From contig JASSKH010000044.1 in the NCBI GenBank assembly GCA_031763025.1, positions 992,001-1,056,000 on the forward strand: a stretch of DNA of 64,000 nt, read 5' to 3'. Under the pieces are notes generated by a model. It had not been told where the DNA came from, did not search any database, and saw nothing but the letters and a program-made list of their open reading frames with translations. The translations under genes and the position numbers were made by a program. Shown piece by piece: positions 1 through 64,000 of the stretch. Source of the stretch: Macrocystis pyrifera. Lineage: Eukaryota > Sar > Phaeophyceae > Laminariales > Laminariaceae. Numbering within the stretch: the stretch's first letter is position 1; every line of letters starts with the position of its first letter.

Positions 1-549
1 CTCTGCAATGTCTCTGGTACGAAGGCCTCTCCGATCCGATCTCAGCAGAAGCCGCGCCGCTCGCCCAACGGAAGCCGACACTTCCAATGATCTTCTCCTC
101 CTCATTCGGAGGTGCATCTCCTCTGTTGGTTGCTTGACGTGTGCCTATGGGGTTGTTAGCCCCAGCACAAGCCTTTCCGCCTGCCTTCGTGATAACTTGT
201 CTGGAAGTGTGGAGTGCACACTTTGCAAGTCGGTTGGTCCGAATAAATTCTGGTTTTCCACATCCTTCTGAAGGATTGCTGATGCGGGGACTAAACACGT
301 TTTAGGTTGCTAATCCAAGAGGCTTCTGCACTGCTGTCTGGCTCAGTGCTGCCTAGCACTCGGTATCGCCACTACTTGAGCTTCACGAGGGCGATACAGT
401 GGGGCACAGCTGTAGCAGGGGAGCAGGGTAAATCGTAGTAAGGTGGCAAACTGCGTGACAAAATATTTCCAGGTACAAACAGCGGTAGTAGTATACCGTA
501 TTAATAGGTGCATTTATTACACACATCATGCCGGCTGTGTCCCGCATCT
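1..549. other. No gene recognised
   Basis: No protein or RNA family is recognisable here. An 87-codon open frame at 8-271 on the plus strand resembles nothing I know. A short inverted repeat (GTATCGCC / GGCGATAC, about 363-397) is the only structure seen. The window edge may cut a larger feature. Confidence 0.4.
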
Positions 550-554
550 AAACA

Positions 555-2262
555 AATCTCTGGAGGTCGTTGGTTCTTTTTTACGCATTACAGTATTATG
601 CTGTGTTATGTCCTCTGGAGGGTATACTACGTGCGCTTTCCCTCCGGAGGGGTTTATTGCTTCACGAAACCCCTGAAGGGTGTTGCTTGTTTTCCTATGC
701 GCTATTTTAGTGTGTCCTCTGGAGGGTGTTGTTTTGCGTCTGGATGAATTTGTGACGTCACAAAACCCCTGGAGAGTGTTGTGGTTGCTTTATACTTTAT
801 AACCGGTATTAATATTAATAGTATTATGCAGTATGATGTCCTCTCTGCGTGCGATTCTCTCTGGCGGAAGTTTTATGTTATTGCTATATACATCTAACAC
901 CTGAAGGGTGTTGACTGTTTTCCTCTATAGAGGGTTAATATGCGTCATTGCATCTTCGTGACGGCGTTGTTTTACCTCTGGATGAATGTTTTGGGTCACA
1001 CCACAACGGTTAACCCTATTTAACACCTGAAGGGTGTTGATTATTTTCCTCTAGAGGGTTATATGCGTCATTGCATCTTCGTGAGGGCGTTGTTTTACCT
1101 CTGGATGAATGTTTCGGGTCGCACAACCCCTCCCTGGAGGGTGTTGGTTGCTTTTTACTCTGAAGGACTCTGCACTATCATGTCCTCTGGAGGATGTACT
1201 GCGTACGATCTCTTTTTGGCGGAATTTTGGCTCCACATATCACCTGGAGGGTGTTGATTCTTTGCCTGTGGAGGTTTATTCGTTTATTGTATCTTCTGCA
1301 GGGTGTATTATAAGGGTTGTACCTCTGGAGGAGTGCGTTGAGCCAGAAAACATCTGGAGGGTGTTGGTTCCGTTTTCCTCTACAGGATTATGCAACCTTA
1401 TGTCCTCTGGAGGGTGTACTGCATGCTTTTCCCTCTGGAGTATTTTTATGGGTGGACCAAACCCCTGGAGGATGTCGTTTTTTTCCCTATTTAGGTTTAC
1501 GCGTTAATACATCCTTTGGAAGGTGTATTTCCTACAACATTCCTCCCGGAGGGTTTTTTTCACCTGAAGTCCCATGGAGGGGTTGGTCCCCTTTTCCTCT
1601 ACAGGATTACGCAGTGGTATGTCCTCTGGAGGGTCTATTTCGCAGGTGTTCCCTCTGGAGGAAAATGTTGCTCCATCAAACCCCTGGAGGGTGTACTTTC
1701 TTTTTCCTCTCGAGGATTGTACATTATTATGTCCTCTGGAGGGTGTAGTTACCATGTCATTTCCTCTGGAGGGATTAGTTGTATCACAAAACCCCTGGAG
1801 ATTGTCCGCCAATTTCCTCTGGAGGATTTTTGTAGCATGATTTCCTCTGCAGGGTGTAATTCGAAAGCGTCTCCCTCCGCAGGCTTTAGGTTCGTAGATA
1901 AATCTTCTGGAGGATATTGTTTTCTACCTTCTACAGGAAATTACACCCCATTATCCTCTGCAGGCTTTAATAGGGTTGCAAAACCCTCTGCAGGGGTGCG
2001 AGCAAAATCCTCTGGGGGTTTTTATTCGGTAAAACGCTCTACAGGGAACACAATGCCCTGATTCCGTCGGAGCATTTTGTGCAGTAACCTCCACAGGGTA
2101 TTCATTCACTCTGGAGGATTTACTGTTTGAAATAATCCTCTGCAAAATCCTCCGGAGGACAAACATGGCCTCTGGAGGATTTAGAAACTCACAGAATCCT
2201 CTACATAATCCTCCAGAGGGCTAAATCCCCCTCTGGAGGGTGAAATTGCCCTCCACAGGCTT
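555..2262. repeat. Array of CCTCTGGAGGG palindromes, about 15 higher-order units
   Basis: The near-palindrome CCTCTGGAGGG and its variants (CCTCTGCAGGG, CCCCTGGAGGG, CCTGAAGGG, CCTCTAGAGGG) recur every 25-40 bp for 1.7 kb. They form a higher-order unit of roughly 100-125 bp with a recurring order: AAACCCCTGGAGGGTGTTG, then a TTTTCCTCTxxAGGATT stretch, then ATGTCCTCTGGAGGGTGTA, then a TCCCTCTGGAGGA copy. About 15 such units are seen. Units at about 896-1020 and 1021-1123 are the most alike and the last units are the most decayed. Several plus-strand frames stay open (rich in Ser-Ser-Gly-Gly), which the repeat composition explains. No gene is supported. Confidence 0.85.
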
Positions 2263-2539
2263 TTTTTCGAGCGTACAGGATTTTGGGGGGTAGCCAAATG
2301 GCCACGTGTGTACTGCTGTTCGCGGAATTAGTGTGGGATCATTAATTACTACAATAACATATTATAGGGTATCGGTAAGTTGAGATATTGATCCAGCTGA
2401 CTCGCGGCGATTAATTCGTGAGTACATAAAAGTTGCGCGAGGTCGAGGTTGCGCCATAGTACTTTGTGACCGGCTGAGTAATAAGGTGCAGCATATACAT
2501 ACATACTACAGGTACTACAATATATATGTTCCCCCAAAA

Positions 2540-3420
2540 TAAATGTTTCTTGGTGCTCAGGGTATAATATCAAGGTTTTACACAGGTAAATGCTCGAGAA
2601 CAAATCGTAGTCCGAGTACTGAGAGTATTGGAATACAGGCGGCAAAACTAGTGCGAGTACTAAGAAAAGGCCTAAATACTGAGAGTAATGAGAGTGTGAG
2701 CAGTACCGAACCCCGAGAATACAGGTCGCTTGAAGTATGTACCCGCAGTAGTATCGAAACACGACATAAATACTTGGGGTAAAGGCAATATATGCGCACA
2801 GTACAGAACCTCGAGATACTGAGAGCATTCACAGCAGTCACGCATAATATTATATCGAAATACTGGCAGACTGCTTTGAGTGCTCAAGTTGTCTCCAGCG
2901 AAAGTAGTTTGCTCCAACTCCCACTCGTCTGGGACTATCTGGGTGCGTTTTGTGCCGAACGCTGGGCCTGAGACTTGTCGACACGGCGCACAAACGGTTA
3001 AAGTATACTTCACATACTCGAAGTATACTGGGCATATTGAGGGTATTTCATTACTGCGAGTACTGAGTCTCGCAGAAGAAGCAGCAGTACGAACACTACC
3101 AATGGACGAAATACTGCTGTAGACTAGTACTTACTGGTATACTTGTAGTACCCGCCGTACAGAACCCCGAGATACTTGAAGCACAACATGCGGTATCCAT
3201 GCCAGCAACAGTAGCGAACCCCGCATTATTAGTGCGAGCGCGAAGCGAACCCCGCATTAATGCGAGCCCGAAGAAATTATACGCGGTAGTATCTACAGAA
3301 CATCAAAATACTGCGAGTACTCAGTATCTCGAGTACAAAAACCCCGAAATACTGCGAGTGTCCGAAGTACCTACGGTAATAGCAGCAGTATTTTCTCGAA
3401 CATACTTTGCTTTATAAACT
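2540..3420. repeat. Degenerate array with GAGTACTGAG / GAACCCCGAGATACT motifs
   Basis: The phrases ACCCCGAGATACT, GCGAGTACTGAG and CAGTACCGAACCCCG return at irregular spacings across this stretch (for example near 2610, 2660, 2710, 2805, 3055, 3165 and 3310). It looks like an old, strongly diverged tandem array. The open frames on both strands are repeat read-through and I assign no gene. Confidence 0.55.
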
Positions 3421-3646
3421 CCCGATTATTCGGAGTAGCTGTGAAGTGTTGAGGTATGAACGCACGCCACACGAAAGCGCGCCGCCCAAACTCTTTAATT
3501 TGGGCTAAAACACACAAGTAGCATGTACTCTGTCACATTATACGTTCAGAAAAGCAAGGTGTGGACGAATGTATTATTATTACTACTGCAGCAGTAGTAC
3601 TCTGTTGTAGTTCTGTGGTACAATAATAGTCAAAAGTGAGATTAAG
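3421..3646. other. No gene seen
   Basis: Unremarkable intergenic sequence leading up to the tRNA-like unit on the minus strand. It contains a few TACTACTGCTGTAG-type phrases that recur across the window. Confidence 0.4.
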
Positions 3647-3745
3647 AAAAAAAAAAAACGGGGATGGTGCGAGTCGAACCTCGGAAACGAAAATGTTATC
3701 CAGCAAGTGCAGTTTAAACCTATACGCTAGAACAGCGCTCGTACA
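3647..3745 (-). other. tRNA-like pol III unit (pseudo-tRNA or SINE head)
   Basis: On the minus strand an A-box-like TAGCGTATAGG (3729-3719) is followed by a B-box GGTTCGACTCG (3680-3670). A run of 12 T residues (3658-3647) then comes, as expected for pol III promoter and terminator. The T-arm and acceptor do not pair as in a working tRNA, so I read it as a tRNA pseudogene or tRNA-derived SINE head. No family copy elsewhere in the window was noticed. Confidence 0.4.
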
Positions 3746-4660
3746 ACTGGCATGTCGTGTTTTTTACGCAATCTAAAACCCTTTGCACGATCTTCTACAG
3801 CAGTAGAGTAGCTTGTACAGGTACGACAGCATATTCAGCAGTACTACTGCTGTAAAATGCAACGCGAGTAACGTACGTGCACTGATCCCCTTTCAGCTGG
3901 CTCTAGGATCTATCGATCAGCAATGTAGGACACACTGCAATCAGAACTACTGTATGTGTATGTACCGCTGTAAGTATATTACGAACGCTGCAGCGGTACG
4001 AACGAGCCGCAGTACGATCATCCATACGCGCAAGGTGTGCTCACTGCTGCTGCTGGGCAGCAGGGTTGGTTGTGGTGCTGTAGGAAGCTGGAGGTAAGCA
4101 CGCTCTGTGCACTGCTGTGTGTATTGTTCTCTAGGAGGTGGTCCGTGCTCCGTCAACAACCCAAAAAAAATGTATGATGAGCCGGGGGGAGAAAACAGAG
4201 AGCATGGCAATGTACCGATATACGTACGTACAAAATAAGGCCTCTTTACCGAAACCAGGGAAATCGTCTTATCCACTCCCGCCGAAAAAAAAAAAATTAA
4301 GCGCCTGCCACGCGCTTCAGAGTGCACGGATCGCGCCGAGACCTAGACCAATGTGTCCGGCAGGGCTTCCCGTGTCCGTGTACTTGCTGTTTTGCCTAAA
4401 AGTGCTCGTGCGAAGAGAAAAGTTGGCAAAAGTGCGAAAATTTGACAAATATACGTATACATATGATATTTCCGCATAGGAAGGCCCTTTCGATTTGTCA
4501 AGCTCGTATCTGAAAATGCCATCGGGTCAAAATCTGAAGCTCAAAAATCGGCCGTTTCCTATGCGGTTCGATTTCGAGCGTCAGATTTGCATTTATTTTT
4601 CGATCAAAAAAAAGAATGGCCCAGCTTCTGCAGTCCAAATATGCGAAATCCGACCGGAAA
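3746..4660. other. No gene seen
   Basis: Intergenic sequence with short A-rich runs (for example near 4288) and CTGCTG phrases. Open frames here are short and resemble no family. The segment from about 4500, leading into the hairpin, is rich in TTCGATTT and AAATCGG phrases and may belong to the same element as the hairpin. Confidence 0.35.
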
Positions 4661-4750
4661 TTTTTCGATTTGAGAATCCGATGACCCAAGTCGTCGGATT
4701 TTGGGGCCAAAATCCGACGACCCGGGTCATCAGATTTTCAAATCGAAAAA
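4661..4750. repeat. Near-perfect 44-bp inverted repeat (hairpin)
   Basis: The arms 4661-4704 and 4707-4750 are reverse complements at 40 of 44 positions around a two-base GG centre. Transcribed from the minus strand, three of the four differences become G-U wobbles, so a minus-strand RNA would fold into an almost unbroken 90-nt stem. It could be a small MITE or a small-RNA precursor; the sequence alone does not decide. Confidence 0.7.
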
Positions 4751-5436
4751 TGGCATGCTCTTTAAATTCAAGATGTTATCCACGACATCAAACAGCAGCA
4801 GAACGATCGATGAGTTGGATGGTGATGCAGCTGCTGCTGTATAGCCACGTTGCTTCGCGCCCGACGCGCGGATTGCGCGTCCCTCCGTGGCCAGACTAGA
4901 GTCGGCTGGCGCGGGCTCGGGCCTAGAGACCAAGAGACGCGCACTCGGCACGCGCCTCTCCGTGGATACGTACTCGTAGACTATATTGCTGTACAGCAGC
5001 AGCAGCAGCAGTCGGTCACAAAATGAAACACAAAATACCAAGACAGGTTGACTCTAGCGCACTCGCCACGTCTCGTCGCTGCCAGACCAGAGGCAGTCAG
5101 CGTGGGCTCGGACGCTTGGGTCCTACGCGCAGGGCAGCGCACCCAGTGCGTATGTTCGCGGAGCCAAACCACAAAACAACAACAACAGCAGCAGTCAATA
5201 TCGTGATTTTGGAGCCGATGACAGTCAATTCAAATGTTACACTTCAATGGTATTACTTGATCGACGTATGTCGGTGGTGGATCTTCATGAACTCTTCATT
5301 TTTTTAAATTCTGGGTTTTTAACTAAAAAACCGACTACAAAGTGTTTTTCGGCATTTTCGTTTGTCGGCGCCGACCACATTGAGACTTAACTTGTATCCC
5401 GGAATACTGACCCGTTTTGTTTTTTTTTTCCCAGGA
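4751..5436. other. No gene seen; diverged direct repeat
   Basis: Two diverged copies of a phrase like AGACTAGAGTCGGCTGGCGC ... GGGCTCGG occur at about 4896 and 5080. A polypyrimidine tract ending in CAG at about 5420-5433 sits just before the coding-like repeat and resembles a 3' splice site. Confidence 0.35.
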
Positions 5437-6052
5437 CTGCACGATGTTATAAGAAGTTACTACGCCGGGTTATCAATTGGGTGGAAAATCGGAAAGGTCG
5501 TCAATCATAGGAGGCGGCACGAGCAAGTGGCCCCCAAGAAAAAGCAAAAAATATTATCCGGTCGTGGTCGTCATTATATGAGCAAATATACTTGGATAAG
5601 ATCAGAATTTTCGACTTTTTATTTTTTTTTATTTTTTTTATCCATCACTTTTACTTCCCAGCCCACTCATAGGAGGTTTTACCCTCGACGATCTTCTGGA
5701 CAAGCCGTGGTCACAGGTGTCGTCCCTTCTCCCCCCCGGTACGTGCCTTTATTTTTTGTCGCGCATAGGGTTCAGCATTCCCACTGCTCGTCGATTTTCA
5801 TCGAATGTAGCCAACTCACGCTTTCGCGCTTTCCGCTTATCATTTTTTATGCAAGGAAAAGTCCCTATGAGCATGCACTCGGTGGGACTTGAACCCACGA
5901 AATTGATCTTGACAGGCACGCGGACCACCTACGAAGCCACCGGGGACATATACGCCAATTACATCAGGAAGATAGTAATTGATGGATTCGGGGCACGAAT
6001 ACGGAATTATGTCGACGGTTGTGTCGACGATGCGGAAAGAACATGGGAATAC
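5437..6052 (+). repeat. Coding-like dispersed repeat, copy 1 (split by a SINE)
   Basis: Sequence 5444-5615 plus 5945-6052 matches 25227-25505 closely once the intervening SINE is removed. Both copies keep an open plus-strand frame across the first part (residues around RSYYAGLSIGW and VAPKKKQ). The second part of copy 1 reads as a plausible protein (ANYIRKIVIDGFGARIRNY, then DGCVDDAERTWEYG). A 3' splice-like tract precedes it. The family is not recognised; it may be an exon of an unknown multicopy gene or transposon. The flanking sequence 6053-6170 continues the open frame in this copy only. Confidence 0.55.
5616..5944 (-). mobile_element. tRNA-derived SINE with A-rich tail
   Basis: This 329-bp insertion is absent from the paralogous site at about 25390. 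Read on the minus strand it starts with a tRNA-like head (5944-5877) with an A-box-like GGTGGCTTCGTAGGTGG and a B-box GGTTCAAGTCC (5895-5885). A unique body follows and then an A-rich tail (AAAAAAAATAAAAAAAAATAAAAA) ending at 5616. The bases GAC are present on both sides (5613-5615, 5945-5947), the minimal visible target duplication. The T-arm pairs perfectly and the acceptor only partly. The head recalls Asp or Leu tRNA but its parent is uncertain. Confidence 0.75.
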
Positions 6053-7891
6053 GGCCGCACGCCCATGGTCGTACCTGGAGCCGGCAATTACATTAAATTG
6101 GCGCGAAGCGCCAAAAACGAGGGAGCAAAGCGGCCGAAGATTTTTTTCGCCGATAGGCGATTTTTTTTTTTTCGTATAGCGGTGTGTACAGTCTGCAACT
6201 AAAAAAGTTGTGTTTTTGTAGTACTGATTGCGAGAGCTGTACCTGACCGATTTCCACACACTCGACATCTACAGAAGCGGACGATCGTAGGCTAACGCGT
6301 GGAACTTCTTTCGCTGGACAAATTATCTCGAGTTGGTCACTGTCGGAGTGCTGCCATGGTCTTGGTGATGTTTTGGGGGCGGGATCATTTCGTTTGCAGT
6401 TTGACTTCGTTTTCTCTGAACGCACACGCCCACGTAACAGACAAACTCGCTTTCTTTATCTATCTACTGGTGGTACTGGCCGACAAGAGGAGTACTACAG
6501 CTTTTGGGTCTGTTTACACTTGTCCACAACACAGATGCCGGGTACGTTTACCTTCATGTTCTCCATCTATTAGATACACTTCTTTCTTCTCGCCTTTCCT
6601 CTGGATGTTTTCAATAAGTCAGACGATGTTTTTCTGCAGCGATCGGTTCAGTTTGCCTACGATAATTCCACGAGCACCTAGTTACCGTGAGTAAGCAGCT
6701 AGCCTGGCCGGGTGAAGTCAATAATTATTAAGTACGTGCAGGTGGAAGAACGTGCCCATGGGAAGTCATCACCGGGGTTACAGGTGTGCGCATCGTATAT
6801 TCTCTTGCACCTAAATCGAGTAGTTTCTCAAACAAAACGTATTTCCATTACGGTCGTGAGTCCTCGTTGGAGGCAACACGCAGAAACAGTCTTCGTCGCT
6901 CACTGTTCCTACAGCCCCCCGAAACATACAAACCCAACAATTTATTCCCACATATCTCAAACGCATTCCGCTCTCAGAAGCTGTGCACAGCCCGTAAGTG
7001 TCGGATGCAGTTTGCAAGGACAGCATCTGCATTTCTTGCGGAATAATCAAGACACGTGTACCATACGTTGATTAACATTATGCCCAACACAAGAATATAA
7101 CCATCCTCGTAACATCAACGGAGTAAAAACGTCGCCTACAAGCGGTGGCAGCATCTATCCCTGAAGCATATTGAGACAGTGCACATGCTGCACGCATCGT
7201 ACACCACAAGGTTCAATCTGAACAATATTATTCGGGCCGCCCGCACTCCACGTGCGCCATCATCGTGGGCTAGAATTGCAGCCCGCCTGACACATTTTGT
7301 CTCGGGCGCATAAACTCGCACTCCCCACACTGAATTTCCAATTTTCTTTCGTCTCCTTCGGATGCTTAAAAGTCCCGGGAAAGCTCGTCGGGTGCACAGC
7401 ACTTGATGCACCTTCCACCTTTGTTCTCCTGCCAAAAGTAATTATGATGGTCTTTCTATGCTCCTACTGTCATCTCATACCCCCCGGCAAACCCACGAAC
7501 ATCTGGATGGCAGTGACGACAGCACAGCTACCCTCTGCACCCCCCTGATCTCGGGCAGTTTGATGTTCTGCATACTATCTGCTCAAACTGAAGATCATCA
7601 GCGATTCAAGCAAAGCCTTTGCCACGAGTGGTACTTGCGGGGCCTCCACTACCGACGAAAGCGCGGCAGTTGGTCTTGATGGGTGCACCTTTTGCGCAAA
7701 CAGCCCTTGGCGGTTCCCTGGTGTTAATGTGACCGTGATGCGTGCGTTTCCGCCCAGGAGACGTCGAACGTGGGAAGGACGTGTCATCTAGCCCAAATGC
7801 CGCAAGCAAATTACTGGAATTGTACAGGCCCTCACTCGAGCATCCGAAACATTAAAACACGAAAACGGGCTGGGTTTCACTTGCTGTTTTA

Positions 7892-8004
7892 ACAGTACGC
7901 CTCGAGGTGGCCGGCCTTGTTGTTCAAACTCGGGACAACGACGTTCTTTACAGCTTCCATATCCGCGACGACACCGTTCTCCTTCAGTTTCGCACGGTGC
8001 AGCT
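7892..8004 (-). CDS. Possible internal exon, unknown protein
   Basis: Read on the minus strand this segment gives an amphipathic, protein-like peptide (AKLKENGVVADMEAVKNVVV, then PSLNNKAGHLEAY). The possible acceptor GGATAG lies at its 5' edge and a weak GTAC donor near its end. It stands alone: neighbouring candidate segments are in other frames and no start or stop context is convincing. Composition is the only evidence of coding. Function unknown. Confidence 0.25.
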
Positions 8005-9019
8005 ATCCTCCGACCACGTGTGAACATAGCGACACCCGTCCCGTGTCAGTGCTATGTCTACATCGTCTTGGCGCCCGCCCTACTGGCGGACGGGCTGTTC
8101 CACTACCGCGAAGGTTTATGGCAAAGGGTAGCCTCCGCGAAGTCTTCTGCACAGAATTTTGAAAAATAGTTATTCGCCAATCCTAAAACATGCAGACTAC
8201 TGCCGGCGCCGTGGCAAAGTAGGATACTGAATCGCATGGAAACCTCTATTAATAGGCGCATGCACACTCCGGCCGACGGCGGTGGCAGGGGAAGCAAGAG
8301 TCACGGTACATTTAACACGGCACTCAGAGCAACAGCAACTACACCCATATCGCCGGTACTGCTGAAGCATAAACGGCACGACCTGCCGTACCCTACCTAC
8401 TGCTTTGGCACTGCACGAAAAGGCACAACGGTAGGCTTATAGCTCATAGAGGTGGTGTGCAGCGTCAGTGACCACGAACAAGTAGGTAGAGGTTAGGGTA
8501 AAATCAAACGGCTAATTTACCCTCAAAGCTTGGTACAAGTGCGCAAAAACGGCGACGAAAAGAAGTACCGGTGACTACTACTTGGTCCCAGTGCTGCTCA
8601 CCTGAATCGAGATTTCCACCCTACCCTCTTCATGGAAAACGGCGGCCTTCGCGTTAACACCAATGGGCCCTTGCTCTCTCCGTCGCCGTTCCGGATTCAC
8701 CCATCGTGCACGCCTGCCCACCCCTCCCTCGCCCCACCTCCATACCTGCGACGACTAGTGTGGCTGCAGCGCTAAGAGCAACGGCATCGTGGAGTGTTTC
8801 ACCCAGGAAGTGAATCCGACGGCGAGGCGAGTTCCTTCTGCCCCATCTCCGTCGCACGTAGCTCAGTCGCCGCGCCGGGCAGGTGTAGTGTCCTTTCGTG
8901 TCCGGCAAGACGAGCACCTTCGCAGTTGGCGTTTTCACCACGTCGTGCGGTTCCGGACTTGGGTCTTGCCATGGGGTTGAGCGTACAACCCTCACCACCC
9001 TCACCTGGCGGGCCTGTCC

Positions 9020-9239
9020 TTGCGCCGACTCTCATGCTCGACTATTGCTTAGTACTGGTTAGTTTGTAGTCTTCCGTCAGCGAATTTGACTCCCTCAGCA
9101 AGCAACGCCTGTGTTGTTCCTCCTGCTCTCTCTCTCCGCCGTCGCCGCCGCTGCAAGGGCATCGCTTTTGGCTGCGTGCAAGACAATCGCATGACAAACA
9201 CGACGTGTATGTTGCAAGTATGCGACACCACTTTAGCAT
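9020..9239 (-). CDS. Possible exon, unknown protein
   Basis: A minus-strand frame reads a charged peptide including DGGEREQEEQHRRCLLRESN. It runs toward a donor-like CGCCAG|GTGAGG near 9017. A CTCTCTC-rich coding stretch makes low complexity an alternative explanation. No family is recognised and no partner exon is identified. Confidence 0.2.
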
Positions 9240-9645
9240 ATCTTATTTTCTTATTTCGGGTCAGGCTCTATTTCTTTTCATGTGAGACGGGGTGTGTCCT
9301 ACTAAACTTCCAGTATAAATAATGCAACATGCTTATCGTTGTCAAAAACTCGAGCCTGAAGCTATAAACTTCTGTCGCGTACTGCCGTAGTTGTTTTCTC
9401 TCGTGCCAGCATACCGCCTGGTGTTGAACTATTTCTAGAGCGAAAGAGAGGCGCGAATGCCAAGAGAAAAACGGACAAAAGGTACTACATCGTTAGTGCC
9501 TGCAGTACTGCCAGTATATACCACAACCCCTCCGCATAGCTCTCAACATGATTTCAAACGCCACTCATCGTTCGACTAATCACACCAAAACGCGCAGCGC
9601 GAAAATGGTACCGACCACTGCTCCTGTCAGTGCTGCTGCTGTAGG

Positions 9646-9650
9646 TACAT
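9646..9650. repeat. Target-site duplication TACAT (left) of the copia element
   Basis: TACAT immediately precedes the left LTR, and the same five bases follow the right LTR at 16319-16323. This is the five-base duplication expected of copia integrases. Confidence 0.85.
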
Positions 9651-9928
9651 TATTGATTGTGCTCAGAAACACGACGGAGACGTTACATCAAATATTAGGG
9701 AGTTCCATATATTAACATAGGATCATAGGAGAGGGATATTTAGTCGGATATTCGGGGGGATAAACGGGAGGTTTATTCCCGCGTCATGTTGGATAATAAC
9801 CTGCATACGATGCATGAGCTGTCACTCGACAGCTCGGATATAATATAAGAGGAGTTCCGTGTTACTGTTTGGAGTCAACCACGCGTTCCCGTGCCAGCTG
9901 CGCCTATACCTTTAGAGATCAATCAACG
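9651..9928 (+). repeat. 5' LTR of copia element
   Basis: This 278-bp repeat is matched at 16041-16318. The ends read TATTGATTG ... CAATCAACG here and TATTGATTG ... CAATCAACA in the right copy, close to the inverted TGTTGATTG/CAATCAACA expected for copia ends. A TATAATATAAGA stretch near 9838-9850 is a candidate core promoter. Confidence 0.9.
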
Positions 9929-9985
9929 CACTAGTAAGTCCGGCGATCTTCTATTGGCAAGCGTAGCCAAGGCCAACCTAGAGAG

Positions 9986-11085
9986 GTGGGAACCTGCTTC
10001 GGCATGCCTAGTTTCGAGGACATGCCCAGTCAAGAAGCCAGCGTGGAGAGTGAAAAGACCATAGAGGAGATGAAGAAGAAAATAGAGGTCCTGGAAAGGA
10101 CGATGGAGGAGCAGAGACTGCGCGCCGAGAGGGACGCGCAGGGGGCAGGAAAGGAAGGGGGGGGCGGTGGGGGGACGAGAGGAGAAGGAACTGCTGGAAG
10201 ACAACAAGCAGCGTCGACGGTGCCGACACCTGGGCTGGAGACCCGATCAGGCATGTCATTACCTTCTTTGTACCGCCCAAGTTTGTCCCAGTCGAGACCC
10301 CCGAAGTTCGATAACGTAGAGCCCCACTTTAGCATGTGGCGTAGTAAGTTTTTGGCATACCTATCATCGCTTGGGTGCTTGCATGTACTCAGTAGCACAG
10401 CAAACCCAGTTATGGTGGGTGACATGAGGGTTTCGCCGGAGGAATTAGCCTCCAGACATTCCCCCCAGGAGATTAGGGACGCGAGATTGGTGTATGGATT
10501 GATGATGAAGGCCATGACAGGATACGATATGGCTGAGTTTAGAATGCAGAAGGCAATGTCTCCGAGTGGTGCTTGGAAGGAGTTGGAAGACTATTACATG
10601 CCGAAGACGATAGCAGCAACACACAGATTGAGGAGGGAGTTTGATACCATCCGAATGACTGAGGATGAAATCCCCTTGCTGTTCCTCGGAAGGGTGGACA
10701 AGGCAGCAGACGAGCTGGCGATGATAGGATGTGGCAAGAGTGCAGAGGAAGTCAACCGCCACATTGTTACCAACCTCTCATCTTTGTATACTATTCAAAG
10801 CAAGTCCATTCTTTCCCGCCCTTCCATCCCCCGTTCCGAGATCGATGAGATCATCCGTGACGCGTATGCTAACGACAAGGTAGAGAAGGAGATGGTTTCT
10901 AGGGCGTTGGGCGTGCAGGGAGTGGTAGGTCAGCATGCCTTGTACGTCGGAGGTGCGCAGTCTGCCGGTGGCGGAGGTGCGGGTCCAGGAGGGGGAAGGA
11001 GGAACAGGAGAGGTGGGAGGCTCAAGGATGGGCAACAGCAGCAGCAGCAGCAGCCCCAACGACAGCAGCAGCAGCAGCAGCAGCC

Positions 11086-11125
<40 letters not shown>

Positions 11126-11617
11126 TATCAGCAGCAGCAGCAGCAATATCAGCAGCAGCAGCCTCAGCAGCAGCAGCAGCACCAACGGCAGCAGCAGCAT
11201 CCTCAACAGCAGCAGCAGCACCGTCCCCATCAGCAACGTGGCAACCGGGGGGGAGGAGCTTCGTCGGGGGGGATAACCGGCCCCAAATGGCGTTGGGATG
11301 CCGTGGCCTGCAGGTACCGTTGGGATGACTCAGCCCCAGACCCCTGCGGTACGGGTGGAGTAGTCCCCCCCATGGGTTGGGTACCTACCGACCCCCCACC
11401 ACCAGGGACGTTGCCGCCGATGCCCCCGCCGCCCGCAGCGACTCCGGCAGGCTGGGGTCCCCCACCGAACAACATATGGAGGCGCAAGGGGCCCTGCTTC
11501 CGGTGCGGCAGACCGGGCCACCACGCCGCGGAATGCCAGGCAGCTCCCGCGCAAATGAATACCGCTTTCCCGGGTGCCGCTTCTCCTCAAGTTGGCTGGC
11601 TGCAGGAGACGCCCTAA
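9986..11617 (+). CDS. copia Gag
   Basis: Part of the copia fossil. The 543-residue frame has an N-terminal charged coiled coil (about residues 15-50), then a Gag capsid-like helical region of the UBN2 type (about 95-310). A basic Gly/Arg stretch is followed by a glutamine-rich run encoded by CAG repeats (about 11035-11230), a Pro-rich segment and a CCHC zinc knuckle, CFRCGRPGHHAAEC, near the C-terminus. Gag forms the virus-like particle and its knuckle binds element RNA. The long Gln tract is unusual for Gag and probably arose by CAG expansion. The minus-strand poly-Leu frame over it is a shadow. Confidence 0.85.
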
Positions 11618-11779
11618 GGCAGTGGTGGGTATACCTCGGCCGGAGCTTCCCCGCCACAGCAACCCTCCTTCAGCACTTCCCCCTCCCCTGGCCCAGCGAA
11701 CAACGGCAACCCTACGCCTACGTTCGATCCGCATCTCCTCACCGCGCAGTTTGCGCACCAAGGCAAGGCGAATGATGAT

Positions 11780-13385
11780 TTGTTTTGGGTTAATGGGAGA
11801 GAAGAGTGGGTAGCGAATTCGGGAGCAACTTTTCATGTGACTGGCAACCCTTTTGGTATGGTAAACTATACTCCCCCTCCCCCTGGTAAGAGCCGTTGGG
11901 TGGTCGGTGACATGAGGTCACTGAAGATAGAGTACTTCGGCCAGATTCAAATTGTGATGCACAGCTCTCAGGGTGACGTTCAAGTTAGGCTGATGGACGT
12001 AGCATACGTACCCGGTGTTCGCTTCAACTTATTTTCGCTTCATGCAGTAATGTTGAAATGCCCGGTGACACTTGATGCTCAGGGAGCTCACACGTTGAAT
12101 GGACAGCTGTCTTTCGTGCGTAGGGACGCGGGTTCATACGTAGACGCCACGCGGATTGTAGAGACCCCGATTGCTGCCGCTGTTTTGGCTCCTGGAAAAA
12201 TGAGGAGGATCGATATTAACGACCTTCACGTTGCCCTTGCCCACTCCCATGCTGACACTCTCCGTGAGACGGCACGCCAGATGGACATTAAGGTTTTTGG
12301 GGAGTTGGTTCCGTGTGCTGGGTGTTCTGAGGCGAAAGGGAGGAGGATGGCGGTGCCGTGGACGACCGAGTGCCGTTCTACCAGGCCTCTGGAACGTCTG
12401 TTCGTGGATCTTTCGGGACAACAGCCTACGTCTGCTGGCGGTGCGTCATACTTGATGATGATCGTCGACGACTACTCGCGACTGGGATGGCCGTATTTCT
12501 TGAAGCGGAAGTCCGACGTCCCAAAGGTCTTCGCTGGTTTCCTGGCCGATATCAACGCGAAGGGTGTGCCGTCCATCGTGGAGTGCCTTCGCTCGGACAA
12601 CGGCACCGAGTTCACCAAGGCGGAGTTCGTGGAGTTGCTCAACCGCCACGGCATCCGCCGCGAGTACACGCCCGTCGATTCTCCGAAGCATGACGGGGTG
12701 GTCGAGCGACGGATCGCCATGACGCTGGAGCTTGCAATGGCGTCCCGCCTGGAGGCCACCCGCCTGTTCTGCGATGCAAGGATGCCGGCGACGCAGCCCC
12801 TCTGGGCTGAGTCATGCGTGTACGCGAGCGATGTGATCAACATGACGGCGAGGGTAAGGGTCAAGCCGGAAATGCACTCGCCGTACCGAAAATTCTACGG
12901 GAGACCACCGTTTGCGCGGCTGCTCCCGTTTCTGAAGCCGGGCTTCCACCACGTCAGGAGGACCCTGAAGACCGAGCCGAAGGCGGAGGCTTGCTTCTAC
13001 CTCAACGGCGGCAACCACCACGCAGCTGACTGCAGCAAGATCCTGCTGATGTCTGGCCGAAGGTCGTTCTCCCGTGACGTCACTTGGGAACACCCGAGGA
13101 AACCGTTTGTGGGGTTACTGCCTTCGGAGGAGGAGAGCTCCCCGCCGTCGCCGTCGCCGTCGCCACCGCCGCCGGGTGCGCCGGAGCCTCTGAGGGGCCC
13201 CGACGTATGGCCTGAGCCACCGTCCCCATCTCCACTGCTGCCGCCGCAACCGCCGTCATCAACGCCGCTACCGCCGCCGCCGCCGCCGTCGCCGTCGCCA
13301 CCGCCATCGCCGTCACCGTCGCCGTCGCTGCCGCCGTCATCGTCACCGCCGCCGCTACAGCCACCGTCACCGCCGCCGCCGTCGC

Positions 13386-13418
<33 letters not shown>

Positions 13419-13969
13419 TATCATCGCCGTCGCCGCCGCAGCAGTCACCGCAGCCACAGCGTTCGCAGCGTGCTGCACGGGCACTGGGTTATTATATCCC
13501 GGACCCGGGGGATGGCGATGTGCTGAGGGGGCGGACAAGGGGGGAGACTGCACGACACCAGGAGAGCGGTGGCGCTGTGCAGAGAGGGCGGACTAGGGGG
13601 GAGACCGCACGACACCAGGAGGGTGGTGGCGGTATGCAGGGTAATCGGGCCAGGGGGGAAGCTGGGCGACATTCGGAAGGTGGAGATGTGCTGAGGGGGC
13701 GGACAAGAGGGGAGACTGCGCGGAACCGCGAGGCTATGGGGCATGGGCTGCTGTCGTTGATGGCAGCGCGGGAAGGTATAGGCCATGTACTTTTCCACCA
13801 AGCCCCACCGCGCGAGAACCCTCCCCTTCCCACACGCCCGGCGAGCGAGCTTTCGACGCCGAACTCGTATGCTGAAGCGTGTGCGGACGAGTATTCGGCC
13901 ATCTGGAGACAGGCGATGGACAAGGAGTACCATGGGCTGGCGGACGCGGGGACATTTGGAGCGAAGTAG
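11780..13969 (+). CDS. copia Pol, protease and integrase part
   Basis: Part of the copia fossil. The frame begins with a retropepsin-like segment (around ANSGATFHVTG) and goes on to a pre-integrase His/Cys region (HVALAHSHAD ... CAGCSEAKGRR). It then carries a DDE integrase core: the first Asp lies in LFVDLSG, the second in RSDNGTEF and the Glu in GVVERRIAMT. The C-terminal part is an extreme proline/serine tract (about 13140-13450, from CCGTCG-type repeats). Four copies of an RGRTRGETARHQE-like 14-residue repeat follow (about 13520-13730). The integrase inserts the cDNA copy. The Pro/Ser tract and tandem repeat between integrase and RT are lineage-specific oddities. Confidence 0.85.
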
Positions 13970-14850
13970 CAACCAGAGGGGCTCAACGTCATCTCGGCGA
14001 AGTGGGTGTTCGCCTGGAAGTCCAACGAGCATGGTGACGTGGTGCGGGCGAAAGCAAGGCTGGTGGCACGAGGTTTCAAGCAGCGTGAGGGTATTGATTT
14101 CTTTGAGACTTTTGCTCCGACGCCTGCAGCGTCTTGTTTCCGTTTGTTGGGTGCTATTGCGTGCGAGTTGGGTTTGGATTTGTGTCATTTTGATGCTGAG
14201 CAGGCGTTCGTGCAGTCGAGTTTGGATGAGGATGTATTCATGCGACTACCTCCCGGCTGCGGCGAAATGTCTGGCAGGTGTCAGGTTGAATCGCAGTCTC
14301 TACGGCTTGAAGCAAGCGTCGAGGTCGTGGCACAACCACCTTCTCACTCACATGAAGAGTCTAGGATTTGAGCAGAGCCCCGCTGACGCGTGTGTCATGA
14401 GGTTGGTCAAGTCGGGCTCTGTCTCCATTGTAACGGTAGTTCATGTGGATGATATTTTTGCTGTAGGACTCAAGGCTAGATGCGATCAGTTCTGTGACGA
14501 CCTGAACAACCTTGTTCCGATCAACAATCTGGGCGAGTTGCGGTGGTATGCTGGTTGTTGTTTTTTCGAGGGATTGGGATGCTGGTACTTTGACGATTTC
14601 ACAGCAGGCGTTCGCTGAAAATACCGCGGCGAGGTTTGGTGTTAGTTCTGGGAGGAATAACCCGCTTTCGACTGGTGTGAAGCTCGAGGAGTTTGACGAG
14701 AATGAATCCGTGGGTGATTGGCCTTTCCGCGAGTTGGTGGGGTGCTTGATGTGGCTTGCGAACCAAACACGACCAGATATTGCGAACGCGGTGAGGGCGG
14801 TAGCGAGGTACACGAATAGGCCGAGGGAAGTACACTGAAAGACAGCAGTC
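13970..14850 (+). pseudogene. copia reverse transcriptase region
   Basis: Part of the copia fossil. Recognisable copia RT blocks include AKARLVARGFKQREGIDF, the FETFAPTPA segment, HFDAEQAFVQ (the first catalytic Asp block) and HVDDIF (the catalytic YVDD-equivalent). The later LMWLANQTRPDIANAVRA stretch is the conserved RT-connection block. Together they place the element firmly in Ty1/copia. The region looks broken and is not presented as a working gene. Confidence 0.8.
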
Positions 14851-15372
14851 GGTATTTTAGAGTATGTATTTTCTACGAGTGATTTCGGCATTACGTTCCA
14901 GAAGGGTAGCGGGTTTGAGCTGGTAGCGTTTGCAGATGCAGACTATGCCAACAAAGCCACTGACAGGAGGTCAGTTTCCGGTGGGGCCATCATGTGTACT
15001 GGGGCGTGTGTGTGCTGGTTTTCTAGGACGCAGAAATGCGTCACACTCTCAACCACTGAAGCCGAATATGTAGCACTGGCAGACACCATCAAGGAGGCAA
15101 TGTTCATGCGCTATGTATGGAGTTTTATTTTTCCGGGTTTTGGGGAGAGATGCATTACGGTTTTCGAGGATAACGAGGGGGCAAGGCACCTGGCACAAAA
15201 TCCAGTCTGCACGTCGAATTCGAAGCACATCGACGTACGACACCACTTTTTGCGCGAGCTTATTTTTAAGGGGGAGTTTGTTATTACCCATGTAGAGTCG
15301 GAGAAACAGCATGCAGACTTCTTGACAAAGCGCTCAACAATACGGTGTTTCGTTACCACCGGGATTTTCTGA
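14851..15372 (+). pseudogene. copia RNase H region
   Basis: Part of the copia fossil. The blocks FADADYANKATDRRSVSGG, CWFSRTQKCV and LSTTEAEYVALAD are the signature of copia RNase H. The terminal SNSKHIDVRHHFLREL block is the usual C-terminal segment of copia Pol. RNase H would degrade the RNA strand during reverse transcription. Confidence 0.85.
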
Positions 15373-15511
15373 TGAATATTTGACACGGTTTTTCCGAGGT
15401 GGAAGGTTTTATGTTATTTTTGAGTGAAGGATTTGTGTGAACTACGTATAAATCCGAAGATGCTGCCGTTTTTCCCTGGCTAATTCCGAGGATGATACCA
15501 TTTCGTTCCTG

Positions 15512-15766
15512 GTGATGGATTTCGAGAGTTTTTGGTGTTTTCGAGTAGTCCCCACGTCAAATAAAATTCAAGTGAAGGAATGTATGCTATCTCGCATTAC
15601 CGTCGCGATCTGTGTATCTATGGCGGGAGTAGGGGGCAAAGGGAGACCCTTGTCCGAGGGAACGGGGTTCCTTGCGATCTCTGGCATTTATTTTCTTGGC
15701 TTAATTTTTATTCTGATGAGTATGACTACTGTGATGTTTTATATGATTTGCATTAATTCCTCATGA
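15512..15766 (+). CDS. Small open frame downstream of copia pol, with a hydrophobic C-terminus
   Basis: This frame of about 84 codons lies between RNase H and the right LTR. Its core, MAGVGGKGRPLSEGTGFLAI, is matched by MTGVGGKRRLLSGGTGFSAI in the nested LTR element at 21375. In both cases a strongly hydrophobic stretch follows, long enough for one membrane segment. The DNA-level match spans about 15568-15695 and 21321-21450. No family is recognised. It may be a short accessory protein, or a conserved RNA signal that happens to be open. Confidence 0.4.
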   Translation: MMDFESFWCFRVVPTSNKIQVKECMLSRITVAICVSMAGVGGKGRPLSEGTGFLAISGIYFLGLIFILMSMTTVMFYMICINSS

Positions 15767-16040
15767 AATAGAGGGAGATCTTTCTGGATAAGGTTGAAGA
15801 GAGACTATGAAGCGCCTGGGGGCGTGTGCGGTCCATAGAAAATGTTTTCTGAGTTGGAGAGTTTGGATAGTATTTTGGAAATTGAGAGTTTGATTTTTGG
15901 TTCTGGAGTGAAATTATGTTTCTGAATTTCGTTTGAGTTGGTCATAATATTGAGATGTTTCCACCCAGCGGAGTCGTACATTGTAGTGTACAGAGCTGGG
16001 GGGATATTAAAGTATGGTCGTGTATAATGAGCAGGGGGGA

Positions 16041-16318
16041 TATTGATTGTGCTCAGAAACACGACGGAGACGTTACATCAAATATTAGGGAGTTCCATAT
16101 ATTGACATAGGATTATAGGAGAGGGATATTTTGTCGGATATTCGGGGGGATAAACGGGAGGTTTATTCCCGCGTCATGTTGGATAATAACCTGCATACGA
16201 TGCATGAGCTGTCACTCGACAGCTCGGATATAATATAAGAAGAGTTCCGTGTTACTGTCTGGAGTCAACCACGCGTTCCCGTGCCAGCTGCGCCTATACC
16301 TTAAGAGATCAATCAACA
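16041..16318 (+). repeat. 3' LTR of copia element
   Basis: This is the 278-bp partner of 9651-9928, preceded by the polypurine tract and followed by the TACAT duplication at 16319-16323. About 97.5% identical to the left copy by eye. Confidence 0.9.
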
Positions 16319-16323
16319 TACAT

Positions 16324-17084
16324 ATATAACCAGTGTGGCGCCCAATAACTACCATATGTGTTGGATGGACTGCTGCGCAAGTCTAAACCGGTGCACAGCC
16401 GGGAGCATGTAGCGATGAGGCCAGGAGGTGCCTCGCAGGCAGTTCTTCATACGCCCATCAATACTACTGTAGTACGAGTCGTATTACAGGGCTGTAACTC
16501 TACATCCCACTCTGAACGGAAATATAAGGAATTGTTCGTATCCATATTAATGTGTACACGCTACCTATATTATCCGTTCAGAACGGTACCGGGGGATAAA
16601 TTCGAGCTGTACATCAGTACCAGGCATAGCTACAACAACACGCAGCTGCTGCTGCTGTTGTGGGGGAAGGTGCGAGTACAGAGAGATAGGCGGAGCTTGT
16701 AGGGTGCAGGCAATAGGGGTCAATCCTGCCCAAGTAGTAGCGCACCACGAGGTAGAGTCCGTACAACAGTAGAAGCACCTTGTACCAGGTACGTACTGCT
16801 GTACCTGGTACCTGGCAGGTCGGAGGAAAAGTCTACCGCAACAGCGCTCGACGTGCATAGTCTGTATTCATCGCCACTCTTGTACAACAAGACGACACTA
16901 CAGTAACAGGCACCTGGTGTATAGACGTCTCCTCCGTTGTATCGGTCCTGGAGGCAAGCTGATGGCGCTCCATCAGAGCAGTCGCCCGCCCGGCGACCAA
17001 GTTCCGCCTGCCGTAGCAGGCTCTCGTACTGCGACCGCCAAGGGCCATCTCCGTCGTCATCTCAGCTGAGTAGCCATCCTATTA
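16324..17084. other. No gene seen
   Basis: Sequence between the copia element and the MITE. Short open frames only, with no family resemblance. Confidence 0.4.
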
Positions 17085-17183
17085 CGGGGGTCCATAGTTA
17101 ACGGCACCAAATTTTGTTAGTAAAAATAGGTAAATATATAGGTTTTTATGTATACCATAGGTCCTATTAACTATGGACCCCCG
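17085..17183 (+). mobile_element. 99-bp MITE, copy 1 of 4
   Basis: A 99-bp palindromic element flanked by TA on both sides. Its ends CGGGGGTCCATAGTTAA and TTAACTATGGACCCCCG are perfect inverted repeats. The interior is A/T-rich (AAAATAGGTAAATAT). Other copies lie at 42375-42473, 44644-44742 (opposite orientation) and 58479-58577, all 99 bp. The TA target suggests mobilisation by a Tc1/mariner-type transposase. There is no coding capacity. Confidence 0.85.
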
Positions 17184-17199
17184 TAATAGGAAGATAAAA

Positions 17200-18850
17200 C
17201 AACTCGATCACCATAGCTTACCCAGCCCTGCTGTACCTTTGTGCTGCTGCGAGCCTGGAATTCGGTTCCAACATCCCTCTGGCCGCGCTAGAGCACTACA
17301 GCTGAGACGGCCGTCCTCTCGGGTTGGTATAAATGCGGTGCAAACAGAGCGTGGACGGCGGACGGGATGATGAGTTCCACCGCCACATACTCCCCGTAAT
17401 GCTCTCGATTGGTCACATCCCTCCGGTACTATGGGGTGTACTACGGGAACACCCTCCACAGGCTTTTTTTTGTATTGCTATTATTGGTCAAGAAAAAAAA
17501 ATGAACGCTGATTGGTCTGTACTACCTGTGTTAACACTGACGGTTACCCAATATCTGTTATTTTTTCGTAATGTACGGTTTTTTCTCGCCATTAAAAACG
17601 ATCTTGTGCTCGTTACCTTTCTGAAAAATGCATTCGGTGTAAGCCGTCATACGTTTTGCAGCGGCAGAAAATGAATAATTATTTCTCTCTTCGTGTTGAG
17701 TAGTTCGAAGAGCCAGAATGGTTTCTCGCTCACCTATGTATTTGTACACTCGGACGGGAAAACGTGCCCAACTATCCGTACCCAAAAGAATTTCATGGGC
17801 CATTGCTCCCTCAGGAACAATATATGCATTGACAGCCAATTATACGGTTGCAATCCAACGTGGAGCGAAACACTGCACATTCAACCTGATGATTTTCCCA
17901 GTTTTCAAAGGGTTTCCATTAAACCCTGACCAACTACGTTCTTGCACGTGCTGTACTGCCGACAAAGACGCAGCACCGGACACTAACATACTTTCAAAAA
18001 ACGAGGAAGATACAAACGACTGTGGGGAACCCGTATCAATCAAAGCTTTGCACGCCCGCGAGCGTTACGTATGCGGTCCGGCGTATACTTTAACATGGGT
18101 CGTTTGAAGAGAGGGGTTCATTTTAATTTCACCACCGCGGAAATGTTGGAATTCTGGCAAAAATTCAGGAACATCTACCACAGAATTATCCGTGGGAAAC
18201 CCATCCTCCTGATGAGACTCCTACCAAACCGGTAACCAAATCGCCTTCTCCGTGACTACCGGCAAGGGCGGTGCAGAGCCGCCTCCGCCTATAGAGAGTA
18301 TGTGTGCGCGTTTTCGAAGGGATAGCACATGCGACACCGGCTACAGGCTCTACCGGCTCGGTTTCGTACGAAAGAGTCGGATTTTTTCTCCGTGAATCAG
18401 CGACAAAACTGTACGTGGAAAGTGTGACACACTGCAAAGTTTTGATTTTTCTCCGTAACCAACATTGATCTGCATTTCACTAAAACGGGCACCCTTGCCA
18501 CTGGTACCTGTTTTTTCCTGGCCCGGAAAGGGGCAGACACGGTGGGCGAAGACAGCATCCTACGTGGATTCGCGCCTCCGACCGCATCTAATTGGATCGT
18601 GTGCGCGCACGACCGGGGGCTATCCATGTCCCCTCCTGCAATTCTTAGTTGAGGTGTCACGTAATTAATACACGGCTCATCCACGCAATAATTTAAAGAT
18701 GCTGGCGTAGGGGGGTAATTACTTCTCTCTGTGCCGGCTTCTGAGTGCGCGGCGGAAACAAACACTCTAGTCTCGGTTTCCCGAACGTTTTCGCTACGCG
18801 TGGTTCCATACGGTATCGGATCGTCAGACGAAGAAGATGAAGACGACAAC
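17200..18850 (-). mobile_element. Ty3/gypsy gag-protease remnant, minus strand
   Basis: Minus-strand frames carry an aspartic protease start (KALIDTGSPQSFV, about 18052-18010) and, downstream, the second protease hallmark ILLGTDSW (about 17780). A Ser-rich, Gag-like frame lies upstream (18849-18397). This is the gag-pro end of a gypsy-type element, old and broken with many breaks. It abuts, head to head, the plus-strand pol remnant that begins at about 18870, so the two halves now point away from a junction near 18850-18870. Confidence 0.65.
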
Positions 18851-19506
18851 GTACGGGCGGGGTAGGCTATCTTTTGAGATACAAAGCAGCCATTGACGGC
18901 TCCCGAAAATTTCAGCTTGTAACGGGCGTGTCTAAAGAAGGTTTTGGAGCAGTGTTAGAACAAAAAGAAACCGACGGGAAAATCCGCCCGTTGCTATATA
19001 TTAGCCGTAGTACACTTCCCACTGAAAAGAAATGGGACACTTCCGAAATAGAGTGTGGTGCTTTAGTTTGGGCAATTAAGAAATTACGCGTTTTTGTGTA
19101 CGGCAATCCTTTTGAAGCATACACTAACCACCAACCGTTATAGTCGTTCATTTCATTGAGTGAAACCAAGCCCCGAGTACACCGCATGTGTAATGTGTTA
19201 CACGCGTACCAGTTTTTCCCTCAAATATCGACCGGGAAAAGATAACCTAATAGCGGATGCGTTGTTAAGATTGCCACTCCCAGCTACGGAAGATGATTAC
19301 GAAAAATGCCGTCTCATTGAGCCAGGGGATGTGGAAGTATATTTTATTGGGGCTAGTGGTATTCAATTGAAGCGAGCGTTCGATCCGACGTCGTCAGCTC
19401 AATCAAGTACAGTTTCATCTATTGTTGACACGAATGAGTTATCGTCTTGTTGCCAGCCGTTGACATCGGATGAGTTAGATGAGCAGACATGGTCCGCGGT
19501 ACAGCA

Positions 19507-19511
19507 TGAGG
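19507..19511. repeat. Target-site duplication TGAGG (left) of the nested LTR element
   Basis: TGAGG precedes the left LTR and is repeated at 21872-21876 after the right LTR. The host sequence on the two sides continues the same gypsy region. Confidence 0.85.
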
Positions 19512-19727
19512 TGTTCGTTGTGCCTCTTTAGCTTGACAGTTACGTGCCGGTTCGGGATATTGGCATATTGTGCATTATGTGATTCTTGACATCTGGGTGT
19601 TATGGGATGACGCACAATGTCACTTCTGCTGTCCCTACCACTGCTGGGAGATAATACAAACGACCTGGATCATCAACTCATCGATTGTCTGAGTGTCTTG
19701 ACTACCTGTGCTTGGGGCTGATGAACA
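19512..19727 (+). repeat. 5' LTR of the nested element
   Basis: A 216-bp repeat with TGTTCG/CGAACA-type ends, matched at 21656-21871. Confidence 0.88.
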
Positions 19728-19989
19728 CTCTAGAGAGTCGTTGGTACGGACGCAGCCTCATCATGGGTGATGAACTTGATGATCTTAGAGCCGTTGTCTC
19801 GGAGCAGGGCCTTGCTCTCAGAGAGTAAGGCACAGCGGAAGTCCGGCAGGGAGCAGGGGCTACCTGCCGTAGATACAGCACGGAGGGATGCTGTGTCACC
19901 ATCGTTGGATCGCTCCGACGATGGCACGGTGGAGCCGGGATAGCGAAGGGGAGGTGTTTCCGGTGCAGGGCTGCGGGCCACTACAGCGA

Positions 19990-20155
19990 CAGTCGCACCG
20001 CAAAGCTCTGCGAAAGGTGTGGTGGGAGAGGACACGAGAGCAGCAAGTGCGCATCGCCGGCGGACATGGATGAATCGCCGGCGGCGGCCGTGTTTGCGAT
20101 GGTGGGGGATCTCGGAGATGATGTGGAGACGACGGCGTTTTAGAGGCACAGCAGC
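19990..20155 (+). CDS. Gag-type zinc-knuckle fragment in the nested element
   Basis: The plus-strand frame reads CERCGGRGHESSKC, a CCHC knuckle, then an acidic tail (ASPADMDESPAAAVFAMVGD). It resembles the C-terminal part of Gag nucleocapsid. Upstream, near 19757, another frame starts an acidic helical peptide like a Gag N-terminus. As a fossil part it is noted only as evidence of the element's origin. Confidence 0.5.
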
Positions 20156-21374
20156 TAAAAGCCCTACGGCGGACAACCATAGGCACCTCCGTCGTGTGTT
20201 GCGAGCGGGGGACTTCAAGTCGTACGACATTTATTTGCCGTACGCACTCCACTTCAGAGGTTGTGGAGCCAGCAGATATGGGGTTATCACTCAGCAAGGG
20301 TACATGTCTGCATGCGAATTCCGCGAGAAGCCGCACGGCCACCAGCCAGCCGTGTGCAAGCCTACCGGGGGGTGTTAGGTGGGGCAAAGTCGCGCGGCAG
20401 AATAGCTGCGTGCATTCTGCTGCTGTTAAAAAGCGGTGGCAGGAAACGGGCGTGGGGTAATCGTGGACTGTCTGCAGCAGTACCAAATAACGATGGGGTT
20501 TCGTCCGGGTGGCAACAAGCGAGCAGATCTGGGTGTTTCGTCAGCCGGAGCTTCATGCAAGGTCCGGCAACATCGCGGGGCGGAGGGGGCAGGTCTGGTC
20601 ATCATGGTGTGATTTCGTAGGAATGAATGGTGAATTTAATTTTACGATGGATACACCTGTCGATCGAAATTATTTTTTTTTTGGTCGAACGTGAGGTCTA
20701 TTTTTTTGCGGCCAGGGTGGAGAAACCGTAGATACTAGACGATTTATCATCTGGGAGTCGTTCTGGGTGGTATACGTAGCCTTTTTCGCCTGGTAGCTTC
20801 GAAATGTATTTTCATGCTCAAATCAAACAGTCTTTGTAAATCCGAAAAACTTGTAGTGTTTTTCTGGTGTAGACAGGACCAGATGGGGCCTGGTAGAAAT
20901 GAAATGCATACTCGTAGCGGTATGGAGAAATAAGGGTACGCTGATACACCAAAGGGAGGTGAGGTGTGTTGCTGGTATTGGCGGTGGCTACTGATTATAT
21001 TAAATTTTGCGGGTATCTTTTATTTTTGGCAGTAGACTACTGCCTGCAAAGTAAAGGAGGGTGAGCATATTCATGGTTGATTGGTTGTTCTGCCAACAGT
21101 ATCATGTTGCGAATACTTGTTCGCATCGGAGAAAAGTGGAACGTAAAATATTTTCTGCGAATGATCGAATAGTTTTCGTAGCTGGGAGGGCTTAAGCTGT
21201 TCGTGTCGAAAGCAGTAGCGGCATTTTATTGTTTCTTTGTTCGATTATTAGGAGCTACTGGGTAGCGACTACCAGGTAGTATTTTTCGGGTAACTTTAGC
21301 GCCAGATAAATTCTAATTTTACAAGTGAAAAAGGACGTACGCTATCTCGCATTACCGTTACGATCTGAGAATTT

Positions 21375-21641
21375 ATGACGGGAGTAGGGGGTAAAAGGAG
21401 ACTTTTGTCCGGGGGAACGGGGTTCTCCGCGATCTCTGGCATTGTACTTTTCACCTTAGTTTTATTATATTGGCGTGGATATATTGTAATATCTTCTACA
21501 ATTTCAATATTTCTCTGTGGGGAGAGTGAGAGGTTTTTGCTCACAGGGGTGGGTTTCCTCTTTCTTTTCGATTTTTTTGTTCGTGGGTGGTTTAGGTCAT
21601 GGAGTTGTGTGTTGTTGTCTTGGTCCGTAAATGTTACGTAA
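21375..21641 (+). CDS. Small open frame with membrane-like segments, nested element
   Basis: The frame starts MTGVGGKRRLLSGGTGFSAI and continues into hydrophobic stretches. Its first 23 residues match the frame at 15600 in the copia element, in the same position before the 3' LTR. Downstream the two diverge in sequence but both stay hydrophobic. Function unknown; see the finding on this block. Confidence 0.4.
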   Translation: MTGVGGKRRLLSGGTGFSAISGIVLFTLVLLYWRGYIVISSTISIFLCGESERFLLTGVGFLFLFDFFVRGWFRSWSCVLLSWSVNVT

Positions 21642-21655
21642 AGAGTCAGGGAGGG

Positions 21656-21871
21656 TGTTCGTTGTGCCTCTTTAGCTTGACAGTTACGTGCCGGTTCGGG
21701 ATATTGGCATATTGTGCATTATGTGATTCTTGACATCTGGGTGTAATGGGATGACGCACAATGTCACTTCTGCTGTCCCTACCACTGCTGGGAGATAATA
21801 CAAACGACCTGAATCATCAACTCATCGATTGTCTGGGTGTCTTGACTACCTGTGCTTGGGGCTGACGAACA
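21656..21871 (+). repeat. 3' LTR of the nested element
   Basis: The 216-bp partner of 19512-19727, preceded by a purine tract and followed by TGAGG (21872-21876). Confidence 0.88.
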
Positions 21872-23627
21872 TGAGGTAGTCAGCACAAATAAGGAGCGTA
21901 CCAACAACGTTAATATTCTCGTAGATCGCCACACCTTTACTGAGTATGTTCCGAGTGTTGCGCTGGTTGGAAAATTACAGTCAGGATTAGATATGGACGC
22001 ATGCCCGATAGGTTCGAGTCAAAGAGTTGAAAGCGATGCGAGCGTTACAATAGAAACGAGCCGTTTGCCGCCGATAAATCCACCCAATCCCGATCAATCA
22101 AACGCGGCAGTTTTAGATCCGTCTGAAGAGTCCGCAGCCGATAACGGTATACAAGAATCGACGAGTGTTAACTTAGATGCTGCGGCCGCTGCACACCGAT
22201 TTGGAGAGTTTTTTTATGTCAACGAAGCGACGTGGAGTGGGCTGCAGCTCAGCAAGAAGACCTTCTTGCGACCGCCACCATGAGATATGTGGAGACTGAG
22301 GACATGAATTCGGCGTCAGCATTTACACTTACCGACACAGAAGCAGGTCAGTTTATTATAATTCGCGTCAGAAAATTTGCTAAGCAAGGTACCATCATGA
22401 AACTAGCAGACGAAACATCTTTATTGGTCAAGCGTAGCACGAAACAACCCGCGCATCGCCCCGCGCGAGTAAGTGGTAAATTCGAGCGTTTATTACGTGA
22501 CGAAACCACGCGCGTTTACGTACCGTTTTCGCTGCGTCCTTGGGTTTTATAATCTGTACACAGAGAAGGATTTCACCTTGGCGAACAAGTTACATTAGCA
22601 TCGGTCGAACGATATTATTGGCGGATAGGAATGTCAGCGAGTGTGAAATGGTGGATTCGTCATTGTCTTGTATGACAAGCCGCAACAATTACACGCCGTA
22701 CGCCACGATGGCCGTTAATTTCACTCCCGCTTCCATCTTCGCCGGGGGAGATGGTATCGTTCGATATTTTAGGTCCGTTACCAACAACCAAGACTGGAAA
22801 TAAGTACATTCTCTTAATCGTAGATCTATTTAGTCGTCATGCAGAACCATACGCGTTATCGGCCAAAGAGAAAACGGCAAAGGGATGTGCAAGTCTGTTG
22901 GCAAACGAATACGTGACGAGATGGGGATGCCCTAAACTATTGCTTTCAGATAGAGGGACCGAGTTTACGGCACAGGTAGCAAAATAAATATAAAATATTT
23001 TGGGGTCAAAGAAATGACTCACGTGTTCTTTCTATCCCCATACGAACGGATGTGTAGCAAGGTTGAACCATACTGTATGTCAAATATTGTCTCATGGTGT
23101 AAGCTCAAAACAAGATGATTGGGATGAGTATTTACTACAAGTAGTGTACGCTCATAACAACCACATTAGCAAGGCCACTGGATTAGCACCGAACGAGGTA
23201 CACATTGGTAGATATCCACGACTACCTATGACTTTGTTGTCTTCCCAAAAGCAGATAAGAGGAGTACAGAGTTTGAAACAAGGCGAGTTGGACTATTTAC
23301 AACTAATGAAAGACAAGCAACAAGCTGCATAGCGTTTAGTGGTCGAAAGCGATCGTTTAACTAAGGAAGAACATCGGGAAAACAACAGTAAGATAGACGA
23401 TATCATACATAAACGTCCAGTATACGAGGTAGGTCAATGGGTTTGGGTATATGATATACAACATGCGTTAGCCACTCCAACAGGTCAGAAAGCATTAGAC
23501 AAAGAAGCTAGAGAAGGACGTATTAAGGCAAAACTTGCGAACAAGTGGACAGGACCGTATAAAATATTAGGTGTAGGGCCTTGCAACGTAGAAGGAAGGA
23601 TAGTAGGACACAAGCTGTTATATAGAC

Positions 23628-24395
23628 ATGCCACATGATAACAAGACTAACCCCCGAGTATCCGTCCTTCGTTGTAAGCGTTGTTTTCGACCACATGAAA
23701 AAGGAAACGAACCCAGTTTCTTGCCGTGGGAATTATGTTCCTATGTACTGAATAAGTTTTCTGAGCTAGCTCCGGCTTTTTATATAACGACAGAAGATGT
23801 AGACATTGAATTAGATTCACAACGTGCGCAATCGTTGAAAATCGAAGCACATCGGTTAAATAGGGGGCCAGGAGGAACCCTCAATATTCATTTCGAGACA
23901 GTACGGAAAGGACACGAAATGTCAACTTGGGAACATGAATCGAGCATGGCGCAGTATGATGGAAATATAGTTAGGAAGTATTGGTGTAGTGATGGTATCA
24001 ATCAGGTAGGAGCCAATAACCGGCGGTTTCGAACGTATCAACGCCTCTCCGCACTACGTCCGGAACACCGCTCTCGTAGCATTATTTTTTGTCCGCCAGG
24101 TTACGCGCTGTCGAGCAGCACAAGGCATGGACCGCAATTGTTGACGAAGGACATGGAAGGAGCTCATATCTACTTCACGATGGCGAGAGAAGGATGGCAG
24201 ATCGGAGTCATTCAAAGCGTCTCAACGGAGGAGGACATCAAGCTACCCTATACCGTCAATTTTTTGGACTTGGATAAACGTTTTAATGTGGCTTTGAAGG
24301 AGGAAAATTATACGATAGAATTGGAAGCAGCGCCGTCGCCTTGGTGCTATCAGATGTTTGTCAGGACGAAGAGCGTCAAGCGAAGGATGGTTTGA
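23628..24395 (+). CDS. Gypsy C-terminal extension (chromodomain-like plus unknown domain)
   Basis: This 255-codon frame follows the integrase C-terminal block. About residues 60-135 resemble a chromodomain: IEAHRLNRGPGGTLNIHFE, then TWEHESSM ... IVRKYW, the usual WE...L...Y-W ending. About residues 170-250 form a second compact region (HIYFTMAREGWQIGVIQS ... NFLDLDKRFNVALKEENY). It looks like a small beta-barrel of the Tudor or SH3 class. Chromodomains in gypsy integrases bind histone marks and steer insertion. The role of the second region is unknown. It belongs to an old, broken element. Confidence 0.5.
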   Translation: MPHDNKTNPRVSVLRCKRCFRPHEKGNEPSFLPWELCSYVLNKFSELAPAFYITTEDVDIELDSQRAQSLKIEAHRLNRGPGGTLNIHFETVRKGHEMSTWEHESSMAQYDGNIVRKYWCSDGINQVGANNRRFRTYQRLSALRPEHRSRSIIFCPPGYALSSSTRHGPQLLTKDMEGAHIYFTMAREGWQIGVIQSVSTEEDIKLPYTVNFLDLDKRFNVALKEENYTIELEAAPSPWCYQMFVRTKSVKRRMV

Positions 24396-24400
24396 GATAG

Positions 24401-25226
24401 GAGTGTTCGATGGGTATCTTTTTTTTTCTCTCGAAGTCGGGATGGGTTGGCACTCAGGTGGGCCGACAGGACGCTCTTTTTCAGGAAGGGTTGCATTCTG
24501 GGTGGGCCGGCTGGTTATATAAGCAAGAGGGTCGGGGAGCATTGGAACCGACAGACTCAACACCGCCATATTTTGTTGAGGAGACGTTCAGGGGTAGTTT
24601 GAACTCGAAACTGGTAGTTTAGACACTTACAGATTTGTTGAAGCTGCCGTTTAATGAAGAGTGTCCAGAGCTAGGCGAATCATGCATTGGGGTTACGGCG
24701 GTTGCCGGGGAGCCATAGTATTCGCTGAGAACCCCCTTACTACTACACTAAGGATAATGTACGAGCATTGAGCGATAATACCATGTTTGAGTCATGCGAG
24801 GAATGAATTGTCAGGTTGCCACCCCACGCTACTTTGGGGGGCATGGGTGAGTAGGGCATAACCTGACATTTTCAGTTTCTGGCCATGGTCATCGTTTGGT
24901 TGCGGCAGTTGTCTTTTATTATAGTGGTTTGGAGTAAATGGGTTATACTGGAAGGGGGTTGTAACCGGTCCAGGATTCCCCTGCGGAACAGCTCATTCAG
25001 AAAAAGGGGTAGACTAGGAAGGAAGTATTCACAGTAAGAGGTACCACGATTTGATTGAATGAAGGGGTCTGAAAGAATTAAGGGTTTCATTAGATGTAAA
25101 TTTACCACGCCGTTCTTTTAATTATCATCGATTAAAGAGAAAGTTTGCGGACACAACTTCTTACTTTTGAGGTAGTTGCTTTTGAGTCTAAAAACACTTT
25201 ACACTACTCAAAAGCACGGTGGGCCA
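24401..25226. other. No gene seen
   Basis: Anonymous sequence. An imperfect inverted repeat TGTCAGGTT ... AACCTGACA lies at 24809-24868. It may include the 3' end of the gypsy remnant but no LTR partner was found. Confidence 0.35.
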
Positions 25227-25505
25227 ATGTTGTAAGAAGTTACTACGCCGGGTTATCAATTGGGTGGACAATCGGAAAGGTCGTCCATCATAGGAGGCGG
25301 CATGAGCAAGTGGCCCCCAAGAAAAAGCAGATAATATTATCCGGTCGTGGTCGTCATCATATGAGCAAAATATACTTGGATAAGATCGGAATCTTAGACA
25401 TATGCGCCAATTAGATCAGGAAGATAGGAATTTAATAATTCGGGGCACGAATACGGAATTATGTCGACGGTTGTGTCGACGATGCGGAAAGAACATGGGA
25501 ATACG
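25227..25505 (+). repeat. Coding-like dispersed repeat, copy 2 (no SINE)
   Basis: Closely similar to 5444-5615 joined to 5945-6052. It preserves the empty site of the SINE found in copy 1: the sequence passes directly from GGAATCTTAGAC to ATATGCGCC. The first part stays open in the same frame as copy 1 (RSYYAGLSIGW, VAPKKKQ). Family unknown. Confidence 0.6.
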
Positions 25506-27496
25506 AGTTAATAGTATATTTCAATGAATAGGTTCATTGTAAGAAATAATGAAGAACGGAAGGACATTTCATATATTATTCATATAGTACTTGGTCGATG
25601 GTAGGTCCGGAATGAATTGGTAGCTTACGACAGTTTAGAAACGCAGTTAGATGATGCCATCTTCTTGTCCAATGGGGGTTTGACCGGGAGATGATTGGTC
25701 AGTCGATACAAGTAATTAGATAGGATAAACAGCACAGCTTGCTGAGAGAGATGGGTACCTCGCCCCCCCCATGGTCAGAATTGAGTTTGGGTCCGTCCTT
25801 CTCGTCAGCAGCATCGTCTATCAGCATCGACGATAGATCCGACAGAGGAGTATTCGCGGGCAGAGGTTGGCGCAAGACAGGCAGTACAGCAGAAGAGTGA
25901 CGATTGCGAAGAACGCGAAGAAAAGGCAAGGGTTGTTTCTGTGTGAAGATTTGGTTGTGCTTGAGAACGGAGAAGGAGGCGGAAGGAGACTGAATAATCA
26001 TAAGAGCATTTCTGTTTAATTGACTGAGTGACCTAGAAGCAACGCCTTTCATCACAAGATCTCGACGGGAACCTGTCATAAACGTGGTAGGATTTGTGAC
26101 CGCTTACTGAATGGACAAGAGTGCCCGGCTAGCGAGGTTATCAAAGGCCAGCGAGGAGTATCGCGCGCATCGTTAAATAAATCTAGACCGGTGCGCAGCC
26201 AACCATAGGCCAGGAGTGCTTCGTGGGTGAGAGAAACCAGTTCCCGAGTACTCTTCTAAAAGAAATTGATGAGATACTGCTTTCGTAGGCTTGAAATCTC
26301 GATTAGCCTGGATAAAACCCACTCGCGGTAAACCTAGTTCACTTATTATTACAACGATGCATAGCGATCACTATTAATGCTTGTGATCAGACAGAAAATC
26401 TGTGAAAAAAACCAACCGTTCCACAAATCACGAAAAACTGCTGATATCGGCTTATTCCTCGTCAAAAGTTGTGTTAACCCTTTCACGAATATCATGTTTA
26501 GTGTGTAGTGTTATAAGTACTATAGTACCGGGTGAGTACTGTTGTAGGTGCGAAGATCTGGGTACTGGGTACTAAATACTGAGTACTCAGTACTGACTAC
26601 AATAAAAATTGAATATACATGTTGTTTTTACCAAGTTTGACGGGTGCCCCTGTAACCTAGCCAGGACCTGTAAAAATATAGTCTTGTACGCTAAGGACTA
26701 TAATCCGCGGGGCATACCAACATGGACACACACTGCTGCATTGCTGCACAAGTAGTTATCCACCACCACCACATAACTGGAACACTGTAAAGTACGAGTG
26801 TACATGGCTGTATGTACAAGGGCGGCGGGGAAGCACGGATGCAAACTTCTGGACTTTTCGTGGCAATGTCCGCGTCAACGCCGCGCGGCATGTCCCGGCA
26901 GTCCAATGTGTTTTACACCCCTGCGGCGCAGCCAAAGACAGCGGGCCGAGGTCCACAATAATTGTGCCGAGCGTTCGGACCGTCGACGGTACGGTATACT
27001 ACTAGTAGCGACGAAGTGAACGGCGCGATCGACCGCGAGCGAAAGCGCGAACGATGGTGAGACACAATTTTATAACAACAACGACGGTCCACCGATCGAC
27101 GGCGTGAGCTTACAGGTGACTGATGTATAGTATTGTAGTACTCTACAGTGTAAATATTAACAGAGGGATATGGACCTTGCGGCAGGTAGATAAACTGTAC
27201 CATAATAGGTAGGTTACTGCTACTTTTGCTGCTGCTGAGGTCACCGCTCCTTTTAGGTTTGACTCTTTGGGACCGGGAACGATACTGCACATTTTAATTA
27301 CCAATACTTTTTCTGCAGGGTATTGCTGCTTGCTTCTGAGATCGTTACTACTATTACTGTGATACTGTACATAAACATACATACCCGGTACGTTGAGCAT
27401 GTTATCAAGGCACGCGAAAATATGTTTACTGCTGCTGTAACTAACTGTACGAATATGGGGGTAATATTGCTATTTTCGACATCGGTGTCGTAATTT
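25506..27496. other. No gene seen
   Basis: Anonymous DNA with a cluster of GTACTG/GAGTACT phrases near 26515-26605. Minus-strand frames at 25699-26079 and 26913-27290 show no family resemblance. Confidence 0.35.
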
Positions 27497-28165
27497 CTTG
27501 TTTGCGACACGGTGTCGCAAATAAGCGGCTTATTTGCGGCACCGCGGCACGTTCACGGCACATACCTCACATTGGCTCCGCACCGCTAGGGATGTGTTGG
27601 CATGATGCACGGCTATTATCATTGAAGCTATTGCATGGCCGAAACGGCCCAGGACTCGACAAGATATCTCGCATCCTGGTGTATCCGCCAAACGTTCGTA
27701 TCGTTGTCTCAAATAAGCCTTATTGCGACCCGCGTGTCGCAAATACCGTATTTGCGACAACGCGACGTGGTTGCTGCACACGCTCCGGTTCGGCAAAGGA
27801 CTACCATTATATTCTCAGCATGATGTAGGGCTACCATTGACGCTATCGTGTAGCAAAGACGGGCCAGTACTCGAGGAGGTATGGGGTATCCTGGTGCACC
27901 CACACAATCTTCTGGCTGGTGTCCCAAAATATGGTACTTGCGACGCCGCGACGTGGTTGCCGCACACACTCCGAATCGGCAACGCACTACTAGTAGAGTC
28001 TCAGCATGGTGTAGGGCTACCATTGAAGCCATCGTGTACCCAAAACGGGCGAGTACTCGAGGGTATATGGGGTATGCTGGTACAGCCCGCAGAATCTTCT
28101 GGCTGGTGTCGCAAATAAGGCTTACTTGCGACACGCGTATATATCCGGAACGGGCCAGTACTACA
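27497..28165. repeat. Tandem array of about 190-220-bp units with TGTCGCAAATA palindromes
   Basis: Blocks like TTGCGACxxCGCGACGTGGTTGC recur at about 27534, 27752, 27938 and 28126 (spacings about 218, 186 and 188). The unit includes TCAGCATGxTGTAGGGCTACC, a GGGCGAGTACTCGAG-like stretch and a TGTCGCAAATAAGG / TTATTTGCGACA palindrome. Open frames on both strands come from the repeat. Confidence 0.8.
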
Positions 28166-29276
28166 AGAGTAAAGGTGTGATACTATTAGTTTGAGTTGAA
28201 GAGGCCTCTGTGTTGAGACTTCGATCTGATCTGTTTGAACGCTGAGCAGGCAGGGTTTTCGCCGGCCAGACACTTTTTTATTTTATTTTCTTGATCGAGG
28301 GACCTTCCTTGGAGAGACTCGTTCGTGGTGTCTTGTGAGCACGTGTACGAGAGCGAGCAGCTAGCTGCGAGTGTGGACGGAAAACCTTGGGGACCATGTC
28401 GGAGGGCATGGCAAGCGTGGCCGGACAAGCCAACACAGGAGCGAATCGCCAAGATCGGTACCTCTGGTATGTCGTAGCACAGTAAGACGTTGCAGGGGAT
28501 GTGTACTACTGCTGTAGCACAGTGTGACGTTACCCGGGATGTTGCGCCCTCGGTGGTATCATTATGTTCGCAACTTGCAAACCCATGCGTACAGCAGTGA
28601 TGGGCTGGTAGTGTGTGCTCGCGGGAATATTATACCAGACGCGAGTATGCATACTTTCGTACTTTTGCTTGGTACCAAACTCGAAGAAAGGCACGATTAA
28701 TAAGTATGACGGGTTCAGCAGAAGTGCGGATACAGTAGCAGGGTTCGTGCAGTGGCCGTGCGATCTTTCAAGTGCTCGTACCATTAGTATAGAGTGTTTG
28801 CGATTTTTGTTTTTTTACTTTTACTTCTCGAACAATTCTGCCAATGTAAATTTTTGAGGTAAATTTATGAAAAAAACGGCCGACAAGGCGAAGTAAGGAT
28901 TTCAGCGAAAGCTACGGTAACGTTTGGCCCCCTGTTTCATTGGCCTACACGTACCGAGCATTATCCCGAAGCAGAACGCTACTCAAATCTCGAAGGATCA
29001 AAACACCGAGCATCTTCCATGCCACCATGCTGCTTGCCGTACGCATCACGACAACCGTTGGGAGCACAGAGGCTCGAGAGGTGTAGCTTGGGTATAGCGC
29101 GCACGAGCGGCGTTCGATTGTGTCAGCGGGCCGCTGCCGCTGATACGGTACACGCTTTCGCCCGCTTGGTGACGACGTGGAGGACGCGTCGTCCCAACAA
29201 ACGACTCGTACTCGTGCTCGTACAGAGCGCGACAGCATGACAGCTCATGTATCATTCCGACTTCACCATACTGCGG
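28166..29276. other. No gene resolved
   Basis: Anonymous sequence with short open frames. A GC-rich stretch at about 29000-29240 is open on both strands, but there is no splice or family support. Confidence 0.35.
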
Positions 29277-29435
29277 CTGCAGCAGCAGCAACAGCAGCAG
29301 CATCAGCAGTCGCGAAGGCGGCGGTGGCGGTGGCGGCGGCGGCGGCGGCGGTGGCGGAGCGGAGCGCACCGGCGCTCTGGCGTGGGTACGCCGAGCGCAG
29401 CAGCAGCAGCAGCAGCAGCAGGAACAGCAATCAAA
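29277..29435. repeat. CAG and GGC trinucleotide repeats
   Basis: Runs of CAG (about 29279-29311 and 29398-29423) flank a GGCGGT/GGCGGC run (about 29320-29358). Frames across them are poly-Gln, poly-Ala or poly-Ser. Confidence 0.8.
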
Positions 29436-30489
29436 AATCGGAAGCTGGTTAGTGCGGGTGCTGGTGCTGGTGCTGACCCTGTATATTTTTGTTTCTCAAG
29501 CTGCCCCTAGCTGCCACTATCGCCAGCTAGCTGCCGCTTGCTGTGCTGCTGCCTGTAGTCGTGGGATGGCAACGGTGGCTTCGCAGTCAACTCCGCCGCC
29601 GAAACGTTTCTGGGCTGCCGCTGTATCTTTTCCGTTCTTCTTTTGTTTATTTGCCGCGTTGCGTCACCTTCCCACTTCCCTTCTTATTTTCGGAGGCGTC
29701 GCCTGCAGGATTTGGTTTACCTCACTCGCAAACACACCGAAATCAGGAAGGGAAGGAAATTCACTTTTTATAGCGGAAGTAAACTTTTTTTTTAATACTT
29801 CTATCGCAAACACTCTAATAATGCAAAATATCATACCTCATGCGAGACTTTTATCGGTGGTATCAAGCACAAGAAAAGGATATATGAGTAATACTGGTAC
29901 AACATGGCGTATACAGCAGTGTTCGTGCAGCAGTGGTTGTAAGTACGATTTGTTAAATGCTCGTACCGGGGTACACTACTAATGTATGGCATGGCGTTTT
30001 CCGGAAACTGGGGCGTGTGCAGTATTCTGGTAGAGCGTACTCTGAGCTACTTGCGCTCTGATTGTTTCTTGGTGGTATAAGATGATCAGAGCATACAGGC
30101 TGTGTAGCTGATAACGGTGGTAACTGGTATTTTATGGTCCTTCGCTACGATAATACGTGAATTGCGGTCTAACTGGTACCAGTTGCTCTACTGTAGCTTA
30201 CCTACCTATGGTGGTACAATTTGCTTGTCGCGATTCGGGGGGGTCGGGGGGGTCGCGCGCGGATGATTGTAGAAGGTCAATCACAGGGCAGGGGCCGAAA
30301 TTGCCCCATCCATTGTTTTTTTCTGCTAGTATGTTGCTTCCCCCGCCATGTCCCGTGTCGTTCATTCGTGGGAAATTTTGTCGCGCCGGTTAGAGGCCTC
30401 CGTGGGTGCGCCGCGTATCGTCGCCAAAGCAGCTTGCATGGGAACTCGTTTCTTGATGTGCGTGGTACCCATCCACAGTAGGGGACGGT
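29436..30489. other. No gene seen
   Basis: Anonymous sequence. A 176-codon plus-strand frame at 29452-29982 lacks family resemblance. A short GGGGGGTC-type run occurs at about 30235. Confidence 0.35.
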
Positions 30490-31610
30490 GTCCCGTTGCA
30501 GTGCGCGCCTCTGGTTCAGCGAAGCATGTGTCACTATTTGACTCCCTTGTCCGTGTTTCGTGTGCCGTTCATCCGGGGAAGCATGTGCCAAAAATTGGAC
30601 TGTGTGCTGTTGCAGCATGTGCGTCTGCTTAAGAAACTACAGGTGTCGCGACTCGTCGGCGTCCTTGTGCATAATGCATTAGCCGTTATTTCGGGGCAAG
30701 TTTTCACCAGCGGGTTCGTGACCTTCGTGGGTACACCACGTATCGCCGCCGAAGCGGATTTCGTCGGTTCTCGTTTCTTCGTCCGCGTAGCACCCTTCCA
30801 CAGGGGGGACGATGTGCCGCCGCAGTGTGTGTGCCTGCTTCAGCGAAGCAGGTGTCGCATCTTGTTGACTTCCTGGTCCATGTTTTGTGTGCGGTTCACT
30901 CGGGGCAGCGTGTGCCACAAGTTGGACCATGTGCTATTGAAGTGCGGCGCGTCTGTTTCAGCCAAGCAGATTTCGCAACTCCTTGACTCCCTTGTCCGTG
31001 TCTCGTGTGCCGTTCATCCGGGGAAACATGTTCCACGAGTTGGACTGTGTGCTGTTGCAGCATGTGCGTCTGCTTCAGCACTAAAGGTGTCGCGACCCGT
31101 CGGCTTCCTCGGGCATATCACCAGTCGACAAGAGGACGGTGTGCTGTCGCAGTGTGTTCGCCTGCTTCAGCGAAGCAGGTGTCGCATCTTGTTGACTTCC
31201 TTGTCCGTGTTTCATGTGGCGTTCATCCGGCGAGACGTGTGCCACAAGTTTGACCGTGTGCTATTATTGCAGTGCGTACGTCTGTTTCAGCGAAGCAGGT
31301 GTCACTCTTTGACTCCCCGTCCATGTGCCGTGTGCCGTTCATCCGGAGAAGCATGTGTCACAAGTTGAACCGTGTGCTGATGCAGCATGTGCATCTGCTC
31401 CAGCGCTACGCGTCCATGTTTCGTGTGCGTTTGTCGTTCATCCGGGGAAGCGTGTGCCACAAGTTGGACCGTGTGCTATTGCAGTGCGTACGTCTGTTTC
31501 AGCGAAGCAGGTGTCGCAACTCTTTGGCTCCCCGTCCATGTTTCGTGTGCCGTTTATCCGGGGGAGCATGTGGCACGAGTTGGACTGTGTGCTGTTGCAG
31601 AAGTAGCCCA
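30490..31610 (+). repeat. Minisatellite-like array of about 100-120-bp units
   Basis: Phrases such as TGCCGTTCATCCGGGGAAGC, GTGCCACAAGTTGGACCGTG, GTGCTATTGCAGTGCGTACG and TTTCAGCGAAGCAGGTGTCG return repeatedly. Examples of the CATCCGG block are near 30570, 31013, 31220, 31340, 31438 and 31556. Spacings are about 100-120 bp, with longer interruptions. All three plus frames are open for long distances, including one of 290 codons (30496-31368). The unit simply lacks stops, so I treat this as repeat rather than gene. Confidence 0.75.
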
Positions 31611-31639
31611 GGACACAAGGGAGTACGTTCAATTGTGTG

Positions 31640-33115
31640 AGTACCGACGGAGAAAACGATGCCGGAGCCAACGCGTGGCCATGATGCCAACTCGGTTACT
31701 GTGGCCTTGCGAAATGCTCGAGATTGGCCTCCAGAACATGAAGCAGGCATACAGCGCAGGGAATAGATTGTTGCTGACAGTGGTGGATCGGACCAGCAGC
31801 TTTTAGCTTGCGCACCTGTTAGAGTCTAAGGATTCTGTGCGCGTGACGAGTACAATGCTGGAGCTGATACTTATGTTTGGAGTACCGCTGTCGATTAAGA
31901 GCGATGCCAAGATGGAGTTTACCACCAAGGTAGCGGCCCGCCTGTACCAGTGGCTGAGGGTGGAGTTGGATCATGGTTTCGCTAACCACCCTCACAGTCG
32001 GGGAGTCGTGGAAAACGATGGGTGCGTGGCCCCGGACGGTCTGAGGAGAACTTTAAAACTTTGTCGGGCAAGGTGGGACGACTACGCGAGGGCGACTATA
32101 TTCAAAGAACTACGCAGGGCCCGTGCCCCCCCCCGGGTGGGACACCCTTGACGAATTCATTCGGCTGCGACACGTTTTCAAACCTGGTGGCTCTTACTCC
32201 TGCGCTGGACGGCGATAGGTTACGAACTGGGTTTGGTAATTTCGTTGCAGAGAGACACCAGGCGTTCCTGGAACTGCGGAAAATCTTGACTAGGCAGCAG
32301 GAGGACACTAATAGGCGAGGCGCACGCCGCCATGCGGCCATTTGGCGGCACTTCCCAGGCGAAGGGGCGCGAGTCGGAGACCTGATGCTGATAAAAGAAG
32401 CAGACATCAAGATGGGGTGGGAGGGTACTCACGCCAAGTTAACACATGAACAACAAACAAGGCCGTGGCAGTTGGGAGCCATTGACCAACCGGGCGTCAG
32501 CTGCAGGCAACAATGCGTGGCTGCCGGATCCAGAGAAGGACGGTTTCGGCGGCCGACATCAAGATTTTTCGCTTGCAGCCAGAGCATTCTGCGCCACGTC
32601 GTTGAGGACGAATTCGGGCATCTGGCATGGGGTGCGAACGTGTGGTTGGCAGATTTGTTGACGGTAGAGGTGCCGCTCTACCCTCTAACAGACCGGCGAG
32701 TCATGGGAAGCGCGAGAACAGGGTAGGAGTGGGGGTACCGGGGGCGATACCAAAGCGAGGAGAAAAGTGGGCGTGATTACCGGAAGGGGAAGTGCGGGGC
32801 ACTTTCACCCCGCCGAAATCGACGTCTTCCATGCCCGGTGAGAAGCGTACAAGGGAAGGGACTGGCGCCCCCGGCCCCCAGAACCACTGCCGACGAAGAG
32901 GTTGACCAGAAACTGCGACCGAGAGCACTGCAGGATTTTCCGACCGGGACGCAGGTCAGGCAATCGTTTGCAGGGTTTGATGGGGATAGCCGAGTGGCCT
33001 TCGGAACGGTTTGTGACCCGTACTGGCAAGTGCGATGCCCTAACGAAGACTGGAAGGAGCTTGACCTCAGCGAAGTGACTCCTGCGGAACACCGCAGAGC
33101 CGTGGGCCAGGGGTG
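31640..33115 (+). mobile_element. Ty3/gypsy integrase remnant with Tudor-like tail
   Basis: Plus-strand frames carry an integrase core: LLTVVDRTSSF with the first Asp, IKSDAKMEFTTKVAARLYQW with the second, and NHPHSRGVVENDG with the Glu. A C-terminal segment follows (RHQAFLELRKILTRQQ ... GEGARVGDLMLIKE). Further on, at about 32930-33095, GTQVRQSFAGFDGDSRVAFG, TVCDPYWQVRCPNEDW and KELDLSEV have the shape of a Tudor-like reader domain. Old and broken with several breaks. No LTRs found. Confidence 0.65.
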
Positions 33116-34199
33116 ACTCCGCCATCAACAGGCGGGGAACAGGAGCGGTTGGCCAGTGACGGTGCGACGAGGAAGCATTCGACTGGTGGGGGGGATCGTG
33201 ATTGCTCCGACGCACGTTGGCGTCGGGCAGGGGGGGTGCTACGGCCTTGAGGACCTGTACAGCGCGACAACGATACAAGCAGGATAATACGGCGCAAAAG
33301 AGCTGTTGTGATCAGTCTAATCCGTCGCGTCAATGTGTATGGGCAGAGGGCAAGCCTCTACTAAGCCCTTCTGCGCGCATATTATAGGAACAGAGAGGTT
33401 CACTGGTGTGAGAACGCCATTGATTTCGTGTAAAGAATCAGTAATGAGGTCATGGGACAATCCCGTGTTATTTTCGATAATCACCACCATCGAGAACGAA
33501 ATATAGTCACTGCCACTTGTTCTGCGATGCCTGTCCCATCACCCCCCAGCCCCTTTGGCGCTGCCTTGCCCGTTGTGCCCGTTATCGCGTTTGGTGCTCC
33601 ATTGATAGTCTGCTCTGGTTGTTCGCCACTACGGCCTTGCATCGACTATCGTCTGCGTGACCCGATCATCCCTGTACGGAAGCACGTTTCGAACTCTCAA
33701 ACATAAGGTAAGCCGGCCACCGACATCTAACGCGCGTGGGTTCGTTTTGGGGTCGGAAACCCTGCTGTATCAGTATATCGTGAAGGTTTCAATAGTACCG
33801 CGAGTAAAGTACAGCGCCAGCGCCATCTCCCTCCGGAAACGGCCTAGGAAAATATGAGAACCAACATTGAAATGATGAAGTAGTAATTACTATTAATACG
33901 CATTGTTATTGCACGGCCAAGGAACGGGGTTGGTGTGCTTATCCCACATGTGTGTGCTCTCAATTATTTGTTGTAGTTGGTCGGATTTGTATTATGAGGA
34001 GTTGGAACACCGCATATCGTTTGGTCTCTGCCTGACACCCCCTCGTGCTCATAACCTGCGAAAATATGGGCATTCTGTTGCGTGTTCTCGTTCATGATCC
34101 TTGCTTTTTCTCTTTCATAGCATGTGTGTGTCGTGTCTGTCATATCCAGTAGGATCCCATAGGGCAGAGCATTGTCTGTGTGCTCACTGCATGCGTAAC
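33116..34199. other. No gene seen
   Basis: Anonymous sequence with no recognisable family and no clear exons. Confidence 0.35.
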
Positions 34200-34390
34200 T
34201 AAGGACAAAAAAAAAAAAAAAAAAAACGACGAAGCAAAGCTGAAAGTAAAATCAGATAGCAAAAAGCAAAAAAAAAGATACAGACAGAGACACAAAGAGA
34301 GGCAAACGGGAAAAAACGGAAGAAGGGAACAGGAAGAGGAAAATAAGGGACAAAAAAGGAACAATAAATAGGACAAAAAAGGGGGAGAGG
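34200..34390. repeat. A- and GA-rich low-complexity tract
   Basis: A run of about 20 A residues (from about 34207) is followed by AAAAAGA, GACAGAGA and GGGA-type sequence. Frames here are low-complexity Lys/Arg/Gln on plus and Phe/Leu/Ser on minus. Confidence 0.8.
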
Positions 34391-34518
34391 GGAACGACAA
34401 TACGAAAGGCAAGCACTGGTGCACACAGACACGCAAAGTTGCCCGGGTGGCACCATGCTAGTAGTTTAGGACCGAAAGAACGGGGCACATCATGACGGTG
34501 ATGGCCATACCCATACCG

Positions 34519-34538
34519 CCTCCCCCCCCCCCCCCCCG
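34519..34538. repeat. Poly-C tract
   Basis: A homopolymer of about 20 C residues; length in the assembly is likely approximate. Confidence 0.8.
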
Positions 34539-34689
34539 GCCCCGCCCCGGTACTAGGTCACAGCTATAGCGGGACCCTTTGTATCTGAGTGCGGCTGCTC
34601 CCGCACCGCACTTGCTCGAAATGAGTGCGGCAGCCGAACGTACGTGGGGCGAATTTGTGTCTAGATATTTCACCGCCCTTATTACGTGG

Positions 34690-35270
34690 GGTGCCGCACT
34701 CAATGGAACCGCACGTTTAGGAGTGCAGTGCCATTTTGGGGACGAACAATTCAAATTCCAAGTGCTTTCGTCACTAAAACGGGGCTTCAGTTCCAAAGGT
34801 GTTCAGTGGGACCTTCCTTCACCGTACTCAAAAATATACGGAATAAAGACCGAAGGGATTTACGAAAACAATTGGTTTTAGAGTTACGTTACGAAGCATG
34901 AAGCTTTTCAAATGACGGCATTACAAGAATCATGAAAACGGGCACGTTGCGGTCCGAATGCGCTCTTGACTTCTGTATAAAGGTAATAACTCGACGAGTA
35001 AAAGCTGCTGTCGCTCGTAACACAGTAGTCCCGTTTGGGACACAAACAACTCAAATACTTAGTGGTTTGTTACCAAAACGGGCCTGCGGTTCTAAACGGG
35101 TTAATTTTTACGTTGAAATGAAAGCTCGGCGAGGAAATATTACTCTCGCGCGAAACACAGCACTCCCGTTTGGAGGACCAACCAGTCAAACGTCAAGTAG
35201 TTTGTCAAAAAAGCGGAACTGCACCTCTAAAGAGGCTAACTATTACTTAGACGTAAACGCCGGCGAGCAG
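34690..35270. repeat. Diverged tandem repeat of about 137-145 bp
   Basis: The sequence CGCTCGTAACACAGTAGTCC, then CGTTTGGGACACAAACAACT ... CCAAAACGGGCCTGCGGTTC (from about 35014), returns at about 35151 as CTCGCGCGAAACACAGCACT and CCCGTTTGGAGGACC. A more diverged copy lies near 34725. Related pieces occur near 35470, 42270 (CTCAAAACGGGACTGCAGTT) and 43785. It is a dispersed repeat of unknown type. Confidence 0.55.
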
Positions 35271-35440
35271 AGTACCTACCAGGGAGGGCAAGACAGCAAA
35301 CAAGGAGGAGAGAGAGGGAGGAAGATAGGGAGGGTGGCAGGGTAGGAGGGAGAGAGGGAGGGATTGAGAGAGGGAAGAAGGGAGGGAGGGAGAGGGAGGA
35401 AGAGTGGAAGGCACGGAATGAGCGGGGGGGAGGGAACAAC
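35271..35440. repeat. GGGA/GAGA low-complexity tract
   Basis: Purine-only sequence (GGGAGGGAGAGGGAGG and similar) interrupting the tandem repeat. Minus-strand frames over it are Pro/Ser/Leu low complexity. Confidence 0.8.
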
Positions 35441-36204
35441 GAAGGAAAGCCTTCGCCACTGCTGTCCCACTGATCGCTCGTAGCACAGTTCCAGAATAGA
35501 ATACGATTCCACTTGAAAATAGAGTCGACGAAACAATTTTTCAGCTGGCCTCAGGCGAGCTTACGTCCTGTCACGCCGTTCGGGATGGTGGAAGTCGCTC
35601 TCATAACTCCTCCCATCGGGCACGTGAAGAGGTGTGGTTTGGACAATGACGATCGCCTCCGCGAGAGCTTCGATCATGTGCTTAGGCATGGGTGTAGTCG
35701 TTTCGAAAGGTGTTTGTCCGTAGGTGACCATTGAGTGACCCCGATCGGAAAGACAGACAGACAGATATACAAGATTTCTGAATCTGTTCTACGAGTAGAG
35801 ACCACAAGTGTACCACTTGTGGAACAGTAGTCAGACGTGTACAGCTGTTTTTATCGTTCTCGAATATAATGCGTTCACATATCCAGCGACCGTACGCTAA
35901 TCCTACAAGTAGGGCAAGTCACATATTCCACGAAAACCGATCACGTATGTACACATATTATGCAGCAGGTCATTAACTTAGATGTCACATAATATTTTAC
36001 GGCTGGTGTATTTATAAGTAGAGTAGTTTCGAGCACATTATGTGGTCTTATATCGACGTCAGCTGTCTGTCTGCTTTCCTTCGATTAGGACGTATGGGTC
36101 GCGATTGTGGCAGACCCACTATCATGGACATTGCACAGGACGAACATCATCGCCGATTGGTCCACTTGATACTTTCTGAATTGAAGCGCTGACATACAGC
36201 AATG
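35441..36204. other. No gene seen
   Basis: Anonymous sequence with a short GACA repeat (about 35750-35764). Confidence 0.35.
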
Positions 36205-36580
36205 TTTCCATTAGCTACCGTCGGACGTGTCCTTATCACCATGCGGCCCACCGCTATGCCGTAAATGAGGAAATGAGAAATTTCTTCACGGGGCTGCACC
36301 TGGATATCGCAGCCCCCCCAGCCATATGCACCACACGGGAAGAAGTACGCCGTACACGCTTGTCACCGGCCGCACTCGCACCTATATATACGAGTAGCAT
36401 CGTTGCATCACGTACTCGGGTCGTATCGTACTATCAGCGCCTGAACCCCAAAGGGTCAGTAATACACATGGACGAGGCCTCGTATAACGTTTCAGGACCG
36501 TAATGCCTCGTCACAAAGTCGAAACCCCTAATATCCGTACATTTGTATGAAGCGGTCGTGTACCACAACAGCCTTCCTAC
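36205..36580 (-). repeat. Paralogous segment, copy 1 (decayed exon-like)
   Basis: This resembles 38735-39060 over its length: CGGACGTGTCCTTATCACCA ... CGGCCCACCGCTATGCCGTAAA, then TCGTACTATCAGCGCCTGAA. In the other copy the minus strand of the segment lies in a coding-like exon. Here the corresponding frame is interrupted by several stops, so it looks like a decayed copy. Confidence 0.5.
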
Positions 36581-38129
36581 TCGGTGTACCATACAATATT
36601 AGGTCCAGAACAACGAGCCACCAAATGAGGGGTAAAACGGCCCATCCCAAATTACATAGTGAGTCGATACCGAGGTGAAACGGCAATCCCAACGTCCATC
36701 AAAAATAACTGCCAACCTAAAACCGGCAATATCAGTACGAAATCTCTCAAAACCGGTTCCAGTATAGATCCTCCACATAGAGCGAGACACCAACTATGGG
36801 AAGGGAAAACTCCAGCAAACGAGAGCATGTTGGCAAACCTTCCGACAACATCAATAAGCCCGAATTTACATAGAAAACGTACCGCCCGATAACATCGGCC
36901 CCCCTGTTGTAACGCTGAAACTCTGTAACAGCAGAAGAATATCACGTCTCTGATATAGAACCAACTCAAATCAAACTATAACAGCACCGGTGTCGGACAC
37001 TTCCCTTCGGAAGTATACTAAACGACGGCAAACCACTGTATCTGAATTCGAAATGACTTAAACGTAGCAGTAATTGGTTTCCCTATACGTTTTGCGCATG
37101 TAACCAATGGACAAAGTGTACGACACGATTCATCAAGACCATCGGCATACTCCATTGAAGTACCATCTTACTCGACCCATGGATACCTTTCAGTATATTC
37201 TTTATTTGCATAATTACTCCGGAGGTCGCGCATCAATTCTTCAGGTAAGTACCCTCCAAAATCATCGCGTGCATACCACCGCTACTCATCTACAACCAAA
37301 CGCCCCAAAATCCTCGGAAAAACAAACCGGTGAATAAAATCCCCACAAGTTCAACATGATGTCACGATCAAAGCGAAACGTCTCAGCATGCAACGGTTTG
37401 ACGAGACAACCTGCATGTTGCTCTGCTGATCGTACGCATTAGTATTAAACTACCCGTTACGCTCTAGAGGAAAATGACACGTAGACACCGTTGCACAAAC
37501 TTACTTCAACAGAGACAGAACTTCCGTAAGTAGTCTTGCGTGCATAATCCGCATCCACGTATATTCTTACTCTAACCCAAATGTATTAGCCAGTTTCCCT
37601 AAATCAAATGTCACAGTTCGCGCCCCGCTGCTGCTGCTGCTGCTGGTTTCCTTCCCCTCGTGCTCCTCCTCTCCCTGTCCGTCATCGGATCCCCCCGGAC
37701 CGCGCCAGGCTCATTCGATTCGCTGGTTCCCCTGGGTCGAAGAGGTACCATGAACGATTCTGGCCCCAGCCCGCCTCTTGTGCTCTGACGCTAACACCGG
37801 CCTCGTCCCATTGCTGCTGCTGTACCCACCTTCCTCCGCCACTCTCGCCGTTGCTGTTGCTACTGCTGGGCGTGTAGACGGTAAGCGCAGTTCTAGCATC
37901 GCAAAGATCTACCTCGTACTGTTTACGCAGTTGCTTCGGTCGCACCGACGATGAATGCGGCGAGGGCATCTCACCAGCATCACCGAGCACTTTCACCTCA
38001 AGCTCAACATCACAGAGCTGTACCATCTTAGCTTCCGCTTCATCGAGATCCTCCTCCCAAACCTTGTGTTGCTACTTAACAGACATTGTAAGTGGCTCAT
38101 CGGCATCACTGAGCTCCTTCTTCTCAACC
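36581..38129. other. No gene resolved
   Basis: Anonymous sequence. At 37620-37645 there is a short GCTGCTGCTG run. Minus-strand frames at 37682-38026 are open but not recognisable. Confidence 0.35.
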
Positions 38130-38385
38130 TCATGCTGCTGATGGTTGCAAGCGGCTCACCAGTATTACCGAGCCCCACCGCCTCCGACGCAGCAACACCG
38201 ACCTCCTCCACCAAAGCCGCGCGTCGGCAGCCCCACCGCACATCGGTGAAGAAGTTAGGCACCGATATCGTGACTGGATATTTCGCCTGTGGCCACTGGA
38301 GCGCCGGCGTTCCAACCTGCGGTGCGCTGCAGTAGTTCGTCGTGTAGACGATGGTGAGCTGGGCAGTGCGGCACTGCCCGGTCAT
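38130..38385 (-). CDS. Possible exon, Cys-containing extracellular-type peptide
   Basis: The minus frame reads MTGQCRTAQLTIVYTTNYCS, then APQVGTPALQWPQAKYPVTI and SVPNFFTDVRWGC. This is a beta-rich, Cys-spaced composition like the exons further upstream on the same strand. A pyrimidine-poor acceptor (GTGCACAG) lies just 5'. A frame at 38657-38920 ends at a clean donor and could be its upstream exon. No family is recognised. Confidence 0.3.
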
Positions 38386-38660
38386 GTCACCATATACTGT
38401 GCAAGCACTGCATACACTGTTCGGTGAACGTCAAATCGTGTCCTTATCCCATTGGACACCACTTGCAGAATCCGCCCATGGCCGCTCCTGGTGGCGGAAG
38501 GAACTCCGGCTAATACCACACACTTCCGGTGTTGCCAGCCGCACCATTGCCGCCCCTAGCCGAGGCCTCGGCGGGTTCCCTTTTGCTCATATGGCTGCCG
38601 TGACCGCTCGGGCGATATCCGCAACCGCAGTCGCGGCATCTGGCTCTATCTTTAACTCAC

Positions 38661-38920
38661 CAATCTGCTGCCGAATCAGCTCGCCCTCCTCTGACATGCA
38701 GCACCCTTACAGCAGCTGCAGGCGTGGAGGCAGCGAGTGTCGTGTTTGTATACGCTACCGCTGTCGGACGTGTCCTCATGACCATAAGGCCCACCGGTAT
38801 GTCGTAAACGATAATTTTTGAAAACATACACGAAGTCGTACCCGGCTGTGGCAGACTCCCCACGCAAACATACCACGCAGGTAGGGGCAGGCCGTACCGT
38901 ATTATCAACGACTGAACCAC
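38661..38920 (-). CDS. Possible exon ending in a strong 5' splice site
   Basis: The minus frame reads GLPLPAWYVCVGSLPQPG, then SKIIVYDIPVGLMVMRTRPT and AVAYTNTTLAAST. It runs into GATTG|GTGAGTT, a near-consensus donor at 38660-38655. Part of it belongs to a segment repeated in decayed form at 36205-36580. The frame stays open only in this copy, which supports coding. Function unknown; a cell-surface protein fits the composition. Confidence 0.4.
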
Positions 38921-39943
38921 GAAGAGTCAGCGCAGATCAATACACATAGACGAAACATCGTGTAACACAACATAACTTAAACGCCTCGTAACACAACGGA
39001 AACCCCCACTCTACGTAGACCTGTATGAAACCGCCCAGTGCCACGAAAGAGTCATCGTGCTTTCGCACCTCACGAGTCGTCACCCACTTCGTTTACTTGT
39101 ATCTACGGCATCACCCGCAGACAAAGAGATCTTAATACCTGCTGAGACTCCTGTATTTGGCCTTGGTGGAAGCTACCGAAAGGTGCCACACACATCCATA
39201 GACAGCTTTTGCTACACATGTTATAGTATATATTTCCGTTATTTCCGTCGAAATACGGCCGTGTACCCGCCGTTGCACTACGTCTACATCCTGCTGTTAC
39301 CGTCGTCTTCCACTACCGATCAGTTATTGCAGAGTCGCATCGCTACCGAGCAACGAATACCACCCCTCTCCATTCCCGTTTGCACAATTTGCTTGGTGTG
39401 CACACGTTTTTATGTAGTTCACAATCTCAAGTACCGCCGTGTTTCGGTGCCCTCCCGACCATTGCCTAAGGTGTAAACACAATGCTTCGTACAACACCGT
39501 CCCTCGTGCGACGTTGTTCAAAGCTGAATCTCTCGACGACAGGGAAAGCGCAAACGAAAAGCGGCGCGTTCATGCCAATATGTCGACAAGATCTTCCCAA
39601 AGCCTACATTCTCGTTGTGGACGCCCACCTGGTCGATGACAACCCGACGTGCTCCGTCCCGACATTTTAGGGATGCGAGGGTCTATGGTCATGCGACTAC
39701 GGCCATGCATGATATCGAGCACACACACCCCCCCCCTGGCTTTGTATAATTACGGATCCGAAATTCTATCCAGGAAGCGGGTTACCTTGCGTGATATACA
39801 GTAGGTTCGTCGATGAAAATTAGCGCCTGCTTACAGCTTACGTGTCACTCCGTCGCTGGGCGCCCCATCAATGGCCCCGCAGGCGAACGTACGTATAGGC
39901 TTCGACGCAGAACGGGAAAAACACACGAATCACTTGAACAGGC
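38921..39943. other. No gene resolved
   Basis: Anonymous sequence between minus-strand exon candidates. A short poly-C run occurs at about 39728. Confidence 0.35.
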
Positions 39944-40414
39944 CTACTTTTCGACAGGGTGGGAAGTCTTGATGGAAACATCGCCACGGAAACAGCAGAA
40001 AACGTTAAGAGACGCAGTCGCCGGCGTATCCGTTTGAAAAGCCACAAACCAGGCCAGGACAAGGCACCACAGCACAAAGCCGGCGAAAATGCTCACAACA
40101 CCCCACAGCAAGTCATAGCGGAAAACGCTTATCGTTACGAACAGACCCAGTAATGCCACCATGGCTCCCCAGAACGAACCTCGTGTCAGCAAGTCTTCCA
40201 AAGACTCTCGAATGCTTTTGTTCGCAGTCCGGCAGTGATTCTTCAAGGCAACCCACGTTTGAACTAGCACAGCTAACAAGACAAATCCGGCCAGCCCGGC
40301 GGCAATCTTGGACCACAGGGGTGTCTTTGATGCTGGACGTTCGGTCGGGGCTGGCGTGAGCGACGTGGTTGGAGATGGAGTCGGAGCAAGACCTGGCGAG
40401 GGGCGCGTAAGCAT
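39944..40414 (-). CDS. C-terminal exon, multi-pass membrane segment after a Pro/Thr/Ser linker
   Basis: The minus frame has an extracellular-type linker (RPSPGLAPTPSPTTSLTPAP), then a hydrophobic helix (IAAGLAGFVLLAVLVQTWVA). A hydrophilic loop with basic residues follows, then two further hydrophobic helices (GAMVALLGLFVTISVF and LLWGVVSIFAGFVLWCLVLA). It ends with a Cys-containing tail and a stop at about 39944. This is the strongest coding signal of the 38-46 kb cluster and looks like the 3' exon of a host membrane protein. Just upstream (40415-40540) another frame reads LSAVDAMLYANISHLGNVV, perhaps the preceding exon. The junction between the two is not resolved. Confidence 0.55.
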   Translation of the reverse strand: MLTRPSPGLAPTPSPTTSLTPAPTERPASKTPLWSKIAAGLAGFVLLAVLVQTWVALKNHCRTANKSIRESLEDLLTRGSFWGAMVALLGLFVTISVFRYDLLWGVVSIFAGFVLWCLVLAWFVAFQTDTPATASLNVFCCFRGDVSIKTSHPVEK

Positions 40415-40545
40415 GTGGTGTAAGCCACAACGTTGCCCAAGTGGGAGATATTGGCATACAACATGGCATCGACTGCCGAAAGCGCCTCCGTCGCACCATG
40501 AGTAGGCGCAATTCGAAGTGAGTCAACGAGGAAAGAAAGGGTTCA
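40415..40545 (-). CDS. Probable upstream exon of the membrane-protein gene
   Basis: The minus frame reads VDSLRIAPTHGATEALSAVD, then AMLYANISHLGNVVAYTTC. It is protein-like, but in a different frame from the membrane exon that follows at 40414. A pyrimidine-rich stretch (CCCTTTCTTTCCTC, about 40540-40556) precedes it. Either a very short intron or a sequence slip separates it from the next exon. Confidence 0.35.
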
Positions 40546-40578
40546 AGTTTTCTCACGATAAAGGTGCGAGGCTAAATA

Positions 40579-40596
40579 GTGGGGGGGGGGGGGGGC
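40579..40596. repeat. Poly-G tract
   Basis: A homopolymer of about 18 G residues. Confidence 0.8.
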
Positions 40597-40869
40597 AAGC
40601 CTGCTATAGGACTCCGGATCTGAGGTACGAATACGTGCAAGGGAGAGAAACTTATTTGTACATAGTGAGAAACAAATACCAAGCCCGTTCCGCGTTTTTT
40701 TTTTTTATTTCTACGAATGTATGCAGGTGTCACACAGTACCATAGAAAGACGTGGATGCCAAAGGGCGTAAATGTGGAACATGAAAAGGTTTGACGGCGA
40801 GTGAAACGAATATTTCAATTACTTGAGATAGTATAAATCAAGTGATTGCTTATCGTTAAGAGATAGTAT

Positions 40870-41156
40870 GGATCATATGTTGGGGGAAACCATGCATGCA
40901 TGGCTGCTTCACACGCTCCAGTGCGAGAAAAGGCTTCGAACTTTGCGTTTTCCTTCCCGATAGCCAGGCGGCCACTGCGGAAATACGCGTGGTTAGGGCA
41001 AAGTCGACTCCTCTTATTTCAGTGCGCTTACCGTTGAACTGGATATTCGAAACTGTCATCGTTCGCGTGCCATCTTCATCAAGGCCGTCGAAGTCTGCCA
41101 CGGAAGTGCTGCTTTCAAATAAAGTGAACCCGTTGAACGCCATCGCATCGGCACAC
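40870..41156 (-). CDS. Two exons with a 57-bp intron, unknown protein
   Basis: On the minus strand an acceptor TTTGCGCAG leads into exon 41156-41032 (CADAMAFNGFTLFESSTSVA, then DFDGLDEDGTRTMTVSNIQF). The donor is AACG|GTAAGC at 41031. The matching acceptor is TTTCCGCAG at 40980-40975, and a CCCTAACCAC branch-like site lies between. The intron would be 57 bp (41031-40975). Being a multiple of three and free of stops, it may also be retained. The following segment (AAWLSGRKTQSSKPFLALE) is less certain. It is probably part of the minus-strand host gene cluster. Confidence 0.45.
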
Positions 41157-41404
41157 CTGCGCAAATCGAAGCGGTTGGCATACCCCCAGGGACCCTCTTA
41201 TATTTCGATAGAAATATTCGCTCAGGCTCAGCGATTGTGTCGTGGTATGGGAACACACGTTTCTGATGAGAAGTGGATGCACTGTGTGCACCATATATGC
41301 GTTCCCTTTGCAGGTTTGTTTTATGTCGCATCGTGCACCACACTCGCTCTGCGAACTTTTTCAGGCGAATGGCACAGAAGAATATAAACCTGTGGACAGC
41401 TCAC

Positions 41405-41478
41405 AAGTTCCCGCCCGTGGCACAATACGTTCCGGCAAATGCGAAGACTGAGGAACCAGCCGTGTCAGGCAGCACTAC
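41405..41478 (-). CDS. Short exon with FxFxGxYC module
   Basis: The minus frame reads LPDTAGSSVFAFAGTYCATG then GNL, and stops at a donor AACTT|GTGAGC (GT at 41404-41403). The FAFAGTYC block resembles FSFCQGGTYCS in the exon at 45018-45289 and AAFCSTAWCS in the exon at 43077-43240. That suggests repeats of one domain in the same gene. Confidence 0.35.
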
Positions 41479-41484
41479 AGTAGT

Positions 41485-42374
41485 CTATCTGCCGCACTGG
41501 CATGCATGTACGCCAACCGCACGTACAGGTACTGCAAAACCGACGAGATTCGCCCGCTACTAGCTCACCAGTCGCCGTCCACCTCGAGCAACTTCATCGC
41601 TTGGGGATTGAATGGCAATTCCACCTGAAACGCACGAAGTACGACAGAGAGGGAGGCGTTTGGGTCCGTACTACAGTAGATTTTTTATATCTTTTGAATC
41701 ACGAATGGTATCGAAGGAAGCTGAGAGGGGGCGTCTTCTCCGGGGTGTTGATCTGCTTGCCCCATCACACGAGAATGACGTTCATTACCTTACACACCGG
41801 GCGCATGCTACGGGAACGTTTTACGTATTTGCTTCTAGGTAGGCGTCATACGCTTGGGGTAGCAGATTATCGACACATGTTTCTGACCTCCCGGGCATTT
41901 TAACTCACTATCGCCAGGAAACCATTGATTGTTTTAATATGCAGGAGTTTCAATGACAATGCGTGCCAAGGGAAAGCGGTTTGCTGTTGACCATCCGTGT
42001 CCGTTTTTAGCTGTTCTCAAAACTGCTTTGTTTGTGTGTTGGAGTATATATTGGAGCTCACGCTCGCGCGAAAGGGCTTCATATGATGTACCAGGTTGGG
42101 GGTCTGATGCCCTTACACCCGTGACATGCGTCGGACGTTTCTGACTCTAGGAGCTTCACAATTCACCCCCCGAAAACGTTTCCAAGCAGAACAAATATAC
42201 ATGAACTCTTTTCTGTAGGAATGCAGTCTTGTTATTAAAATAAACCACTCAAGTTCTACTGTGAGTACATTGTCCTCAAAACGGGACTGCAGTTAGGGAA
42301 AAACGGGCTGACCCCGACGAACTAATCCCGCGGCCTAGGCACATCACCACGAATATACTTGAAAGACACCATTA
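41485..42374. other. No gene seen
   Basis: Probably intron or intergenic DNA. It contains a fragment (about 42260-42320) related to the 34.7-35.3 kb repeat. Confidence 0.35.
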
Positions 42375-42473
42375 CGGGGGGCTATAATAAATAGGACCGA
42401 ATTTAATCAGTAAAAATAGGTAAAAATACACATTTTTGTGTGTATCCGAGGTCCTAATAACTATGGTTCCACG
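42375..42473 (+). mobile_element. 99-bp MITE, copy 2 of 4 (diverged)
   Basis: Same length and orientation as copy 1, with ends CGGGGGGCTATAATAAATAG and CTATGGTTCCACG. The inverted repeats are eroded, so it is an older insertion. The interior AAAAATAGGTAAAAATA block is conserved. Confidence 0.7.
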
Positions 42474-43076
42474 AAATACGTACGTTTGTTCCGACGATAT
42501 TGGGTGATATAAGGGTCGAAAAGCCCTGATAGTCAGAACAATACCGACCGTGACATGCCGATGTACCCTTGTAATGACACGCCTCTCCTCGGGGGATACG
42601 CTACCTACTCCTCCACACTATATCTTCGGCGCAAGGTCTCACTATATATACATACACGCCGACTGGCCGTAGTCTAAACGTGGGTGGATGCATGCATGAA
42701 TGTCTCTACAGTGTCTAACGTCTAGGCAGAAACGGTTGGATGCTCGGTTCGAAGTTGCAGCAACCACCGTGGCGATGGTGCTTTTCCTCACCGGGAAAAA
42801 TCGTTGTCGCTAGGCGCAAGGTGCTTTCGGGATGTCAGGGGGGGAACCAACCATTTCGACAGGAACAAGTGACGGTTATAGCAGCGGCCACTGCGAGATG
42901 CTACGAATTGTTGTCCGAGTTACAGATTCAGTACCACGGTAGTGGCACGGCACGGGCACAGCACGACCCTGTCCGTACTGCAGCGCGCTCGCGCTTCTCG
43001 CAGACGGTGGATAACGGCAAAGTTGCCACTGTTTGGGCATCTCGAGGCTGCAAGCGGAGGGTAAACGACTCGTCAC
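42474..43076. other. No gene resolved
   Basis: Anonymous sequence. The minus frame of the next exon can be read on to about 42970 (VTSRLPSACSLEMPKQWQLC), so that exon might extend here if the donor at 43076 is not used. Confidence 0.35.
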
Positions 43077-43240
43077 CTCGTGTATCGTTTGTCCACCATC
43101 AATATCGTCCATGGTGAGGGTGGTGTACACCAACTCTCCTTTCTCGGTGGAGCACCATGCCGTCGAACAGAAGGCTGCCCGGACAGTGGTGGACTTGGTT
43201 CCCTCGCACGCTGTTACCTTTACATCGTAAGCGTATCCAT
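43077..43240 (-). CDS. Exon with YDVKVTAC ... FCSTAWCS module
   Basis: A good acceptor TTGCATGCAG (43250-43241) opens a minus-strand exon reading DGYAYDVKVTACEGTKSTTV, then RAAFCSTAWCSTEKGELVYT and TLTMDDIDGGQTIHE. It ends at a weak donor GTGACG (43076-43071). The opening YxVxVTxC and the FCxxxxCS block match the exon at 45018-45289. The pattern (aromatic, alternating hydrophobics, TV/FC) recalls the N-terminal strands of PLAT-type beta-sandwich domains, but that is an inference. Confidence 0.5.
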
Positions 43241-43764
43241 CTGCATGCAATGTGCGGAGGGGGGAAGCGGGGAGATGTTCTGATTCAAGTGACCGTCAAC
43301 GGCTTCGACATGCACAAGGCGCTAACATGCATACCCCCTATGATACTCACTGATACGCGTCTGCCTCGGTTCTCCTCCATGTTTCTGAGCATTGTATAAA
43401 TCAGCCACTGTTTTGAATTCAATCCTGAGCACTGACAACGAAACTAGGCCACCGTTGGCTAACTTTCCCCCTCAATGGGTCTAGCGTTCGCGAACATTGC
43501 TGTCGTCTCCAACAATGCTATCCTCGCAAACAATTACTAGAGTTGCTTGGAGATCCTAACCTGAGACTGGCTCTTGTCATCCAATTCGGTAGGTGCCGTT
43601 GCAACCTGTCTCCTCATTTGCAACTAAACCTGTCAACCTAGTCGGATACACGTGCTCTAAACTTCACGTTTGTGCGTTATTGCAACCAGTGTCTAACTTC
43701 GCTGTTGACGTTGTGAACTCAAACGAATGCATGCTATTACATGTGCATCCCCAAAATATATATG

Positions 43765-43980
43765 TCATATATCTGTTATGTCAAAGGGCTCGAAGCCCGT
43801 TTTGCCCGAACGCAGGAAACGACATCTCAGCAGAGGCTCTTGATCGGTTTCACAGGCTGATACGTATACGCATTCGTCTTCACTATGTAGAACATCCCGG
43901 CACATGCTCTGGACGGCAATACATGCATGACATGTCGCGCAGTTCTCAACGTTCGAGAATTGTTCGATTGCCATTAATTG
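43765..43980 (-). CDS. Possible Cys-rich exon
   Basis: The minus frame reads VENCATCHACIAVQSMC, then RDVLHSEDECVYVSACETDQ and EPLLRCRF, with eight or more cysteines at regular intervals. The 3' part overlaps a dispersed repeat (AAAACGGGCTTCGAGCCC), so its end is doubtful. No clear splice borders. Confidence 0.3.
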   Translation of the reverse strand, partial: QLMAIEQFSNVENCATCHACIAVQSMCRDVLHSEDECVYVSACETDQEPLLRCRFLRSGKTGFEPFDITDI

Positions 43981-44081
43981 TGGGGTAGGGGGTGGCTGAG
44001 GCAAACGCTACTTAGCTCGCCCACAATAGGCTTTACGCGTAAGACCGTGTTTCAAGCCCGCGGGTCAAAAAAATTAAACGT

Positions 44082-44433
44082 GACGACTTCGATCAGGATA
44101 CAGCATACCACTGTAGAAGACTGCGTTGGCGTTGAGAGTAAACCTGCCGCTAACCAAGCCGTTAGACGATACTATTGAAGGTTCGCCGGGCCTCTTGCCT
44201 GCACCATTGAGATTGAAGAACCTCCACGATCCCTGGCATACGGATGATGACCCTGCAGAGACTAACCCTTCAGCGCACCCGAGGTCGACACCGAACTGAC
44301 TGTCGAACCATATTGCTGCAGAATCACCAAGGAGGTCATGTCCCCCCTCCCAGGAGAGCTTGGTCAAGCACCTCCATGAGGCGGACACACAGCAGGACGC
44401 GAGCAGCGACAGCATATAACATTCAGGGGCACT
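44082..44433 (-). CDS. Possible exon, extracellular-type protein
   Basis: After an acceptor-like AAATACAG (about 44434) the minus frame reads MLSLLASCCVSASW (signal-peptide-like), then KLSWEGGHDLLGDSAAIWFD, SQFGVDLGCAEGLVSAGSSS and GSWRFFNLNGAGKRP. A possible donor AGTG|GTATGC lies near 44110. It may be the first coding exon of one gene in the cluster. No family is recognised. Confidence 0.35.
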
Positions 44434-44643
44434 GTATTTCTTCCCTCGACCGAAGGAAAAGGAATGATTGCGCACGAATCGATCGGCAGCTCCTTCTTTT
44501 TGACATTGATGCGCACGCGAGCACATAACGAGTTCTGTTTCGAGCCTGAGGCTTTTCTCCTGTATCCCTTTCGGGACTCCCGAGTTTATCGACCACCACA
44601 TCTATAATGTTATTGTTATGAATCAATGGACCGTCTACTACTA

Positions 44644-44742
44644 CGGAAGACCATAGTAAATAGGACCTACGGTATACACAAATACCTGTATATATGCAGC
44701 TTTTTACTGGAAATATTTGGTCCTATCTACCATGGTCCCCCG
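44644..44742 (-). mobile_element. 99-bp MITE, copy 3 of 4 (opposite orientation)
   Basis: The reverse complement aligns with copy 1: ends CGGGGGACCATGG ... CTATGGTCTTCCG, and interior GACCAAATATTTCCAGTAAA. It has TA on both sides. Diverged. Confidence 0.75.
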
Positions 44743-45017
44743 TAAAAACAGCATGAACATCTAGCAGTACGGGTAGAGTCATGTCGTGCCCGTGCCGTAC
44801 GACTCATTTAATCTACTGTAACTCGGACACGAGGTCGCGTCACGCCCCAAGTATGCCATGGCAACAATGATTGATGTAACTGATATTTTCACCAAGAGGC
44901 TCAAGTCAGCATGGTGCAACCGGGGTAGTGCGTAGACCAATTGGGCCCGCTTCCGCGGCAGATTGAACAATTCCTAACCACGAGCCACACGAGAAAGAGA
45001 TAGAGAGGTAGGCTCAC

Positions 45018-45289
45018 CATGCGTCAATCCCAGCATTGGAGATTTCCAGTGTAGTGGGCTCGTACCCTAGGGAGACCACCACATCTATGGTATAGTCGAT
45101 GTTTCCCAACCCATCGTCGGGGGTCACCAACACTTGATCCGTTAGGCTGCAATAAGTTCCTCCCTGGCAAAAAGAAAACTCGATGTCATCGACCGTCTTC
45201 GCATTGTCGGAGTTGCACGTCGTGGCGGCCAATGTATAGGCTGACGCTGCTCCTGCCGTGAGACCGAGTGTGATACAGTAGCAGTGCAT
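45018..45289 (-). CDS. Exon with FCQGGTYCS module and clean donor
   Basis: The minus frame begins MHCYCITLGLTAGAASA, which could be a weak signal peptide or simply follow the acceptor CATCTTAG. It continues YTLAATTCNSDNAKTVDDIE, FSFCQGGTYCSLTDQVL and IDYTIDVVVSLGYEPTTLEI, then SNAGIDAW. The 5' splice site is GCATG|GTGAGCC (GT at 45017-45016). Alternating hydrophobic strands and paired cysteines suggest an extracellular beta-sandwich. The closing LExSNAGIDAW resembles the final strand-loop of PLAT-type domains. Probably one repeat unit of the minus-strand gene. Confidence 0.5.
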
Positions 45290-45649
45290 ATACTAAGATG
45301 CGGGGGGTGTTTGCGTCTGGTAAAACCAACTCGTTAGGTCGCGAGTAGAATTTCCTGGATCGTACATACGTGAAAAACACTGGACGTGGCCATGGGGTTG
45401 CCCGTGTTGAGCTAGTCTTGGGCAAATCTCTTCCGATAGCGACTTAACCGCCAGCAAACTAATCGAACCTCTACGGCGACGCCTTTTCCTTTTCCTTCCC
45501 GTGACACGATCCGACGTGCACGCGAAACATTTTTAGACTAGGTATTTCGAAATACATGCACACATATGTACACGGGTGTAAGCGCAAATACTATTCATGT
45601 ACCGCCTGCAAAACGAACTGCTGTGATCGACAAAATCAGTGTCCGACAC

Positions 45650-45890
45650 CTATTGCACACCGCCGATTCCTATCGATAGATGTCTCCAGAATCCATCGTC
45701 GAATCGACAGATAATTTCACGGCAGTTGTCCAGAGTGTGATATACACGCGCATTCACCCACATCTTCGCACTGCTGTGCAGTACACCACTAACCGAATAC
45801 ACCTGGACATACGACTGGGTAGCTGGACATGACTGCCCTCGCGCATTCGCTGGATAGCAACTTGTCAAGATATATGCGATTCGCTATGAC
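45650..45890 (-). CDS. Possible exon, extracellular-type peptide
   Basis: After CATAG the minus frame reads AYILTSCYPANARGQSCPAT, then YVQVYSVSGVLHSSAKMWVN and CREIICRFDDGFWRHLSIG. It has paired cysteines and strand-like alternation similar to the downstream exons. A GGCG|GTGTGC site near 45661 may be the donor; otherwise the frame stops at 45650. Function unknown. Confidence 0.35.
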
Positions 45891-45899
45891 CACGTGACA

Positions 45900-46925
45900 G
45901 TGTAGGTCTAGGATCCCGGTGCCCACTTTTATTCAATCGGCCCTAGATAGACCGAAGAAATTCGTTTAGTCACCCGTAAGGCAGACGAATATATGTGGAG
46001 ACCCGTGCTACGGCCGTAGGGGTAGCACCCACTTTTTCTGAGGCTCTTGACGTCAGGAGGTTAGAACAATGTCACGGTATGGGTGGTGCCTTATTATTTT
46101 CCGGGGTCTTGACATGAGGACCCGAAACATGCTCTGAAAAGAAAGGTTATTGTTCGTGCAACCCGACCAACTGTTATAAGCGCTATGCCCGTTGCCCTGA
46201 ACCAGCCATACTGCTGTCGTGAACGCGATGACTATCTTACCAACCGGTAGTCGCTCACGTTACATTACTAGAGCCCAACAAGTCAGGAAATACTGAGCAA
46301 AAAAAAAGTGACAAAAACCTTGCAGTGGGATGATTCTCTATACCTCTCGGAACAGCCGTATTTTGATAGTTATGCAAGCCACGCAAGACCCATACACAAC
46401 CAAATAGGCTGGCACGCAACTATATGCAATACACCTCGGATGCAACTAGATTGGGTACATAGCTTGTGAGTTGTCATGTTTGAGGAACCCGGTCCGTGGG
46501 AAACGTTTGGGTTAAGCAATATTCAAGTGAAACCCTTAGGAAAATCTTATTTTTAATAGCAGTTCTGTTCTTCTGTGGTCGCCATCAAGGTCGCCGTGGA
46601 AACGGTGATCCGACAAGTGCCGCGCTAGTTGTAAAATATGCGAGTGACTCTACGTATGTATGTTTCACGTATCGTTGCAGATAATATTTGCGTACTTCAT
46701 TACGCGTTCAATTATGCAAGAGAAACGTCCAGCGAACGAAAGACCAGTTTTGCATTTCATCTTATCATCTTTTGATAGTTGCAAACATGGAAGCGCGGGC
46801 GTCGATAGAGTCCGCACACCCCGACAGGTGTCCGATACTTTTAGGTGCGGTCAGAAATGTATGGTAAAAATTTGCGTTTGTCCCTCTTCTCACAACTGTT
46901 ATAGTTCGTGGTAGCAGCAGCAGTA
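45900..46925. other. No gene seen
   Basis: Anonymous sequence; only short frames without family resemblance. Confidence 0.35.
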
Positions 46926-46933
46926 GTAGTAGC

Positions 46934-48197
46934 TAGAGGTTGGACCCTGCGGGTACCCGCCAAAAACGGGATCTCGCCAAAATGTTGAAGCCTGGACCCT
47001 CCCCTACCCGCCAGGTAATGACATTATGACGACCGGGTACCAGGGTACCCGACCCGTTTTTTTGCCGTTTTGATTTTTTTTCTCCATATTTCAGTGCCTA
47101 CAAAGAATATAATTTAAGTGGAGGATAGTGCGCAGTACTGTGTTCTATCATATATGCCAAAACGATGAGTACGAACAGTTTCTATGATTGATTCGATAGA
47201 CAAGCCGCCTAAACTTGCCGTGTCGTGTATTACTTCAGTGCGCTGGCGTGATATTATTGGTTTGAATGCGCGGAAGGTGTGAAAGTATGTACGATGGGGG
47301 CGATGGTTGACGGTCTCCCGCTTAGAAGACTGCAGTGAACATTTTTCGACCCAAGACGTGGCAGATATCGGAAAGTAGCACTATGTCATCAACACATAAT
47401 GATTCACCGTGTAACGCTGGATTACAATCCGTTGTGCATCATATTAACAGCAGTGTTGCGGAACTACCGTCGATAACACATCAACAACCGCCTGTACTCG
47501 AAAATCGAAGTAATCGTGGACGGATATAAAAAAAAACAAACATGAAAGAAATGAGTACATGGTTGCCCCCAAAGAAGCGCCTACCCACATCTACACCCCT
47601 GAACTCAGCAGGGGTCAGGGGTCAGCATCACAGAAGCACACTCTGATACGACTCTCCACTGCTGCTGCTGTCAGAGCCGGGGCCTGCAGAGTCGTCGCTG
47701 CCGTCGCTGCTGCTGTCTGTATGGCTTTCGAGGGTGCTTTGCACAGACGAATTGGAGCTTTCGGCAGGATGCTCAGAAAGATCGCCCCCCGCCAGCAATT
47801 CAGTTTCCTGAGAGACCGCGTCAGGATCGCTCGCTTCTTGGCTCGTTGTGCTCAGCTGGTGCCGCGTGACGATGCTGCCGTGTGTCGTGGGCGTCCCTTT
47901 GAACGTTGAATGTAGCTATTAATAGTTGATGGTTTGTATGCTTGACTTGTGTGAGTGCGTGTTTTGAAAGGGTTTCCTAAAGAAATTGTACAGGCAAAAT
48001 GAACCGGGAATACCAATTACCCGCGGGTACCCGAAAGCCCGCGGGTACCCAGGTACCCGGTACCCGACGACCCAATTACCCTTTCAGGCTCCGAATACCC
48101 GCGGGTACTGAGCTCGGACCCTACCCGTCAAACGGGTAGGACCCTGACGGGTATACCCGCCGGGTACCGGGTAATTGAAATCAGGGTCCTACCTCTA
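46934..48197. mobile_element. Non-autonomous hAT-type DNA transposon
   Basis: The 1,264-bp element is bounded by the 8-bp direct duplication GTAGTAGC (46926-46933 and 48198-48205). Its inverted ends are TAGAGGTTGGACCCTG and CAGGGTCCTACCTCTA, with one mismatch in 16. The 8-bp duplication and TAGAG-type ends are typical of the hAT superfamily. Both ends are packed with GGGTACCCG palindromes (46948-47060, 48015-48175), probably transposase-binding subterminal repeats. No transposase domain is recognisable in the interior, so it is likely mobilised in trans. Confidence 0.85.
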
Positions 48198-48205
48198 GTA
48201 GTAGC

Positions 48206-49090
48206 AGATCAGCCTCTCACCGGAAAATAGTACATGGACTGCAACCAAAGCCCGTAGAACCCTCGTAGCCGCCGGAGTGGTAGCACGAGCGATTTCCATG
48301 ACGGGGATTTCCGTCGTACTGCTGCATGTCAGGTAAGGATACAGAAATCCGAGGCAAGTTGACGCCATTTGTTAAGGTCTTAGTCCTTTCGGCTGCTGGT
48401 AAATGGTGACCCAATCGCCTACCCAACCTAATATAATACCATGTGTATATTATTCTTTGCTTCTTGTTTTTATTTCTACCAAGGTATAATTCCACTCCGG
48501 AGCTACTGGAGCCTGTCCTGAGACCACAGAATGCAACGCATTGTAGCGATGGGTTAATGTGTGCGGACACAACAACAATATTTCAAATAGGATACGCATT
48601 GCTCTCGTATACATAACCACTGGGGTTAACGTGCAAATTTGACGTACGAGTATCGATAATCGTCCTTGTTGTTGATGATGATCTCACATTAACTCTCCAA
48701 TCAAAGATCCGTGGTCACACGAATGTGCTGGAGCTCCAGGAAGAATCGAAAAACATGAAAAAAAAACAAAATTCAAGTGAGAAACACGGTGCTCGTGGAT
48801 AAAACCACTACATGTTCATTTTCGTCGTACATGTATGTTGGCCGAACGTATACGACACGGCAACAAGACAGTCGAGTATTTTGCTCGCCACTACTGCTGT
48901 TAATAGCTCAGGGGTGAGGTAGTGGCAAGAGGCCCCTTTCTGTTGGGATTGCACGTATTAGGAAACTTAGCGGACCAAGATTGGTCTTCATTCGGGGTGT
49001 ATATATATATGCATTCTCTTTGTTTCTGAGATGAAGATGAAACAGCCACAAAAGTGAGTGGCAGGTCAAAACGAGATTGTGGATTGATAT
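48206..49090. other. No gene seen
   Basis: Anonymous sequence left of the tyrosine-recombinase element. Confidence 0.35.
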
Positions 49091-49338
49091 GCGGAGTATC
49101 TCTACGTTCACGAGAGATGCATGTTTTGTTCACAACCGACGAATTTAATCATTTATAGTCATGGGCTCTACCGACGGAAACTAATAGCTGAAGTTGCCCA
49201 GAGGCAGAGAGAAGAGAAGAACGGCCACACTCGTCCCGCGCCCCCGCCTAGCTTCTCGTGATAGGTGCACAAGCAGAGCACGGCACTGCTCGCTGCCGAT
49301 TGATAGGCCTAGAGGCTAGGTCTACTGTTGTGGTTTCT
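49091..49338 (+). repeat. Split direct repeat A1 (left terminus)
   Basis: 248 bp, from GCGGAGTATCTCTACG to TACTGTTGTGGTTTCT, identical by eye to A2 at 57959-58206. Forms the left end of the element. Confidence 0.92.
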
Positions 49339-49595
49339 AGCAGCAACTGCGGAGGTCGGCGGGCTACAGCATGCAGCGGGAGGAGGAAGAGCAGGGGCAA
49401 CGAGCGCTTTCCCGGTATGTGGCGAACGAGGGGGGGTCCCGGGCGTTCCCGGGTCTAGACCCCGAACTCGATCACAATGGGGCGTGGGGCGGTCGACTCC
49501 GGTACACAATGATACACGCCCGCAAGCAAGCATCGTTAACTCGCTCGCTCGGGGCGGCCAGCCGTGATTCCCACGTGTTGTGGTCGTCGTACATG

Positions 49596-49662
49596 CACGA
49601 AGTTATTATAGCTGGCACGGGTAGAAGCACGAAGTTATTATAGCTGGCACGGGTAGAAGGCA
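49596..49662. repeat. Two-copy 32-bp tandem duplication
   Basis: GCACGAAGTTATTATAGCTG and GCACGGGTAGAA occur twice in a row within the element's 5' region. Confidence 0.85.
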
Positions 49663-49899
49663 GCTCACGTCCTTTCCCAACCCGCGAATACGCTATACGA
49701 AAGGCTATACTGCGGTATACCTAGGAAAGAAAGACATACCCGGACCTAGAGTACTGGGCATTAATATGGGAACACCGTTGACGCCGGAGCGGAGGGCATA
49801 TGTGGTGTACGAGTATAGGCCAGGTTGGTTCCTTTGCCTTTCTCGCAGACCCCGTACCCAGGAAGACACATTCTCGCATACACCGGTATACATCGCGAG

Positions 49900-50528
49900 C
49901 CACAACGGACTGTTGTACGTACCACAATGCTGTGTCATACACGTTGCGAGACACATATGTACTGCTGTATGCTCCAACTATATACAGGATCGATGGCCAA
50001 GGAATTGTGGCCGGCGCCACTAACGATACGTACAATACAAATCGCGAGACACACTTGTACTGCTGTATGCCCCAACTACAGGGTCGATGGCTAAGGAATT
50101 GTGGCCGGGGCCACTAACGATACATACCATACACATAGCGACACACGTGGACTGCTGTAGGCACTGCTGTAAGCTCCAACGACGCGGTGCCGGCGCACCT
50201 AGAAGCGATATATCATACTATGCATAACGATATATACCATACTCGCATGTGCCAGTGCACTTCTAATACAAGGCGGTCGATGGCGGGGGGGACTTGGGGC
50301 CGGTGTCACTGAGAATACAACTCGCGAGACACAGGGCGTCACGATGTGCGGGAACTCACCACGAACAGACCATACTAGTACGTTCTACTGGTCATATCAA
50401 CAACGCTGTGCCGGTGCACTAAGCGCTATCGACGTTATCGTACGCGTCAAGACGCGCAGGACCTTACTACGAGTAGACCATACTAGTAGTGAGACACTAT
50501 GTGCCACTGTCCGTATCAACAACGGTGG

Positions 50529-50530
<2 letters not shown>
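49900..50530. repeat. Degenerate relatives of the 140-bp satellite
   Basis: Phrases such as GGTCGATGGCxAAGGAATTG, GTGGCCGGxGCCACTAACGA, CGAGACACACxTGTACTGCT and GTGCCGGCGCACCTAGAAGCG are diverged forms of parts of the satellite unit that follows. The left part of the array is therefore an older, decayed edge. Confidence 0.6.

Positions 50531-50572
<42 letters not shown>
50531..50572. repeat. Poly-A tract (about 42)
   Basis: A homopolymer directly before the first full satellite unit. It could be an insertion scar or an expansion of the AAAA phrase seen before the last unit (51671-51678). Confidence 0.85.
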
Positions 50573-50574
<2 letters not shown>

Positions 50575-51800
50575 GGTCGGTGGTGAAGGAACAAGTGCCG
50601 GTGCAGGTCTCGTGGCCGGCGCCACCGCGTCGGCCGGTGACCCGTCCCTCACCACCGATACATACCATGTTCCACTGTTCATATTAATAGCGCTGTGCCG
50701 GTGCACTAGAAAGCGGTCGGTGGTGAAGGACTAAGTGCCGGTGCAGGTCTCGTGGCCGGCGCCACCGCGTCGGCCGGTGACCCGTCCCTCACCACCGATA
50801 CATACCATGTTCCACTGTTCATATTAATAGCGCTGTGCCGGTGCACTAGAAAGCGGTCGGTGGTGAAGGACTAAGTGCCGGTGCAGGTCTCGTGGCCGGC
50901 GCCACCGCGTCGGCCGGTGACCCGTCCCTCACCCCCGATACATACCATGTTCCACTGTTCATATTAATAGCGCTGTGCCGGTGCACTAGAAAGCGGTCGG
51001 TGGTGAAGGACTAAGTGCCGGTGCAGGTCTCGTGGCCGGCGCCACCGCGTCGGCCGGTGACCCGTCCCTCACCACCGATACATACCATGTTCCACTGTTC
51101 ATATTAATAGCGCTGTGCCGGTGCACTAGAAAGCGGTCGGTGGTGAAGGACTAAGTGCCGGTGCAGGTCTCGTGGCCGGCGCCACCGCGTCGGCCGGTGA
51201 CCCGTCCCTCACCACCGATACATACCATGTTCCACTGTTCATATTAATAGCGCTGTGCCGGTGCACTAGAAAGCGGTCGGTGGTGAAGGACTAAGTGCCG
51301 GTGCAGGTCTCGGGGCCGGCGCCACCGCGTCGCCGGTGACCCGTCCCTCACCACCGATACATACCATGTTCCACTGTTCATATTAATAGCGCTGTGCCGG
51401 TGCACTAGAAAGCGGTCGGTGGTGAAGGACTAAGTGCCGGTGCAGGTCTCGGGGCCGGCGCCACCGCGTCGGCCGGTGACCCGTCCCTCACCACCGATAC
51501 ATACCATGTTCCACTGCCCATATTAATAGCGTTGTGCCGGTGCACTAGAAAGCGGTCGGTGGTGAAGGACTAAGTGCCGGAGCAGGTCTCGGGGCCGGCG
51601 CCACCGCGTCGGCCGGTGACCCGTCCCTCACCACAGATATATATACTATGTCCAAAATCAACAACGTTGTAAAAAAAAGGAAAGCGGCGGTGGTGAAGGA
51701 CTAAGTGCCGGTGCAGGTCTCGTGGCCGGCGCCACCGCGTCGGCCGGAGACCCGTCCCTCACCACCGATGCATACCACACACGTTGAGACAACGTAACGC
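50575..51800. repeat. 140-bp satellite, about nine near-identical units
   Basis: Units start with GGTCGGTGGTGAAGGACTAA. The phrase TGGTGAAGGA falls at 50581, 50721, 50861, 51001, 51141, 51281, 51420, 51560 and 51691, so the period is 140 bp with one 139 and one shorter step. Each unit holds CTCGTGGCCGGCGCCACCGC, GGCCGGTGACCCGTCCCTCA and AGCGCTGTGCCGGTGCACTA. It lies between A1 and gag of the DIRS-order element. Confidence 0.93.
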
Positions 51801-52219
51801 TGTATGTGCTACGACGCATGTAGCAGTACCGCGGTGCCGGCGCACCGGAAGGCGGTCGATAGTGGCGGAGTAAGCGCCGGTCCACATCCCGGGACCGGAG
51901 CACCGGCTTACAAGTCGAGTTCGAGGGGAACGCATGCCGGCGCATGCTTCACCCCCCCCACCACCCCCCCCCCCCACCGCCGCCTCTATCCAAGTCATTC
52001 CCTCAAGGGAACGGCTGGGGGACGAGATGCGCGATGCGGAGTACCAAGTTGCTCACCCGTTGACAGGAAGATGCCGGTGCATGTCAACAACCGCGGCGAA
52101 CGCCGGCGCGTACGAACGGAGTGCCAGCGCACATGAGCACGGGGACAAGTAAGCCCCACCCTCGTCCAGGCCGGTGCATGGATAGTGCTCACCGTCGCCT
52201 CTATCTAAAATTCGTTCCC

Positions 52220-52221
<2 letters not shown>

Positions 52222-52266
<45 letters not shown>
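52222..52266. repeat. Poly-C tract (about 45)
   Basis: A homopolymer of C just before the Gag-like frame; another short poly-C lies at about 51950-51977. Confidence 0.9.
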
Positions 52267-52267
<1 letters not shown>

Positions 52268-52269
52268 CG

Positions 52270-53913
52270 TTGTCCGTCGTCGCCGCACCTGTGCCCTGCC
52301 TTGCGTCCGCGCCGTACTGTCGCGCTCAATTTGTTTGTCTTCGCAGGGGCCCGGCAAGAACGACCGCGGAGAGAGGAACCGGGAGAACGCCCGGTAGCGA
52401 CGGTGACGATGAGGCTCCCGTGTCGATAGCAGACTTTGCCACTTTCAAGCAGGAGGTGGCGAACGAAGTCGCCCAGCTCCAGGCGGCCATCCAGCGATCG
52501 GACGAGGCCATTGAGGCCTCGCGTCGCTCCGCCCACGGGGGAAGGGGAGGCGACGCCAGCGGGCCCGGACCGCAGCCCGGTAGCTCCGCTGCCAGGGCCG
52601 CCCCACGGGACCATTCCCCCAGCACCGCCCTACTCGGACCGCCGACCGGACAGCTCTTCGGGAGCCCCGCTGCCGGGGTCCTCCCCCCAGACTCCAGCAT
52701 CGCCGACCAACCCGTCGATGGAGCCGCGGGCGGCCGCGCGGGCCTGCGCGGGTCCCTCAACGCCGCACAGAGCAGGCTCGCCGTAGGCCCGGGGCGAGCG
52801 AGGGACTACGGCGGTACTCCGGGCGGCGCCGGAGCCGCCGGAGCTCCTCTCGGACAAGCAGGCCCGGGGGGCTACGGCGGGATTCTGGGCGGCGCCGGAG
52901 CTGCCGGCCCTCCTCTCGGACAAGGAGGCCAGTTCGCCGTAGGACCGGGAGGGCGGGGCTATGGGAGCGTCTCCAGCGGTATCGAGGCCACCGCGGGCCC
53001 AGCTGGAAGGGCGACCTACGGTGGTGCTCTGGCCGGTACCGGAGCCGCCAGCGTCCACCTCGGCCAGGCGGGCGGGCTCGTAGTGGGTCCGGTGGGGGGG
53101 CTCGGCTACGGGGCATATGCGGGCGGCACCGGAGGCGCCGGCGCATTCTCCGGACAAGTGGGCGGGCTCGCCCTGGGCGGGACAGGAGCCAACGGCGCTC
53201 CATCGGCTGCACTCGGCCATGTGGCCAACGACGGGCCGGGCGGGCTTGCGGTCGGGGCGGATACGTACGGGGACGGCAGCGCCGGCAACCCGTTTACCGC
53301 TCGGGGCAGACAGGTAGAGAAAATAATGACCAACCGCGCGGTGGCCTCGTGGGGCAACCCCGCGACCCGACTTTGGCAGATACTATGCGGCGGCCGCCCG
53401 GCATCGATGCAGCGGGCGGCCGTGCAGGGGTACGTGGGGGCCTCGGTCAACATATCGGCCGGCGTCCATGGCATGCTGGAAGAGCTGGACGACCTCAACT
53501 TTCTGGCCTTCACACCGCGCGGTGGGGCCGGCATCACCCTCCCACTGGCGCAACACCTGAGCATTTTGGGGCACGCGATCGTCACCATCGCGTCCCGCGG
53601 ACTCCGACAAGGGGGTGCGGATCTCCAGGTGGCGCGCGCCCGCTTGGAGGCGCTCGCCCGAGCCTTCAGCGCGGGGGCGACGATCCTCAACGATCACGTG
53701 ATGGAGCACATTGCGGTCGCCGACCGCCCGGCAAACCGGGCCAGGCTGGCGGCTCTGGTGACAAAGGACCTCGAGACCTTCGCGCTCGACCTGCGTTGCA
53801 TCTCCGACTCCTGCGGCCACGCGTGGGCCTACCCCCCGCCGCTGGAGTCCTTCCCCGCCATCCCGGGCCCCGTTGGCCCCGCCTTTCCGGATACGTGGCC
53901 CTCGGCGGTCTGA
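52270..53913 (+). CDS. Gag-like protein of the DIRS-order element
   Basis: This 547-codon frame opens with an acidic, helical segment (ADFATFKQEVANEVAQLQAA and after, about residues 50-80), likely a coiled coil. A long Gly/Ala-rich region follows (about 85-345) made of loose repeats (GYGGILGGAGAAGPPLGQ-like, YGGALAGTGAASVHLGQAG). A globular C-terminal part comes last (about 350-545; TNRAVASWGNPATRLWQIL ... LARAFSAGATILNDHVMEHI), which I take as the capsid-like portion. The frame has no upstream ATG near its start, so the true start is not fixed. The 3' end overlaps a second frame carrying a CCCH finger. Products of this family package the RNA. Confidence 0.7.
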   Translation: MSVVAAPVPCLASAPYCRAQFVCLRRGPARTTAERGTGRTPGSDGDDEAPVSIADFATFKQEVANEVAQLQAAIQRSDEAIEASRRSAHGGRGGDASGPGPQPGSSAARAAPRDHSPSTALLGPPTGQLFGSPAAGVLPPDSSIADQPVDGAAGGRAGLRGSLNAAQSRLAVGPGRARDYGGTPGGAGAAGAPLGQAGPGGYGGILGGAGAAGPPLGQGGQFAVGPGGRGYGSVSSGIEATAGPAGRATYGGALAGTGAASVHLGQAGGLVVGPVGGLGYGAYAGGTGGAGAFSGQVGGLALGGTGANGAPSAALGHVANDGPGGLAVGADTYGDGSAGNPFTARGRQVEKIMTNRAVASWGNPATRLWQILCGGRPASMQRAAVQGYVGASVNISAGVHGMLEELDDLNFLAFTPRGGAGITLPLAQHLSILGHAIVTIASRGLRQGGADLQVARARLEALARAFSAGATILNDHVMEHIAVADRPANRARLAALVTKDLETFALDLRCISDSCGHAWAYPPPLESFPAIPGPVGPAFPDTWPSAV

Positions 53914-53948
53914 TCAACGCCGAAGTCCAGCAACCTCGCCGCACTTCC

Positions 53949-54425
53949 GCCATGATGGCCGGGGTCGGGGCCGGTGAATGCCGGCAATGGGGGAAGACCG
54001 GCAAGTGTCGCTTCGGTGACGCCTGCGTGTTCACCCACGTCGGCCCCGCCCGCAAGACGAGCAGCGGCAACAAGCGCAAGGCGGCTACCGGCGGGGGATC
54101 GGCCGACAGCGGCGTCGCAGCCAGCGGCGCGGCATCCGGGGAACCCCCGGCCAAGAGGGCCAAAGGAAAAGGAAAAGGGGGGGGGGGGGCGGCGGCGCGA
54201 GTAACGGAAGCAGCGGCGGCGGCAGCGGCGGCAGTAGCAGCGGCAGCGGTAGCGGCGGTGGTTCCGGCAGCGGCGGCAGCGGCGGCAGCGGCAGCGGCGG
54301 CGGCAGCGGTAGCGGCAGTGGCAACGGGGCGTCGAGCGGGGGGGCTTTCACTCGCTCGGCGGCGGCCAGGGCTGACGAATAGGGGGACGGGCCTCGCCCC
54401 TCAGCAGGGGCGAGACCGATCGTAG
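53949..54425 (+). CDS. CCCH zinc-finger frame overlapping the Gag end
   Basis: In a frame overlapping the Gag-like one, the sequence 53979-54038 encodes CRQWGKTGKCRFGDACVFTH, a C-x8-C-x5-C-x3-H finger of the RNA-binding type. A Lys-rich nuclear-localisation-like segment follows (PPAKRAKGKGKG), then a low-complexity run from GGCAGC repeats. It probably supplies the nucleic-acid-binding end of the Gag product. A CCCH rather than CCHC finger here is unusual. How it is expressed relative to Gag is not evident. Confidence 0.55.
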   Translation, partial: AMMAGVGAGECRQWGKTGKCRFGDACVFTHVGPARKTSSGNKRKAATGGGSADSGVAASGAASGEPPAKRAKGKGKGGGGAAARVTEAAAAAAAAVAAAAVAAVVPAAAAAAAAAAAAAAVAAVATGRRAGGLSLARRRPGLTNRGTGLAPQQGRDRS

Positions 54426-54496
54426 GGCGTACGGAAGCAGCAGCGCGAGATGCACAGCTTGCACGTCCGGGGCCGGCGTCCGTTGGGGGACCAGGT

Positions 54497-56701
54497 GTGA
54501 CGAGTACGTTGGAGCGTTGTGTGGTATTGTTGCGCGATATGCAGCACGTCGCATCCCCTACTAGCGCGTTTCGGTCGGAGATTATGGACCGCGTAGCTCA
54601 ACAGTATGTACAGTATTTTCGGGCGAGCGGTAGCCATTTTGGATGTATGCCGGCCATCGAGACATCCCTGAACGTCCCGCGTGTGAAAGCAGCTAGGATT
54701 CGCTTTTGGTTCGGACGACAGAAAGGGTTCCCTGGGGTAGAGCAGTTAGCGGAAACCGTCGAACACGGCGCGCCCGTCCACGTGGAGGGGAGCACAGACA
54801 TTGGGGCGGCCTTGGCATACTCAAACCATAGCAGCGTAGCCCGACACTCTGACACTATAATCGCGAAGATTTTTGACGACGTACGGTTTGGGCGGGCAGT
54901 CATATTTCCGCGCAGCGAGGCGCACACCATTCCCGGCCTGCGGCTGTCTCCGCTAGCCGTGATTGTATCCCCGTCAAAAACCCGGATCATCCACGATCTG
55001 ACGTTTTCGTCGTCGCAGTACGCCCACAGCGTCAACGCGGATACTGACTTCGAGCGAGCCCCCCCCGTGGCGCTGGGCCACGTGTTGCGAGACGTTATTT
55101 GGCGCATCCTGTACCTGCGTCGGCGGTTTGGACCGAGCGCGCGTATTGTGTTGAGCAAAATCGATGTCACCGAGGCCTTCCGTCAGGTTAGCGTACAGTG
55201 GGCAGGGGCGCCCGTATTTGGATATAGATTTCGCGAGTGGATTGTGACCGACCGCCGGCTCCAGTTCGGATGGCGCAGTTCACCGGGGTTCTTTTGTATG
55301 TTTTCGGCAGCCCTCGAACACGCGCATGGCCACACGTCGTACGAAGATGCTGTGGTGACGGAACAGGGGCGTATCGCGACGCAACACGTCGCGGTCACCC
55401 CGCCGAGGGCAACCGACCGGCCGAACCCCTTGCCACCTGGGTGCCGGGTCCCCGTTGGGAAGGGAGGGGGGAGGCGTAGCCAATTTTTCGCGCGGTATTA
55501 TGTAGATGACGGGATACTAGTGGAGGTACAATGGTGGCCCGACGGTCGGCGCTGTAGACGCGCGTCCGCATCTTTGGCGTCGGACCATTTTCGGCTTTTC
55601 GGGGAGAGATCCTCACGGGACCCCCCTCTGCTGTCTTCTCGAAAGATATCACAGTGGGACACCGTGTTGTGTGTGCTGGGGTGGGAAATTGATACCGTGG
55701 CAATGACTATTTCCGTTCCCGTAGCCAAGCTGGAGCAACTCCGCGACACGCTGAGCGAGTGGCCTTCGGACCGCGCGTTCGCGTCCGAGGGCGAGCTCCG
55801 CTCTCTGACCGGTCGATTACTGCACTTGTGCGAAGTCGTGCGACCAGGAAAATACTTCGTTCGACGCATGCTCAACCAAGTAGGCCTGGCTCCGGTGCGC
55901 GCGTGGAGCGAGAAGTTCCACGTGCCGCACGCGCGCGCGGCGTCGTCCTCACGGATCCAATTGGGCCCTGAGTTCCACGCCGACGTATCCTTCTGGCGTC
56001 TGTTGGTAGAAGGAGGGCTAGGCTCCGTGGCGGGTCGCCTCTCTGCCCCCCTGTTCCGAAGTTACATGCAGCCGCCGGCGTTTACACTGTGGTCAGACGC
56101 TTCCGGCGACGCCATGGGGGGTTATTTTTTGGGGCCCGTTCCCGGGGCCGGCGTATGGTGGCGTGTCGAATTTAACGCCGACGTCCGCGCTCGCCTGCGC
56201 GAGAAGGTTAGTGGTTGGAACGATCTGTCGATTAACGTGCTCGAGTTGCTGGGCATGGTCGTAACAGCGTGGATATTCGTGCACCAGTCGGACGCCCAGC
56301 CTAGCTACGCGCGGGATACCATCCTGATGCGGGGAGACAACACGTCCGCTGTGCACTGGGTCTCCAAGTGTAAGGGGGGTAGGGAACCCCGATCGGGGGC
56401 ACTCATGCGCCTTCTAGGGTGCATGGAGGTAGGCAGTGGATGGTGTTTCGACGCGTTGCATGTCGCAGGCGTGGAGAACACCATTGCCGATGGGATATCA
56501 CGGTGGAAGCCCGATGTGATCGACGGTAACCTCCGCGCGTCCCGGCCCGATGTTGCTTGGCGCCGACAGGTCTTGGGGCCAACGGGCGTCGCGCTATGCT
56601 CAGGAGTGCTGGCAGCCAGCTCATCCGCCAGTCGGTTGCGCCGTCGTCTCACCGAGCTTATACGTCAGGTTTCCGGTCTTGGACCGCTTTTCGGGGGTTG
56701 A
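54497..56701 (+). CDS. Reverse transcriptase-RNase H of the DIRS-order element
   Basis: A 734-codon frame. RT blocks in order: PSKTRIIHDLTFS (about residue 155-168), SKIDVTEAFRQV with the first catalytic Asp (about 220), QFGWRSSPGFFCMF (about 255-270) and RYYVDDGILVEV with the catalytic YVDD (about 335). The thumb region GWEIDTVAMTISVPVAKL follows. RNase H follows with SDASGDAMGGYF, NVLELLGMVV, RGDNTSAVHW and IADGISRW, giving the D-E-D-D set. Sequence style and domain order are those of DIRS-type enzymes, which copy the element RNA into a circular DNA. The last 145 bp overlap the recombinase frame. Confidence 0.88.
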   Translation: MTSTLERCVVLLRDMQHVASPTSAFRSEIMDRVAQQYVQYFRASGSHFGCMPAIETSLNVPRVKAARIRFWFGRQKGFPGVEQLAETVEHGAPVHVEGSTDIGAALAYSNHSSVARHSDTIIAKIFDDVRFGRAVIFPRSEAHTIPGLRLSPLAVIVSPSKTRIIHDLTFSSSQYAHSVNADTDFERAPPVALGHVLRDVIWRILYLRRRFGPSARIVLSKIDVTEAFRQVSVQWAGAPVFGYRFREWIVTDRRLQFGWRSSPGFFCMFSAALEHAHGHTSYEDAVVTEQGRIATQHVAVTPPRATDRPNPLPPGCRVPVGKGGGRRSQFFARYYVDDGILVEVQWWPDGRRCRRASASLASDHFRLFGERSSRDPPLLSSRKISQWDTVLCVLGWEIDTVAMTISVPVAKLEQLRDTLSEWPSDRAFASEGELRSLTGRLLHLCEVVRPGKYFVRRMLNQVGLAPVRAWSEKFHVPHARAASSSRIQLGPEFHADVSFWRLLVEGGLGSVAGRLSAPLFRSYMQPPAFTLWSDASGDAMGGYFLGPVPGAGVWWRVEFNADVRARLREKVSGWNDLSINVLELLGMVVTAWIFVHQSDAQPSYARDTILMRGDNTSAVHWVSKCKGGREPRSGALMRLLGCMEVGSGWCFDALHVAGVENTIADGISRWKPDVIDGNLRASRPDVAWRRQVLGPTGVALCSGVLAASSSASRLRRRLTELIRQVSGLGPLFGG

Positions 56702-57702
56702 TAAGGGAGGCTCCGTATTTCGACACGTCAGCCTCCAATTCCGATAAGATTCAGGCGTTACTTGAGTTCGTAGCGTGGTGCGCGTCGGAGGGCAATCAAG
56801 CCGGCACTATAGCCAGTAAATTATCAGCTGTGTTGCACTTTCACCGCGTGAATGTGCAGATGGAGTTGCCCACGTCGTCGCCGCTTGTCAAACGCGCTTT
56901 AAAAGGGGTGTCACGGTCGCACGTTGTCGCCGGTACCCCGAAAAGAATTCGGCGCCCTATATCGTGGGTCACGTTGTTGGAAGGACAGGGCCTGGCCCTG
57001 TCGTGGGGCCCGGGCGGCCGAGTGCTCTGGCTGTCGCTAGCGTTGGGCTATTTTTTCATGGCGAGGTCTGACGAAATATTCGCCTCCTCGTCCGGGGTAG
57101 TACACCCCGTGCATTGCTTGACGAGGGGGGACATAGCGTTGTTCGCGGGGGGACGGCGGTTGAACTCGGCGCAGTGGCACCAGGCTACCAGCATCGAGGT
57201 TCTATTTCGAGGCCATAAAGGCGACCAGGCTCAGCAAGGATCGGTTATCGTGCGCACACGGGACGACGCCTTCGGGGCGCGTTCCGGGGTAGGAGCAGGC
57301 GGCGGCGCCGTCGCTCTTATGGTGGAGTTGCTGTCGGGATATCCGACGTTGCCGGAAAGCGCCCCCCTGTCGTCGTATCGGTACGGTAATGAGGTCAGAG
57401 TGTGGGGGTACACGGAGGCCCTCGGGGCACTCCGCGAAGTGGTTGCCGAAGCAGGAGACGATCCCAGCGAAGTCGGCCTCCACTCATTGCGTATCGGCGC
57501 AACCACTACTCTAGCGGCGGGGGGGGAAGTACCGCAGAGGGTGATTCAGAGAGAAGGTAGATGGAAGTCCCCAGAGTCTTCCAAGACGTACACCCGCAAT
57601 AACCCAGAGGACGCGGGTATCGTATCTCGTAAACTAGCAGAGACGGATAACATAGGGCAGAGGCAGCCAGGCCAGGGTACTGTCTGGGGCCAAACACCGT
57701 AG
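56557..57702 (+). CDS. Tyrosine recombinase of the DIRS-order element
   Basis: A 381-codon frame overlapping the RT-RNase H end. The N-terminal core-binding part (SSHRAYTSGFRSWTAFRG ... LLEFVAWCASEGNQAGTIAS) precedes the catalytic domain. The catalytic set is visible: Arg in FFMARSDEI, His-x-x-Arg in GLHSLRIGATT, GRW in REGRWKSP and the nucleophile Tyr in SSKTYTRNN. This enzyme replaces the DDE integrase of LTR elements and inserts the circular intermediate without target duplication. Its presence, together with the split direct repeats, defines the order. Confidence 0.9.
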   Translation: MAPTGLGANGRRAMLRSAGSQLIRQSVAPSSHRAYTSGFRSWTAFRGLIREAPYFDTSASNSDKIQALLEFVAWCASEGNQAGTIASKLSAVLHFHRVNVQMELPTSSPLVKRALKGVSRSHVVAGTPKRIRRPISWVTLLEGQGLALSWGPGGRVLWLSLALGYFFMARSDEIFASSSGVVHPVHCLTRGDIALFAGGRRLNSAQWHQATSIEVLFRGHKGDQAQQGSVIVRTRDDAFGARSGVGAGGGAVALMVELLSGYPTLPESAPLSSYRYGNEVRVWGYTEALGALREVVAEAGDDPSEVGLHSLRIGATTTLAAGGEVPQRVIQREGRWKSPESSKTYTRNNPEDAGIVSRKLAETDNIGQRQPGQGTVWGQTP

Positions 57703-57926
57703 TATCGACGCGACCGCGGTATGGGGGGTATGTCAATGGTTTTCTACCATTGGGGGTCTCGGTCGCCCGAGACTGCGTTTGTTAGAGCCCCGGCCAGTCG
57801 GGGGGGGGGGGGGGGAACGCCTGGGTACTGGCAGTACGATAAGGCAACGAGAGTCAGCGGCCGGTGCCGCGGCTCTCGTACCACGCCAGGAGACTCCCCC
57901 CCCCCCCGACGTCGGAGAGAATAATA

Positions 57927-57958
57927 ATAACATGACAATTCGAAGGATATACAACAAA
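57927..57958 (+). repeat. Split direct repeat B1
   Basis: 32 bp, ATAACATGACAATTCG to GATATACAACAAA, directly abutting A2 and identical to B2. Confidence 0.92.
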
Positions 57959-58206
57959 GCGGAGTATCTCTACGTTCACGAGAGATGCATGTTTTGTTCA
58001 CAACCGACGAATTTAATCATTTATAGTCATGGGCTCTACCGACGGAAACTAATAGCTGAAGTTGCCCAGAGGCAGAGAGAAGAGAAGAACGGCCACACTC
58101 GTCCCGCGCCCCCGCCTAGCTTCTCGTGATAGGTGCACAAGCAGAGCACGGCACTGCTCGCTGCCGATTGATAGGCCTAGAGGCTAGGTCTACTGTTGTG
58201 GTTTCT
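57959..58206 (+). repeat. Split direct repeat A2
   Basis: 248-bp copy of A1, directly after B1. The B1-A2 join mimics the circle junction. Confidence 0.92.
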
Positions 58207-58211
58207 CCCGC

Positions 58212-58243
58212 ATAACATGACAATTCGAAGGATATACAACAAA
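58212..58243 (+). repeat. Split direct repeat B2 (right terminus)
   Basis: 32-bp copy of B1, five bases (CCCGC) after A2. Forms the right end of the element. Confidence 0.92.
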
Positions 58244-58478
58244 ATGCTTTGTTTGGTTTGCCGGTTATTTTTCCCTTGGTTCTTAGTCTTACCCTGTTGA
58301 CGACTAGTGGTGCTTTATTCTTTTTCCTTTTTGTTTCTAGCTCCTTCTTTTCGAGTGTCTGCCAGATCCCCTGCGGAGGGGGTACGATGGTTTGTTGCTA
58401 TATATACATATATACAAGGTTCCCCTCCGGGAGGTGCCGTATTAATAGGGGAGTGGCGCAAGAGCGAAATTACTATTA
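58244..58478. other. Right flank, no gene seen
   Basis: T-rich sequence, then a CCCTCCGGGAGG-like palindrome near 58420; nothing else recognised. Confidence 0.35.
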
Positions 58479-58577
58479 CGGGGGTCCATAGTTAATGGGA
58501 CCAAAATTTGTTAAAAAAAATAGGTAAATATCTAGGTCTTTATTAATACCATAGGTCCTGTTAACTATGGACCCCCG
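58479..58577 (+). mobile_element. 99-bp MITE, copy 4 of 4
   Basis: Same length and orientation as copy 1, with nearly perfect inverted ends (CGGGGGTCCATAGTTAA). The flanks AATTACTAT and ATAGTAATT are also inverted, so the whole palindrome extends beyond the TA. Youngest-looking together with copy 1. Confidence 0.85.
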
Positions 58578-58852
58578 TAATAGTAATTGTTGGTAATGAG
58601 GCGCGACCTCAGCAATACCCCTGCAGTAGCCATATCTGCGATGCATCATTCAAAACATTTGTCCTGAACCAACACGAACGAACATCTACTGCTGCTGTAC
58701 CTACTATCTATACGCCGTCGTTGGTGAATCTCATAACCGTAAATATTCTTGGCATCATATCCTGCTCTTGAAAAACACAGACAGCACAGCAGTACGGACA
58801 CACCTGTAACAAATACCAGGTACTGGATTTTGTCGTGTGTATACTGGTATTT

Positions 58853-59445
58853 CCACCTCGAAATCCGGCATAATAATTTGAAGACGAAAAATATGTACTG
58901 TGTGTGTGTTCTAAACCGTTCTTCTACTCGTCGACATCCAGCAAGCCCAGTGTCCGTGCTGATTGTTCACCCTAGAAAGATACGAGCTCTGTGGTCACAG
59001 ACTACGACACAGAGATAACACACCGTAATGCATTAATAGCCTACGCAATACCATGCCTTCGCACTACAGTAGGTGCGGCGGAACACAACATACATACATA
59101 CGCCAGCAACCAAAATACACCATAAAGAAAGAGAAGCAACGAAGAAACCAAACCGAAAAAGAACAAGAAAAAGAAAAAGAAAAGGAGAAGAATCCCAAAT
59201 AAATAAATAAAATGGGAAGCCAAAGCTCAGACACATACATACTTACCCCGAGCATGAGCCAAAATACTACTGCTGTGTGACCACAGAAGTTGTTACTGGT
59301 ATTCGTATCGTATCTCTCGGGAATTCAGGAATCTGCACAGACACTGACTGGTTGTGCTGGATGTCGACGGGTGGGAAAGAACAAGACGACAACTAGACAC
59401 ACACCTGACATATAAATACAACTATAATTACGATTTTTGAGGTCG
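58853..59445. repeat. Fold-back repeat pair with purine-rich spacer
   Basis: The sequence 58853-59005 reappears in inverted form at 59274-59445. The left arm has ACCTCGAAATC ... GTCGACATCCAGCAAGCCCA ... TCTGTGGTCACAG. The right arm has CTGTGTGACCACAGA ... GTGCTGGATGTCGACG ... TTTTTGAGGT. Arms are about 70% alike. The spacer holds an AAGAAAAAGAAAAAGAAAAG-type run. It resembles a fold-back transposon or an old inverted duplication. Confidence 0.55.
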
Positions 59446-59927
59446 TTGTCACTTGCTCTTGGCAGACAGACCGTCAGCTCTTCGCAAACAGCCCTTCTTC
59501 TTTGAAACAGCCGAACAGCCAAACAGCCAAACAACCTTTCTTCTTTCTTCTTCGCAAACTGCAACCAATAGACAGCTCTTCGCACAACGCCTAGAAGAGG
59601 CGTCTCGCCTTCGACGAACGGCATCTAGATGCAGCTGTAGGCGGCCAAGGTGCTTGCTGCTGTCGGTGGCGAACCTGCTGGTGCTGCAACGCCCGCCTCT
59701 CCCTTCTCCACGCCCACTAAGCTCACCTCCCCCTCGTCGAGAGGCGCGTGGTCCTCGCCCTCTGGCAAGAGAGCGGCAACGACAAAGACCGACCTGGTGC
59801 CGACTGTTTGCGACCGGTGCACGGACCAGCACTTACTTACTTGCCCAAGAACTCCGCGCCTGGTGGCAAAAACGTGGCCTTCGCCACCTGCGAGGATCTC
59901 ATGTGCGATGGTGGCGGGATCATCCTG
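59413..59927 (+). repeat. Duplicated segment, copy A
   Basis: Matches 63476-64000 with about 96% identity by eye and a few small indels. It covers the 5' region and first exon of the possible zinc-binding gene. The second copy runs off the window, so the full duplication length is unknown. Confidence 0.85.
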
Positions 59928-60009
59928 TATTGGGCAACCAACTGCGAGTTATGTGCTCGCCCGATCAAGGAAGGGACTGTCTCGTACTCCCTCGAGACTG
60001 CTGACAGTG
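59640..60009 (+). CDS. Exon 1 of a possible zinc-binding host gene
   Basis: Two overlapping plus frames look protein-like. One runs from about 59650 (FSTPTKLTSPSSRGAWSSPS ... CDRCTDQHLLTC). The other has ATCEDLMCDGGGIILYWATN, then CELCARPIKEGTVSYSLETA. The exon ends at a strong donor ACAGTG|GTGAGT (GT at 60010-60011). The C-x2-C-x3-I-x2-G pattern of CELCARPIKEG recalls the start of PARP-type zinc fingers (inference). Comparison with copy B is mildly kinder to the CELC frame. Only the other frame is in phase with exon 2, so the model is unsettled. No ATG start is secure. Confidence 0.4.
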
Positions 60010-60014
60010 GTGAG

Positions 60015-61400
60015 TGTCTTATGTCTATTGTTGAATGCTGTATGTTGCCAGTACGTATTTTTGGGGTTTTCAATTGCCTTTTTGCATACAAACCTACCTC
60101 AAAGCGTTTATTATATTATTTTTTGGATTCTTCCATGCTCGTTCTTTCCCCTTCGTGCGTTGCGTCGGTTCCTCTTACACAGTGCACGCGAACGCGCACA
60201 TGCACAACTGTTTGCGGGACGTGAACGAAGGAACGGAGGATTCAGCTGTCGCCGTCACCGCTTCACCGAACGATGTGAGTGCTGCTGCTACTGTGGTGCA
60301 TTTTCGGTGCACACGATTTCTGTGTGTACATGGTGCCCCTACGCACCCCCTTTGCTCATTTTCGGCTGCTGCTGCTGCTGCTGCTGTCAGCGCCACGCCA
60401 TGAGTGCTGCTGCTGTGCACCTGCTGCTCCTGTGCACTTGCTGCTGTTGTGCACTTGCTGCTGCTGTATGTAGTGCTGCTGCGTTGTTGCCGTGCATCAT
60501 GCTGGAAGTGTGCATATTTTCGGATCGTCACTAAAATTCCGTAGGTTTCGCGATGGCGGCATACTAGGGTACATCATGCTTTTTTCATCCATATTTTCAT
60601 ATCGTTGCTATGCTATGCTGCTGCTGCTGCTGCTGCCAACGCTGCTGCTGCCAACGCTGCGGCGACTCACTGCAGCTTCTGCTGCTGCTAATGCTGCTGC
60701 TGCTGCTGCTGCTAATGCTGCCGCAATATCCACTGAATGTTCGTATGCACTCGGATTATTGTTTTTATTGGTCGTTTTTGTACCCAAATGGTTCTTTTGA
60801 TACGTGAAATTTTTTTTTGTCGTTTTGCTCCTGCATTTTGCGTACGTACTGCTTTTTCTCGTTTTTGGCTTGATTTTTTTTCCTATCGTTGCTATGCTGC
60901 TGCTTGCTGCTGCTGTGGTGCTGCCGCGTTGTTGCCGTACATCATGCTGCACTTGTGTGTGTACATATTTCTGTATCGTCACTGAATTTCCTTAGATTTT
61001 GCGATCGCGTCATACCAGGGTAAATAGTTTTTTCTTCTTCCTTATTTTCATATCGTTGCTATGTTGCTGCTGCCAACGCGGATTATTGTTTTTGTTGGCC
61101 GTTTTCGTACCCAAATGTTTTTTTTTATGCGTAAAAAAAATATTTTGGTCGTTTTTTTTGCTCCTGCATTTTGCGTACGAACTACTTTTTCTCGTATTTT
61201 AGCTTGGTTCTTTTCGTATTGTTGATATGCTGCTGCTGCTGCGTTGTTGCCGTACAGCATGTGGGGGTGGGTCTATCTATAGTGAGGTACCAAAAATACT
61301 TTTCGGACGGACTCGGGGTACATACTTTTTTTCTTCCTTCTATTCATGTCGTTGCTATGCTGCTGCTGCTGCTGCTGCCAGCGCTGTGGCGATCCGTTGC

Positions 61401-61443
<43 letters not shown>

Positions 61444-62299
61444 ACTGGTGCCGCAATATTCACTGAATGTTCGTATGTACTCGGATAATTGTGTTTCTTG
61501 GTCGTTTTGTCGTTTTGTGGTGCTGCTGCGTTGTTCCCGTACACATCATGCTGAACATGATTTGTGTGCCTATTACACTTGTGCGTGTGTACATATTTCT
61601 GTATCGTCAACGATTTTTTTTTTTTTGTGGTGTTGCTGCGTTGTTGCCGTATATCATGCTGGACGTGATTTCTGTGTGTATTACACTCGTATTTCTGTAT
61701 CGTCAATAATTACCGTACCTTTTGCGATTGCGGCAGACCAGGGTACATAGTTTTTTTCTTCCTTCTGTTCATATCGTTGCTATGCTGCTGCTGCTGCTGC
61801 TGCCGCCAACGTTGCGGCGATCCGTTTGCTGCTGCTGCTGCTGCTGCTGCTAATGCTAATAATAATGCTGCCGCAATATTCACTGGATGTTCGCATGTAC
61901 TCGGATTATTGTTTTTCTTGATCGTTTTTGTACCTAAATGGTCGTTTGGGTAGCTGGAAAAAATATTTTGGTCATTTTGCTGCTGCATTTTGCGTACGTA
62001 CTGCTTTTTCTCGTTTTGGGCTTCGTTCTTTCCATATAACTGCTACTCTGCTGTGGTGCTGCCGCAGCGTTGTACATCTTGCTGGTCATTTGTGTGTACA
62101 TATTTTTGTTTCGCCAATGAAATTCCGTAGTTTTTGCGGTCGGGGCATACCAGGGTACATACTTTGTTTCTTCTTTTTTTATCATATCTTTGCCATGCCG
62201 CTACTGCTGCCAACGCTGCGGCGATCCATGCATTGCTGCTTCTGCTGCTGCTAATGTTGCTAATGCTGCCGCAACCACTGCTCGAAGCCGTTGCGGCTG

Positions 62300-62330
<31 letters not shown>

Positions 62331-62520
62331 GGCTGATACTGCTAATGCTGCTGGCTCAATATCCACTGATTGTTCTTATGTATTCGGATTACTGTTTTTC
62401 TTGGTCGTCGTTTTTTGCACCCAAATGGTCGTTTTGGTACGTTAAAAAAATATTTTGGCCGTATTCCTGCTGCGTTTTACGCATGTACCGGTACTTGCTG
62501 CTTCTGCTGCTGCTATTGCC
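60015..62520. repeat. Tandem array of (CTG)n-bearing units in an intron
   Basis: A unit of about 300-450 bp recurs. Its anchor TTCATATCGTTGCTATGCTG lies near 60596, 61047, 61343, 61769 and 62180. Each unit has a (CTG)n run, then GCTGCCGCAATATCCACTGA, TGTACTCGGATTATTGTTTT, TTTGTACCCAAATGGTCG, TTTTGCGTACGTACTGCTTT, and a CGTTGTTGCCGTACATCATG / TACATATTTCTGTATCGTCA block. The array lies between two exon candidates, so it may be transcribed. Poly-Leu/Cys frames (plus) and poly-Ala/Ser frames (minus) are artefacts of the repeat. Confidence 0.85.
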
Positions 62521-62584
62521 GTCGTATAGCAAGCGATTACGTACTGCTGTTGTGCCGCTGTAGAGCAGTACAAATAATGAATTC

Positions 62585-62602
62585 CCCCCCCCCCCCCCCC
62601 CC
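62585..62602. repeat. Poly-C tract before exon 2
   Basis: About 18 C residues, followed by more C/T-rich sequence that could serve as the polypyrimidine tract of the next acceptor. Confidence 0.8.
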
Positions 62603-62671
62603 CGACTTCCCCCTCCCCCGCCATTCCCTGCACGCCACTCCCGCCCCGCGCACCCTGTATACTTCGACCAG

Positions 62672-63006
62672 GTCGGTGGCAAGTGCTACAACTGCCGCCT
62701 GACGGACTCAACCATCAAAGACGGAGACATCATCATCAAGCGCAAGAAGACACCCTTCCAGTTCGCCTGCTCCAGGGCTTCGCGGAATTCCGAAGCAGTA
62801 CGCCAAGCAGATTGTCTCCATCCAGGACGAACGAAAGGAAACAAATTGTTTCCCACATTTCCCAAAATCACGATTATTTCTCCCTACACACACCCAACGG
62901 GTTCAACAGCGAACGGATCCACATTCTGGGCCTTCCGCCTCGTTACTACAGCAGCCTGGAAGACTATTTACATATCATGTCTCATCCAAACTCCTTTGCT
63001 GGCTAA
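62672..63006 (+). CDS. Exon 2 of the possible zinc-binding gene (frames shift)
   Basis: After the C/T-rich tract and acceptor ACTTCGACCAG the frame reads VGGKCYNCRLTDSTIKDGDI, then IIKRKKTPFQFACSR. It carries a second C-x2-C-...-I-K-D-G pattern like the one in exon 1. Protein-like sequence then continues in other frames (IPKQYAKQIVSIQDERKE; then HISQNHDYFSLHTPNGFNSE ... RYYSSLEDYLHIMSHPNSF to a stop at about 63006). Shifts without introns suggest either a pseudogene copy or sequence slips. Binding of zinc by the paired cysteines is inferred. Confidence 0.4.
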
Positions 63007-63291
63007 ATCGAAATCGCGGCCGCCCAGCAACTATACAACATTTCCATAACCGTTGCCGTTGCCGGCACTGCTGCTTTCCCCTCTGTCCCGAACCTTCCTT
63101 GAAACAACAGCCTGTATTTGTATATCATCCACATGCCATGCACTACTCCACTCTCTCCCCGCACTGATGAAATATGTTATCCTTAATATTAGACGAATGC
63201 CATTCTTACTCTTGCGTCACCCGATCTTACGTTTCACATTACATTCACAAATAAACGCGATTATTACATCCTTCACCGTTTCTTACACAAA

Positions 63292-63431
63292 TACATTTAG
63301 TTTGGTTGGCTTTGGGTATTGCCCCAATTGCAATATAACTGCAATTGGCGTCATAACATTTAGTTTGGTTTGCTTGGGCTAAAAAAAACTGCAATTTGCG
63401 TCATAGCCCAAAGCCAACCGAACTAAATGTA
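63292..63431. mobile_element. Small MITE with TACATTTAGTTTGGTTGGC ends, partly duplicated
   Basis: Inverted ends TACATTTAGTTTGGTTGGC and GCCAACCGAACTAAATGTA enclose 140 bp. Inside, ACATTTAGTTTGGTTTGCTT restarts at about 63357. The left part is therefore a truncated extra copy placed in front of a complete element of about 75 bp. TA-type borders. Confidence 0.65.
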
Positions 63432-63475
63432 TTGTACAAGAAACGACGGAGTACCCACTCCGAAGGAAAGCCTTG

Positions 63476-64000
63476 TAAATACAACTATAATTACGATTTT
63501 TGAGGTTGTTGTCACTTGCTAGCTCTTGGCAGACAGACCGACTGATAGACAGCTCTTCGCAAACAGCCCTTCTTCTTTGAAACAGCCGAACAGCCAAACA
63601 GCCAAAACAACCTTTCTTCTTATAAAAACTGCAACCAATAGACAGCTCTTCGCACAACGCCTAGAAGAGGAGTCTCGCCTTCGACAAACGGCATCTAGAT
63701 CCAGCTGTAGGCGGCCAAGCTGCTTGCTGCTGTTGGTGGCGAAGCTGCTGGTGCTACAACCCCCGCCTCTCCCTTCTCCACGCCCCCTAAGCTCACCTCC
63801 CCCTCGTCGAGAGGCGTGTGGTCCTCGCCCTCTGGCACGAGAGCGGCAACGACAAAGACCGACCTGGTGCCGACTGTTGTTTGCGACCGGTGCACGGACC
63901 AGCACTTACTTACTTGCCCAAGAACTCCGTGCCTGGTGGCAAAAACGTGGCCTTTGCCACCTGCGAGGATCTCATGTGCGATGGTGGCGGGATCATCTTG
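63476..64000 (+). repeat. Duplicated segment, copy B (second gene copy, cut by window end)
   Basis: Second copy of 59413-59927, including the 5' region and first exon (CDRCTDQHLLTC frame; TCEDLMCDGGG frame). A three-base insertion keeps the longer frame open. The rest of the gene lies beyond the window. Confidence 0.85.

Follow-up and report, generated by a model that had tools for sequence, protein, structure and literature searches.

The 64,000-nucleotide window (the whole stretch of DNA analyzed here) contains, on its forward strand, a 9153-bp element at positions 49091–58243, delimited by repeat comparison and organized as A1-[ORFs]-B1-A2-B2. A 248-bp repeat forms the 5′-end of the element (A1, 49091–49338) and recurs as A2 (57959–58206), while a 32-bp repeat is found as B1 (57927–57958) and again as B2 at the 3′-end (58212–58243). 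Both pairs are identical throughout, matching at 248/248 and 32/32 positions, respectively. B1 adjoins A2 with a gap of zero, and the 5 bp between A2 and B2 read CCCGC (58207–58211). The original prediction of split direct repeats defined to the base is therefore borne out. Could A and B be unrelated dispersed repeats that flank retroelement genes by accident? We found nothing in favor of this idea and regard it as extremely improbable. Two exact repeats interleaved as A-B-A-B are far beyond what chance could produce, the abutment of B1 and A2 is exact, and the window holds no further copies: 16-mers taken from A and B (one per 8 bases) occur nowhere else in it on either strand, and blastn of A and B against the window revealed no extra copy among the matches listed, which omit those starting at 49001–52399, A1 included. 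Because the repeat copies are identical, the insertion is judged to be recent. With zero differences in 280 repeated bases, the divergence since insertion is at most ~1.1% by the rule of three, in agreement with the earlier description of the element as young.

Four ORFs, all on the plus strand, make up the coding part, and the reading frame differs at each step from one to the next (frames 1, 3, 2 and 1). The third, in frame 2 (54383–56701, 772 aa, first ATG at 54539), encodes RT and RNase H. Its RT part contains SKIDV, FGWRSSPG and YYVDD (YYVDDG at residue 372), and four acidic motifs of RNase H follow, at residues 570, 617, 650 and 701. The fourth ORF, in frame 1 (56530–57702, 390 aa, first ATG at 56596), encodes a tyrosine recombinase (YR), with the motifs arranged in the order Arg motif (MARSDE, residue 177), His-Ser-Leu-Arg (HSLRIGA, 318), Gly-Arg-Trp (EGRWKS, 342) and Tyr (KTYTR, 352). 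We take these RT, RNase H and YR motifs to be the catalytic ones. The YR frame opens inside the RT frame, with 172 nt in common. Pfam matches were obtained for RVT_1 on the RT ORF (E 0.054) and for Phage_integrase on the YR ORF (E 0.001), both under the curated cut-offs; for the RNase H part no Pfam family matched. The sole NCBIfam match was XerD, for YR, at E 0.24. Comparison of YR with solved structures gave no match, and five structure matches of the RT-RNase H ORF to phosphoserine phosphatase (E 0.18–0.2) were taken as chance. AlphaFold2 models built from single sequences had mean pLDDT values of 31.7 and 34.3 and were unusable. Together with the repeats, the RT, RNase H and YR motifs support the proposal that the locus is a tyrosine-recombinase retrotransposon with split direct repeats.

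Searches for relatives of RT-RNase H and YR in the collections viral_contigs, genome_contigs and phages found none. In viral_contigs, the C-terminus of YR, a portion of gag and the B repeat as exact DNA were likewise without a relative. Peptide-pattern scans for relatives matched 2, 2, 37, 10, 31 and 34 stretches, and 0 were confirmed. Since the collections consist of viruses and prokaryotes, absent relatives say little about eukaryotes.

The second ORF, in frame 3 (53952–54425, ATG at 53952), carries a CCCH finger, CRQWGKTGKCRFGDACVFTH, at 53979, with the spacing CX8CX5CX3H. It passes the Pfam zf-CCCH cut-off (25.0 bits versus 20.5), confirming that the finger noticed at the outset is real. 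A codon model that had the RT and YR frames as its training set, and is thus independent only outside them, ranks frame 3 weakly best of the plus frames over 53891–54310, and some minus-strand frames score equally in the CCCH part. A Gag zinc finger is on record for Pat1 in the accessible text of PMC4157794. For a CCCH finger in Ngaro elements, a direct search of the open literature, mostly papers outside subscription, yielded only an apparently unrelated paper on coffee.

In the region 54374–54440, frame 2 is interrupted by a UAG at 54380, with a Gly/Ser-rich stretch before it and the RT ORF after it, and a G13 tract (54177–54189) lies upstream of this UAG, an arrangement that resembles a recoding site. 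A 9-bp hairpin in the overlap of the CCCH and RT ORFs (54393–54414), 10 nt after the UAG, was considered as a possible recoding signal and rejected, as it is not significant: its z-score is −1.53, and 15 out of 200 shuffles fold equally well. In-frame slippery heptamers number four in gag at 53500–53913, three in the CCCH stretch and zero in 56500–56701. They were dismissed as a sign of frameshifting because they are uninformative in GC-rich DNA, with 11 also present in gag from 52347 and seven in the RT ORF.

The first ORF, an open frame 1 at 52186–53913, is gag-like, although its first in-frame ATG is found only at 53326. No Pfam family matched it at E 1 or below. The codon model is weak here: all three plus frames are negative in windows over 52451–53230, and frame 1 is positive over 53291–53830, the 3′ part of gag. 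A good splice acceptor, TTTGTTTGTCTTCGCAG|G, ends at 52346, ahead of position 52347. Because gag lacks an ATG for 326 codons past this acceptor (from 52348), the 2.9 kb ahead of gag may partly or wholly represent an intron. This region had been described as a leader with a satellite. The satellite part of the description stands: a 140-bp unit is repeated in 8.7 copies at 50575–51777 with 95% matches, neighboring units are 98.6–100% identical (five units compared), and degenerate related units extend upstream, from about 50161. The leader part is in doubt, given the acceptor and the absence of an early ATG.

How might such an intron be arranged? A candidate first exon of gag at 49371–49414 begins with an ATG (base 33 past A1) and ends before donor 49415 (GGTATGT); it is open, and its phase fits acceptor 52346. 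The corresponding 2932-bp intron (49415–52346) would take nearly the whole leader, satellite included. Alternatively, donor 52149 (AAGTAAGC), which pairs with an ATG at 51934, 52027 or 52081, would leave an untranslated leader and define a 198-bp intron (52149–52346) containing the C45 tract, or there may be no intron. There are thus four open, phase-compatible ATG–donor pairs (three on one donor); mononucleotide shuffles average 1.28 such pairs, and 8 out of 100 reach four. This excess is suggestive of an intron before gag, though no proof. Sites as strong as the acceptor number four in the interior of the element and 40 in the window, itself included in both counts.

The main rival to an intron is that the start of gag has been lost, or is masked by miscounted homopolymers. 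A related view is that the copy is immobile, its gag having lost the start or acquired indels at homopolymers, with only its ends and the RT-RNase H and YR frames looking whole. This view concerns activity, so it is compatible with the assignment to Ngaro made below, and we consider it possible but rather unlikely. It draws on the lack of an ATG in gag before 53326, on the change of frame between gag and the CCCH part, and on the homopolymers A42, C45 and G13. Against it, the insertion is recent, with identical repeats, and splicing or reinitiation could account for the frames. Accordingly, the original description of the element as whole holds for its ends and for the RT-RNase H and YR frames, whereas for gag, with its first in-frame ATG at 53326, it is unproven.

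We also surveyed the rest of the window. EsV-1-7 is a brown-algal pattern; its one match has a stop directly after it and was not counted. Of the 39 ORFs of at least 150 aa outside the element, 29 were scanned and none was recognized as a host gene; their matches were to LTR-element proteins, along with weak ones to DUF6785 (E 0.002), DUF4389 (E 0.013) and DBI_PRT (E 0.044). Searches for tRNAs and Rfam families gave no match. A Copia-type LTR retrotransposon occupies 9651–16317; its 277-bp LTRs (9651–9927 and 16041–16317) are 98% identical, and a gag with a CCHC knuckle, an integrase core and a piece of RVT_2 are in separate ORFs. Direct repeats of 218 bp at 19510–19727 and 21654–21871 are 98% identical, lie 2144 bp apart and have a CCHC motif between them at 20009. 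This region looks like a Gag-only LTR element of the LGA/LARD kind, and the repeat pair recalls the LGA elements reported for Ectocarpus in the accessible part of PMC3145265. Judging by these neighboring elements, the host may be an alga, perhaps a brown one. The regions 5444–6053 and 25227–25505, about 19.5 kb apart, share direct-repeat pairs of 143 nt (95%) and 109 nt (94%) and probably represent a single repeat present twice, with an indel. A tandem-like array with units of about 100–118 bp that are 65–91% alike lies at 30533–31618. The sole inverted-repeat pair found is located outside the element, at 58468–58588, and perhaps represents a small foldback or MITE-like element.

To which group does the element belong? 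According to the accessible text of earlier descriptions, a methyltransferase is present in DIRS and PAT elements and absent from Ngaro and VIPER; the repeats are inverted in DIRS1 and split direct in PAT, Ngaro and VIPER, and in Kangaroo the YR is inverted (PMC4157794, PMC3266345, PMC6681497, PMC9210276). The present element starts with A1 and finishes with B1-A2-B2, the inner repeats being downstream of YR, and RT-RNase H is followed by a co-oriented YR, as judged by motifs, the Pfam scores being under cut-off. The same layout is seen in published Ngaro elements (PMC8547959, PMC9210276, PMC4157794, as far as their text is available). No methyltransferase was matched by Pfam in the 15 of 59 ORFs scanned whole or in part. 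Nor would one fit behind RNase H: its final motif begins 71 residues short of the RT ORF terminus, which lies inside the YR ORF, and only 224 bp remain from the YR stop to B1. The methyltransferase domain typical of PAT (Pat1, TOC) was thus not seen, the Kangaroo arrangement is contradicted by a YR on the same strand with the inner repeats after it, and the inverted terminal repeats with internal complementary regions of DIRS1-like elements were not seen, as no inverted repeat of at least 25 nt lies in the element (seed 14). One usual trait of Ngaro, ORFs without overlap (PMC3266345, in its available part), differs from the 172 nt shared by RT and YR here; it is usual rather than defining, and a frameshifted YR is on record in a fungal Ngaro (PMC3783388, likewise). 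Hence, among Ngaro, DIRS1, PAT/TOC and Kangaroo, Ngaro is the one layout at odds with no structural feature tested, while each of the others disagrees with at least one. We therefore consider it likely, with a probability of roughly 0.8, that the locus is a eukaryotic retrotransposon of 9153 bp, apparently whole and of recent insertion, which is assigned to Ngaro (DIRS order) by its layout. The original assignment, to a split-direct-repeat element of the DIRS order, is retained and narrowed to the Ngaro layout by the absent methyltransferase match, the co-oriented YR and the downstream inner repeats.

Some observations pull against the Ngaro reading. Both the RVT_1 and the Phage_integrase matches are under Pfam cut-offs, the viral and prokaryotic collections gave no relative, the AlphaFold2 models were unusable, gag is without an early ATG, and no two successive ORFs share a frame. 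Moreover, structural features are homoplasious in YR retrotransposons and a Pat1-like lineage without methyltransferase exists (both in the accessible text of PMC4157794), which argues against firm conclusions on descent. The element might then be of PAT type, by Pat1-like or TOC descent, having lost its methyltransferase; it would work alike without being Ngaro by descent. PAT repeats are of the same kind, the Gag of Pat1-like elements has a zinc finger, and the lineage lacking methyltransferase is a derived one in C. briggsae (PMC4157794, same text). PAT-like elements are also described in Ectocarpus, with five families (PMC12477816), and in relatives of Chlamydomonas (PMC8226300), going by the available portions of both. 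However, PAT descent needs an extra loss, and scanning 15 of 59 ORFs revealed no remnant of a methyltransferase, so that we think it quite unlikely. An affinity to VIPER, which begins with A1 and ends with B1, A2 and B2, would account for the same repeats, the missing methyltransferase and a zinc finger in Gag. Yet the VIPER Gag finger is CX2CX4HX4C rather than the CX8CX5CX3H found here, and VIPER is described from kinetoplastids (all in the accessible text of PMC6681497); we regard such an affinity as very unlikely.

Returning to the Ngaro layout, we asked what the repeats predict for a circular intermediate. The B1|A2 junction reads ACAACAAA|GCGGAG. The base to the left of A1 is T, not A, and the base to the right of B2 is A, not G, so that this junction and either end of the copy have no base in common beyond the repeats. 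In DIRS1-like elements, a 3-bp core is common to the junction, ends and flanks, according to the available text of PMC3266345. Because the junction shares no base past the repeats with either end, a core of this kind does not fit the present copy, which indicates that a split-direct-repeat junction need not contain a DIRS1-type identity core. When the opening GC of A1 is included, the flanks have ATGC in common, a likeness that may be fortuitous, and therefore two empty sites are possible: GATTGATATATGCTTTG, a join without overlap, or GATTGATATGCTTTG, in which crossover added AT (or ATGC) or the two partners shared it. A recombinase site formed by an inverted repeat at B1|A2 was tried and discarded, as 676 of 2000 shuffles do equally well.

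By analogy with the published model of the group, RNA would run from inside A1 to inside B2 and be packaged by Gag, the CCCH finger being the likely nucleic-acid-binding part. RT and RNase H would copy the packaged RNA. The internal B1-A2 block, in which the right and left ends are already joined in circle order, would template the missing ends and so close the circle with the junction ...ACAACAAA|GCGGAG.... Finally, YR would recombine this junction with a short site in the genome, and no target duplication of the kind left by the staggered cuts of DDE integrases would arise. The circle model is testable, since the predicted junction can be read from the B1-A2 block. Of the features initially thought to predict the circle, the B1-A2 join does so, as the B2-A1 join follows from it, and the CCCGC gap adds nothing visible.

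A bolder version of the Ngaro reading can be formulated: a lineage in which a CCCH finger replaces the usual Gag zinc knuckle and which keeps a 2.9-kb, satellite-filled spliceosomal intron (49415–52346, from 77 bp beyond A1) throughout its RNA cycle. We consider it unlikely. If the intron were real, the element would need to shield its unspliced RNA, something uncommon in retrotransposons, and a pool of unspliced genomic RNA would be kept apart from spliced gag message in a retrovirus-like manner. If it is not, the locus adds one more Ngaro to a group already reported to be diverse in at least one brown alga.

Compared with known systems, the element is an ordinary Ngaro-layout member of a known group, and what is unusual is its zinc finger and long front part. 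Split direct repeats are shared with PAT elements (Pat1, TOC, Kangaroo), and Pat1 also has a Gag zinc finger; unlike the present element, PAT elements as a rule have a methyltransferase, and in Kangaroo the YR is inverted with the inner repeats between it and the methyltransferase (PMC4157794, in the part available). VIPER has the same A1 ... B1, A2, B2 order and a Gag zinc finger, but the finger is CX2CX4HX4C instead of CCCH and the hosts are kinetoplastids (PMC6681497, likewise). The Ngaro of Cafeteria burkhardae resembles our element in its A1-[ORFs]-B1A2B2 layout, in being GC-rich, and in its Gag-like ORF1, ORF2 with RT and RNase H, and ORF3 with a YR that has His-X-X-Arg and Tyr. It differs in its length of about 6 kb (versus 9.15 kb here), in an RNase H that matches Pfam PF17919 (here no Pfam family matched), and in that a term search of the main text yields no mention of a zinc finger (PMC8547959, as far as available). 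The Ngaro layout is known in animals, fungi, Cafeteria and brown algae, the last from the accessible text of PMC12477816. There, Ngaro elements of Ectocarpus, possibly a relative of the present host, comprise 15 families and 2.45% of the genome, and by anatomy they belong to the same superfamily as the element described here.
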